64,000 bases of DNA from Aptenodytes patagonicus (lineage: Eukaryota > Chordata > Aves > Sphenisciformes > Spheniscidae), in the NCBI RefSeq assembly GCF_965638725.1, contig NC_134974.1, positions 124,001 through 188,000 of the forward strand, given 5' to 3'. The notes below the pieces were generated by a model, which saw only the letters and a program-made list of their open reading frames with translations, was not told the origin of the DNA and made no database searches. The number at the start of each line of letters is the position of its first letter. Position 1 is the stretch's first letter. The translations under genes were made by a program, and so were the position numbers. Positions 1 through 64,000 of this stretch are shown one piece after another.

Positions 1-155
1 CTGGCTAGATGTTTCAGACTGTGGTTTTAACTGGAACAGTGAGTCATCTCTGTGCTTTGCTGACACACGTGGTTGTCAGTGAGCAGGTCACAGAAATAGG
101 AAAATATTGGATTGTTCTGAAAAGCTCGCAGTGTTCGGGACAGGCAGTGACTCAC

Positions 156-3038
156 CCAGCCTCCCTGGCTCATTAGCCACTCGCGCTTAGATGAGACGAG
201 CGCGTCCGTGATGATCCCTGCCAGCGAGCTGATGCACTTCTCCTGGTTTATGCTTTTCAGGTGTTTTGCAACAAAGGCACCAAATGAGATGAGCGTCACC
301 ACTCGACCCCAGTTTGTTACTCCATCACTGAACACGTGGGCAGCCACTTCACATACTGACTGCAGATCTTCCTCCTTCTGGATTTCCAGCTTCCGAAGCA
401 TTCCTGCAAGAGATGCTGGTTTAGAGGCAGGCAAGCACATGACACTGAATACCCTGCAAGGCCACCAGTGAGAAGATGCAGCCCCCACATGCTAGGTCCA
501 AAAGCTGTAAGAGTCACTGCCAAGCATCAGTGATGGAGAGCAAGTACCTGCCTGCTTCTGCAGAGGGTTCTGCTGCTCACGCTTGCCTGAGCCAGACAAA
601 AAACAGCCCATAACCTATTTCTAGTTCCTTCCTCCCCACCTTGGGCACAGCTGCCGTCTCTGTGCACGTCACGCTCCCCTATCTCACAAGGGCTTTAAAG
701 CCCCACCACGTCAAAACCACAGCACAGAAGTCAGTTTGCAGCCTGGCACGAGCCCTGCTCCTCAAGCCGAAACAAAGGACGGTCACCTATGGCCAGGCAG
801 ATGTGTCGCCATTTTATTAATGTGGTTTTAGTGACTGGAACAACAGAACTCCCCAGTTCGGCCTGCAGTGCCCCCTCATGAATAAGCAAACAAGACAAGC
901 CTTTACGAAACTGAAAGGCTTTACTTGTTGTTGCTCAAACTAACAGGAAGCCTTCCTGAAGCCAGTTCCTTTTCTGCACACACGAAGGTAACCGTCCCTA
1001 CAGAAGCCTCAGATACCAACGCCAGCTCGTGTTGGTCTGTACATTCCTCCCAAGCATGGCTCGTTCAACGAGCACATCCATGAATTTCACCAAGGTAACC
1101 AAACCCACAGGCTTTCACATCAGCACAAGGAAGAAACTGAAGCCCTTTGCATTAAAAAAAAAAAAGCACACCACAAAAAACTGGAACATCCTCCCACAAG
1201 AAGGAAGGTGTTTCACCACACACTGTCTCAGGAAGAAATGCAGACACCACCCTTCTGTGCCCAGCACCATCCTGATCTGGGATCAGACGCGGTGCGGTGC
1301 GCCAAAAGCAGTCCCAGCACGAGCCCCAAGGCCAGGAGCTCAGCCCCACCACCCCAACGGCTCAGGCTAGCCCCAAAACAGCTAATTTCTGAGTTACACA
1401 AAACCAGGTCAAAATGGTTGGTTCTCGCTTCCAGTCCATTGCCAGGACACTCTGCAGCAAGGGCACCTGCTCATCCAAGCCCAGGCACTGGGGTTCAAGT
1501 TTCTATAGCTATTCTAGCACTCATCAGACATGGGCAAAATACATTAAAATAGCTGTAAGCCAAGCACATTGTCCGGGAGAATTTCTCCCCCAGAAACCCC
1601 CTTCCACCCAAGCCAGGGGTGTGAGGAGTTTAAACTCCTGAGCTAACTAATCTTTGGATGCTCGGGATTATTTCCATACAGTCGTGCTGAGCAAAGCAGG
1701 ATGCAAGAAGGAACTGGGGCTAATCTGTAACTAGATTATCTCGTCTGCACACGTTACCAGCCGTTTTTCCACCTCCCAGTCGAACAAAGTTCAGTTTCAT
1801 TTTTAATCACTTCTCAGTGCTTTAACTCCCTCGAAACCAGGGCCACATCCCATCCGGTAAATGACGCGGCCGAGCGCCCAGGCGCCCCCCACCCCCGCCA
1901 GCCGGGGGGGGGGGGGGGACGGACGGCACAGCGGCCTTGCTCCAGCCCCGAGGGCCAGCTCCCACCTAGGCCTCCCCCAGCCCCTGCTACGCGGCAGCCT
2001 GCAGCCCACCCACCTTGAGGGCCCACACACACGGGGCAGAAGGAGCGGGATCTCACAGAATATAGCATGGTTTGGGTCGGGGCGGACCTTTAAAGACCAT
2101 CTATTTCCACCCCCCTGCCGCGGGCAGGGACGCCTTCCACTAGACCGGGTTGCTCAAAGCCCCGTCCACCCTGGCCTTGAACAGGGATGGGGCACCCACA
2201 GCTTCTCTGGACGACCAGTTCCAGCGCCTCGCCACCCTCCCGGGGACCCACAACCCTGCGCCCCTCTCTTCGAGGGGCAAGCCCCCCAAAAGCCCCAAGA
2301 CCCCCCCCCCCACACCGGGAAGGGACGGGACCGGGGCCCGTAACTCGCCTCCAAAGGAGGGGAAGTGGGTCCCGCGCACCCCCCTGGCCCCAGGCCCTCC
2401 CGCCCAGGCGCCCCCACCCCGCACCCCGCCCGCCGGGGAGGAGCCGCCCGCCGGCGCTCACCCTGGAAGGCGAGCTCGTGTTTCTCTATGACGCCGTCGC
2501 CGACCCTCCGCAGCGTCTCCAGCGCCTTCTCCATCACGGCGTCGCCCGATCCGCCGGGCCGGCCGGGCCCGCCCAGCAGCCCTGGGAAGAGCTGCTTCGC
2601 GCCGGGCTCGGCCTCGCCCGCCGCCTCCCGCAGGTAGCGGCTGATGAGCTCCAGCGAGTCCTGCCGCAGCCCATCGGCAGGCTCCGGCGGCCCGGGCGGC
2701 GTGCCGGGCAGCGAGTCCCCCGCCGGGCCGCGCTCGGCCTCGGGCTCGCAGCCGTCCAGCTCCTCCTCGGGGCTCCACAGCGCGCCCGGCCGCGCCGCGG
2801 GGGGCCGCGCCGCAGGGGGCAGCGCCGCGCGGGGGGCCGCGCCGCAGCCCATCAGCGCGCGGGGTACCGCGGAGCGACCGGCGGCGGCCCAGGCCCCCGC
2901 GGAGCCGATCAGGGCCCGGGGTACCGCGGCGGGCGGCGGCGGCGGGACGCCCCCCCCCGGCGAGGCGGGCGCCAGGGCCGGGCCGCCGCCGCAGTACAGG
3001 TTGAAGCCGATGACAGCATTCCTCTTCACAGCGAACAT
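156..3038 (-). CDS. MCL1: MCL1, anti-apoptotic BCL2-family protein (coding exons 1-2; exon 3 outside window)
   Basis: Exon 1 is 2462-3038 (192 codons plus one base, start MFAVKRNAVIGFNLYCGG, the family's usual N-terminus) and exon 2 is 156-403 (248 bp, the same size as in human). The donor at 2461 reads GTGAGC, the acceptor before 403 reads CTTGCAG, and the donor at 155 reads GTGAGT. Residues 1-165 form the proline/alanine-rich, low-complexity N-terminal region typical of MCL1 (PEST-like, the source of its rapid turnover). The BH3 helix (LETLRRVGDGV) lies at about 173-183. Exon 2 carries BH1 (HVFSDGVTNWGRVVTLISFG) and the start of BH2 (WLMSQGGW). The rest of BH2 and the membrane anchor are in exon 3, left of base 1. 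MCL1 binds BAK, BIM and NOXA at the outer mitochondrial membrane and blocks apoptosis. The identification is close to certain. Confidence 0.97.
404..2052 (-). other. MCL1 intron 1, no coding content seen
   Basis: Between exon 2 and the CR1 fragment I see no conserved reading frame. The stretch is mixed-composition intron with an A-run near 1155 and a G14-type run near 1906-1919. A G/C-rich segment begins at about 1860 and leads into the CpG island over exon 1. Confidence 0.6.
2053..2242 (-). mobile_element. CR1 LINE 3'-end fragment in MCL1 intron 1
   Basis: Read on the plus strand the segment follows the reverse complement of the CR1 3' region: a degenerate CACAGAATATAGCATGG end, then the 'ACCTTTAAAGACCATCTA' block, the 'CCACTAGACCGGGTTGCTC' block and 'CCACAGCTTCTCTGGACGAC'. 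It is oriented on the minus strand, strongly 5'-truncated and without coding capacity. It has diverged moderately and lies directly before the exon 1 CpG island. Confidence 0.85.
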
Positions 3039-3160
3039 GGCGCCCGCTCCCCGCCCGTGGCGAGCTGCGCCGGCCGCTGCCTCTTATATGGCGGGGGTGA
3101 CGCGAGCGCGGGCGAGGCCGCGCCGGTTCCGCTTCCGGCCCCGCTTCCGGCCTCGCCCCG
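3039..3160 (-). promoter_or_regulatory. MCL1: MCL1 core promoter
   Basis: On the minus strand a TATA-like CATATAAGAG lies at 3081-3090, some 45 bases before the start codon. Further upstream are a CRE/ATF-like TGACGCG at 3098-3104 and two ETS motifs (CTTCCGG on the plus strand) at 3132-3138 and 3144-3150. The whole block is a CpG island. ETS/SRF and CREB-type control is known for mammalian MCL1, so the motif set fits. The short distance implies a very short 5' UTR; the start site itself is inferred. Confidence 0.6.
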
Positions 3161-5879
3161 CCGAGGGAACGGCGCCGTGGGGGCGGGGGCCACGCCCCGC
3201 CCGGCCGCGGCTTTTTGGGGTAAAAAAGGGCGAAACAATCGCCCCCTCCGCCGGGCCCTGCTGCGGCCCCACGGCAGCGGCGCCCTCCCCCGCGCCCCAG
3301 GCCCTGCTAGGCCCCGCACCGGGTACCGCCGGGCCCTGCTGTGGGTCCCCGAACTTCCTTGGTGCCGTGCAACAGCCCCTCAGCAGCGCGGGGTACCTCC
3401 GTGCGGGTACCTGCCCCCTCCCCAGCACCGCCCGGCCCTGCCGTGCCCCCCTCGCGTACAGCACTACGGGGTGCTGCAGTGCCCCGAGTACCCCTGGCAA
3501 AGCCGCCCCCCCCCCCCCCCCCCCCCAGCGCGGGGCACGCGGTCCCGGCAGCCTGCACCATTTTCCGCGTGTCCCTCCCCTGCCTCAGCCCCCATTTTCT
3601 TTGTTTTTTGCAATACAAAGCATCCCTCCGGCAAGGCTGTGAGCGTGCGGCCAGCGGGACTGAAGCCCTGGCACACGCGGAGAGCCAGGATGCCCTTGGC
3701 TGGCGTACACCGAAAGGGCTGCTTGGAAGCGGGGAGTGCGATGTGCTCTGGTGAGACCCCCCCGGGGCACCAGGTCCGGCTCTGGACTGGGGGGCCAGAC
3801 CTGCTCCGCCATCACCTGAGACACCCCGGGGGCACTTTGGCCAGTCTCGGCATTGTCGGGGCACTGGCTTTCAATTCTGGTCTTCCCTGGCCACAGGCCC
3901 CTCCTTCACCCCCTGGGACTGAACCAGATGCCCTCAAAATCTGCCCCCGTTTGGGCAAAATTTGGCTGGGGAAGAAGACATGGGGATCTGTGCCAATGCA
4001 GGTGGATCAGACGCTCCCCGGCGAGGCAAACGCCACGGCTTTGCTCCGGGGTGGCGAGGAAGGAAAGGAGGTCTCCCAAGCGCCCCTTTGCCAGGACCGT
4101 GTCCTGGGGACTGCGCTCTGCTCCATCCCCGCCTCTCGGAAAGGCTGGGACGGAGGGAGAGGCGCGGGGGCAAAGGTGGCTGCCGCCCTGCGGAGCTCAC
4201 CTGCAGGGCGTTTCTGCCTACGGAGCCAAGCACCAGCACAGCTCAACCCCCTCCAGCCTCGGGGCCTTTTTGTGCCTGACCAGACCCAAGATGCTGGAAA
4301 TTGGGGTTTGGGGCCCCCAAAAATCACACCCCCAGTTACCCCCTCTGACGGCAGGAAAGGGTTTCCCTGCAGGCCCTGATGGCAGACAGGTGGCCAGGCC
4401 GGCAATGCTACGGATGTGCGTGGGGGGCCTCCCTGCGCCGCCACTCTGTCCAAAGGCCACCGAAATACCCCGCGGCAGTGGAGCCCCGGCCCCCACCTGG
4501 GAAGGTGACATCAGCCCCAAGTCACCCAGCCGAGGCGCCACAGCATCACCAAACTGAGACGTGATGAAGGGCGAGACGCTGGGCCATGGGCCACAGCACG
4601 GCGGGGTTTCTGGTTTCCCCTCCTGGGGCAGGCAGGTGAACCCCAAACGGCCCTGCAAAAGGGACCCGGGAAACTCCCGCCCACCCCGACAGCAGGGCCT
4701 CGGGGGCAGGCGATCCTTGGGATTTGGGGGGTCCGGGGAACCCTAAGATGTGGGGGTAAAATGCCAGATGTGGGGAGACAACGCCAGCACAGCTCCTCAA
4801 ATGGGTCTTTCCGCTCCAGGGAGGCAGCGAGGACACGGGGAGCTGCCACCGTGAAGAAGCCCCTCTCTGGTTAGCATTTTTGGGGACAGAAACTGCAGCA
4901 AACCCAAGCCCCTGTCACCGTCCTGAGCATCACCATGCACTGGCGGGAACAGCAAAGGAGGAAGCTGCGGTGAGCACAGGGCACAGCCCCATCCCAAGTG
5001 CCCCAAAGTGCTCTTGTCCCGGATCTTGCAAGAAACAGGGACGTGCACCCACCCCGGGTGCCCCTTCACCCCCTTGCCAGCTCCTTTCCCAGCTGCCACC
5101 CCCAAAAAAACAGGGCGAGAGCGCAACCGGGTCGCACTGGGGTCCGGCAAGACGAAACCCAGCCCTCTCGAAATCCTTCCCGTGGCCCCAAGGAACGCGT
5201 CCTTGTCAGGAAGCGAATTCTTGGCACTGGGAGCAATAACAAGAGGCGAGCTCGGCTTGCTCTGGCAGCTTGGGGCAGCGCCCAGCACATATTTCCCCGG
5301 CAGTTCCAAGCTTTAAAGCACAAACAAACACCGGCACATACTTGGCACCAGGCTGGAACAGTGCGTCCCTGTGCAAACACCCGGCCCTGGCCTCCACCGT
5401 GGGGTGGGCTTGAGGGGCTGCGAAATGGCTGGTTGGGGGTGGAAGACGCAGCGCAGAGGCTTCATTCAGGCAGCCCCAGGGAGGGGCAGTGGGTTCATTT
5501 GAACAGCGGCCCAACCCCGCGACACCATCGGCTGGGCTGTTACACTCTGGAAAGGAACGGGGTGACGTCAAGGCTGAAAACCCCCGGAGTTAAAGCCTCC
5601 GGGATGGCTGCCAGTGGGGCAGTGTGGGAGGATGTCACTGTGGGGCAGCCCTGACCCCTGGGGAGGGCACCAGGAGCCCCTGCCCCACAGCATGGAGCAG
5701 GGGCAGGGATTTGTTTTGAAGGCAGGAGGGTAAAAACCATCTCCCCCTGTGCTCCCCGCAAAGTCTCTCAGCTGTGAGCCAAGGTGGCTGCTGGCCCCGC
5801 TTGGCCCCTGGCCCCTGTGGCTGCACAATGGGATGGACCCCATTGCCCCCCCCCCCCCCCCCCCAGCCCACACACATCC
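3161..5879. other. GC-rich spacer between MCL1 and ENSA
   Basis: No gene is recognised here. Long open frames in all directions reflect GC content only. The segment contains a C21 tract (3506-3526), short CCGCCGGGCCCTGCTG-type reiterations at 3245-3345, and a C19 tract (5846-5864) directly before the minisatellite. Confidence 0.55.
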
Positions 5880-6310
5880 GATACACCCCATGGCCCCATC
5901 GCTGGGCGATGGTGCCCATACACCCCACACCCACCCAAACACCCACCTTGTCCCATGCACACCCCAGAGCCCTAGGTGTACCCCATGACCACATCGCTGG
6001 GGGACAGCCCCACAGAGAACCCATGGCCCAGCACACGCACCCATGGCCCCATAGCTCGGATTCAGCCCCACACCCCCCCCCACCACAGGCCCCATCACCA
6101 GGTGACAGCCCTACGAACACCCCACAGCCCCACTGCCAGGGGTTGGCCCCCTGCACAGCCCATAGCCCCATTGCTGGGGGACAGCCCCCTGACACCCAAC
6201 AACCCCATTGCTGGGGGTCAGCTCTCCCTACACCCTATAGCTGGGGATGAATCCCATGTACACCCCATGGCTCCATTGCTGGGGGACAGCCCCACACATA
6301 CTCCACAGCA
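5880..6310. repeat. Minisatellite with CCCCATTGCTGGGGGACAGC core
   Basis: A degenerate tandem array has units of roughly 35-60 bp. Each unit carries a version of the core CCCCATTGCTGGGGGACAGC followed by a CACACCC-rich spacer. Clear cores occur near 5898, 5990, 6168, 6206 and 6270. The core contains a short inverted repeat (CCCCA...TGGGG). The open frames seen across it on both strands are by-products of the repeat. Confidence 0.85.
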
Positions 6311-9219
6311 CTCGCACAGCCCACAGGGAAGGGTCCCACACCGCTCACATATCCGGGGGGTGGGGGAGGTGTTGCACAGCATTAGCTGAAAGGAGCCCTG
6401 AAGGAGGAGGAGAAAGAAAGGGCAGGGACTTCGAGCAATTTCGCTGAAACCCGTTGGGGTGTCTCCACATACCCTCTCCCACCTGGTGCCCATCCCTGGG
6501 GTGCAGGAGCATGGCCACACCTGCCTTCCCCGCCTCAGTGAAACCCCACGTGGGCTCGGCGAGCCCAAGCCCTCCCTCTGCGCCCCATTCCACCCCACAG
6601 CTGCACTTTGACGGCCTTGCTCAAGCCGCACAAGTCCCTCAGACACTCCAATAGTTGGTGCTAAATGTGTCTTTCCTCCTGCTGGCTCACCCCAACAGCC
6701 CTGGGGGCATCAAGCCTCCCACCGTTACCAGCCTCATCCTTGTGGCAGTATTTTACGGGGTGCAGAGGATGAGAATGCGAATGCCTCCGAGATCCAGGGC
6801 AGTTCCCACTGCACCCCTTCCCGTGAGAGGTGGGCAGCGGGGCAGACAGCATCATCACCCCCTCACTGCCTGCCAGGCTCTGGGGGCGGAATGGAAATAT
6901 CCCTGCTCTACGGCTACTTCCCTTGTACGGAATTGCTCTTGCTGGTTCTCATCCTGTGTTGTCACAATCGCTTCCCCCTCCCTCTGCAAGCAGGCCTGGC
7001 ATTTCCGGAAAACCGGGGAAAGACGTTGTTTGAGAGCCGTCCCCTCCCTCTGCCCCCCCTCAGCACAGGGGCAGCCCCCAAGCTGGAATGCCCCTTTGCA
7101 TTCTTCACTATACTTCCTATATATTCTTCACTATATATTAAAAAAAAGCAAGCGTAGCACTCTAGAAGAGAGGAGAGATGAACATGTAAAAAATTATATA
7201 TATTTTTATATATATGATTCATATCTATTTACAACATGGCTGGGACAGCAGAACATCCAAGGAGGTTGCACAGCCACTGCCAGCGCCGCCCTGGCCAGGT
7301 CAAACAGGGTCTGGAAAGGTGACAGAGACCGAAGCACGGACCCATGGTGACAAGTGGGCAGCCCCCAATCCCGCTACGCTCCTTGCCCGCTCCACAAACC
7401 GAAAACTGTTCTCTGCAGCCACGGGGCTGGCAACGGAGCCCCTTGCTTGGAGTGCCCTGATGAGTGGAGCTGCGGCTGGCTTACTCCAAACCACCTGAAG
7501 GCAGACACAAGCATTTGAGCACACCCTTGGCACTCTCCCGGGAAGCAACACCGTGTTCCTCGCTCCAGCCAGCAGCAGGAAAGCACAATGAGTAAACCAG
7601 GTTCTCAGGAAAGCCTGCGTCAGCCAGCCAAGAACGCACGTAAGGAAAGCCGTGCCCTGCCTTGGTTTCCCCTGACCCAACGGGAACCCCTAAAAAAACC
7701 AAACAAAACCCCCCCAAAGAAGTCCACTCGGCTTCCTTTTGCCCACATGCCTTCAAAACTGGGCCTTAACCGGGCAGGTTTAGTGCTGCCCTGGCACAGG
7801 CATGCCGAGACCTTCCGCTGCACAGGACAGGAGGCCGCTTCATCTCCGCTGCATGAGGAGTGGACAGTATATGCACCAATCACGCAATATATCGATGCAT
7901 ATACGTCAATCTGCAGGCTGCAGCCATCACACCAGCCTTTTGTTTTGTTTTTTGGGGTTCCCCCCCTACCCAGGCCTGGAAACAAGAAAAGGCAAGAAGA
8001 AAAAAAAGGGAGAAAAAAGAAAGAAATCCAAGCTTGGGGTGCCTGACACTGTCAAAACAGATTTGCCTCTACGCTCCTCTCTTCCTAATCTCCGTGCTCT
8101 CTGCCTCCGGTGCTTTCTTCCCTTCCAGGGTGGTTATTCCCAGTCCTGCCTCTCTCCCTCCAGAGATCGGCTCCAACAGCTCACATCTGTCTCACCGGCT
8201 GCTGCCGACCCCCGCTTTGCAAGCACCAAAGTCTGGGCATCAGGCAGGGGCTGTATGCGACCAGAGAGGGCTCTGCCTGCCTGCTTGGCCACTCTCTCCT
8301 GTGTCCCAAGCGCCCTGCTGCTGGTGGGATTCAGCTCACCACCTTTCGCTGCCTACCCGGCAGCCGGGAGAGGAGCTGTCTCTCACCCCTGCCAAGGCAG
8401 ACAGCCTCGCTGGCCAGAACTGACCAGGGAAACTGCCCCCAAACCCTCTGGGGCAGCTGCGAGCCTCACGCCGTGCCCCACCGTCACAGCCACACTCGGA
8501 TGCAGGTGTGGTGGGGCTCTACCCCTGAAACAGCAAACGCCTCATCACAGCTCCAAGCCACGAGGACTGTTTCAAACACTTCCCTGCCACTCTCCTGCAG
8601 CCGTTGGATGCATCATTCCTTCCTGTGAGCTCAGCTGCTTTGTGCAAGCAGGGGACAGACCCCAGGCAGTTCAGCCCAGCAACGCAGCCACGTAATTTTT
8701 TGCGTATCAGCTAATTTCTTCACTTAGAAGCTCTAACACACACACCTAACTAAACTTCCAGATCATGTACCGCACCTTTTGCCCAGCTGATTCTTCCTCT
8801 GCAGACACCCGACGCCTGAAAAGCATTCACACACCACAGCTCCAAGCTCTCCCCTCCTACCTGGTGCCAAGCAAACAGCAACTCCTCTGAGCACTTTCCT
8901 GCTTCTCCCGGGGCTGCTCGACTCTCCCAGTGAGGAGGCAGCGCTTCAGTGGCTCTGCAAGCGAGGATGGTCTCAAACAGCATGAAAATTAAGGCAGCAA
9001 ACCGACTCGCTAAAAGGAACGGCCCAATCAAATCTGCCTGTGCATCCCGGGCTACTGATACCTCTTGCTCGCCTTCTCGGTTTTGGTGTGTGTTCACTGT
9101 AAATACTCAAATAACTATGTGGATTCTGGTGCTCCCGTCCCTATGGTACAGTGAAGTTCAATCCATTTAGCCAAAAGAAAAAAAAGAAAATAGGAAAAAA
9201 CCCAGCCTGTGAGCGCAGG
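6311..9219 (-). other. Spacer and probable ENSA 3' UTR
   Basis: The part nearest 9219 should be the ENSA 3' untranslated region, because it follows the stop codon on the minus strand. I could not place a canonical AATAAA for it. An A/T-rich low-complexity block (7085-7235) might mark its end. No other reading frame looks like a gene. Confidence 0.45.
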
Positions 9220-12200
9220 CTACCCTGCCAGCTTGCTGGTTACAAGCGAGGATTTTCTCTGCGGGAGGTCCTGCGGTGTGGGGATGTGGTCTCCTGTCAC
9301 CAGGTTCTTGTCTGGCCCCGCACTCGGCAACTGCTTGTTCTTCATCTTTGCCTTGGCCATGTTGTAGTCACCAGAATCAAAGTATTTTTGCTGGAAGAGG
9401 GAGAGGAATTTGGGTTACTTTGATTTGCAGGAGTGTGGGGACATAGCAGAGATAAAGACATCTGGCCACAAATATGGTCCTTTAAGGAGCTGCTGGAGTT
9501 GCTCGAAACCAGGTCACCAAAACATCACGCAAGGGGAAAATCCAAGGGAGACTGGCCCAATTTAAAAGGCCTTTAGCACCCACCCACAAACCCCAGAGTG
9601 ACTCAGACCTGCCCCAGCTGGAAGAAGCTTTGCCCCACAGCAGCTGCCTGCCTGACTCGAGACACCAGGGTGCATTTTCTCCCTTTGACCCACCTTTGGG
9701 CGTGGGTAGCCTGTGAACTTTCACTGCTTGGCGTGGCGCTTGCTGGGCAAAGACCAGGTTTGTCCTGGTCTGTCCTTGCATCCCACTCAGCGTGACAGGG
9801 ATTCAATCCCGGTCCAGAGACCCCCAGACAGCCAAACGCAGGCACAGCCACGTCAGCAGACGTCTCCAAGGGGAGGCCCAGCTACAGTGGCAAAGCCAGG
9901 GGATGTTTGCTGATACAGTTTATTCTGGTTTGGTGAACAGATGAGCCGGTGTGACAGGGGCAGGATTTTCTCCCCAAGGAGCACAGCCTGGCCGGTGCCA
10001 AGGCCTTCGCTGGACCATCCAGGCTCCCAACAGCCAAAATGACGCAGGGAAATGCCTGCAAAGACGTGGCTGGAGGACACCTCCCTGCTGCACAGCACCA
10101 CCGACCCGGGGTTCAAAGGGCATTTCACTCCCTTATCCCCTTATCATGGGACTCTGTGCTCCTTCACGGTGCTGCTTCACCCCCCGCAGCGGCGTAGGAA
10201 AGGCTGAACACCAAAGCAGAGCTTGCGCTGGTGCTACAGACAGGGCTTTGCTGGGCAGACGGAGCTCTGAAGAGCCCGGTTCTGCCCTGATGCGCCGTCA
10301 TGCCCCAATGAGCCCAGTCCTAACCAAGAGCCCTTCCCCACTTCAGCACCAAGCCATTAAACAACCCTCCTTTCTGTGCTTGCTTTAGGAGCTGGTACCT
10401 AAAACAGTCCCGGTGATCACATCAACAGTGCGAGCACGCGCACACGGCAGCTGCTCAGGCAGAGGGGACTGCTGTCAGTGCAAGCCGAAAGGGAAGCAGC
10501 AGGACAGAGCCAAACCCTGTGCAGCGTGACACGGAGACACCGTGTGTTCAGAGCTGGGGAAGGCACGCGGCCACTGGTTGCCAGCAGTTCAGGAGGGATT
10601 TATGTTTTCTGCACCAGCCTCCGCAAGGAGGAGAGCCAGCAGTGACAACCCAAGCAGGCTACAGATGGCTCGCGGAGAGGGATTTAATTACATTTCCAGG
10701 GAGCACAGTCAGAGGGTTGGCTTTTTACACTGGTGCCAGCAATGGAGACGCAGCCAGCTGACTCACTGGCATTCTCAGTGCCCTTTGCACCAGCCCAGAA
10801 CCCAGGCAAAGTGCAGACCAGAGAGAAAAACTCGGGTCTGCAGCATCTCAGTGGCCCACTGAACCCCAGGGTGCACAGCAGCAGGCAGGGGGGGATTTAT
10901 GCGCTTGTTTCACCTCTAGACCCCAGGTTTCGGGCCAGGGTGTGGAGGACAGGGTGGGATCCACCACTGGATGGAGATATGCAGAGCAAAACCACCTGAG
11001 AGGCGGCAGCTTTTGGGTTCTGAGCAGGCACAAACCCTTCTTGCTTGACCACAGAAGCCCTCACTGCTTCAGGTTTGTGCCCACTGGGTGCCACGTCCAG
11101 CGCAGGCACTGAAAGGAGCCTGCCCCTGGGTTCAGCAGACTTTTTGACCTGGGGAATTTTGGTGTGATTCCTCTGGCCTGGTCAGAGCTTGGCTGCCTGT
11201 GCCATTGAGGGAGAAGAGGACACGGATGAGCCGTGGCTGAGAAATAAATACCCCTTTCTGCAGTCTCTTCATGAGGAAGTCGGAGCCTCCAGGCTTCTGG
11301 CCTAGGTTGGGGTATTTGGCCTTCAGTTTTGCCTCTTCTGCTCTCTCAGGGGTGACGGTTTCCTTCTCTTGCGTGTCCTGAAAAACAAAGAGGGGGGTGG
11401 AAAGCCCTTCAGCCCCACAGAAAAAACACACACCTGTGATGCCGTAACACAATATTCAGCAGCACGTCCAAACCCCAGCACCTGGCTTGCCGAGCAAGGT
11501 GTGGTCCCCTGGAAAACCCAGACGCACTCGGAGAATATTATAAACACCTTCCCAGCCAGAAACAGCTTTTACCTCCAGTACCTGTGGAAACAGGCTGAGA
11601 CAGACCCTCTCCCTGCCTTCTTCCCAGATGGGAGCCCCTGCAGGCTCTTGCACTGACATTTGGCTTTGCAAACTGGGCTTAAAACGTCACTGCAAATCGC
11701 TGCTGGGCAAGCATCTTCCCCGACCAGCGACAGGTCAGACCAGCATCGACAACCATCAGTCCAGAGCTGCCCAGCATGACAGCCTGCAGCAGCACACTGC
11801 GGTGCTGGGAGGGTTCAGCCTTGCTGCGCCCCATTGCACTACAGCTGAGATGGAAGAAGCCTTTCTGCTCCAAAACCAATTTATCGGGAATGACAACCGG
11901 CACAGGCAGCAAAGCAGCGTTTTAGCGTGTTTCACAGCCACAGGAGTGTCAGGACGTTCCGGGAAGCCACCCAGCCTGCCTGAAGCCTGGGACCCCTGGG
12001 ACTGGTTGCGACAGGAGATGCCAGGTCCTGGTTGTCACCTGGCTCCTCTGCAGGGGCTTTGAGACAGCCCCCCCAACCCAGCTATTGAAGAAGCATCAGC
12101 TGAGCAATGACACCCAAAGGGAGGTTCCCAGTGCAGGGCTTGGGATCTGCTCCCCAACCACCAGCCTCTCTCTTCAGGGAGGCGCATTCCCCCCTCCAGG

Positions 12201-14753
12201 GGAGGGCTGCAGGCCTGGGGACAGGAGCTTCAGTCTGGGGTGGGAAGAAGTCAGGGCCCCAGCAGGGCCTGGAAAGCCTCACCTGCGGCAAGGCCGAGTT
12301 CCAGCTGGCCACTGGCCCAGCTCCAATGGGAACACATCACCGCTGGCCACCTCCGCCAGCAGCCACCTGGGGCCAAGCCACTGCGCGAGTTGCTGTTTCA
12401 TGGGATGTTGGCAAGGGGCATTTTTCATCGCTGTTCCCTTTCCAGCAGGGACGATGCTGGCAGACTTGGCAGCGGCAGCTCTGCTCCTGCCAGCCTGGCT
12501 GCACCAATGGATGCCACGTGCACCTTCTCCCCAGCGCTGAGGCCCTGAACCGCTCGCAGCCCACCAGAGGTGGCACGCTCCACGCAATAAGCATGGCAGA
12601 ACACTGCCACCGCAAGCCTCCACCCCATCTGTGAAACAGAAAAGCCCTCGGCATCGGACAGGACCAGCAAGCCGGCAGGATGCAGCTGACAATCACGCAA
12701 GGTGGAGGCGGGTGGGATGGGAGTCCCAGGCTCCCCAAGGACGAGGCACTGAAGCTCGGCCTGGTGGCGTTAAGGGGACGTGCTCCTGTGCGTTCGAATG
12801 CCGGGACTTCCCTTCCCAGGTGGCCAAGAACGGAGCTGGAGCCCGCAAGCCCCCAGAGTTGGAAAGCATTGCTGGCACTGCAAGAGGTTTCCAATGTGAT
12901 CTTCCACTGGTGCTGACCTGGGGGAGCAGCTCTTCGCGGCGTGGCTGCGGCCCCGGGGGCCAGCTCCCTGCAGAGGCTGCAAGAGCGCATGCGCAAAGGC
13001 GCCTCGGCTGCATCTCAAAAAGACAAAGCAAACCTGAGTTAATGGCAGCTCCCGACAGTCACAACTGGGACAACTGGAGCTGGGAGCAGCAGCGTGACGC
13101 ACAGGCTCGGCGCATCCCACTCGGAGCCCCAGCCGCGCAGGCTCCTCCTCATGCCCCCATCCATGGGGATCCCCAGGGGATCGAAAGGGGGAGCAAAGGC
13201 GGGGGAAGGTGGCGAGAGTCTCGTCACGATCTTCAGCTCCTGCATGCTGCAGGGCTTCGCCCACACACGGCCTGAAGGAGCCCGGCTCTTCTTACCCGTC
13301 TCCATGACAGCTCCAGGAATAAGCCGCGGCCAGCGCACGCCACTTGGCCCTGCCACAGAGCCAGGCACCCCGCAAGGCCCAACATCAGACAGGTCAAGGG
13401 AGGTTTCGGCAGCAGGAACCAAAGCTTTGCCCCCTATGGCCCTTCCATCATCCCAGCCTGCTCTCCTCAGTTCTTCATCTCCAAGTCTCCTTCCATGCTG
13501 CCCGGCTGCAAACGCTACTAGCTCCCATCACCCCGTCTCTCCCGCACTGTCCGGGGTGCACTGCTGCACCCTGCTGCTCGCCCACCTCGTGGGCACCACC
13601 TCTTCTGCAGCACCCGGCAGAGCCAACGCTGCGCCAGCGTCTTCGACACCTGCCAGCGGATCCCGGGGCCGCCCACGGCAGTGCCTCCCATCGTGTCCCT
13701 CCGTCACGGGAGGGCGCCCACCACCTTCCCTCCGTGCCCGAAAGGCAGCACACCAGCCTCCTTCCTACGCCCACCCCCAGAGCTAAATTAACACCAGGGA
13801 AGTGGGAAAAGCTTCTCCTGCTGCGACGTCCAAGCGAGGCCACGCTGGCTGCAGGGGGATGGCTGGAGGTGGCCGGCAGCGGGGGAAGGCAGCAGCTCTG
13901 CCTGCGCCCTGGAGCGGGTCCGACTGCCCCGCGGGGGCTCAGGCTCCCACCCGGGGACGCAGCAGCCGCTCGAGCCGCCTGGAACCATTGCCCAGCCCCG
14001 CTGTTTGGCACCAGTCCGGCTCCCCTGATGCCTGCAGGCAGCTCTACCCCACCGGGGCAGCCAACAAGCCACAGCCAGGGCTCGTCGCTTGTCCACTGAG
14101 CCCCCGCGGTGGTCTAAGGGGGGGGGCTGGGGGGGGCTGAAGCCAACGCCGGTTTTCGGGGGGGCTGAGGCACCCCGGCATGTCCCTGCCCCGAAAGGGC
14201 CTCACCCAGCTGCTGATGGGGCAGCCGGGTCCCCCCGAACCGCGCAGCCTCCTCCCCACCCCGCAGCCGGGCCCGTCCCCTCGGCAGCGGGGCGCGCCCC
14301 AGGGCAGCCCCCGGCCCGGACACCCCCGCGGGCCGCACCCCCCAGCTCCCCCTCCCGCCCTGGCGCTCCCCGGGACCCCCCAGCCCCGCTCCCGTCCCGG
14401 TAACCCCCATCCCGATACCCCCCGGCACCCACAAGCCCCCCCTCCCCTCCCCGCGCTCCCCAGCACCCCACAGCCCCCCCCACCCCCAGTACCCCACACA
14501 CCCCCCACGCCGCCATCGAGACCGAGCTGTCCCACCAGCCCTGACGGAAGTCCAACCCCCACCAGCCCCACAGCCAATGAGAGACGAGCGTTCATCAGCA
14601 GGACAACAGAAGCACCCAATCCGCGCACAGGGCTGTGAAGAGCGACGTGCGGCCGAGCCAGTGGGAGCCGGCCGGGCCCGCCCCGGGGTTCCCCACCTGT
14701 TTCTCCTGCCCAGTCTCCTCCGCGCGGGCGCCGGTACCGAGCGGGGCTGCCAT
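9220..14753 (-). CDS. ENSA: ENSA, alpha-endosulfine (PP2A-B55 inhibitor)
   Basis: Three coding exons: 14697-14753 (start [19 protein letters not shown]), 11252-11377 and 9220-9390, giving 117 codons in frame. The central conserved block [14 protein letters not shown] holds the Greatwall/MASTL target Ser67 (FDSGDY), which turns the protein into an inhibitor of PP2A-B55 at mitotic entry. The PKA-type site Ser109 lies in RKSSL. The [10 protein letters not shown] and PDKNLVTGD segments separate it from its paralogue ARPP19, and its position between MCL1 and GOLPH3L agrees. The frame ends KLAG-TAG by reading through the exon. Human ENSA often splices here to a last exon ending GGQVE. A weak GG|GTAGCC donor overlaps the stop, so a longer isoform is possible, but I found no matching exon. 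Exon 2 uses a non-optimal GTATTT donor. Confidence 0.96.
9391..14696 (-). other. ENSA introns
   Basis: Intron 2 is 9391-11251 and intron 1 is 11378-14696. No exon, mobile element or RNA gene was recognised in them. Intron 1 becomes increasingly GC-rich toward exon 1 and holds the isolated NRF1-like palindrome listed separately. Confidence 0.5.
12985..12994. promoter_or_regulatory. NRF1-like palindrome in ENSA intron 1
   Basis: GCGCATGCGC is a perfect match to the core of the NRF1 consensus. It sits 1.7 kb inside the gene within a moderately GC-rich stretch, so it may mark an internal promoter or enhancer, or be chance. Confidence 0.35.
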
Positions 14754-15560
14754 GGCGGAGGGGCCCTCCGCGCTCCCTCCGCGCCCCGCGCTCCCTCCGC
14801 TCCGTCCGGACCCGCGCTCTGCTCCAAAATGGCCGCCACCGCCTCAGCTGCCTGACGGACAGGAGCGCTGCCCAATGGGCATAGGGAGGCGGTTGCGGTG
14901 ACATCATACCTGGCCAATTAACGCCCGCGGGGGGGCGGGGAGAGGGGCGGGGCGGGGCTGCCCCGGCTGGAGCCGCCACTGGCCAATGGGAAGTGAGGCA
15001 GCACCACGTGGGCGGGGCAAGGGGGGCCCGGGCCGCAGCACCCCCGGCCCCGCCGAGCGCGGCACCTCCCCCCCGCGGAGCGGGAGGCGGGGCCGGCGAC
15101 ACCCTCACGTCCCCCTCCCCCCCCCCCCCCCCGGGGGCCGGGGCCAGCAGCGGGGCCACCACGGCCGCCCCCAGCGCTGCCGGGGCTGGAGGAGCTGCCG
15201 GGGGTCCGGCACGCACAGCGGCGCGAAGACACCAGCGCAGGGCCCGGGATGGGGGTGGGGGGGCGGATTGGCGCGGCTCCTGCCCGCCCCCAGCCCCCGC
15301 TGGCAGCAGGGACCCCGGGGCGGAGGACGCGCTGCCCGCTGCGGACCCCTGCCCCGGCCGGGTGCGCCTGTGCTGGCGACCGCCGGGGCCCGGGAGCTAC
15401 GCCGCACCGCAGCACCGGCCCCGACCGAGGCACGGCGGGGGAGAGGCGCCTGTGCGAGGAGGGGGCCGCCCCCACCCGCGGGTTTTGGGGACACACACAC
15501 CACCCCCCCACCCCACCACCCCCCCCCGGCAGCACCTACGTGCGAGTGGGATGGGAGAGC
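14180..15560. promoter_or_regulatory. ENSA: CpG island over ENSA exon 1
   Basis: Very high C+G with dense CpG surrounds the ENSA start codon. CCAAT boxes occur in both directions near 14573 (CCAATG), 14871 (CCAATG) and 14982 (CCAATG), and ATTGG-type sites lie near 15268. No TATA box is seen. This fits a housekeeping promoter directing transcription to the left; a divergent transcript to the right cannot be excluded. Confidence 0.65.
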
Positions 15561-16744
15561 CCTCGGGAACCCGAGGCAGATGGAGGGCCGGGAGGGGACG
15601 GGCCAGCGGGGAGGCAAATGAATCCCGGGGTGATGCCACCTGGCTGCGGCCACCCGCAGCCCAAGGTGCCCCCCAGGCCCGGGCCACGCAGGAAGGGGGG
15701 CAGGGTGCCCCCCAGGCCCGCCGCCCGCAGACACATCACTGGGTGCAGGCAGGGAGCAGCAGCCGAGACCCAGCAAGTTCACGACACGGGTGCCAGCAGC
15801 ATCTCCGGGGACCCGGAGGGCTCCCTCCGCCCCGCCGGAGCGCTGCCGGCGCCCTTCAAACGCAACCCGTTACTGCAAAGGGCAGCTACGGACAACGGAT
15901 TTAAATACCCAGGACTCCCTCGGGCTGCAGAGAAATACATTTAAATGAACTACAGGAGATTAAAGTGGTGGAGGAAGGGCGGGAGGTGTGTTTAAAAAAG
16001 AAAAAAGAAAAAAAAAATCACAGTGTAACTTTTCCTCTTACCAGAAGGAGCGGGTGTGCGACGGGGGCCCAGCCCAGTGCAGGGCTCCACCGTCTTTGCA
16101 GAGCTGCTCCTCGATGGTGACACGTGCCAAGGGCTTTGGGCTGCCCCGTGCCAGCCAGCACGTTGGGTGGTCCCAGCCGCCGGACACCCCTGAACCGGCC
16201 CCCTGCCCGCCTCCCTGCCCGTACCCTGCCCCAGGAGGACTTCTGCACGCTCCCTACGGGAATCTGTGCTGCCCAGGCAGCTCAAAGGCAAGACCTGTCC
16301 ATGGAAGAGGGAGCCACGGAGGCGGCCGGACAAGCCGGTGCACAGGGAGCGCAGGCTGCTCTGCAGCCCCGTTTCTGCCGGTGTTTGGCCCATCTGAGCA
16401 GCTCGGTTCCTACATGCAGAGGCAGGGCTGGGCTCTGCCACCTCCCAGCTCTGCACCGGCCCAAGAAGGAAGCCCATGGGCAAGCAGCACTGCAAGGGAA
16501 GCAAAGAGCCGCTGCCACCTCTCCCCAGAGGCACCGGCCTTTGGAGGAGTGTGCGACCTGCCCACACAGGTGGGCTCTTGCCCTCCCACCCGTGCCCGGG
16601 GGGGAGAGCGAAAACCCCCCCCCCCCCAGTGTCCCCAAGCTGAGCCCACCCGCTGCTGCAGGAACTCCGTGCCCAAATGCTCCTGGCCTCGCGTCGAGGG
16701 GGTGAGGCCCTCCCACCGCCTGGTTTGGGGATTTCGGGGGCTTT
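15561..16744 (-). other. Probable GOLPH3L 3' UTR and spacer
   Basis: The segment just left of the GOLPH3L stop codon is expected to be its 3' untranslated region. An A-rich run at 16000-16018 might mark the end of that transcript or an internal priming site. No gene of its own was recognised. Confidence 0.4.
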
Positions 16745-22735
<5,991 letters not shown>

Positions 22736-22999
22736 TCACAACAGAGACGAGGTCCCACAGCCAGACAGGACGTGGGACACCCGGCAGCGTCCCGGGGCGA
22801 TGCAGAAAGAGCACCTTCATTTGCACGGTTCTCTTTCTCACACTCCCCCCGTGCAACCTACCTGCCTGCAACCGACACGCACCTCTTCGGGGAGGTTAAC
22901 GAGCTGCGCCTTCAGGTTCGCACTCCTAGGCTGCCAACCCCAAACCTCCCGCCAGCACCCCAGACCCCACGCAGCAGTAACGAGATCCGACAACTTTTC

Positions 23000-23650
23000 C
23001 CCTGCGAAACGCGCAAAAACAGCAAACGAGGGGGAGCACGGCCGTGCCCCCCCCCCCCCCGCACGGAGTTTCAGGGCTGAGGAGCAAAACCCGGAATACG
23101 CGTTTCCCCCGGTTCGGCCGGTCTTACCCCTGCTCGGCGGGTCCTTCCCCAACCTCCCCCGCCACCAAACTTCGGGGCCGGGGAGAGGAAAGGCTTCCCG
23201 GTGGGGCCGGGGGAGGGCGGGAGCGGCCCGGCGCCGGCAAATGGGAGCCCGCGCGGCCGGGAGCCTCCAATGAGCGCGGCCAGCGGCCGGGCCGGGATTT
23301 CTCCTCCTCCTCCTCCTCCTCCTCCCGGGGAGGAAGGCGGTGCGTGCGGAGCGGGGGCTGGTCCCGGTGCCGGTGCCCTGCGCGTCCCGCTTATCCACGC
23401 GGAGCCGGGCGAGGCGGCGGCGGGAGCCCGGGGCAGGACGGGGCCGCGCCCGGCTGCAGCAGCAAACGCGCGTTCGGCACCAGTCGCGCAGCCGGCCCGG
23501 CCGAAGCGGCCCGGGGCCGGGTGCGCTCGCAGCCAAACCCCGGGGACCCGCTTCAGCGCCGTGAGCCGGAGCGAAACGCCCAGCCCTCGGCGAGCGCCTG
23601 CCCTGCGCGGCCGCGGCCGCCAAACCCCGCTTCGACCTTCCCCCCCCCCC
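23000..23650 (-). promoter_or_regulatory. GOLPH3L: GOLPH3L CpG-island promoter and likely untranslated exon 1
   Basis: The island has dense CpG and no TATA box. A good minus-strand donor (GTAAGA) at 23122-23127 is a candidate end of the untranslated first exon that would splice to the acceptor at 22436. A (CTC)n run (about 23299-23325) and C-homopolymer tracts near 23049 and 23641 flank it. HORMAD1's 3' end lies directly upstream, so the two same-strand genes are packed within a few hundred bases. Confidence 0.6.
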
Positions 23651-23864
23651 CCCTTCTCTTTTGTGCCAGATTTGCTCTCGCCCGCTGCCGCAGCCCTCCG
23701 CTCCGCTCATCCCGCACAGGGTCAGCCCCCACCCCAGAGCTGGAACAAGAGCGAGGAGCCGCAGCCTCGGAGCTGGAGCGCCCCAGCACCCCTCGCATTT
23801 CACCAAGGCCCCCCCAGGTGTCCTCCACCCCACGCCGTAAAGAAACGCCCAGCCACCAAACGTT

Positions 23865-24826
23865 AACGTTGTTTTAATTGCGGAATGATAAAACGACATT
23901 CCTAATTTAAAAGTCAAAAGCATCAAAAAACGTTCAGCTAACCCCACCTAAAGACAGCAGCAGCTCCCCGCCAGGCAGAAACAGCTTCGCTCCAATTCAT
24001 TTACAGCACAGGAACAATGAACCATTTGTTGTTAGAAAAAGAAACGGCGCCACATCCAACTTCTGCAATTAATCATTTTACCTACACACAAGTTTCTTCA
24101 AATAATCTCACACCATTATAACAGATGCCTGCCACAGACTAATACTTCATTTGTAATTACATACGTGTCTCGCCACAGCAGTACAGAAATTCCTGTGTTT
24201 TGGCATGAAATACGTAAGCTGAAGGTGTGAAGAATGCCTGTTTTTTATACTTGAGTCTGGTGCCTTCAATCTGGAAGAAATGCAAAGATTCAAGCCCCTA
24301 ACTGTCCCAGCAGCAAAAGCAAAAAATGTAATATTGCTGTAACTGACAACGCAGCCCTCCCGGACCTGCTCCATAAAGCTCTGGAATTAACCCAAGACTT
24401 GTGTGCCCTGTGTGGCAGGTTCTGGACAGGGAGTTCCTCAGCTTTGAAGTACAGGCCAAAGTTACTGGTGAAACCTTGTGTCGTGGGTAATGAACCTTAC
24501 ACAGTCACCATCAGGATTTAAACGCGTTATGAGCAGGGAGTCAAATCCCCCCAAATCACCTTCGTTACAGAGATTTTCTCCGTCACATCAGCAGTCAGGT
24601 ACCTTCTGTCTTTCCTGATGGGGTACGACCTCCCATAAAAGGTAAGTTCTGATTTCTTCAGCTGGGCTTCTTGACAGATTTTCTTCCCTTAAAACATGCT
24701 CCATTTATGACTAAAAATGGAACAGAAAAGATCCCTAAAAGATATTTAAATATGAACATTCACATTAACAACAAAATGGATGTGGTGCGGAGAAGAACTC
24801 TGAACAAACAGCAGGGAGATGAGTAT
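23865..24826 (-). other. HORMAD1: Probable HORMAD1 3' UTR
   Basis: AT-rich sequence, in sharp contrast to the adjoining island, follows the HORMAD1 stop codon. A minus-strand ATTAAA (23873-23878) lies where the AT-rich block meets the GC-rich promoter, so it is a candidate poly(A) signal. No canonical AATAAA was found nearer. The boundary is inferred. Confidence 0.4.
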
Positions 24827-27800
24827 CTAAAACTGCTCCTTTGGTTCACTGATCTTTCTCCTTTTTGGCAGCACATCTTGACTAGATGAGAGTTCAAAGT
24901 GATGAACCTGCCAAGGGAAAATAAACATTGCATTACAGGTTGCCACACTGCACAGGCTGTGGCCTGCTCCATGGCATTACAAGTCCTACATGGGAAAAGC
25001 CCACCCTGAACAAGACAGCTGTGTGATGCATTGAGAGTTGCATGTGGAGCATGCCGCTTGACCTTGCTATCACCTGGTCCCTGCCCAGAGGTGCGAAGCC
25101 TGGAGTAACATCTGGATACTATTTTCTGGCAGAATTGACCCTCCCTCCAAAGGGAAGGAGGGCTGGGATGTATTTATGCTGTAACAGCAGGACCTCCTGT
25201 GTGTCACAGCTTCAAGGGAACATACTGAAGGCTGTTCCCTCCACAGAGGCAACACTCCTGAAGTCCAATTCCATGAGCAGCTGGGAGCCAAGGCAGTGGC
25301 CCCAACTGCAGACACTGCAGAGCCAGGCGGCACCAGGAGGGCTTTGCACAACAGCAGAGTGCCCCGTACCAACGGGAGAGGGGGCTCAGCACCACACAGG
25401 CTCACGTTACTGAGTTTAATCCAATTATTTCTCACTTGCACACGTGTGAAAAGATGAGAATTTAGCCTTTAGCTCTGCTGTGCTTTTGATCATTTAAAGC
25501 AACTGTGCTTTGTTTAAATTCTAGTATTGAGTTCACTAACAAAACCTTTTTTTATAAGAAAGATACAGTGATAGTGAGCACACAGAACAATGTTCTTTTT
25601 TTTCCTTCACATCAGTGAATAACAAAAAAATACTGTGTATGGAAGTAAAAAAATTCTGTTCTGCGGTAAGCAGTACTTTACAAAAGACTGAATCTACTAG
25701 TTCTATATTCTGAATTCAACATCTCCACTTCATGAATTTGTTGCAAACTCTGTCAGCCCTTTTCGCATGCAGCTTTCATACACAGATATTTTTAAGACAC
25801 AGACCAATTTCTCTCTGGATTTCTTTAGAACATTCTGCTGAGGAATGAAATTTGCATGCTCCCAAGCTTGATTTCCATCAGCCTTCATAGAAATAAGGCA
25901 ACCATTCGTTTCGGAGAAAACTACTGGCAACAATTGAGCTGCACATTATGAATCCTTACACAACTACTGTTCCCTAACCTGCACAAAAAATTAATGAAGA
26001 GCTTTCCTGAGCGGGGACAGGAAGGGTACAATTTTCCTTGGCCCTGACATGTAATTTCCCCTCCTGACTGTAAGTGAAGAGCGCTTACTTATTTACTAGA
26101 ACAGTAGTATTCGCCCCACAGCTTTTTCTGAGAAGAACCTACCAGTAACCCTGAACATTCACAAGTAGGAGAGATGTTGAGGTCTTGTGAAGGCCTTCCA
26201 GCGCCTCACAAAGCTGAAGCTACCAAGCTCAGTTGGTAAAGGCAGCAGCAACAGACAGATGGGGGCCCCCAGTGCCATCCCCAAAGGCCAAATTCCACCC
26301 TGAAGACAACTTCTGCTCCACTGGTGCAAGGCTGGAAGAATTTGGCTCCCCACAGGTAGCACTGACTACAAGACTCATCTGCTGCAATGTGATTAAGCAA
26401 AGAAATAACAGATTTTTCTTGGTGTGAGTCATAGATCTGAGGTTAGAATTTTGGCCTTGTGTTTTCCAAGTGAAATCACTAGCAAGCATATGGTACACTG
26501 GGCTGGGGATCCCTCCTGCACACACTCCTACCAACTATGGACTAAACCAGCGGGGAATTTGGCTAAACACATTCTCAAGAAGATGTAAATCAATCCTAAT
26601 GAATCTTTCTCAACCTGTGTTAACTACATCAACACTCAGCTTTTAACTCTTTGGAACAGACTTTTTTTTGACACTAAGAATCCAAATGTGTTGAATGGGA
26701 ATTTTAGAAATGATGAGAGTTTCATTCTGTCAACATGGAATGTATTAAAGCTTAGAGTTTTATTCACTGTGTGGAACAGAAAAAGGCTTAAAGAAGAACA
26801 GAACTAGAGAAAAAACTATACTAACAGTGCTGGTTTGAAATATCTTTCCACTTCTTGTCCTGCTCTCTGACACATTAAGTTCAGACGTCTTACTTGCCAA
26901 ATGATCGACCTAAAATCAAAAAATAGATGTTGCCTTGTGACAGCAGTAAAAAAAAAAATATATTAGAGGCTACAGCAAGGTTCAGTGCTGTAGCGTGCAA
27001 AGAGCTCTGGCTCTGCTCACCACAGCGCCTGAGCTGAAATTTAAATACAGGAGTATACCCACTGAAGTCAACACCACTATTTACTGCTGAATGTGTCAAA
27101 GAGCCCTGACAGATCAAAGCATCAGTTATTTTTATACAGTAAGTCACTCACGGTTACCTAGGGCTATTCTGTTTTAAGAAATCTTAAGGACCTGTGTTTG
27201 AAGTAGTCCTCCACTTTTAAATTATACCATTTTGCTATATGCAGGGAATATAGCCTGAGTTTTAAGTCTGAGTAATAAACCTGCATTTTAAGTTTTAATC
27301 AACTTTAATCAAGTTTTGGTCTGTCAGAATTAGCAGAGAAATTTCTATTAGGCAGAGTGTTTGGTTATGGCAGTTTATAAACATGGAAATGACATTCCCA
27401 TTTATCTTAATATCAGTCAGACCATCTGTTTGGTTTGAAATCTGTATCACAGAAAAACAGCCTTTTGTTACTGCTTTTGATTGCTTTAGAATATTAATCA
27501 TTTTTGTGAAACAGTGGAAAGTAAAACGTAAATGCATTTTATTGCTGAAAATACTGTGTTAAATAAACCTTTAGCAGATTACCTGTTAATCACTCAAAGT
27601 AGGAAAGAAGCTTCACAAAAGCTCTAGTAGAAGTTTAAGACAACAGAGTGCAGTTTTCATACCTGAGGATTAGAAACATACAGATTCTGGTTCCCTCCAG
27701 CCTTCGCAACTTCATCCTCTTCACAAGTTACATTTGGTTCTATAAAAGAGTTGTTAAATAATAAAGCCCACCATTGACAACACACTAGCAGCCTAACACT

Positions 27801-30800
27801 GATGCTTTGCCACAAAGAACACCCGCACATTATAAATGCAGCAAACAGGTGCTTCAAAGGGCTCCAATTCTCTATGTGCAAGCAAGTCATTAACTCTACC
27901 AAGCATTACATTCTCTTACATCTTTAATTCAGCGATTTCCTATCACAACTTCCTATCGCAGGCACTTAAGAGATGCTTATGCTAGGTAGTACAGATTTAC
28001 ACGCAGGATCTTTGGAAGAGTGGGCTTGATCCCCAAACTCGTTTATACACTGTACTGCTAAAGGCCACGAAGAATGAGCAGCCAGTTCTGGAGGTTTTTT
28101 TTGTGGTGGTGTTTCTAATTCCTGCTGGGTTTTTTTCTAGGATACAAAATGTAAGCATGAACTGGTTAAAGATTATGTGCTTCAGCTGTTGAAGTGACTG
28201 AAGAATTTCAGGGCCACAAATGCATTTTCCTGTGTCTTGCAGTTCCAGTAAATAAAACATTGTACCAACTCCATAAGACAAGCAATTCGCTGCATTTTTG
28301 CATGCTTCTGGAACTTCTATGAATTTCTAAAAGCAACAGAGACAGCTTTATGTGGTTATTCCAGTTCTGCAGCCTACTAGCATCATCAAGATAAAAATGC
28401 TAATCTACACATGCTGCTTCCTACACATTTCCATGATTATTTTTGAACAGCATGGAAATGTTAGCTGTTTTTGCAAAGTTGCACGTTTTATTTCTGAAAA
28501 AAAAATTAATGCCACTATTTAAATACACAGCACAGCCTGTTCAGTGTTGGGCTTGAATGACAGGGCACTCTAACCCATTTTAAAAAATTAAAATCCAGGC
28601 TCAACTTGCTTTCTCCAACTGCTTCCACAAGCACTCAGACACCATGGTAGCCCCAACAAGCTCCTAGTCTTGTTTGGGTTGAGAGGACCAAAAGCCTCAG
28701 CACTAACACAGTTGCCGCTTTTGTAGTTATGTGGAAAGCAACACGTCTCGAAGTTTTTATGGAAAATCGGTGTTTCTGAAGTCTGCAGAACCAGAGTTAT
28801 ATTTCAAAGCAGATGCAACTTTAGGGAAATGCATTAAGAGTGAACAGAGCAAGCAGCACTAATGGGCATTTCTTCCAAGAGTGCCATATATTCATTATCT
28901 CCACAGAAGCCTCTACCTCTGCTACAGAAAAAGAGCATTTTACACAGGCATCTCATCCAAATAAAGTTCTCCCCTCCTCCTACCCTGATTTCAGTCATAA
29001 AGCTTGGTTTTTTACTTCACAGTCTTGAGAACTGTGTTCCTTTAGCTATCCTATTTTACATGAGCATATCAGAGCATTTCTGAGCATACTCATCTACATC
29101 ATCTCTACTTAATCTTCTTCAAAAAAGGGCACTTATTTCCTCTTTTGATCTTTCTTTGCTATGTTTGAAATGCTTTATGTACACCCACCAAATGGGTACC
29201 AGTATTGTCTGGATGCTTCCTACATAGCCTCTCCAAAATGAGCAGACCAACAAGCAGCAATTCCTTCTTCAGTTTGGTAGCAAAGTCCAGTCTTTGAGCC
29301 CCTGGGCTATCTTGGGGAATCTGAAGATAAATCATCTTCTACTTTTCCTCCTAGTTTCTCTCAAATCTTAAAGGGAAGCTTCTGCTCACAGAGATCCCTG
29401 AGGACAGAGTTTGCTGTCTCATGTTTTGACTTGGAGACCATCTGGGGCCACATCTTGGAGCACTCATTTAAAGTAAAAAAAAAAACCCCAAGACAGTGGA
29501 ATGCTTCCAGGGGCTGTTTCTGGCAGCAGCTGCGGTCAGGCTAGTGTAGCCAGGACAGTTGTTTTATTGGCACTTCTGCATTCAGAGCTTACAGTGGAGG
29601 ACATTTATATGACTGTAAGCAAACAGCGCAGAAACTATCTATTTATTAAGGTTAAGAAAAAATCCAACAAGACAGGTGCTGCTGTTTTTCATCAGAAAGG
29701 ATGAACAGGTACTTCCTGATGTCCTGCACAGCAGGAAGGACATAATCGTTTATTTGATAACACAGGAGAAGGCAGCTTTGCCATGCAGCGTTAAGAGTCC
29801 TCAGAGTGCTTCCAAAACGGAAGATTTCATTTATATTCTCTGCAGAATTCTCAGTTCAATTGCTTATTGAAGTTGTTATATGAAACTTTTAAAAAAAACC
29901 AAAACAGAAGTAAATGGTTTTGGTACCTCCTTGAGAAGTGCTGCCTTACAGGCTTCCAGCTGGAATTTGCTTTTTGCTGCTGCCGCTCACATCGTTTGCA
30001 TAGTTTTACATTGACAGATTTTACAGTGTTAGGATTTTACTTGAGGAAACTCAGTTTGCTAAGATTCATACTAACAAGAGTGCTCTGCTAGAACTTGTAC
30101 CTATTAAAAAAGTTCACTTGCAATTATCAAAATGCTCCACGTACGCAGTAAGAGAAGAGGGCACACAGGTCCAGAGTAAGCTGTGAAAGCAAGCAGCTAG
30201 AAAAGGCACTAAAATAGCCAGCGGCACAGACATAATCATACAATCATTCATAAAACAAAACATATTTTGAGGTGAAGTTACTGATTGTATCAGGAATAGC
30301 AAACCACAGTAATAAACAACTTCCTTTGTACAGAAGAACATGCATCATACGGACAGGTATTTTTACATAGGTATCATTCAGTCAACGTAAAAACTCTTCG
30401 GTGTACACAAGCCTCGATGGCCTCGATTCCTCCGCAACCACAGACTGAAGCATGTATGGATTGCAGAATCAGACCACGGTCCCACTGTAATCAGAACTTA
30501 AGGAGAAAAGGTGGCCAAAAGTGGTATTTCTGCTAAACTTAGGTAGTGGCTGAAGCAGTGAAGATACAGTCCAAACAGCTGTGACTTAAACAAAAATAGA
30601 CCTGGGCCATTTTTTGCACAGAGAATTCTGCTGCACAAGTCTGCAATAATGAACTCAAGAACACAATACCTCTGCAAGCTTTATGTGGAAATTAAATATA
30701 GTAGTAAAAACATAACACCACCACCACAACAAAATTTACTTCTAAATATATAACCCATTAAATCTAGCTTATCTGACAAAATGGAACGGAAGATCAGAAT

Positions 30801-33800
30801 TTCAGAATAGAAACATGAAAACGTGCATGTGCTAACCAAGTGCTTTACGGAACAAAGCCACAACAGAAAATAGAGGCATAGTGATGTATGTGAAGAAAAT
30901 AGAATGTAAATTTGAATATAGTGGTTTACATCAGAAAAATCGAGTTTTCGTTTTAGTAACATCAGGAAAGAGAGGCACGAGCTGAAGAGACTTGAAAAAT
31001 ATACATAAATGTTACCTTGAGCTTCTGAAATGTTTACATTATTCCTATCTTCCTCTTTATTATCCAAGACAGGATCTTCCTAGATTAAGAAAAACTTCTA
31101 TCACTTACTGAAGACAAATAAGGACAAGAGTTTGTACTCAGTTGCTTAGGGCCAGAGCTTATTAGATGGATTCTCAGTGGAACAAACTATTGAAATAATT
31201 GAATCTGACATGGAACGTACAGGCTAGCTCAGCGTTACTTAATTATTAATGCAAGCACACATTTAATTCAACTACCAAGAAAAACATCTGTACAAGATAC
31301 CAAAATTGTTACAATAGATATTGAAAGAATACTATCCGTGCATTACCACCTTCCCATTGCCTGTGAAACAGCAATGGAGAGGCCTATGCAGATTTAGAGG
31401 GCCAAGCAGTTTATTTCCATCACCTCACCTACAGGCCTCCTGAGCAATGCTAATTGAGGGGGAGGGGCCAGAAGCCTTGAAGCTCCGCCTCCTTCTCACC
31501 TATGGCCAGTATAGCTCAGCACACATATTTGCACATTCTAACACAACTAAAGGCATCTGCTGCCTGCCTCAACTTACTCCTCCATGTGCTCCAATTGCTG
31601 CAGCCTGCACAAGCGCAACCCCAAGAGCCATCTCGGGCGCTCTAGCATCAGCAGCGGGATCCACAAGTCTGTCACGCACTCGTGCCTTCAGCAAGTTTTG
31701 CTTTTTTCTAGGGAGATTTCCCCAGGGAAGAATCCCAATACAGAATCAAGTTTGTTTTAACTTCAGCTGTGGCATCACTAGCTGTATGTATATTGCTGTA
31801 CAAGAGGATCCCAGAGCAAATTTATTGCCAGCCAATACTGTCTGGCTGCAGCAGCTCACTTGGGACTGCTATGGGGCAGCTCCAGGGAGGTTTCACCTGC
31901 ACCTTGTGATTGGAGCTGAACAAGTGGCACCTGTACCCACAGCACAAAGCTGCCCCTCCACTTCCCACCCTGCTGCTCCTCTCCAGTCTCACAGAGAGAT
32001 CACTATCAACAGTGCTGCTGCTGACAGGCATTATGCTGATGCACTTGCTCAACACAGCTTTAACAATGACAGACTGTTAACTGGAGCAGTAAAATTAAAG
32101 CAAAAGTGTATTGAAGACATATTGTCTTCCTTAAATGTATCTGGAAACACAGAGGTTTCATTAATCTTATGGTAAGACACACAGTAAAACAATTAATGGC
32201 CATTTTCTAGACTACAAGTCACAAAAAAATTCAAGAAGCCACACAAAACATTTGCGCTCTTACATTCATGTCCTGATTCTCCTCTTCTGGATCATCTCTG
32301 TCCACTCTGAGCACCCGGAGAGGCACATTAGTCTCTCCATGCTTTAGGATGCTTTTATCAACATTTTCCATTCGTTGTTTTTCAGTTGTAACTTTAACTT
32401 TCAGCATATGAAAAGGCGTTGGCACTTCACCCACATTAAGATACATAGGCTCCCCCTCAAATATCATCCCCTCACATTCACCCTCCTTAAAACCAGGAGG
32501 TTGGTAATCAGATGGTGTAACTGCAGAAAAGAATTCATTACATGAGTCAGAATGAAACACGTTCTTGTAAAATTGATTTTAACTTGTGTGGCTAAAAGAC
32601 TCTTTTCCCCTTTAAATACAAAGAGCTACTCCAAAAAAAATTGTGTGTGGGGGGGAAGGGAACAATCAATATTCAAGTTGTACTAAATGAAGTTCCTTTT
32701 CCCCTTCACAACAGGCAAAACCCAATTAAAGCTATTTGAAACAGTTTATATATGCAGAGAGATGAGCTAGATGCTCTGATTTTTCCTTACAAAGCAGTAA
32801 TACATTCTGAAAGCAGAGCTAGTGTCAGACATTTAAATAGTCATCCAAACTAGAACTAGTCTGGCAAAAATGTTACATCCTAACATACTCAGGAAAACTC
32901 AATTTGTTTTTAAGACACACTGAAATCCTTGCTCCAATGAAGTCAGTGACAAGACTGTGTTCCTACAGCGAGATCAAATCCGTCCTCCTTGGATTTTACA
33001 AATTGTCATGAGAAAGACACATGCAAAATAGCATCATTTAACAAGTCCCAGCAACCATAAAGATTACATATTAAAATATTTCGTTGAATTGTTTTCCAAT
33101 GTCTGAAACACAGTTGATAAGTCAAGGTAATCTGGAAATACTACCTTCATCATAATAAAACAGCTTCATAGTCAGGCAAACATCATTTGGTAAAGGACTC
33201 AGGTTTTGCATCAGAACATAAATCTTGCGAATGAGGAGGATACTTGCTTTCTTGGTGTCTGCACAGGTGATTGTGGAATCATTCCTTTTATTCTTACTAA
33301 AAATGGACAAAGTATTCAGAGTTTTTTAATACAGAGTAAGCTGTTTCTAGTATTAGGATACACGACTGTTTAACAGACTCTATGAATGTCAGAAGCAGAC
33401 ATCACATTTATTGCCCAAGCTCCGAGATTACAAGCACTACAGTTCCTAATACTAAGTGACCTGCATGTTCTCTGCCCCTTGGAAGATCAAATCCTGAGCC
33501 AGGGACATCATGAAATCATTATGGTTCAGCAGCTGGGACCAACTACTGTGTTTTACATTACACAGTGCTTAAAAAAAATACCCAATCTGAAAAAAAGAAG
33601 TAGGTACTTTTGAAAGCCCCAATTCTGCAAAGTCTTACATACTTGCTTTCCCTTAAATAAAAGGAGTAACACTATTGACTTCGACAAGAACAGTTACTGA
33701 TTAGAAAATGCATGCCTAAGTGACTCTTGGCATCCAGCCCAACACTTCCATGCTCCTGTTCTAACAGCAGCTGACCCAAAGCCTACCTTACTGCCACTAA

Positions 33801-36800
33801 AAATGCTTCCCCTCCGCTCCCCTTCTCCTCACAGCCACACAGCTTAGAGAGGCACCTGAGGACCTGAACAGCCAACACAAGGCAAGCAGCCGCGAGTTAT
33901 TTGATTGGGTAACCCTGTCTTTTGGAAGCACACCCTTATCTGCAATGGTTTCAAATGGCTCACCCCTCTGCAGATGGTTATCTTGTTCCCCGTGAGGTGA
34001 CAGAGAAGCAGGTCCACGTCTTGTATTTTCAAATTAGTCCGGCGTTAATTTATGCTAAGGCAACTTGGCGTGGCTGAGAGAGTCACATCCCCTTCCACCA
34101 GTGTTTTTTACATGACTTACAACCTCTTTCAGAGGTAAGTAACTAAACTCAGCCCAAAGGACCCAGGTCTGCAGCACTGCAGCCTTTTTTTTTTTTTGCC
34201 TTTTTTTTAAATTTAAAAAGCATTTTACACAGGAGGAAACCTAGGAGAAATTTGTTAGGTATGAACTTGCTACATTGCCCAGGGAAGTGGTGGAGTCCCC
34301 ATCCCTGGGGGTATTTAAAAGACGTGTAGATGAGGCGCTTAGGGACATGGTTTAGTGGGCATGGTGGTGTTGGGTTGACGGTTGGACTCGATGATCTTAG
34401 AGGTCTTTTCCAACCTCAATGATTCTATGATTCTATGATTTCAATTACCTGTCTTAAAATAAGCCATTTCCCTGCAGCTGTGAGTAACCAATAAAGCCCT
34501 ACAATGGAAGAAGGCTCAGTGGAGATGGGCAAGGGTGATGTGCCCATGAAGCTCAGGGAAAGATGCAGGGTGTCACTGACCACAGCTGTTGCAAAGAAAG
34601 CTGACTTCATCTCAACACACAGGGGACCTGAGTCTGGCTTTCATTTTAGATAAATAGCTGTGTCAGTTGAGTGGATCAACTATTATCACAGTTGAGGGGA
34701 TCAACTGGTGGTGTAAATGTTTCCCCCAGTTCATTAAAAGTGTCTGAATGTCTCCTTGAGTTAGCAAGACCGTATTCACTATACGTGGCTCAGCCCAAAG
34801 AGTGTAAAAACTAAACAACTAACAAAAGAATTCCAAAGAGAGCAACGGGCTGGAGCTGGCTTCAACCCACATATTCCTTCCCCGTGGCTGGGGATGCCCA
34901 GCGTCATGAAGGCGAATGGGAATCACGCTGGTCTTGTGATTGAACTGTGTACTGCAATAGCTATGCTTTGCTAAGCGTAGCTTACATTTGTATTGCATTT
35001 TCAGTGTATTTTGTATCATCTCTGCTAAATGAGGAATCCCACGCACCATCAAGTATCTTCAGGTAAGTAAATCTGATATTACACATCACCCTCCATGCAT
35101 GGAATATCTTCCAGAACCTGGTCAGAGAGTATTGGACTCCAACACTAAGAATCACCTTTTGAGTGGCTATTTAAAAATATGACCATAATCTGACAAAATT
35201 ATTCAATGTATTTTAAGAATAAGTCTAAGCTAATAGTATACATTGATAAAATTACTCTTAAGATCCAGAATTAAAAAAGGAAACACCACACAGATAAAAT
35301 CCAAAGTTTTTACATTCAGGTGTATGCAATAGACTGTAAAACCACAGAGCAGAATAAAGTCACAGTGACAGTACCTGCTGAAATCCAGAAGTGGCCCATT
35401 GTGAGTGTACTTGAATTTGAAGTGGTAACATTCTGTAATTGTCTGCAAACAAATCCAGTAATTTTTAAACTACTATCAGCTGCCAAGCAAACTACTACTG
35501 CTGCTTCGTCTAGTAATCTATTAACCTTGCATTTAAAGAAAATAATGGTAGTCCAACTCCTGTCTGATGCACTCATACACATTGAATACAGCTTTCTAAT
35601 GCTGTAACAATTAATGGTATTAATGTATAGAATTGTCATCAAATAAAAATGAAGATCTACATTATTTTCCAGGAATCACCGTGACAAAACATTTTGAAAC
35701 ATCAGCTTAAGTTTTTAGAATGAAATACTCATTCAACTTCTAATCACTATGAAAATGTTTCACACACATAACAGAGACATGGTGACACCCAGTGGTTAGC
35801 TAAAACATACTGTGTTTTCCCCAAAGAAGTCCCATAAATGTGTTATGCAGATTTAGGACGCTGCATCTTTACGGGCATTTAACTCTGCAACGACACTTTG
35901 GGTTTCTTGTACTGGCCTGAGAATAACCGGACACTAGATACTGAAAGGCAATTCACTATGTGGAAATTCTGATTAGCTCTAGTGATTCTTGTTTGGTGTT
36001 TTGCCTTTTTTTTTAACGTGCATTAACGTGAACGTTAAGTGCTGTTGCTTGTATACACATTTCACTATATCCATACTATCATTAATCAGCCAGTAAAATA
36101 TTCTAGCAGATTTACCTGAGGATCTTCTGGATGGGTATAGACCTGTATTTTTAAAGTAAAGAGAGGAAACAGTAAGAACTGTACATAACTCTAAGCACCT
36201 ACTTTAAAAAATGTGTACCTTACCTTTCAAAGATACTTACTGCTAGGACAATCATTCTTAGCTGTCAAGTGTAATTAAAGAAAAAAAGAACATTAATGTA
36301 TTCCATGGCCCATTTCTGCTTAACAAGCTGTTTTGATTCTCTAGCTCTGGAAACCAATATAGACAACTATGGGCCTGTTTGAAGAGAAACCTCTTCATAC
36401 GCTTAACTCCTTATCTGTTTAAGGACTTACTCAACTGGCAGAAGAAAATTCCTAACTATCCCTGCCTTTAAGCGTTTCTGTTTACAAAGAATATTATCCT
36501 CAAATGTCTGTGCATCCCACTTTGCAGCTAACTGTTTTAACATATTAAAGCACCGCTATTCCCTAACCAGAATATAGATGGTTATAATAGAACTATGCTG
36601 GCAGCTAATGGACTTCTATAAAGGAGTGTTTAAATACATTTAAAATAGCTGAATGATACTGGAAGACTTACATATTTCTTCTGCAAGGCATCATAGCATC
36701 CTAACATCCTGCAAAAATAAAATATTGTCCATCTACTGCTAATTTCCATTTGCTTTGCTTCTGACTAAATAAATAAAATAGTCCCAAAAAATGGAATTCT

Positions 36801-39256
36801 TGTGTTTAGCTTTCTTAATGTTGGATTAGAGCAATAAAGAATACTTATTGGGTTATTCTTTTTACTAGTAGTGAGACAAGCAATGCCTATCTTTGTAACA
36901 CCCCAAATCATCCTAACCTCTTTGCAGAAGAAGTAAAAAATATAATCTGTAAGTAATTTGTAAGTAAAAACATAATGCAATTGTACGGCTACCGTTTTCA
37001 AACACCTTCTAACACATGTATTCATTAATCAGCTTATAAATAAGCACTCAGCTGAACACCGACATCTCTGAAGCACAGAGGAGTTATGTTATTGCCTTTA
37101 TTTAGATGTTGCAATCTGCTTTTTATGTAACAGGCAAACAACAGTCAAACAGTGAACCAAAACTTACTCTAATTTTTTTTTTCTAACATTTCTTTTGAAT
37201 ATAGTCAACAAGCAAAAATTGTTTTTGGTGTGTACATGACACCGAGTTAAGAAAGGCTACTGTAAACTCCAGACAGGCAGCATACACCCTTCACACAAAA
37301 AACAGGGAGCTTTTCCTCGTCAGCATCCACAGGCTGCCACACCACTGCCCTCACTAGTGTTTCATGCGTGAGGGTAAGGTGAAATGCACTCGGCGCCACT
37401 TGAGTTTGCTCTACCACAGAAGATCAATTAAGAAATCCCAGGTTACAGCGAGGAAGCCTTTTCTCTCCCTCTCTGTGACGGCACACGGACAAAGAGCAGA
37501 TGACTAATTACACCCTTAACATCAGAACTCAGACCTACATTTCTGAACACCTCAACACTGATGGCAGCTGCAAACCCCCGCTGCTGAAAGCAGCATCGTT
37601 TCCGATGCCTTACCTTGTACTACAACTGGTAAAAACGTGAAGAGAACAAAAATGGCCTTTACAGAGGTAACAAAAAGCAAGGAGAGCAGTCATGAACACA
37701 TCTCACAGTTATTGTGAGCAGAAAGAAAATCAAAATAAATACCTCAGTCCCCAGTGACATACTCAGGCTCAACTGTGTGAATGTACAAGTGGACGGACTT
37801 TCGTTCACAGATACAATTCTGCCTTTGAATGTAAAGGCCAACAGTACCACTTTCTTATACAAGTCTGAGAGCAAGACCTTTAAATACAAGATGCAAAATG
37901 GTAACACCGCGTCTCCTATTCAACTAGAGAGGAACTACTGCTTAGATTTTTGTGTTTATGTGCACCTCGAGCACTCACATACACCCATGGAAACTAAGTG
38001 TAAAGTATAATCACTCTGTAAACAAAGATTTGTGCTCTATTAAGCACCAAGTTGTAAGCCTTTCTAGAAACACAAGTGTACAAGTCAATTACACCTTTAC
38101 CAAAACACAGAGTTTGATTTTCCATTAAAAAATTTGTCAACATAGTAAATACCACACACTAAAAGCACTGCCTGGGCAGTTGTTCACTCACAGCAAGGGA
38201 GATTTTTTCCTCGTATTTGCAAACAACCAGAAAGCTATCTTTCAGAATTGACACGCTATGGAAGTGTTATCTATGGAAGTGTTATATGTAATTAACATAC
38301 CATTTCACCAGCTGAGTAGAGCCAGGACAGTTTTTGTCTTCCCTCAGAATTTTGACACAGACATCTCAAAAAAAGAATATATACACGCATATTTACTTAG
38401 GACAAAATGCAACTACACTGCTAAGAAAGTGAAGTTCATTCCCTAAAAGTACTATCAAAAGCAGACTAAAATTAACGTTATTGACAGGTGTCAGCATGGA
38501 TTTAATTGCTGAGTTAGCATCACGCATCACCACTGTAACAAAATTCAGCGACCACTGTATTAGTGAAGTTTCCATTACAGTCATTGAAAATGGCTATTAG
38601 CTTTAATCGAGAAGACCAAGTGGCTTTAAAACCACTCATTAACTTCACGACAATCCTACGACAATAGATTTTGCAAAGAATCATGGAAACGGCCTGTTAC
38701 CATCCATATATCTTGTTCCATAGGCACTTTCAGGAAAGATTCCTCTCAGATAGGTAATGCAGGATACTGCTACCGCCAGGAGCCTCTTCACTAGCATCAG
38801 GGATTGCTGTTCAGTAGATATTTTGTTAGGAAATACAACTGCACTCTGAAAGTTAGAGAAAGAAAAGAATTAATCTCTGTCCACGACAACAAACCTGTAC
38901 AGTCTACAGTCTGGTCCAATGCCTGCTTAACGTTTTAATTTAATTGAAAAGTATGACTTTCAGCATTATTTATGAAGTTAAGCATATTCTTAACACTTGG
39001 CTTTACTATGTTTTTAGGACATGGCTGGTTTCTACCAAGTGTATGACCACAAAGCTCAGACTCACTACTAAGCATCTTTATACATAGCTAAAAGATTGAA
39101 TTAGCCTGTACTTTGCAAGTGAAGAAATGTTAAAGAGCACCTGGGCGCACTATTTCAGCTAATATCCACTAATTTTTCCAATTCAAATAATATACTGTGC
39201 TAAAATACACAAGAAAATCATACCACACAATTTCTTTGCTTCTGAGCCATTGCCAT
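24827..39256 (-). CDS. HORMAD1: HORMAD1, meiotic HORMA-domain chromosome-axis protein
   Basis: Fourteen coding exons: 39224-39256 ([11 protein letters not shown]), 38701-38845, 38301-38364, 36672-36708, 36241-36261, 36116-36142, 35375-35442, 33145-33296, 32264-32520, 31016-31079, 27663-27739, 26826-26909, 25805-25882 and 24827-24907. All junction phases agree and sum to 395 codons; human HORMAD1 has 394. The HORMA domain spans about residues 20-230 (signature pieces [63 protein letters not shown]). The acidic linker is followed by [17 protein letters not shown], and the C-terminus [14 protein letters not shown] holds a basic nuclear-localisation motif and the conserved tail that acts as a closure motif in this family. 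It works on unsynapsed meiotic axes to promote double-strand breaks, synapsis and checkpoint signalling. The donor of the 25805 exon is the least certain (an alternative at 25784 would add seven codons). The gene lies next to GOLPH3L, as in mammals. Confidence 0.95.
31447..32175 (+). other. 242-codon open frame in a HORMAD1 intron, antisense
   Basis: An ATG-started frame runs for 242 codons on the plus strand in moderately AT-rich intron. I recognise no domain or family; the composition (Ala/Ser/Thr/Gln) is unremarkable. It lies wholly inside the 1.73-kb piece missing from the second copy except for its last few codons. It may be chance or a decayed insertion. Confidence 0.2.
33595..33690. 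repeat. Possible old amniote dispersed repeat
   Basis: The run 'CCCCAATTCTGCAAAGTCTT' followed by 'ACACTATTGACTTCGACAAG' resembles the old reptile/bird dispersed sequence with 'CCTGCAAA...ATTGACTTCAATGGG'. A related piece may lie near 32930-32960 and another near 27050-27085. The match is from memory and weak; the copy at 60566-60661 is part of the segmental duplication. Confidence 0.3.
34273..34440 (+). mobile_element. CR1 LINE 3'-end fragment in HORMAD1 intron
   Basis: It begins in the last codons of CR1 ORF2 (GCCCAGGGAAGTGGTGGAG), continues through the short 3' UTR (GGTTGGACTCGATGATCTTA) and ends in ATTCTATG octamer repeats. It is a severely 5'-truncated plus-strand copy. Good conservation suggests a fairly young subfamily. 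The same insertion is present in the second HORMAD1 copy, so it predates the duplication. Confidence 0.95.
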
Positions 39257-39275
39257 TTTACAGATATTCTTCCGT
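39257..39275 (-). other. HORMAD1: Untranslated part of the HORMAD1 start exon
   Basis: An acceptor (TATTAACAG) ends at 39276, 19 bases before the ATG. The 5' UTR therefore begins in a separate exon, probably near the GC-rich block around 40.1-40.25 kb. Confidence 0.55.
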
Positions 39276-40099
39276 CTGTTAATAAAACATCCGCATTAAC
39301 ACATGTATGACCACCATTCACAAGCGCATGCAAGCCCAGACCTCAGCTATTCAGCTTTAACTAGTCAGTACCTGAACCTCCAAACACTTCCTACACAATT
39401 AATCTGCATCAGTTTAAACAAACCCCGTAACTTCAAGGAAACAGAACGGTTCATCTAATAATCACCAATATTAGATTTCTGACTTTACACCAGCACAGAC
39501 CTCCCCCAAGGCTGCAGCATGCAGTAGTTTAAACATTGCGTGCCTATTTATAGGGAACATGAGCCCTTGAAAGTGATGCTCTGAAGTGCTAACTGGCAGC
39601 CAGCCTAACGGATTTTCAAAGGACCCTGAGGCTCTTCACATCTATGTCACCTCCAGCCAAGTTGAGCCAGCACCTTCGGAAAACACCTCCAAGCTTGGGT
39701 TGTTTCCCTCCGTAATTTAAACAAGTATTGTAGAAAAGAGACCCCTCTCCAGCTGTTCTTTTTGTTCACCCACATTTTGATTTAAGCCTTTAACCCTCAG
39801 CACCGAGCCCGACTCCTCAAGACAAGCCTTCCCCACCATCTCCAAAAGCGAGAGGCACCCACAGCCAAGGACATGGAAAATGCCTTTCCCAAGGAGGAGG
39901 CTGCCCCTGGACAATGCAGGGAACTGAGCTCCCCCTTAGCTGAGCCCCCACAAACCCATCCGATCTTGGGACCTGGCTAAACTCCGCACTTCTGTGAGAG
40001 ATGCAGAAACAGAGGAGCCCCTTCCCAGCACTGTCACCCCGAGAAAGGACAACCTGCCTCGCCAAGGAACACACGCCACCCACAAGCCGAGCTGGAAGG

Positions 40100-40300
40100 C
40101 AAGAACAGCACGGGCCGAGCGGGGGGAGGCGCGTCAGAGCCCCGCAGGAGGGGAGGAACCGCACACAGCCCCCGGGCCCGGGGATGCCGGCGGGGCGGGG
40201 CGGGGCGGCCCCCCCACACCCACACGCGCCACCCGACGCTCCCGCCACCCGACGCTTTTATAAGGCAAGGGGCCGTGTGCAAGCGGAGGGGCGGGGCTCG
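40100..40300 (-). promoter_or_regulatory. HORMAD1: Probable HORMAD1 promoter with TATA box
   Basis: A minus-strand TATAAAA (40256-40262) lies in a CpG-rich block about 1 kb upstream of the start exon. A GACGCTCCCGCCACCC direct repeat lies just downstream of it on the plus strand (40235-40255). This is the best candidate for the start of the untranslated first exon. The transcript start is inferred. Confidence 0.45.
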
Positions 40301-40422
40301 CCCTCCCGGCACGCGCCGCTGCGGGCCGTGCGCAGCGCCGCCGCGCCAAGCGCCCCGCCCCCACCCCAGCGGAAGGGCGGCGGATTCCGCGCCCGGGCGG
40401 CGCGGGGGGTGACCGGCGGGTG

Positions 40423-40452
40423 GGGGCCGGGGCCGGGGCCGGGGCCGGGGCC
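40423..40452. repeat. (GGGGCC)5 hexanucleotide repeat
   Basis: Five perfect GGGGCC units lie upstream of the HORMAD1 TATA box. The sequence type is known to form G-quadruplexes. The array ends about 30 bases from the CR1 3' end. Confidence 0.9.
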
Positions 40453-40482
40453 GCGCTCTTGGCGCTTTGGCCCAGCAATGCA

Positions 40483-41640
40483 TAGAATCACAGAATCATA
40501 GAATCACTGAGGTTGGAAAAGACCTCCAAGATCATCGACCCAACACCACCACCCACTAAACCATGTCCCTCAGCGCCTCATCTACTCGTCTTTTAAATAC
40601 CTCCAGGGACGGGGACTCCACCGCTTCCCTGGGCAGCCTCTTCCAAGGTTTAACCACTCTTTCAGTAAAGACATTTTCCCTCATGTCCAATCTAAACCTC
40701 CCCTGGCGCAACTTGAGGCTGTTTCCTCTCGTCCTATCGCTTGTTACTTGGGAGAAGAGACCGACCCCCACCTCGCTACAACCTCCTTTCAGGTGGTTGT
40801 AGAGAGCGATGAGGTCTCCCCTCAGCCTCCTCTTCTCCAGGCTAAACAACCCCAGTTCCCTCAGCCGCTCCTCATCAGACTTGTTCTCCAGACCCCTCAC
40901 CAGCCTCGTTGCCCTTCTCTGGACACGCTCCAGCACCTCAACGTCCTTCTTGGAGTGAGGGGCCCAAAACTGAACACAGTGTTCGAGGTGCGGCCTCACC
41001 AGGGCCGAGTACAGGGGCACCATCGCTCCCCTGCTCCTGCTGGCCACACCATTTCTGATACAGACCAGGATGCCCTTGGCCTTCTTGGCCGCCTGGGCAC
41101 ACTGCCGGCTCATGTTCAGCCGGCTGTCGACCAGCACCCCCAGGTCCTTTTCCGACAGGCAGCTTTCCAGCCACTCTTCCCCAAGCCTGTAGCGCTGCAT
41201 GGGGTTGTTGTGGCCAAAGTGCAGGACCCGGCACTTGGCCTTGTTGAACCTCATACAGTTGGCCTGGGCCCATCGATCCAGCCTGTCCAGGTCCCTCTGC
41301 AGAGCCTTCCTACCCTCCAGCAGATCAACACTCCCGCCCAACTTGGTGTCGTCTGCAAACTGACTGAGGGTGCACTCGATCCCCTCGTCCAGATCATCGA
41401 TAAAGATATTAAACAAGACCAGTCCCAAAACTGAGCCCTGGGGAACACCGCTCGTGACCGGCCGCCAACTGGATTGAACTCCATTCACCACAACCCTGGG
41501 CCCGGCCGTCCAGCCGGTTTTTGACCCAGCGCAGAGTCCACCTGTCTAAGCCGTGAGCCGCCAGCTTCTCGAGGAGAATGCTGTGGGAGACGGTGTCAAA
41601 GGCCTTGCTGAAGTCCAGGTAGACCACAGTCGCAGAAGCG
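40483..41640 (-). mobile_element. CR1 LINE, 5'-truncated, with reverse-transcriptase remnant
   Basis: On the minus strand the element holds the C-terminal part of CR1 ORF2. The RT pieces VYLDFSKAFDTVSHSILLEK and FADDTKLGG (the YxDD-box equivalent) are clear, followed by [20 protein letters not shown] and the terminal [21 protein letters not shown] frame change near 41480 separates the two RT blocks; downstream of it the frame is open for 311 codons. The 3' end (40483) carries the ATTCTATGATTCTGTG repeats. The 5' end stops at about 41640. It cannot move on its own because the endonuclease and most of the RT are missing. The long open part suggests a recent insertion. Confidence 0.96.
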
Positions 41641-42059
41641 AGTCACAGCAGCTGATGTCCACTAAAACGTTTTTTAAGCCAGCGTGTAGGCCTTATGTCA
41701 ATGTAATTTATGCTTAACTGTAAAGAAAAGGTTCTAGTGAGATCGCAGTCTCAACCAACACTTTATACACAAAGACCTTTTTCCTTCAGAATTGTTTTTA
41801 CCTCCCTGTTCGACGCAAGCGCTGTGCTTGATCCCAGGTTGTGTTGTGTGGGTGCGATAGCGGCTGAAAGTGCCAGTGGCAGTGTCTGTATTTCGGCGTC
41901 ATTATCACGAAAACTTCGGTCAACGTGAAACCGCTGACAGCGGCTACTTTCCCTCCCCACGCTTTTGGCAGCAGTGGGATGGTCCATCTCCTCCATTCCC
42001 AAATCAAGAAAAATAAAGAGCAGCTGGCCAGGGCATGGGCCTCAGTGGGAGGATGGGAG
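41641..42059. other. Spacer left of the duplicated 3' flank
   Basis: No reading frame, repeat or mobile element was recognised between the CR1 5' end and the start of homology with the 55.28-kb flank. Confidence 0.4.
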
Positions 42060-42692
42060 GCCAGGACACGTGGCCTCCGGAGACACTGCCTTCCAGGAGA
42101 CCAGCTCCACCTGAAGCTCTTCTCCAAGCAGCAGGAGATGCGTGCACGGCTCTGTGATCCCTCAGCCAGCTCAGGGGGTCTGGGCCCCGCTTCTGGGTAA
42201 AATACATGCATTAAATACAGGGCGTATACTCACACTGAAGGTGTGGGAGGGGAACATGCCTTGTGAGAGGTTTCCCACCTGGGAGAGCCCTTGAAACACC
42301 ATCCCTTTCCCAAGGAAATGTTTTTGTCCTGCTTTTTGAACAAGAAGGATTCACCACACCATGGGCAAGCAAACGATGGCGTAGCTGCCAGGGACAGCAA
42401 ACGGGCAAATCTGAGCATCAAACAGCTCTGCTGTAGGAGAAGGGAGCTGAAGCATTTTGTAAGAGGTACCTTCTTGGGGGAGCACCGCCAGATGACAAAA
42501 CTACCAGCTAGAGCTGGAATTCCCTCTGCCACCTATTCCTGCCTCCAGATACCACATACAGGATTTTCAGACAGTGAAACTGACCTTTAATTCTTCCAAG
42601 AAAGTCTACAATTGTATCAGCAATGCACAGAGATAAAGTGGTATCTGTGTCATGGTTGCAATACTTGGTACTGAACTGGAGGGAGGACAATG
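42060..42692 (+). repeat. Duplicated 3' flank (upstream remnant)
   Basis: The segment matches 55279-56428, which is the 3' UTR and downstream spacer of the 43-55 kb gene. It begins just after where the stop codon would lie. At the poly(A) signal position it reads AATACA (42214-42219) in place of AATAAA. The natural reading is a relic of another copy of the gene once located to the left, now reduced to its 3' end. Confidence 0.85.
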
Positions 42693-42750
42693 GCATGTCC
42701 TTTATGACTGTAGGCACCACGGTTTTACTCGGAAAAAAAGAGGTGGCACT

Positions 42751-42830
42751 CCTTGAGCAGGGGAGTTGGACCAGATGACCTCCAGAGGTCCCTTCCGACC
42801 CCAACCAGCGTGTGATGGTGTGATTCTGTG
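42751..42830 (+). mobile_element. CR1 LINE 3'-end fragment
   Basis: The plus-strand sequence GAGCAGGGGAGTTGGACCAG, followed by GACCTCCAGAGGTCCCTTCC and ending GTGTGATTCTGTG, is the CR1 3' UTR. The copy is only about 80 bp and lies between the duplicated flank and the first exon of the composite gene. Confidence 0.85.
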
Positions 42831-43264
42831 TCCCCGTTTCCGTCATTTGGTCACATCTTGGAAGCTCTCTCTGCCCCACGTGCTCCTCGGGGACTGAGGA
42901 TTGGGGGGGTGTTTTAGGGAGCAGCTCCGCTTTCACTGCAGGACCAAACCTGGCCGGGTCAGCGGGCGTGGGGGTGATGTGGGAGTGTCCCTTTGTGGCC
43001 CCAGCCCATGTCACAAAGCCCCTCCTCATCATAACCCCACGCCCCAGGCCCTCCCTTCACTTCCCTGCGAGGCCTCGGCGAGCTCTCGGGTCCAGGGGAC
43101 GCGAGAAGTCTCTCCTGTACCTCAGAGACACAGAGGACACAGGGAGGCGGTGGGACAGCCGGCTGGTGAAGCACAGGCGAGGACATCGGAGAGGGGGTGT
43201 TTCCCAGTAGGAGACATCAAAATCCTTCTCCCGGCACCCTCACGTGCTGATCCAAAGCAAGAAC

Positions 43265-46200
43265 ATGACAAACCTGGAAGCGCTGATCACCAACATTGAG
43301 CTCTGCAGCAAGGCTGACGGCTACAGCACTGTCACGTTTCCCACCCTCAAGAAGCTTTCCGTCAATGGTAAGGCCTTTGGGAGCTCTCTGACGAGCATCA
43401 CTGCAGACAAGATGAACGGCATGAATCGTTGTGGGAAGTGGGGTTCGTCCCTGCGGGGGAGGCCCCTACGGACACCCTGAGCTCCGCAGAGTCCGGTGCA
43501 CGCAGCATCCCTCCCCTTGCCATGATGGAAGTCCCATGGATGGGTTTCCCTCAGCAGCGGGTCACACTCAGGGATCTGGCTCTGAAGGGAAAGATGTCCT
43601 GCTGGAAGAAGGCTGCGGCCAGACAGATTCGCCCCGTGTCACAGGTGGATTTATCCTGTGAAGCGTGTTGGAGCGCACTCGCATCTGCCATCTCCTTGTC
43701 TACAGATGTGCTGACGGGCTGTGAGCTGGCTGACGTAGAGCTTGACGTGTCTTTCCCTTGCTTTCCAGATGTCGCTACTATTTGGAGCAGTGTGTCGAAG
43801 CATGTTCGGCAACAGCTCCTGCAGATAAAGGTGGGATCCTACCCTACCTCTCCCCTCGCCCAGATGGCTTCAGGGGTCCCAGCAGCCCTGTGCCAGCAAG
43901 TGCTGTTCTTCCCAGAACTGCGTGGCGATTTACAGATTTGCCACAAATGTGCCAAAGACCAGCTTCTCCGTAAATTGAGAGACATAAAATATTTTTTAAA
44001 AAAAAAGTAACATAAAAAATATATTTTGTAGATATGCAATATATAAATGCAGAAATAAAAATCTGGTTGAGGTGTGCAAAAGTGTTCTGCGCCAGGAGTT
44101 GGCAGGGCACAAGGCACCCCCCTTGCAAGCTCTCACAAGTCCTCACTCTGTTTTTCAACCTACAAATGCTTGCCCTTCTTTTATTTTTCCAGCCTCAGGC
44201 TGTCAGTGTACAAGGACTGGGGACATTTCATATTCAAAAATGGCTCTCTTTTGAAAATGACGAGGTGGTCACGTTTCGGAGACCTCTGTTTTCACTGTCC
44301 AGGACTGTTGCACAGATCCGTGAGCTGCGACGTGCTTTTGTACCTGTTCCTGGTAAGAAAAGCAATTCAAGTCTTTGTTTTCCCCTGCGTCCATATATTT
44401 GGGGCTTATGCTGGTTGCTGTTCAGAAGCAATGATGGACACGTCAGAGGCCTTCAGAAGGCCCCGAGAACAACCTTTGTGGGATGACGCAAACAGCCCAC
44501 CAAGTAGCAACGCCTAGAAAGGGGCCATTTCTTTTGGACTAGTTTTTATTAAGGCTGTACAAAGTTAGACCATCTCTCCATGATCTGCTTTAGCAACTGG
44601 CTTCGTGCCAGCCACATTTCTTGATTTGCAGGATGCCTGCTGGCTGATGGTCGTTTATTGGAACTGTTTACCATAAAGCTGTTGAGATGATGCCGATATT
44701 TTGTTCTTGCACCGCACCGGACCTTGTTGAGGCAAATGCCCACAGGCCCTTAGAGCTACTTTTATGCAGAAAAGTGGGCCAAAGTCAGCTGTAGAGAGCT
44801 TTGAATGAGAGATGGAAATGATAGCTAGCACAGAAACCTGCCGATGGCCAGATTCGCTGCCATTTCTGACCATTGCTGCCGTGGCTGTATCTGCAGTGTG
44901 CCATCGATGGGGCCTTGGGCAGCACTAAGAGCTTGGTGGTTTATTTGTGTTTATATCCAAGTCTCCCCAGACCAGGACTGCGCTACGTGTGGGCTCAGCT
45001 CCATGGCCCGGCACCCTCCGCTCTTCCCACGGGAACCAGCCCCATTCTTCCCACCTTTGTCCTGCCTTCCTGCACAGTGTAGACACAGATGGCCGAGGTC
45101 CTTGGACACAGATGGCCGAGGTCCTTGGTTCCTGTTTCCGTTTAGGGAATCATGGCTGCGGCTTCGCACATCTGTTAATGGAGTGATTTGACCTTAACTT
45201 GAGGAGGGGCCTACATCAGTCCCTTTAAGGAGCTGTACCAGGTGGTTAGACCAGACAGTGCTATAGCAATGTATTTCACCTGAGAGTTACTGGCACTTTA
45301 TTTGCTCTACTGCTGCCTGAGTTACAGTCTTCCTACTCTTTTCCAGACAAGATAAAGAAAGTGCCAGTGAGCTACAAGAACATCCACTCGGACGTCCCCT
45401 ATTCTGAGGAAGTCGTGCAGAACTGTATGCAGGAGACCCTGAACTTTTTCTACTTCATCCTAAAAAACAGACAAGACACGGACTTAATTTTAAAGGATGT
45501 TGGCACTCTTGCTATCCGGGGAACGGAAGTGACAATGGCATTTTGCGAAGACTTTTTACTAAGCCTCAACAAGTCCACATACGTGGTAGAGAAGCTGCTC
45601 ACTGTAAGTTCATTGTTTTTCCAGTGCTACTTAGACTGGGTTTGACATCCCATCAAAGGACTGGGGGACTGAGCCCTGCTGGCCAGCTGTAACCTGCTGG
45701 GTCACTTGGGCTAGGCATGGTCTGTAGCAGTGGAAGCTTTCTGTACTTTCTTTCTTTTATTTGCTGTGGCTCAAGGGTGCTGGGAAGGTATGCAGTACTA
45801 CTTTTGCTGGGCAAGGGAAAGCCCTAGAAGGGCCTTGCCATAAATAGGAAAAAGGCCAAAGCAATGGCAGGGGTGATGATGTTCACTCCACGCTCTGGAC
45901 ACGAGGCTGAGGTGCAGAGACACCAAGGCCTCCCTGAGACCAGCCCCTCGTGGCTACTGGCACGCTACTGGTGTAGTTCTCCTGGCCTGAGGGAAGAGAA
46001 GGAGCCAGTGGCTGGGTTCCTCCACGCTGCAGAGGCATGCAGACTCTTTGGAAGTCTTTGGAAGGATTCGGGGGATAAAACCAGCTCGGAACCATTTGCT
46101 CTTGGTTCAGCAATAGTTAAAGCAAGCCATCTCACTGCAACCAGCAGCCAGGAACCCAGGCTCGTAATGGGCCTTCCCTTGTGTTTGCCTCCATTGGCTT

Positions 46201-47237
46201 CTTCCGTGGTAAACAAGGAGTCTCCTGCCTGACGCCGTCAACTCTTGTCCTTGCAAAAAGGCTGGCGGCGTTCCTCGCCCTAGCAGATGGTATGCTGTGC
46301 AGCTTGTTTTAGGCAAGGGGGCTGAAGCACTTGGCCAGAAGCTTGCTGAGAGGCCGCTAATTCTTGGAGCTATGGAAAGGCTGTTGTGAGCATTTCCCTG
46401 GAGTCACGTCAGGTGTTTCTGTTCTTGTTGCAGAAGAAATGGGTCATATCGGACAAAGAAGTTGCTCTCTTTCCGAGCCGTTTTGGCCGTGTCTACCAGC
46501 TTCCACAGTGAGTATATTTGTTTCTGCAGCCCTTGTCTGACCAAACGCAAACGTGCTCAGCTCATGTTTGGTAGCACTCTGTCAAATTACTGGTTTGCAG
46601 TTAATTTCATCCTTGTTTTCACTTAATCTGGAGTTATGCACCCTCTGTTACTGACTGTGGTTTGCATTTTACCATTTCTCCCATCGGAGGGAACTGGTTT
46701 GCTAGGCAGAGGAATTTAGGCAACCCTACTAACGTTTCATCTGCTCATTCTCTTTCCATTGGTAGGGACTGCCCAAACATTTAACAGAAATAAGATCCTA
46801 GTATTTCCATTGTTTTGAATGTAACATGGAAAGGTTCTCTTAGAGGGTGGATCAAAGACCAGATGCATGCAAGTCCTCGGTGATGTTTCCGTGCCTTCTG
46901 TGAAACTCACGTGAATGGAAGTATCTCCAAAACACCTTCTTGGGTCAAGATGGCACAGGAGGACTGAGGCAAAAAAACAAAACCTCTGTCTAGCGAGGGG
47001 CTACTGAGCCGTTCCTGAGGCCAGCACTGCTCTGTGGTTCCCTTAATGACCTAGGATGTGGGGTTGACTCTGTAGAGATACCTTGACAGTCATCTGGCAA
47101 AGAAGCCCTTTTCTCAGAATGGTGCCTTCTTCCTATTTCCAGGTTTGAGATTAGGGCAGTGCCTCGAAGAGCTTCTCTCACAGACAAAGAGATACTTGCA
47201 GAATTCGAGAGCGGTTTGAGCAGCATGGGAATAAGAG
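43265..47237 (+). CDS. Composite gene, 5' half: tandem HU-CCDC81 domains (exons 1-6)
   Basis: Exons: 43265-43367, 43769-43830, 44193-44352, 45347-45603, 46434-46507 and 47143-47237. The first HU domain (about residues 25-108) carries NDVATIWSSVSKHVRQQLL, the GLGTFHIQ beta-arm piece (compare GFGTF/AFGTF in CCDC81) and FRRPLFSLS. The second (about 109-194) runs from KKVPVSYKNIHSDVPYSEEV through ETLNFFYFILKNR and the LKDVGTLAIRGTEVTMAFCE strand pair. Exon 6 ends with KEILAEFESGLSSMGIR. Each exon boundary falls at the position expected for the family. The bird lineage is known to carry many CCDC81-like copies, which fits a paralogue here. Exon 6 ends in phase 1, exactly what the next exon (48112) needs. 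Confidence 0.85.
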
Positions 47238-50200
47238 GTAACGTTAGTGAGTGATTCCTGGCAGAGGTCTGTGCCTTTGCCTGTCTTCATTACTGGTGGG
47301 TGTTTAGGGACCAGGCTACAACAGATGCCTGGGATGGTAGAGACACCCTGTGTGCCTCTGTTTACCCCTCCTGGTAATCTCAAGTGCCTCGTTTTGGAGC
47401 GGGATCCCAGGAAGGCTCAGCACCACCAACTGCAGTTGATGGTGCTGAAGTACTTTTTGCCCCTGCACTCCATGCCCTGGAGTATACCTCTTCCATTTTA
47501 GGAGTTTGTGCAGGAGGGAGTAAATGTTTGGGGAAGTCCGTCAGCACTGTGAATCACAAACTCTGCCTTGAGTTGTGGGAGACGGGAGGGTTGGCCTATC
47601 TCTCGGAATCACCGCGGCGTGACTCGATGAGAAAAATCACGTAGACAACAACTGTGCAAAGGTTGCTAAGCTGTGCCGAGACCTCACTTCTCTTTTAAAG
47701 CTGGGAAGTCTAGCTCCTCGACCTTAATTCCTCAGGAACATCAGAGCTACAATGTGTTTGAGTTGAATGCGCCATTATAGCAAATTTTTGTATACTGAAC
47801 ACATATGCAACGCCAAGAAATTGTTCCCCCAAAAGAGACTGTTAAGCGCCAAGATCTGTCTCGCCCTGAAAGCTGCTGTGCAGAGGAAGGACTAGCCACA
47901 GCAGGAGAAAACTCACACCGAAGAGAATAATGTGGCTATCGAGGGTTGAACAGGATCGAGGGCTGGTGCCAGGAAGGGCTTAAGGTTTCCCTCCGAGAAA
48001 ACAGGTCTCAGAAGGAATCCCACTGAGGCCTCAAACAGCTTCTAACATTGCAGAGCAGATCTGTGCCTCCTCCTGCCTGTTGTGAGAGGTTTTCTCCTTT
48101 CATGCTTGCAGCGGCTGTTCATCGCACGTTATGCCTTCTGCGAAGGGGCCTTCCTCGAGACCACTTAGCCAGAGCTGAGATGGAGGAAGAAGCAGAGGAG
48201 AAAATGGAGGGAAAAGGGCCTCATGGCAGGTGAGACTCTGAAAGGACTCGATTAGAGTGGCCTTGTGCTCTAGCGCTTGTGCGGCATGTTTTATAGGCTC
48301 ATACAATAATGGAGGTTGGAAGGGCTCTCGGGAGGTCCTAGTCCAACCAGCTGCTCCAAGCAGAGTCAGCTGAGGTCAGACCAGATTGCTCAGGACTTTA
48401 TCCAGTCTTGTCTTCAAAGCCTTCAGGAACGGAGACTGCCCGAGCTCTCTGAGAAACCTGTTCCCCCGTTTCCTTTGGACCCAGTGTTTGTATTTAACTC
48501 AGAAGGGCTGTTAACACACGTCACCACACAGTCCCACAGTATTTGGGACTGCTTTGCAGTGGTCAGTGTAATGGCCAGGAGGGGGATACCAGTATCTCCA
48601 GGTGCCTGTCATTGCACAGAATGCAAATATTCTCGTCGTTCCATCAAGAGGGCCGCATCAGGCTGCGTGTCCCGGAGCCCTCCTTATGGAAAAAGCTCAT
48701 CTCCTTGATTTCCTTGGCGGCACATCTGAGCGTTCAGCTCAGGGTTATCCCTGTCTCTGTGGAGGGGAAGACAACTGGGTGAAGAGAGCTTGCTCTGCTG
48801 CCGAAGCGGGTGAGCAGCGTGAGCACAGGATGGAGAAGAAACTCTTCCTGCACTCATACCAACTCACCCCCTGGTGTGTCTTTTCAGACTGTTGCCACAA
48901 AGTGCAGGCACAGAAGGAAGGCAGCACGAAGAAACTCCTTCTGAGAGCCCTGAATTGCCATTGCCTACTTCTGAAGAACACGGGCAGACGGGACAGGTAC
49001 GTAACATGGATTGAGGCAATTGTTGTGTCACCTGATTGTAGAAAATCAAGTGGGGATATCTTAGGAGAAATAGGTACATAAAAAAATACGCAGATACCGA
49101 TTCTGAGTAGGTCTCTTACTGTGGCTCATTTTCCCATTCAATTACCTATTTTGGGTATTGTTCATCTCAGAAAAGGAACTGTAGCCCTTTTCAAAAAGTA
49201 GCTCTTGGATGACTTAGTTCATTGGTCATAACAGAAGGGCCTTCTGGTTGCATCTTAAGAACTGTCTATCGACAGAAACTGGAAAAAAGGGAAGATGAGA
49301 GAGAGAAGAGCATTATTTAAAAAAAAAAAAAAAGACAGATGAGACTAACCACTGCTATTGCATTTCTGGGTTCCTGTAGAAAGGACAGCCTGTATTTGGG
49401 CTGAACAGTAGAAGAAAACTGGAGGCATCCATGGCCAAAAGGCAGGAGAAAGAAGAGAACAGAAAAGCAGGAAGGGTCACCTTGCCAAAATTGCCTCAAC
49501 AGCAAGCGGGGAGAGAAAGCGACAAGGTGTGGAGGGCCCAGGTATGGGAGTATCAACAGAGCAGCCTTTTTCTGGTTTGGGTGGCACTGAGTTTGGAAGG
49601 TCTCCAAGTCCCAGCAGCATCGTTCCCTCCAAAGAGCAGGGTGGGTGGCTGTGGTTTTGATTCTCGCCTGCTCACTGCTGTGAGGGAGGAACTGCTGGTA
49701 GAGGCCAAGGGGCAAAACGAGCAGCCGGCCAGGGTGAGGTCATCGGTGGGCCTGCTCCGTCCCTGGAAAGGAGGCCACCTCAGCCCAGGCGCCGGCTCTG
49801 GAGCTCGAGCAGGAGCTCTCCCAGTCACGTGGCTTGAGCCAGCTCCAGCTGGTAGCAGGGAGGGGGAGAGCTGTCTCTCCGAGTAGCATGGAGAGCACTC
49901 TGGCCGTTCTTCATAAACAAAATGGCCGACATGTTATTTCAGCTGCTCCTTGGTGGCAGGGAGCCAGCATTTTGTGCAATGGCAGGACCTACCTGTTTTC
50001 GTGCCGCTCTATGGTTTGCTGATGGCCCTGTCTCCACCCCTCCCGGTTCAGACAGAAGCACGTCAGAAGCAGAGGCCCCTGCCCACTACGTGCACGGAGG
50101 CCGCCACTTTTGACCACGTCCTGCTATGCTTGTTTCCATACTGTCCTGTGATGGGCTTGCTGCTGGTTTTGGAAACCACCATACCCACCTGACCCCAACT

Positions 50201-53200
50201 CTCGATTCTGCAAGAAGCGCATCTGTTGTGGCGTAAAGTACCAGCGTGAGCAGCGAGGATGTGGTCAAGGGTTTGACTAATGCCAGGCCAGAAGTGGCCT
50301 TGGAGCATGGTTTCCAATGACACCGTTGGAGAAATATGTATCAACTTTTGCCTTTAAACCGAAAGCAAGTAGGTGTGGGCCATCCAAATCCAGGCGTCAC
50401 ATTATTTTTGCTCCACCTGTGGCAAGACCAGCTTCTCCCTTTTTGAAACCAACTTGGGCCACAGATTTCTGTCATTTGTCTGTCTTGCAGCTGCCCCAGG
50501 AGGAAGAAGATAGCCTCAGCTCCCCAGAGACCACCTCTGATACAGAAGAGGGTCTACAAACAATGGAGGCTTGGATTCAGGCGAGGAGGCAGTTTCGAAC
50601 TGAGCTGGAAAGCTTAGGGGACATTGAAAAATGGCTGACTCAAAAACCTTCCCTCAGCTATCAAGAAAAAAGATGCTGGCAAAGAATAAAGGCACAGAGA
50701 GCAGACAGGAAGGCTGCTGTCAAATCAGCCGTGACCGACAGCCCGGACGTAAGTAGGGAAGTGCATGGGAAATAGCGTTTGCTGTGAAATCAGTAGAGCA
50801 ACACTGCTTTACCCCAGCTGATGCCACATTGACGGGCATGGTGATCCTGAATAATAGTGATCTCAGGGTATTTTCTAATCCTTTTCAGCACTCACCACCA
50901 AAGAGCAGGCAGCCCAGGAAGAAGGGTATCGTTCCCCTTGTTTGTGCACCATACCCCCAGGCTCTTGTCACGCTACATAACCTCCTGCAAAAACAAAAGC
51001 TGAGGATGGTGGACGTATTCAAGAAGGCTGGTATGGACAGGAGGAAGATCACGAGAGCAGACTTCATCAGAGTCATCAAGGAGGTACGTAGGGAACAGAA
51101 AAATAATGAGCAGCTGCAACTCTGCCCTATTTTCCTGCGTGCCAACCCAGAGCAAATGGAAGAGCTTCAGCAAGGGGCTTTTTCGCTTGCCTTACTCTCA
51201 GAGAATGGCTCCCACAGCCTGTGAAAAGCTGAAGGGCAAAGGGAAGGGAAAGCTGCAGAGATGCACCTAGAGTGAGTCCTAGGAGGGACTGAAGAAGCCC
51301 ATTGCCTCACAGACTTGGAAGACAGTCACTGCTCAGTAACGGGGCTGTCAGGATCCTGCTGTAGACCCTGAACTGGCATCGAGTTTCCCAGTGTTGATAC
51401 TTGGTCCTTCCCCAGCCAGGCTCCTACCTCTCCCCACTGCACACTGCCTTTCAGTACGTTTGCACAGCACAGCTCACACTGGGCCTCACTTTCCACAGGC
51501 CACAGCATTACAGAGCTGTGAAGAGCACATTCAGGTTTATTACAGTTTAGGAGTTCAGATGTTCACTGATATTCTAGTCCAAGCCAAAATATCTTCCTGA
51601 AACCCAGAGGGCTGGGAAGTTTGGCACAGTAAAAGCCGAGAGCTCTGCAGGGGGCAGCAGGAGTCAAGTTGTGAATGCTGGATAAACCCAAGGAAACCTC
51701 AGCAGGTTGCCTTTGTGTCATGCTTCCCTGCAAAAGCATCTGGAACAACAGCAAAGCTCGCCCCTCCCACTCTGGGGCAAACCTTGATCTTTTGGTGATC
51801 CCACTGTCATTTTCTGTTTTGGTTGCCAGACCAAAGTTCCCATCAGCGACAAGGACCTGGAAGACGTGGTCATCTTCCTGACTTCCTCAAAACCGGGGAA
51901 TTTTATAAGCCCTGAAGATCTGATTGGCTGTCAAAAGCAGTGGCTGGAAATGAGGAAAGGACAATCCCAGGAGACCAAAACAGGTGAGAGGAGAGCGCTG
52001 GGTTGGGAAAGCATCTCTAGACAGACAGGAAATGCCAATGTGGGTCCAGAAGATGGCTTCTTGAGACCACTGTCCTAGAGCAAAGTGGCCAGAAGGAGAC
52101 TTCTAGGGAAAAGCTGAAGGATCTGTGGGATGTGCAATACCATAGTCAGCCCAATTGCAGGAGACAGGTTATCCAATCTTTCAGGTTGGGAGCAAAGTCC
52201 AAACCCTGTGGTTTAACATCCTGGACTGGATTTTGTTTGTTAGCATTCATCATCCAGCCCATCCAAAGCAGACCCTTTCTCCAGCTGTTGGTGGCAGCTG
52301 GAAAAGACCGATTCAGAAGACCTTACTCTTTAGTAAGCTCTGTTGGGAGTTCTAATCAGCACAACATGCCAAACCCCTGTGTCTTAAGCACGGATCAGAT
52401 GTTCCTCTCTGCTATGCTCTAACGTGGCTTCTCTGGGCTTTTTGTTTGTTTGTTTTTCAATCTATCCTAGGTGTAGAAGCTCAGTTCCAGAAAGACACCT
52501 GGAAAACTGCCACTTGCCCACCTTCTGCTGGGGACGCAGCCAGACAGATGAAGCCTCATGCTCCTACCAAGCCTGAAAGAAAGTTAATACACTTGGAAGT
52601 TCCACCAGTCAACACCGAGCCAGAACGACGACATCTGAGCTACGATGAAATGGAAGAGATTGGAAAACTCGTAAGAGAGAGGAGACGGTGGGAGAAGGTA
52701 TGGCGTATGTGGCACGATAACAAGCGCACCTGCGTGCCTTGGCGAATGTGGGGTGGTTTGGAGGACAGTGCAGCAGTAAAGGAAAGGGCAAGGGGTTATT
52801 GTGCGTATTAGCTTCTCAGTAGTCCCTTGACCACATGGTGCCTTGCAGCTGAGGTGCTACAAGCTGTCTCAAGCAATTTGTTTGGCTTCTGGACACTCTG
52901 GTGAGATAAACGCTTTTTCTGGGTAACTGGCAAGAAGAAGAAGGAGGAGAAGTTGAACCAGTTTCTGTGTCTGGGGACGGAGTCGTCTTCTGATCGTTTT
53001 GTCAGCCTATCCACCAGACTGTGATTTGTCCCTTAAGGTGCTGATAAGCACTTTGTCCTGTTCAGTTGTGGGGCTCAGTGCAAGACGGTCCAATGGAAAT
53101 ATAAAACAGTGACTCACTCATCTTGGGCTGGATGAACTCTGGCAGAATCCAGGGCTACCTCCTCTTGCCAGCATGCTGCCCCACAGTCACCGGCTACGGG

Positions 53201-55248
53201 GAGAGCCTCTGGCTCCCTGGCACAATCAGAAACAAGAAGGTGACTGCAAGACTTTTTTCACCTGAGGCACCTGTGCCCGGTGTGCTGCTCTTCTGCTAAG
53301 CCCTCCAGGGAGTACCTGTCTGAGGACCCAGCTCTGGATGGGAATTGCACTCCCAGAGGAGTGCCTGTCCCTGCGATCCCATTGCAGGGTGCTGACTCCT
53401 GTTTGCACATGCCTGAGGTGAATCCCTGCCTGTAGCTTCTCTGAAGGGAATGCAGCAACTCCAGGGCCTCAACCGAATGCTAATCGGGACCTGACCTTTA
53501 CTTGCAGAATAAAGACAGCCCAATAGAACGGAAAGAAAAGTGCCGGATGGTGAGATCTGGGGATGGCCCCGTTGATGAGCACTGCCTGCCGTCAACTGTA
53601 GAGGCTGACTTGGGAGAACTGGTTGACCGGTATCGCCAGAATGCCGTCATGAGCTATCTGAAGAGCTCCCAGCTGTGCAAAGACCGCAATGTTCACATCA
53701 CCGAGCCAACACTGCAGAGAGGTAAAGCAAAGACCAAGGGCCTGATGTGAATGCACTAAATCTGAAAGTTCATGTCTCTTCCCAAGCCCAGAAGCATTAC
53801 TCATGTCAGGGGGCGGTGCTGATGGAGCATGTTTGCAGCCCTCAGAGAGCCATGGCAGACGTTGCCGGTTAGGATCAGCAATATCAGCGGCAGGGCCAGA
53901 GCAGAGCTGAGATATCAAAGGGTGCTGCAGATCAGCCAGGGCCCTGTCCCATTGGCCCAGGGATGGTAGTCTGGTTCAACCAAGAGCGCAGCTCACGAAG
54001 CAAGTTCGTGGTGATGGGGCAGGTCCAAAGTCAAGCCGGGAAGTCAGACCATAGTCAGGATCAGCAGGTCCATAGCCAGGAACAGACATGGCTGTGGCTC
54101 AGCTGAAGACTGCTACGCCTACAGCAAATCACAGCTGAAATGGGGCTCCTGATCCCAGGGCAAGGCATGACTCTTTTCTCTGTGCACTTTGCCAACAGCC
54201 CTGCTGCATCCAGGAGACAAGATCATCAAGGAGGGAGAAGACGTAAGGAAGATCAGGCAGCCCGGAGGATACTACAGCACAGGACGTGCTGATGCTGCAT
54301 CACCTGGGAGCCAGGACGAGGAGGCGGAAAATAGGTTTGTTCAAAGAGGGCTTAAGATCAGCCCCCTCCTGCTGCCCCGCTGTGTATCACCCCGCTGTGC
54401 TCAGTCCCCATGGCGTCAGAGGCAGTATCGAGGTACTGGAGTGAACCATTAGGATGCTGCAAGGGAGCAGCGAGTGACAGGAAAGAGGCAGATCCTCTTC
54501 TCAGCTACACGGCAACTCTTGTGTTTTAGCCAAGTCATTGGGTTGCAGTGGTGGCGGTGAACAGTTTGTAGCACCTGGCAGGAGCCTTGCAGACTAGTTG
54601 GGACTAGCTCTGTGCTCTGAACTACAGAGGTGACAAAACTTCTCAGACCGACCCAATGCTTGTCTGAAATCCCCTCAGAGAATGTTTATTCTTGTGGAGG
54701 AAAGACAATCCTGAAGAGCCAAGCTTTGGATGGCTGGAGAAGCTTTTGGAGAGAAAAAAACGTTGCAAAGCAGAGCACAATCTTCTTTGTTTACCTCAGT
54801 TAAAGTGTTTAGATAGTACAGTGATGGGCAACATACCAGCTCTTAAGACAGCTTCACAAGCTGGCATTTCCAGTGTCAGTCACGTCTAATAAGAACCGAC
54901 ACGGTCTGCACAGGTCTGGCAGAGCTTCCCGGGGCCTGGAAGCCCAGATAGCTGGTTCCTGTCCGGCTCACTTTTGCCCTTACTAAGAGAAGCAGTGAAC
55001 TGCCCAGGATTTTATTTCTGTAAAGCATGCTGTTCTCTCTTATATTTTTTTCTTCCTTCCCTTTTTCCCCCCCTTTTTTTCACAGGCGTCTTCAGAGGAA
55101 TAAGATGCAAAAGTCAAACGACAATAACTTCTGGCCAGGTCATCTCCTGGACAAGCTATGCCTCTACTTTCCTGAAAAGCAGCATGACAGGGCACACGCC
55201 TTGTTCAGCTATGTTCATCCAACCAAGCCCGTCTACCGTGGCTTCTAA
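43265..55248 (+). CDS. Composite gene: CCDC81-type HU domains joined to an EFCAB12-like protein
   Basis: Sixteen exons with consensus splice sites and consistent phases give one open frame of 828 codons. Residues 1-250 are like the N-terminus of CCDC81 (two HU-fold domains, a centrosome/microtubule-linked family). Residues from about 400 to the end are like EFCAB12 (EF-hand calcium-binding domain protein 12). Residues 250-400 form a charged, Glu/Lys/Gln-rich linker. In mammals CCDC81 and EFCAB12 are separate genes on different chromosomes. I know of no described protein with both, but cannot search. Alternatives are two neighbouring genes whose phases agree by chance, or an EFCAB12-side protein whose HU-like N-terminus I do not remember. 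The start ATG (43265) fits the CCDC81 N-terminus. The two halves are described in the next two entries. Confidence 0.72.
45082..45127. repeat. Exact 23-bp tandem duplication
   Basis: GACACAGATGGCCGAGGTCC plus TTG occurs twice head to tail (45082-45104 and 45105-45127) with no mismatch, in intron 3 of the composite gene. Perfect identity points to a very recent slip or a polymorphic site. Confidence 0.9.
48112..55248 (+). CDS. Composite gene, 3' half: EFCAB12-like (exons 7-16)
   Basis: Exons: 48112-48229, 48888-48996, 49380-49541, 50491-50748, 50889-51083, 51830-51983, 52471-52697, 53508-53721, 54199-54334 and 55086-55248. The first three encode the low-complexity linker. EFCAB12-type signatures follow: ELESLGDIEKWL, the helix pair around VDVFKKAGMDRRKITRADFI and DKDLEDVVIFLTSS, then RRHLSYDEMEEIGKLVRERR, DEHCLPSTVEADLGELVD, HPGDKIIKEGEDVRKIRQPG plus GYY, and NNFWPGHLLDKLCLYFPEK near the stop. 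The EF-hand-like pair lacks the canonical DxDxDG loop, so calcium binding is doubtful. The last exon ends SYVHPTKPVYRGF-TAA. The role of EFCAB12 is not established; testis/cilium expression is typical of the family. Confidence 0.85.
48298..48475 (-). mobile_element. CR1 LINE 3'-end fragment in intron 7
   Basis: The plus strand reads as the reverse complement of a CR1 3' region: CATACAATAATGGAGGTTGG, then GTCCTAGTCCAACCAGCTGC and GACCAGATTGCTCAGGAC. The fragment is diverged and short, so an older insertion is likely. Its right limit is uncertain. Confidence 0.75.
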
Positions 55249-55278
55249 AGCCCTGACTGCAGCTAGCTCCTCAGCGAG

Positions 55279-56428
55279 CCAGGACACGTGGCCTCTGGAG
55301 ACACTGCCTTCAGGAAGACCCGTTCCACCTGAAGCTCTTCTCCAAGCAGCAGGAGATGTGTGCACGGCTCTGTGACCCCACAGTCAGCTCAGGAGATCTG
55401 GGCCCCGCTTCTGGATAAAGTAAATGTATTAAATAAAGAGCGTCTACTCAAGCTGAAGGTGTGGGAGCTGGACTGACCACAAAATACACTTCTCAACTGG
55501 GAGCTTCTCTGCTTGCCTGGTAACAAAAGGCCTCGGCATTTTGTGATGGGTAGTGAACACCACGCTTCCCAAGCCCAAGAGCTATAGCTGAAGTATGTGT
55601 GTGGGCAGCGTGTGGTGGAGGGACACCCTGCTCGACATCCAGCCACCAGGATCCGACCCTTTCCCGGGTGGCACCTGGCGCTGCCAGTTCCAGAAGTCTG
55701 ACCCTGTCTGGTGACAGGGGGGTGCTGGGGGCTCCGTGGAGCAGCCATCTGCAAAACATGTGTGGCAGGGCTCAGATGGTCACCAAGTTGCTGAGCCTCT
55801 AGTTCAGTCCCAGGAGAGAAGATCAGACTGGTGGATCCTGGAGAAAGATTGCAGGAACCCCAGTTGCAAGTGCAAAGAACAAAGCAATCGTTAATTAGTT
55901 AATGCAGATGAATGACCCCTCGGCAGGAGCCTGCCACAGCACTCAGTGCCACAACGGTCCCCTTCCCTTGTGACACCTGAGGAGTCATTACTGGGCCAGC
56001 ATTCATCAGTCTCATCATGGGGTAGGGCCAGCTCCTGCTGCCGCTCTTGACATGGCAAGCCCCCAACTGACTTCTTCCCCGCTTTTTCCTTCAGGAAATA
56101 GGATAATAATTTGGAGGGGAACATGCCTTGTGAGAGGTTTCCCTCCTGGGGGAGCCCTTGAAATGCCATCCTCTTCCCAAGAAAACGTTTCCGTCCTGCT
56201 TTTTGAACAAGAAGGATTCACCGTGCCAAGGGCAAGCAAACGATGGCGTAGCTGCCAGGGACAGCAAGCAGGAAAATTTGAACATCAGACGCCACATACA
56301 GGATTTTCAGGCTGATCTGAATCTGATCTTTCAAAGAAAGTACAATTCCATCCATGTTGTAGAGAGATAAAGTGGTATCCGTTTCATGGTCGCAATACTC
56401 GGTACTGAACTGGAGGGAGGAAAATGGG
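55279..56428 (+). repeat. Duplicated 3' flank (copy attached to the gene)
   Basis: Homologous to 42060-42692, with 645 extra bases (55468-56112) that the left copy lacks. The extra piece is flanked by GGAG on both sides (55464-55467 and 56113-56116). I do not recognise the extra piece. The left copy in turn has about 130 bases (near 42412-42545) absent here. Confidence 0.85.
55432..55437 (+). terminator. Poly(A) signal of the composite gene
   Basis: AATAAA lies 184 bases after the stop codon, followed within 30 bases by GT-rich sequence (AAGGTGTGGGAG). This gives a compact 3' UTR of about 200 bases and closes the gene model. Confidence 0.75.
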
Positions 56429-57392
56429 GCGCCCTTTAGGGCAGGAAATGAGTTTTACTCGGAAAGAGCGAGCCCAAAGACCCTCCAAGTGCCCCCCAAT
56501 ACCCTCCAAAAGCCTCTCAGTACAGCCCAGAAGGTCCAAAACAGATCTGCTCCTCATGACTCCTGGGGACTCTTTCTATGGAGGTGAAGCTGAAGAGAGA
56601 GAGGGAGAGAGCAGGCACCCACGCAGCCCCTCCAGCACCCCCTCTTCTCCACGCCACCTGGACACCCGGCCAGGGGCAGGCCCGGGGCGTCTTGGGGAAC
56701 CTGGCACAGAGTTTAGGCGGGAGTTCAGCCGCCCTCGGGCTCAACATGGCGGCAGCTTCCCCTCCCCCGGCCGCGGCTTAGGGGGCGCCAGCACGGCGGG
56801 GGGCAACGCGCATGCGCCAGGGAGGGGGCCGCGCGGCGTGTGCCCGCGCCCGGGCGGCACTGCGCATGCGTCAGCCGCCCGGCGGCAGCACCGGCGTGTA
56901 AAGCGCCGACGGCGGCAGTATGGGACAGGCAGCGGTGCGCATGCGTCAGCGGCCCGGCGGCCGTACCGGCGGGCAGCCCGCTAGGGGCAACAGTGCGCAC
57001 GCGTGAGGTCCCTGCCTGCAGCGCCCGGAGCGCGCGTGCTCCACTGCCGCCGCCGTCTCCCGTGACGTCATCGCCGGCAGCCCCGCGGTGCGGGCGCTCC
57101 CCGGCCCGTCCCGCCCCGCCCCGCTTTTGCCACGGTGCTGCGCGGTCGGTGGGCGGTTTCCCGCGGTTGGCCGCTGAGCGGGCCCTCCGCTAGGAGAGCG
57201 GGGGCAGGTACCGCGCCCCGTCCCGCGCCTCCTCGCCTGTCCGGTGTCGGTTCCCGGCTCCCCGCCCGAGGGGACGCCGCCCGCGGGCCGCGCCGTCTCC
57301 GTGGCAACGCCCGGAAGGGGCGTTTCGGGGCGGCCTCGAGGCCGGAAATGACGCTGCGGCTGGCGCGGAGGCGGTGGAGCCGGGCCGGAGCC
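56429..57392 (+). promoter_or_regulatory. KHDC4: KHDC4 CpG-island promoter with NRF1-like site array
   Basis: Four sites of the NRF1 type (core GCGCAYGCG) lie at 56807-56818, 56861-56874, 56936-56949 and 56994-57007, all in the same orientation for the last three (TGCGCATGCGTCAG twice, TGCGCACGCGTGAG once). Sites two and three sit in a 75-bp tandem duplication because both continue into a shared CCCGGCGG...ACCGGCG block. A CRE-like TGACGTCA lies at 57064-57071. No TATA box is seen. NRF1-driven CpG promoters are typical of housekeeping genes. Confidence 0.75.
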
Positions 57393-57822
57393 ATGTCAGC
57401 GGGTGGCGGAGGGCAGCGCGACGCTGGGACCGCTGGCGGGTGAGGCTGGGCCGCGGGCGCGGCGGGTCCTCGGGCGCCCCTGGAGAAGGGCCGAGGCGCG
57501 GCGGTTCCGAGGCGCGGCAGGTCCTGGAGCTCCCGCGAGGCAGCGGGCTGGGAGGCGGCCGGGACTGAGGCCTCTCTTTTCCAGGCGCCGCAGTAAGTGG
57601 GACCAGCCCGGCCCGTCCCCCGCCTTCCTTCTCCCCGGCACGGCGCCGCTGCCCGGGCGCCCCTTTCCCGGCGGCGGCGATGGCGGCTCCGCTGTGGCGG
57701 GCTCCGAGAGCTCCGCAGCCCCCTCGGGAGCGCTGGATGCGGCCGCGGCCGTGGCCGCGAAAATCAACGCGATGTTAATGGCCAAAGGGAAGCTGAAGCC
57801 GGCGCCCAGCACGGCGGACAAG
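57393..57822 (+). CDS. KHDC4: KHDC4 (KIAA0907/BLOM7), exons 1-2 only
   Basis: Exon 1 is 57393-57439 ([15 protein letters not shown] plus two bases, donor GTGAGG). Exon 2 is 57585-57822 (acceptor CCAG, donor GTGGGT). Together they give 95 codons ending in phase 0. The signatures RRSKWDQP, the proline/glycine-rich stretch and [16 protein letters not shown] are those of the KHDC4 N-terminus. The protein is a KH-domain RNA-binding splicing factor that works with SNIP/U5-linked proteins and snoRNA host-gene splicing. Its two KH domains would be in exons to the right. Within this window intron 2 is occupied from 57957 on by a copy of HORMAD1 sequence, so it cannot be told whether this is the whole gene or a duplicated 5' end. 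Confidence 0.9.
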
Positions 57823-60800
57823 GTGGGTGCCCGGAGGGGCGGCAGGAGCCGTGCCGTGCCGGTGGGACGGCCAGGCCCGGGGGTGGTGGGCGAGGGTGGG
57901 TGTCACGTCTGTTTTCTGGAGACCTGCGGCCGTTATTTTTCGGAACGGCTCTCGGTGAGCAGCAATTCCTGCTTCAGTTTGGTAGCAAAGTCCAGTCTTT
58001 GAGCCCCTGGGCTATCTTGGGGAATCTGAAGATAAATCATCTTCTACTTTTCCTCCTAGTTTCTCTCAAATCTTAAAGGGAAGCTTCTGCTCACAGAGAT
58101 CCCTGAGGACAGAGTTTGCTGTCTCATGTTTTGACTTGGAGACCATCTGGGGCCACATCTTGGAGCACTCATTTAAAGTAAAAAAAAAAAACCCAAGACA
58201 GTGGAATGCTTCCAGGGCCTGTTTCTGGCAGCAGCTGCGGTCAGGCTGGTGTAGCCAGGACAGTTGTTTTATTGGCACTTCTGCATTCAGAGCTTACAGT
58301 GGAGGACATTTATATGACTGTAAGCAAACAGCGCAGAAACTATCTATTTATTAAGGTTAAGAAAAAATCCAGCAAGACAGGTGCTGCTGTTTTTCATCAG
58401 AAAGGATGAACAGGTACTTCCTGATGTCCTGCACAGCAGGAAGGACATAATCGTTTATTTGATAACACGGGAGAAGGCAGCTTTGCCATGCAGCATTAAG
58501 AGTCCTCAGAGTGCTTCCAAAACGGAAGATTTCATTTATATTCTCTGCAGAATTCTCAGTTCAATTGCTTATTGAAGTTGTTATATGAAACTTTTTAAAA
58601 AAACCAAAACAGAAGTAAATGGTTTTGGTACCTCCTTGAGAAGTGCTGCCTTACAGGCTTCCAGCTGGAATTTGCTTTTTGCTGCTGCCGCTCACATCGT
58701 TTGCATAGTTTTACATGGACAGATTTTACAGTGTTAGGATTTTACTTGAGGAAACTCAGTTTGCTAAGATTCATACTAACAAGAGTGCTCTGCTAGAACT
58801 TGTACCTATTAAAAAAGTTCACTTGCAATTATCAAAATGCTCCACGTACGCAGTAAGAGAAGAGGGCACACAGGTCCAGAGTAAGCTGTGAAAGCAAGCA
58901 GCTAGAAAAGGCACTAAAATAGCCAGCGGCACAGACATAATCATACAATCATTCATAAAACAAAACATATTTTGAGGTGAAGTTACTGATTGTATCAGGA
59001 ATAGCAAACCACAGTAATAAACAACTTCCTTTGTACAGAAGAACACGCATCATACGGACAGGTATTTTTACATAGGTATCATTCAGTCAACGTAAAAACT
59101 CTTCGGTGTACACAAGCCTCGATGGTCTCGATTAATCTTATGGTAAGACACACAGTAAAACAATTAATGGCCATTTTCTAGACTACAAGTCACAAAAAAA
59201 TTCAAGGAGCTACACAAAACATTTGCGCTCTTACATTCATGTCCTGATTCTCCTCTTCTGGATCATCTCTGTCCACTCTGAGCACCCGGAGAGGCACATT
59301 AGTCTCTCCATGCTTTAGGATGCTTTTATCAACATTTTCCATTCGTTGTTTTTCAGTTGTAACTTTAACTTTCAGCATATGAAAAGGCGTTGGCACTTCA
59401 CCCACATTAAGATACATAGGCTCCCCCTCAAATATCATCCCCTCACATTCACCCTCCTTAAAACCAGGAGGTTGGTAATCAGATGGTGTAACTGCAGAAA
59501 AGAATTCATTACATGAGTCAGAATGAAACACGTTCTTGTAAAATTGATTTTAACTTGTGTGGCTAAAAGACTCTTTTCCCCTTTAAATACAAAGAGCTAC
59601 TCCAAAAAAAATTGTGTGTGGGGGGGAAGGGAACAATCAATATTCAAGTTGTACTAAATGAAGTTCCTTTTCCCCTACACAACAGGCAAAACCCAATTAA
59701 AGCTATTTGAAACAGTTTATATATGCAGAGAGATGAGCTAGATGCTCTGATTTTTCCTTACAAAGCAGTAATACATTCTGAAAGCAGAGCTAGTGTCAGA
59801 CATTTAAATAGTCATCCAAACTAGAACTAGTCTGGCAAAAATGTTACATCCTAACATACTCAGGAAAACTCAATTTGTTTTTAAGACACACTGAAATCCT
59901 TGCTCCAATGAAGTCAGTGACAAGACTGTGTTCCTACAGCGAGATCAAATCCGTCCTCCTTGGATTTTACAAATTGTCATGAGAAAGACACATGCAAAAT
60001 AGCATCATTTAACAAGTCCCAGCAACCATAAAGATTACATATTAAAATATTTCGTTGAATTGTTTTCCAATGTCTGAAACACAGTTGATAAGTCAAGGTA
60101 ATCTGGAAATACTACCTTCATCATAATAAAACAGCTTCATAGTCAGGCAAACATCATTTGGTAAAGGACTCAGGTTTTGCATCAGAACATAAATCTTGCG
60201 AATGAGGAGGATACTTGCTTTCTTGGTGTCTGCACAGGTGATTGTGGAGTCATTCCTTTTATTCTTACTAAAAATGGACAAAGTATCCAGAGTTTTTTAA
60301 TACAGAGTAAGCTGTTTCTAGTATTAGGATACACGACTGTTTAACAGACTCTATGAATGTCAGAAGCAGACATCACATTTATTGCCCAAGCTCCGAGATT
60401 ACAAGCACTACAGTTCCTAATACTAAGTGACCTGCATGTTCTCTGCCCCTTGGAAGATCAAATCCTGAGCCAGGGACATCATGAAATCATTATGGTTCAG
60501 CAGCTGGGACCAACTACTGTGTTTTACATTACACAGTGCTTAAAAAAATACCCAATCTGAAAAAAAAGAAGTAGGTACTTTTGAAAGCCCCAATTCTGCA
60601 AAGTCTTACATACTTGCTTTCCCTTAAATAAAAGGAGTAACACTATTGACTTCGACAAGAACGGTTACTGATTAGAAAATGCATGCCTAAGTGACTCTTG
60701 GCATCCAGCCCAACACTTCCATGCTCCTGTTCTAACAGCAGCTGACCCAAAGCCTACCTTACTGCCACTAAAAATGCTTCCCCTCCGCTCCCCTTCTCCT

Positions 60801-61244
60801 CACAGCCACACAGCTTAGAGAGGCACCTGAGGACCTGAACAGCCAACACAAGGCAAGCAGCCGCGAGTTATTTGATTGGGTAACCCTGTCTTTTGGAAGC
60901 ACACCCTTATCTGCAATGGTTTCAAATGGCTCACCCCTCTGCAGATGGTTATCTTGTTCCCAGTGAGGTGACAGAGAAGCAGGTCCACGTCTTATATTTT
61001 CAAATTAGTCCGGCGTTAATTTATGCTAAGGCAACTTGGCGTGGCTGAGAGAGTCACATCCCCTTCCACCAGTGTTTTTTACATGACTTACAACCTCTTT
61101 CAGAGGTAAGTAACTAAACTCAGCCCAAAGGACCCAGGTCTGCAGCACTGCAGCCTTTTTTTTTTTTTTGCCTTTTTTTTAAATTTAAAAAGCATTTTAC
61201 ACAGGAGGAAACCTAGGAGAAATTTGTTAGGTATGAACTTGCTA

Positions 61245-61412
61245 CATTGCCCAGGGAAGTGGTGGAGTCCCCATCCCTGGGGGTATTTAAAAGACATGTA
61301 GATGAGGCGCTTAGGGACATGGTTTAGTGGGCATGGTGGTGTTGGGTTGACGGTTGGACTCGATGATCTTAGAGGTCTTTTCCAACCTCAATGATTCTAT
61401 GATTCTATGATT
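61245..61412 (+). mobile_element. CR1 fragment, duplicated copy of 34273-34440
   Basis: Same insertion point and nearly the same sequence as in the source copy, including the ATTCTATG octamers. It was carried along by the segmental duplication and is not an independent insertion. Confidence 0.95.
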
Positions 61413-62109
61413 TCAATTACCTGTCTTAAAATAAGCCATTTCCCTGCAGCTGTGAGTAACCAATAAAGCCCTACAATGGAAGAAGGCTCAGTGGAGATGG
61501 GCAAGGGTGATGTGCCCATGAAGCTCAGGGAAAGATGCAGGGTGTCACTGACCACAGCTGTTGCAAAGAAAGCTGACTTCATCTCAACACACAGGGGACC
61601 TGAGTCTGGCTTTCATTTTAGATAAATAGCTGTGTCAGTTGAGTGGATCAACTATTATCACAGTTGAGGGGATCAACTGGTGGTGTAAATGTTTCCCCCA
61701 GTTCATTAAAAGTGTCTGAACGTCTCCTTGAGTTAGCAAGACCGTATTCACTATACGTGGCTCAGCCCAAAGAGTGTAAAAACTAAACAACTAACAAAAG
61801 AATTCCAAAGAGAGCAACGGGCTGGAGCTGGCTTCAACCCACATATTCCTTCCCCGTGGCTGGGGATGCCCAGCGTCATGAAGGCGAATGGGAATCACGC
61901 TGGTCTTGTGATTGAACTGTGTACTGCAATAGCTATGCTTTGCTAAGCGTAGCTTACATTTGTATTGCATTTTCAGTGTATTTTGTATCATCTCTGCTAA
62001 ATGAGGAATCCCACGCACCATCAAGTATCTTCAGGTAAGTAAATCTGATATTACACATCACCCTCCACGCGTGGAATATCTTCAAGAACCTGGTCAGAGA
62101 GTATTGGAC

Positions 62110-62182
62110 TCTCTGACTAAGAGAGTCAGATTCTAAGTCTAAGAGAGTCTCAGATTCTGAGTCTAAGAGAGTAAGATTCTCA
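62110..62182. repeat. Local tandem expansion in the second copy
   Basis: Units of about 20-25 bp with AGATTCT(A/G)AGTCTAAGAG recur three times. The source copy has only GGACTCCAACACTAAGAATC here, 66 bases shorter. It is a young, locally generated array. Confidence 0.85.
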
Positions 62183-62725
62183 CTAAGAATCACCTTTTGA
62201 GTGGCTATTTAAAAATATGACCATAATCTGACAAAATTATTCAATGTATTTTAAGAATAAGTCTAAGCTAATAGTATACGTTGATAAAATTACTCTTAAG
62301 ATCCAGAATTAAAAAAGGAAACACCAAACAGATAAAATCCAAAGTTTTTACATTCAGGTGTATGCAATAGACTGTAAAACCACAGAGCAGAATAAAGTCA
62401 CAGTGACAGTACCTGCTGAAATCCAGAAGTGGCCCATTGTGAGTGTACTTGAATTTGAAGTGGTAACATTCTGTAATTGTCTGCAAACAAATCCAGTAAT
62501 TTTTAAACTACTATCAGCTGCCAAGCAAACTACTACTGCTGCTGCTTCGTCTAGTAATCCATTAACCTTGCATTTAAAGAAAATAATGGTAGTCCAACTC
62601 CTGTCTGATGCACTCATACACATTGAATACAGCTTTCTAATGCTGTAACAATTAATGGTATTAATGTATAGAATTGTCATCAAATAAAAATGAAGATCTA
62701 CATTATTTTCCAGGAATCACTGTGA

Positions 62726-62750
62726 TAAGCTGATGTTTCAAAATATTTTA
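62726..62750. other. 25-bp micro-inversion relative to 35685-35709
   Basis: The second copy reads TAAGCTGATGTTTCAAAATA here; the source copy reads the reverse complement of this segment with two mismatches over 25 bases. Both sides continue in normal alignment (GTGA on the left, AGTTTTTAGAATG on the right). The site is intronic, between the 62413 and 63157 exons. Confidence 0.9.
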
Positions 62751-64000
62751 AGTTTTTAGAATGAAATACTCATTCAACTTCTAATCACTATGAAAATGTT
62801 TCACACATGTAACAGAGACATGGTGACACCCAGTGGTTAGTTAAAACATACTGTGTTTTCCCCAAAGAAGTCCCATAAATGTGTTATGCAGATTTAGGAC
62901 GCTGCATCTTTACGGGCATTTAACTCTGCAACGACACTTTGGGTTTCTTGTACTGGCCTGAGAATAACCAGACACTAGATATTGAAAGGCAATTCACTAT
63001 GTGGAAATTCTGATTAGCTCTAGTGATTCTTGTTTGGTGTTTTGCCTTTTTTTTTAACATGCATTAACGTGAACGTTAAGTGCTGTTGCTTGTATACACA
63101 TTTCACTATATCCATACTATCATTAATCAGCCAGTAAAATATTCTAGCAGATTTACCTGAGGATCTTCTGGATGGGTATAGACCTGTATTTTTAAAGTAA
63201 AGAGAGGAAACAGTAAGAACTGTACATAACTCTAAGCACCTACTTTAAAAAATGCGTACCTTACCTTTCAAAGATACTTACTGCTAGGACAATCATTCTT
63301 AGCTGTCAAGTGTAATTAAAGAAAAAAAGAACATTAAATGTATTCCATGGCCCATTTCTGCTTAACAAGCTGTTTTGATTCTCTAGCTCTGGAAACCAAT
63401 ATAGACAACTATGGGCCTGTTTGAAGAGAAACCTCTTCATACGCTTAACTCCTTATCTGTTTAAGGACTTACTCAACTGGCAGAAGAAAATTCCTAACTA
63501 TCCCTGCCTTTAAGCGTTTCTGTTTACAAAGAATATTATCCTCAAATGTCTGTGCATCCCACTTTGTAGCTAACTGTTTTAACATATTAAAGCACCGCTA
63601 TTCCCTAACCAGAATATAGATGGTTATAATAGAACTATGCTGGCAGCTAATGGACTTCTATAAAGGAGTGTTTAAATACATTTAAAATAGCTGAATGATA
63701 CTGGAAGACTTACATATTTCTTCTGCAAGGCATCATAGCATCCTAACATCCTGCAAAAATAAAATATTGTCCATCTACTGCTAATTTCCATTTGCTTTGC
63801 TTCTGACTAAATAAATAAAATAGTCCCAAAAAATGGAATTCTTGTGTTTAGCTTTCTTAATGTTGGATTAGAGCAATAAAGAATACTTATTTGGTTATTC
63901 TTTTTATTAGTAGTGAGACAAGCAATGCCTATCTTTGTAACACCCCAAATCATCCTAACCTCTTTGCAGAAGAAGTAAAAAATATAATCTGTAAGTAATT

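Follow-up and report, generated by a model that had tools for sequence, protein, structure and literature searches.

Do the exons that follow one another on the plus strand of this stretch of Aptenodytes patagonicus DNA (64,000 nucleotides; the window) form one gene, and how did two protein families, CCDC81 and EFCAB12, come to meet in it? The exons can be read as a single frame, in which tandem HU-CCDC81 domains are followed by an EFCAB12-like body (Table 1). We consider it highly probable that this is one protein-coding chimeric gene, a new combination of families that are themselves known. Among literature titles in PMC, where the CCDC81 literature was covered in part, none on a CCDC81-EFCAB12 fusion was found, and the two names occurred together only in a piglet expression study. 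Other sequences of the same genome are referred to below by C-numbers.

Table 1. Features of the composite locus (positions in the window)
Feature	Positions	Strand	Evidence or remark
Composite gene, 16 coding exons, 828 residues	43265..55248	+	Splice ends, phases and frame; intact in two further tandem copies
Exons 1-8	43265-43367, 43769-43830, 44193-44352, 45347-45603, 46434-46507, 47143-47237, 48112-48229, 48888-48996	+	
Exons 9-16	49380-49541, 50491-50748, 50889-51083, 51830-51983, 52471-52697, 53508-53721, 54199-54334, 55086-55248	+	
CCDC81-like part, exons 1-8, residues 1-326	43265..48996	+	Pfam, PDB match, paralogue collinearity
Intron 8 stretch recurring on C21, C60 and C37	49150..49312	+	Linked to CCDC81-like units of C17 and C85 through a C60 unit
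Interval probably holding the join; contains exon 9	49313..50268	+	Homology edges on both sides
EFCAB12-derived part (residues 381-828): intron 9 end plus exons 10-16	50269..55248	+	C8 collinearity, protein similarity
TAA stop within ongoing EFCAB12 similarity	55246..55248	+	EFCAB12 tail cut
ATTAAATAAA, overlapping polyadenylation-type signals	55428..55437	+	
Older copy of composite 3' UTR and downstream flank	42060..42735	+	Immediately 5' of the gene; three pieces, at 89%, 89% and 76%
Approximate first tandem unit: partial HORMAD1 copy and composite gene	29253..57957	.	Next unit starts at 57958

Exon structure and reading frame

The initial annotation had described 16 exons with standard splice signals, and all of them were found where it had placed them, with GT-AG ends at 15/15 introns. 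The phases agree from the ATG at 43265 to the TAA, as it had also claimed, giving 2,487 bases (828 residues and the stop), and the AATAAA that it had noted 184 bases 3' of the stop is present at 55432. When sites between 43.0 and 56.0 kb were ranked with splice-site tables, 14 of the 15 donors stood 33rd or better among 694 GT sites (the remaining one 75th), and 14 of the 15 acceptors 46th or better among 1,130 AG sites (the remaining one 118th). In codon score, the coding frame beats the other two in 13 exons of 16, with no penalty applied for stops in those two. When the best chain of in-frame exons between exon 6 and exon 10 was sought independently, the result was exactly exons 7-9; 6/300 simulated order-2 sequences scored equally high.

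A home-made gene finder, run unaided on 36,960-57,950, returned zero plus-strand genes; a minus-strand gene that it proposed at 38393-41987 overlaps a CR1 element and was rejected as spurious. Once anchored on four exons, it reproduced exactly 5 of the 16 in its best path, the four anchors among them, and spanned the middle of the gene with a different exon (48427-48561). These results were given no weight because the coding model of the finder is weak. An Rfam search of the window gave nothing at the gathering threshold.

The CCDC81-like front part

Two HU domains are recognized by Pfam at residues 21-97 (PF14908) and 114-185 (PF18289, mostly exon 4), with E-values of 1.6e-9 and 2.9e-16 and scores of 38.1 and 59.7 bits, both above the cut-off of 26.1. 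Residues 24-195 match the PDB chain 8snb_1K (E 1e-17). Exon 4 modelled alone by AlphaFold has a pLDDT of 55 and is without beta strands; in a search of viral contigs for relatives of exon 4, 42 stretches fitted a pattern and none encodes a relative.

Aligned as protein with reconstructed CCDC81 and EFCAB12 sequences, exons 5-9 show weak similarity at most, and at the protein level these exons have no relative outside C26. The origin of exons 5-8 is settled instead by DNA comparison with paralogues: the CCDC81-like sequences on C17 and C11 are collinear with the window in both exons and introns, starting at exon 4 and reaching the exon 8 acceptor. In the window, C17 and C11 alike, exon 5 is 74 nt and exon 7 is 118 nt long, and exons 5-8 are open in phase; for exons 6 and 8, the alignment leaves the C11 donors unclear. 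The exon 8 donor is kept, in phase 0. For the C-terminal region of CCDC81 (reconstructed human residues 187-653), which aligns with 8snb_1K and is conserved from that sea urchin chain to human, no counterpart was found in the window (best tblastn E 0.21). The linker described earlier as acidic is only partly so, residues 251-396 holding 26 D+E against 23 K+R.

The EFCAB12-derived back part

Composite residues 397-825 align with EFCAB12 94-540 at 157/460 identical positions (34%), the human query being a reconstructed sequence, written down after the window had been viewed. The EFCAB12 locus on C8 is collinear with window positions 50269-54623, that is, from 222 bases before exon 10. Every splice end of exons 10-15 is kept, the introns are collinear, and the exons agree at 55-70% at the protein level; upstream of 50,269 C8 and the window do not match. 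Exon 16 is tied to EFCAB12 by protein similarity. The EFCAB12 N-terminus (human 1-93) gave no match, either in a scan near the gene with the published human N-terminal 16-mer or in tblastn on the window, and no EFCAB12 5' end was found at the composite gene. At the other end, the C26 matches to EFCAB12 493-548 or 495-548 hold one TAA each, and the C8 match, over 482-548, is free of stops.

Judged by eye, a degenerate EF-hand-like pair lies around residues 490-570. Pfam reports no EF-hand family in the composite product, and even the reconstructed human EFCAB12 gets no better than E 0.0067 for the Pfam EF-hand, below the cut-off. Exon 11 alone is modelled by AlphaFold as helix-loop-helix (pLDDT 71); a PDB fold search with it gave 16 matches up to E 10 and 0 up to 0.001, and the single-exon models were given no structural weight. 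A PDB sequence search with residues 327-828 gave nothing up to E 10.

Position of the join

The join had been placed between exons 6 and 7 (47,237-48,112), a position that is contradicted by the collinearity of C17 and C11 through to the exon 8 acceptor. Since CCDC81-like collinearity reaches that acceptor and EFCAB12 collinearity starts before exon 10, the join, as mapped by homology, is after exon 8 and probably within 49,313-50,268. The recurring stretch of intron 8 has a weak direct match to C17 (E 0.085). In a diverged unit on C60, it directly adjoins EFCAB12 sequence in the same order as in the window. For exon 9 (residues 327-380, phase 0 at both ends), no second source and no relative outside C26 was found. 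Exons 8, 9 and 10 meet in phase 0, and therefore the frame continues with or without exon 9.

The central claim of the initial annotation, that EFCAB12-like exons were joined to a CCDC81-like 5' end, thus stands at the DNA level with a shifted boundary: the paralogues share exons 4-8 and their introns, and the EFCAB12 locus exons 10-15 and theirs. At the sequence level, nothing points to a transcript break or a new first exon after exon 6, exons 7 and 8 belonging to the CCDC81-like family.

Parent loci and tandem copies

The C8 locus was considered as a stray pseudogene, a view that was rejected because adjoining MBD4 shows it to be the ancestral EFCAB12 locus. The composite gene neighbours HORMAD1, not MBD4. 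In exon 11 of the C8 locus, an insertion of 4 bases breaks the frame. HU domain 2 occurs at no fewer than 112 places in the genome, and EFCAB12-like pieces are numerous. HU domain 2 is above the cut-off in CCDC81-like arrays on C29, C59, C85, C34, C17, C18 and C13; PF14908 had 0 matches in the genome, probably because this domain is split over exons 1-3. In a partial HU2 tree, the composite groups with canonical CCDC81 and C11, apart from the sampled large arrays. No EFCAB12 exon was present in the stretches read on C17, C6, C11 (10 kb at each of these three), C85, C34 and C29, and elsewhere EFCAB12-like pieces sit upstream, not downstream, of HU arrays.

Two further copies, which begin at C26:194621 and C26:221764, keep the complete set of 16 exons with every splice end and the open frame of 828 codons. 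The three tandem copies are about 27 kb apart and diverge by 0.2-0.3%; with so little divergence, recurrence alone is no proof of function. The older copy just upstream of the gene is a remnant of an earlier tandem copy. The segments 29253-36958 and 57958-64000 were also considered as a mobile element and rejected as such, as they carry a HORMA exon and are part of the tandem unit.

Selection and alternative explanations

Compared with C8, exons 10-15 have a dN/dS of 0.58 (z 3.7) at a dS of 0.38, a constraint that may be partly due to the C8 branch, and exon identity (78.7%) is barely higher than intron identity (76.7%). The introns show 33 frame-breaking indels in 3,171 bases, a rate that would put about 6 into exons 10-15 along one branch, whereas the window frame is whole, its 828 codons open without a break. 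These figures bear on whether the chimera is dead, the fusion being real in the DNA but yielding no protein, with the open frame a leftover. The stopped EFCAB12 tail would fit such a state, as would the stops in exons 11 and 13 of C60 units of similar make-up, the many EFCAB12-like copies with stops elsewhere in the genome, and the codon differences among the three tandem copies (5 replacement, 4 silent). A frame that stayed open in spite of the dS and the expected breaks argues against it, as does the dN/dS with the reservation given, and we regard a dead chimera as quite improbable.

The exons might also belong to two same-strand neighbours, a CCDC81-like gene whose last exon is 8 or 9 and an EFCAB12-like gene driven by its own promoter in introns 8-9, the 16-exon model then being an artefact or a minor read-through. 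EFCAB12-like and CCDC81-like pieces do adjoin elsewhere, on C85 and C59, and the cost of a split is only 9.75 to 26.9 nats, much of it from the model prior. However, the EFCAB12 block starts so close to exon 10 that a first exon and promoter of its own are not seen retained, the published human N-terminal 16-mer finds no match near the gene, and the exon 8 donor and exon 10 acceptor are kept in phase 0. Neither AATAAA nor ATTAAA occurs on the plus strand in 44054-50685, a weak argument since such absence over that length is not rare. Two genes seem improbable. Misassembly of the two parts would fit the repetitive region with its three near-identical units, but the junction is present in all three, which differ at scattered sites, and the C60 unit has the same order of intron 8 stretch and EFCAB12 sequence; an assembly artefact is exceedingly improbable.

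Proposed origin and role

At the DNA level, the 3' EFCAB12 portion, from the intron before exon 10, is a duplicate of the C8 locus, and it follows, on the same strand, the first eight exons of a CCDC81-like gene; the chimeric gene was recently triplicated along with part of HORMAD1. As to its product, a single 828-residue protein would be made in ciliated or testis cells. Its HU pair would bind to protein partners in the manner of the CCDC81-family microtubule inner proteins, and its EFCAB12 part would be a helical scaffold, with EF-hand-like loops that look unable to bind calcium, so that one chain might tie two axonemal neighbours together. Published papers link both parent families, CCDC81 and EFCAB12, to the cilium. 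An axonemal role of the composite protein is proposed only tentatively; if the protein does belong to the axoneme, its fused make-up predicts that CCDC81 and EFCAB12 lie next to each other in cilia. More doubtful still is a wider reading, in which the fusion is old, carries the only intact EFCAB12 coding sequence of the bird, and seeded the later spread of EFCAB12-like units with CCDC81-like intron sequence. A ciliary gene would then in effect have been transferred into a CCDC81-like gene, and the pair, read as a Rosetta stone, would hint that the two proteins adjoin each other in vertebrate axonemes.

Comparison with known systems

The composite shares with CCDC81 (8snb_1K; human) the tandem HU-CCDC81 domains in the same order, but where CCDC81 has its conserved C-terminal region the composite has EFCAB12 exons. 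With EFCAB12 (reconstructed human; C8 locus) it has the body, exons 10-15 and introns in common, whereas residues 1-93 were not found, the tail is stopped and the HU pair stands ahead. The CCDC81-like arrays of the genome have HU domain 2 in common with it, and the C17 gene shares exons 4-8, but the stretches read on C17, C6, C11, C85, C34 and C29 showed no EFCAB12 exon, and in the partial tree the composite HU2 groups elsewhere. In Tetrahymena, the CCDC81 relatives IJ34 and CCDC81B are inner-junction proteins inside doublet microtubules (PMC10105768, PMC11961760). No PDB chain matched the EFCAB12 part of the composite by sequence. As in chimeric genes that arise by partial duplication, both parents are present, the homology edges are intronic and the phase is 0 on both sides. 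With the chimera and relatives of both parents in one genome, the birth of a two-family protein becomes traceable and datable. Unlike in such chimeras, both parents are cilium-linked, according to published papers, and both of these cilium-linked families have been amplified within the one genome.

Gene structure and tandem copies

The 16-exon gene drawn in the initial annotation is borne out by scripted splicing: all 15 introns are GT-AG, the phases are consistent, and 2,487 bases encode 828 residues. Ranked with general splice-site tables, 14 of the 15 donors stand 33rd or better among the 694 GT sites in 43-56 kb (the remaining donor is 75th), and 14 of the 15 acceptors 46th or better among 1,130 AG sites (the remaining one is 118th). 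The weakest stretch runs from exon 6 to exon 10, where the best in-frame chain is exactly exons 7, 8 and 9, a score equalled by 6 of 300 simulated sequences. The end of exon 8, both ends of exon 9 and the start of exon 10 are in phase 0, and the reading frame is therefore kept whether exon 9 is included or skipped. A home-made gene finder, run unanchored on human codon usage, did not recover the composite gene, giving no plus-strand gene; with four exons anchored, 5 of the 16 were kept exactly, four of these being the anchors. Division into two genes is penalized by 9.75 to 26.9 nats over the 17 split points tried, with the prior supplying much of the penalty. That the locus is one single chimeric gene appears probable.

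In searches covering 1.352 Gb of the bird's own genome (618 contigs), the second HU-CCDC81 domain (HU2) has three matches on C26, the contig on which the window occupies 124001-188000, spaced 27.4 and 27.1 kb. Two further units carry 16 of 16 exons at 98.5-100% identity, 20-base flanks included, and each of the three copies has 828 open codons and every splice end intact. Divergence among them is 0.20-0.28% in exons and 0.21-0.30% in introns; nine codons vary, four silently and five by replacement. Other features of the window are collected in the table. The order MCL1-GOLPH3L-HORMAD1 is that of human 1q21.

Composite gene and other features of the window
Feature	Position	Strand	Remarks
MCL1-like and GOLPH3L-like exons, then HORMAD1	1-24000	minus	Bcl-2 domain, 7.3e-23; GPP34, 3.4e-21
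Direct duplicate, first copy	29253-36958		98.4-99.3%; has about 1.7 kb that the second copy lacks
HORMAD1-type HORMA exon	32231-32578	minus	Pfam, 6.2e-7; inside duplicate
GGGGCC hexanucleotide repeat	40423-40453		5.2 perfect copies; CpG-rich stretch beside HORMAD1
Reverse transcriptase fragment	40556-41545	minus	RVT_1, 5e-12; of CR1 type
Composite gene	43265-55248	plus	16 exons
Open frame in CpG island	57352-57999		resembles KHDC4 first exon; HORMAD1 duplicate truncates at once at 57958
Direct duplicate, second copy	57958-64000		present once more in next unit

Position of the join

The initial annotation had joined CCDC81-like to EFCAB12-like exons between exons 6 and 7 (47237-48112). The two-family composition stands, both parts having paralogues in the same genome, but the join falls after the exon 8 acceptor. 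Human EFCAB12, used as an approximate sequence, matches C26 (12 matches) and C8 (4) only (E<=0.01; 73 of 73 candidates scored). MBD4 exons lie directly upstream on C8, on the same strand (PDB MBD4 match, 5.4e-75), and because MBD4-EFCAB12 is the human gene order, we read C8 as the ancestral EFCAB12 locus. Compared as DNA with 10 kb of C8, a span that takes in exons 10-15, the window aligns at 70-82% from 50,269 as far as 54,623, across exons and introns alike, and C8 retains every splice end of those six exons; window 42,001-50,268 has no match to that stretch at E<=0.01.

On the CCDC81 side, a paralogue on C17 is collinear with the window at 45415-45745 (1e-20), 46512-46574, 47114-47168, 47223-47477 (7e-19), 48077-48271 (3e-7) and 48719-48896 (5e-23), and C11 by weaker pieces, the last at 48818-48897 (3e-7). 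With the limit set at E<=1, a small number of matches fall out of order (E 0.013 to 0.93), and neither paralogue matches the window from 50.3 kb onward. The exon 5-8 acceptors and the exon 7 donor are retained in both; the remaining exon 5-8 donors are clear by eye in C17, and not all are clear in C11. Exons 5 (74 nt) and 7 (118 nt) have the same lengths in all three sequences, and exons 5-8 are open and in phase in each.

The intron 8 stretch 49150-49312 recurs 16 times, on C21, C60 and C37. In the single such unit read (C60:140801-148800), it abuts a homologue of window 50,789 onward, and this copy matches CCDC81-like units on C17 and C85; the window's own stretch matches C17 weakly (E 0.085). 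At 4 of the 16 places (C60, 3 of 4; C21, 1 of 1; C37, 0 of 11) an EFCAB12 exon-13-like piece on the same strand follows downstream at a distance of about 2 kb, among the 85 of 344 candidates scored. The C60 unit is decayed: CCDC81-like intron 8 passes directly into EFCAB12-like sequence that spans intron 10 to exon 13, stops interrupt both exon 11 and exon 13, and the 8 kb read hold no HU exon. The C8 edge at 50,269, the C17 and C11 collinearity to the exon 8 acceptor and the intron 8 matches thus place the join, as judged by alignment, after that acceptor and before 50,269, probably within 49,313-50,268. Own-genome comparisons gave no source for exon 9.

Divergence from the C8 locus

Between the window and C8, exons 10-15 have dN 0.220 and dS 0.381, a ratio of 0.58 (10 gapped codons excluded), with silent change exceeding replacement change (z 3.7). 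Identity over this region is 78.7% in exons and 76.7% in introns. Across 3,171 intron bases there are 40 indel events, of which 33 are frame-breaking. Scaled to the length of exons 10-15 and divided by two to represent a single branch, this rate predicts about 6 such events there, whereas the window frame is whole. Part of the constraint may belong to the C8 branch. Exon 11 of the MBD4-linked gene (C8:25039835-25046337, minus) shows a 21-base deletion together with an insertion of 4 bases; unless the assembly is in error there, this bird's ancestral EFCAB12 may therefore be broken.

Amplified relatives of both parts

PF18289, the HU2 family, has at least 112 matches in the genome, all above cut-off (of 120 candidates), and none above cut-off in 14 bacterial or archaeal control genomes. 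HU2 places occur on C29, C59, C85, C34, C17, C18, C13 and others. Many of them form tandem arrays of regular period, which is about 7.5 kb on C34, 8.1 kb in parts of C85 and 35 kb on C18. No EFCAB12 exon was found in the 10 kb from HU2 on C17, C6 and C11, where a single match (E 0.28) is at chance level, in stretches of C85, C34 and C29, or around 30 of the 112 HU2 places examined out to 1.5 kb. EFCAB12-like pieces are themselves amplified, on C22, C44, C53, C56, C60, C92, C112, C37 and others, among the 85 candidates scored out of 344. In one kind, exons 11 and 12 form a single open stretch that lacks the intron; another is exon 13-like with an internal TGA. On C85, C59 and C13 such pieces lie upstream of HU2 on the same strand, whereas the composite gene has the opposite order; the distance is about 10 kb on C85 and much greater on C59 and C13.

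An HU2 tree was built from 36 sequences in 18 distinct rows (30 of the 112 places, C6, C11, one C17 place twice, the window, human and sea urchin). The composite gene groups with C11 (0.55), that pair stands beside canonical CCDC81 (0.98), and it does not group with the arrays sampled. A 2017 paper reportedly describes the expansion of CCDC81 in birds.

The predicted product and known proteins

The product could be an axonemal or basal-body adaptor; an axonemal role we put forward tentatively, as somewhat improbable. In Tetrahymena, the CCDC81 homologue IJ34 stabilises CFAP52 at the inner junction; bovine respiratory cilia have EFCAB6 at that junction (PMC10105768). CCDC81b is a proposed axoneme inner-junction protein (PMC11961760) whose signal served to mark proximal tomograms (PMC12399478), ciliary genes lowered in ammonia-exposed piglets include both CCDC81 and EFCAB12 (PMC7273420), one table gives HOOK1 as a CCDC81 interactor (PMC8471410), and chicken and goose CCDC81-like genes feature in expression lists (PMC10863267, PMC11450866). 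No title in the literature searched, which covers CCDC81 papers in part, mentions a CCDC81-EFCAB12 fusion.

Pfam places HU-CCDC81_euk_1 at residues 21-97 (1.6e-9) and HU-CCDC81_euk_2 at 114-185 (2.9e-16), and no family at cut-off beyond this pair. Residues 24-195 match PDB chain 8snb_1K, named CCDC81 (1e-17), the sole PDB sequence at E<=1; 8snb is a sea urchin sperm doublet. Residues 327-828 have no PDB relative by sequence at E<=10. In a two-sequence comparison, human EFCAB12 is identical to residues 397-825 at 157 of 460 positions (E 6e-77). The product and both copies end VYRGF-stop, and EFCAB12 similarity continues a few residues beyond the stop. The EFCAB12-like tail is thus cut by a stop: on C26, all three matches to this end of EFCAB12 (493-548 or 495-548) contain one TAA each, and the C8 match to 482-548 contains no stop.

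The human CCDC81 query aligns with the product over 26-195 and with 8snb_1K over 21-652 (5.9e-149), a match that shows the query sequence to be sound. Its C-terminal region has no match in the window (best E 0.21). The composite gene thus differs from canonical CCDC81, which, in the comparison with 8snb_1K, has a long conserved C-terminal region without counterpart in the composite.
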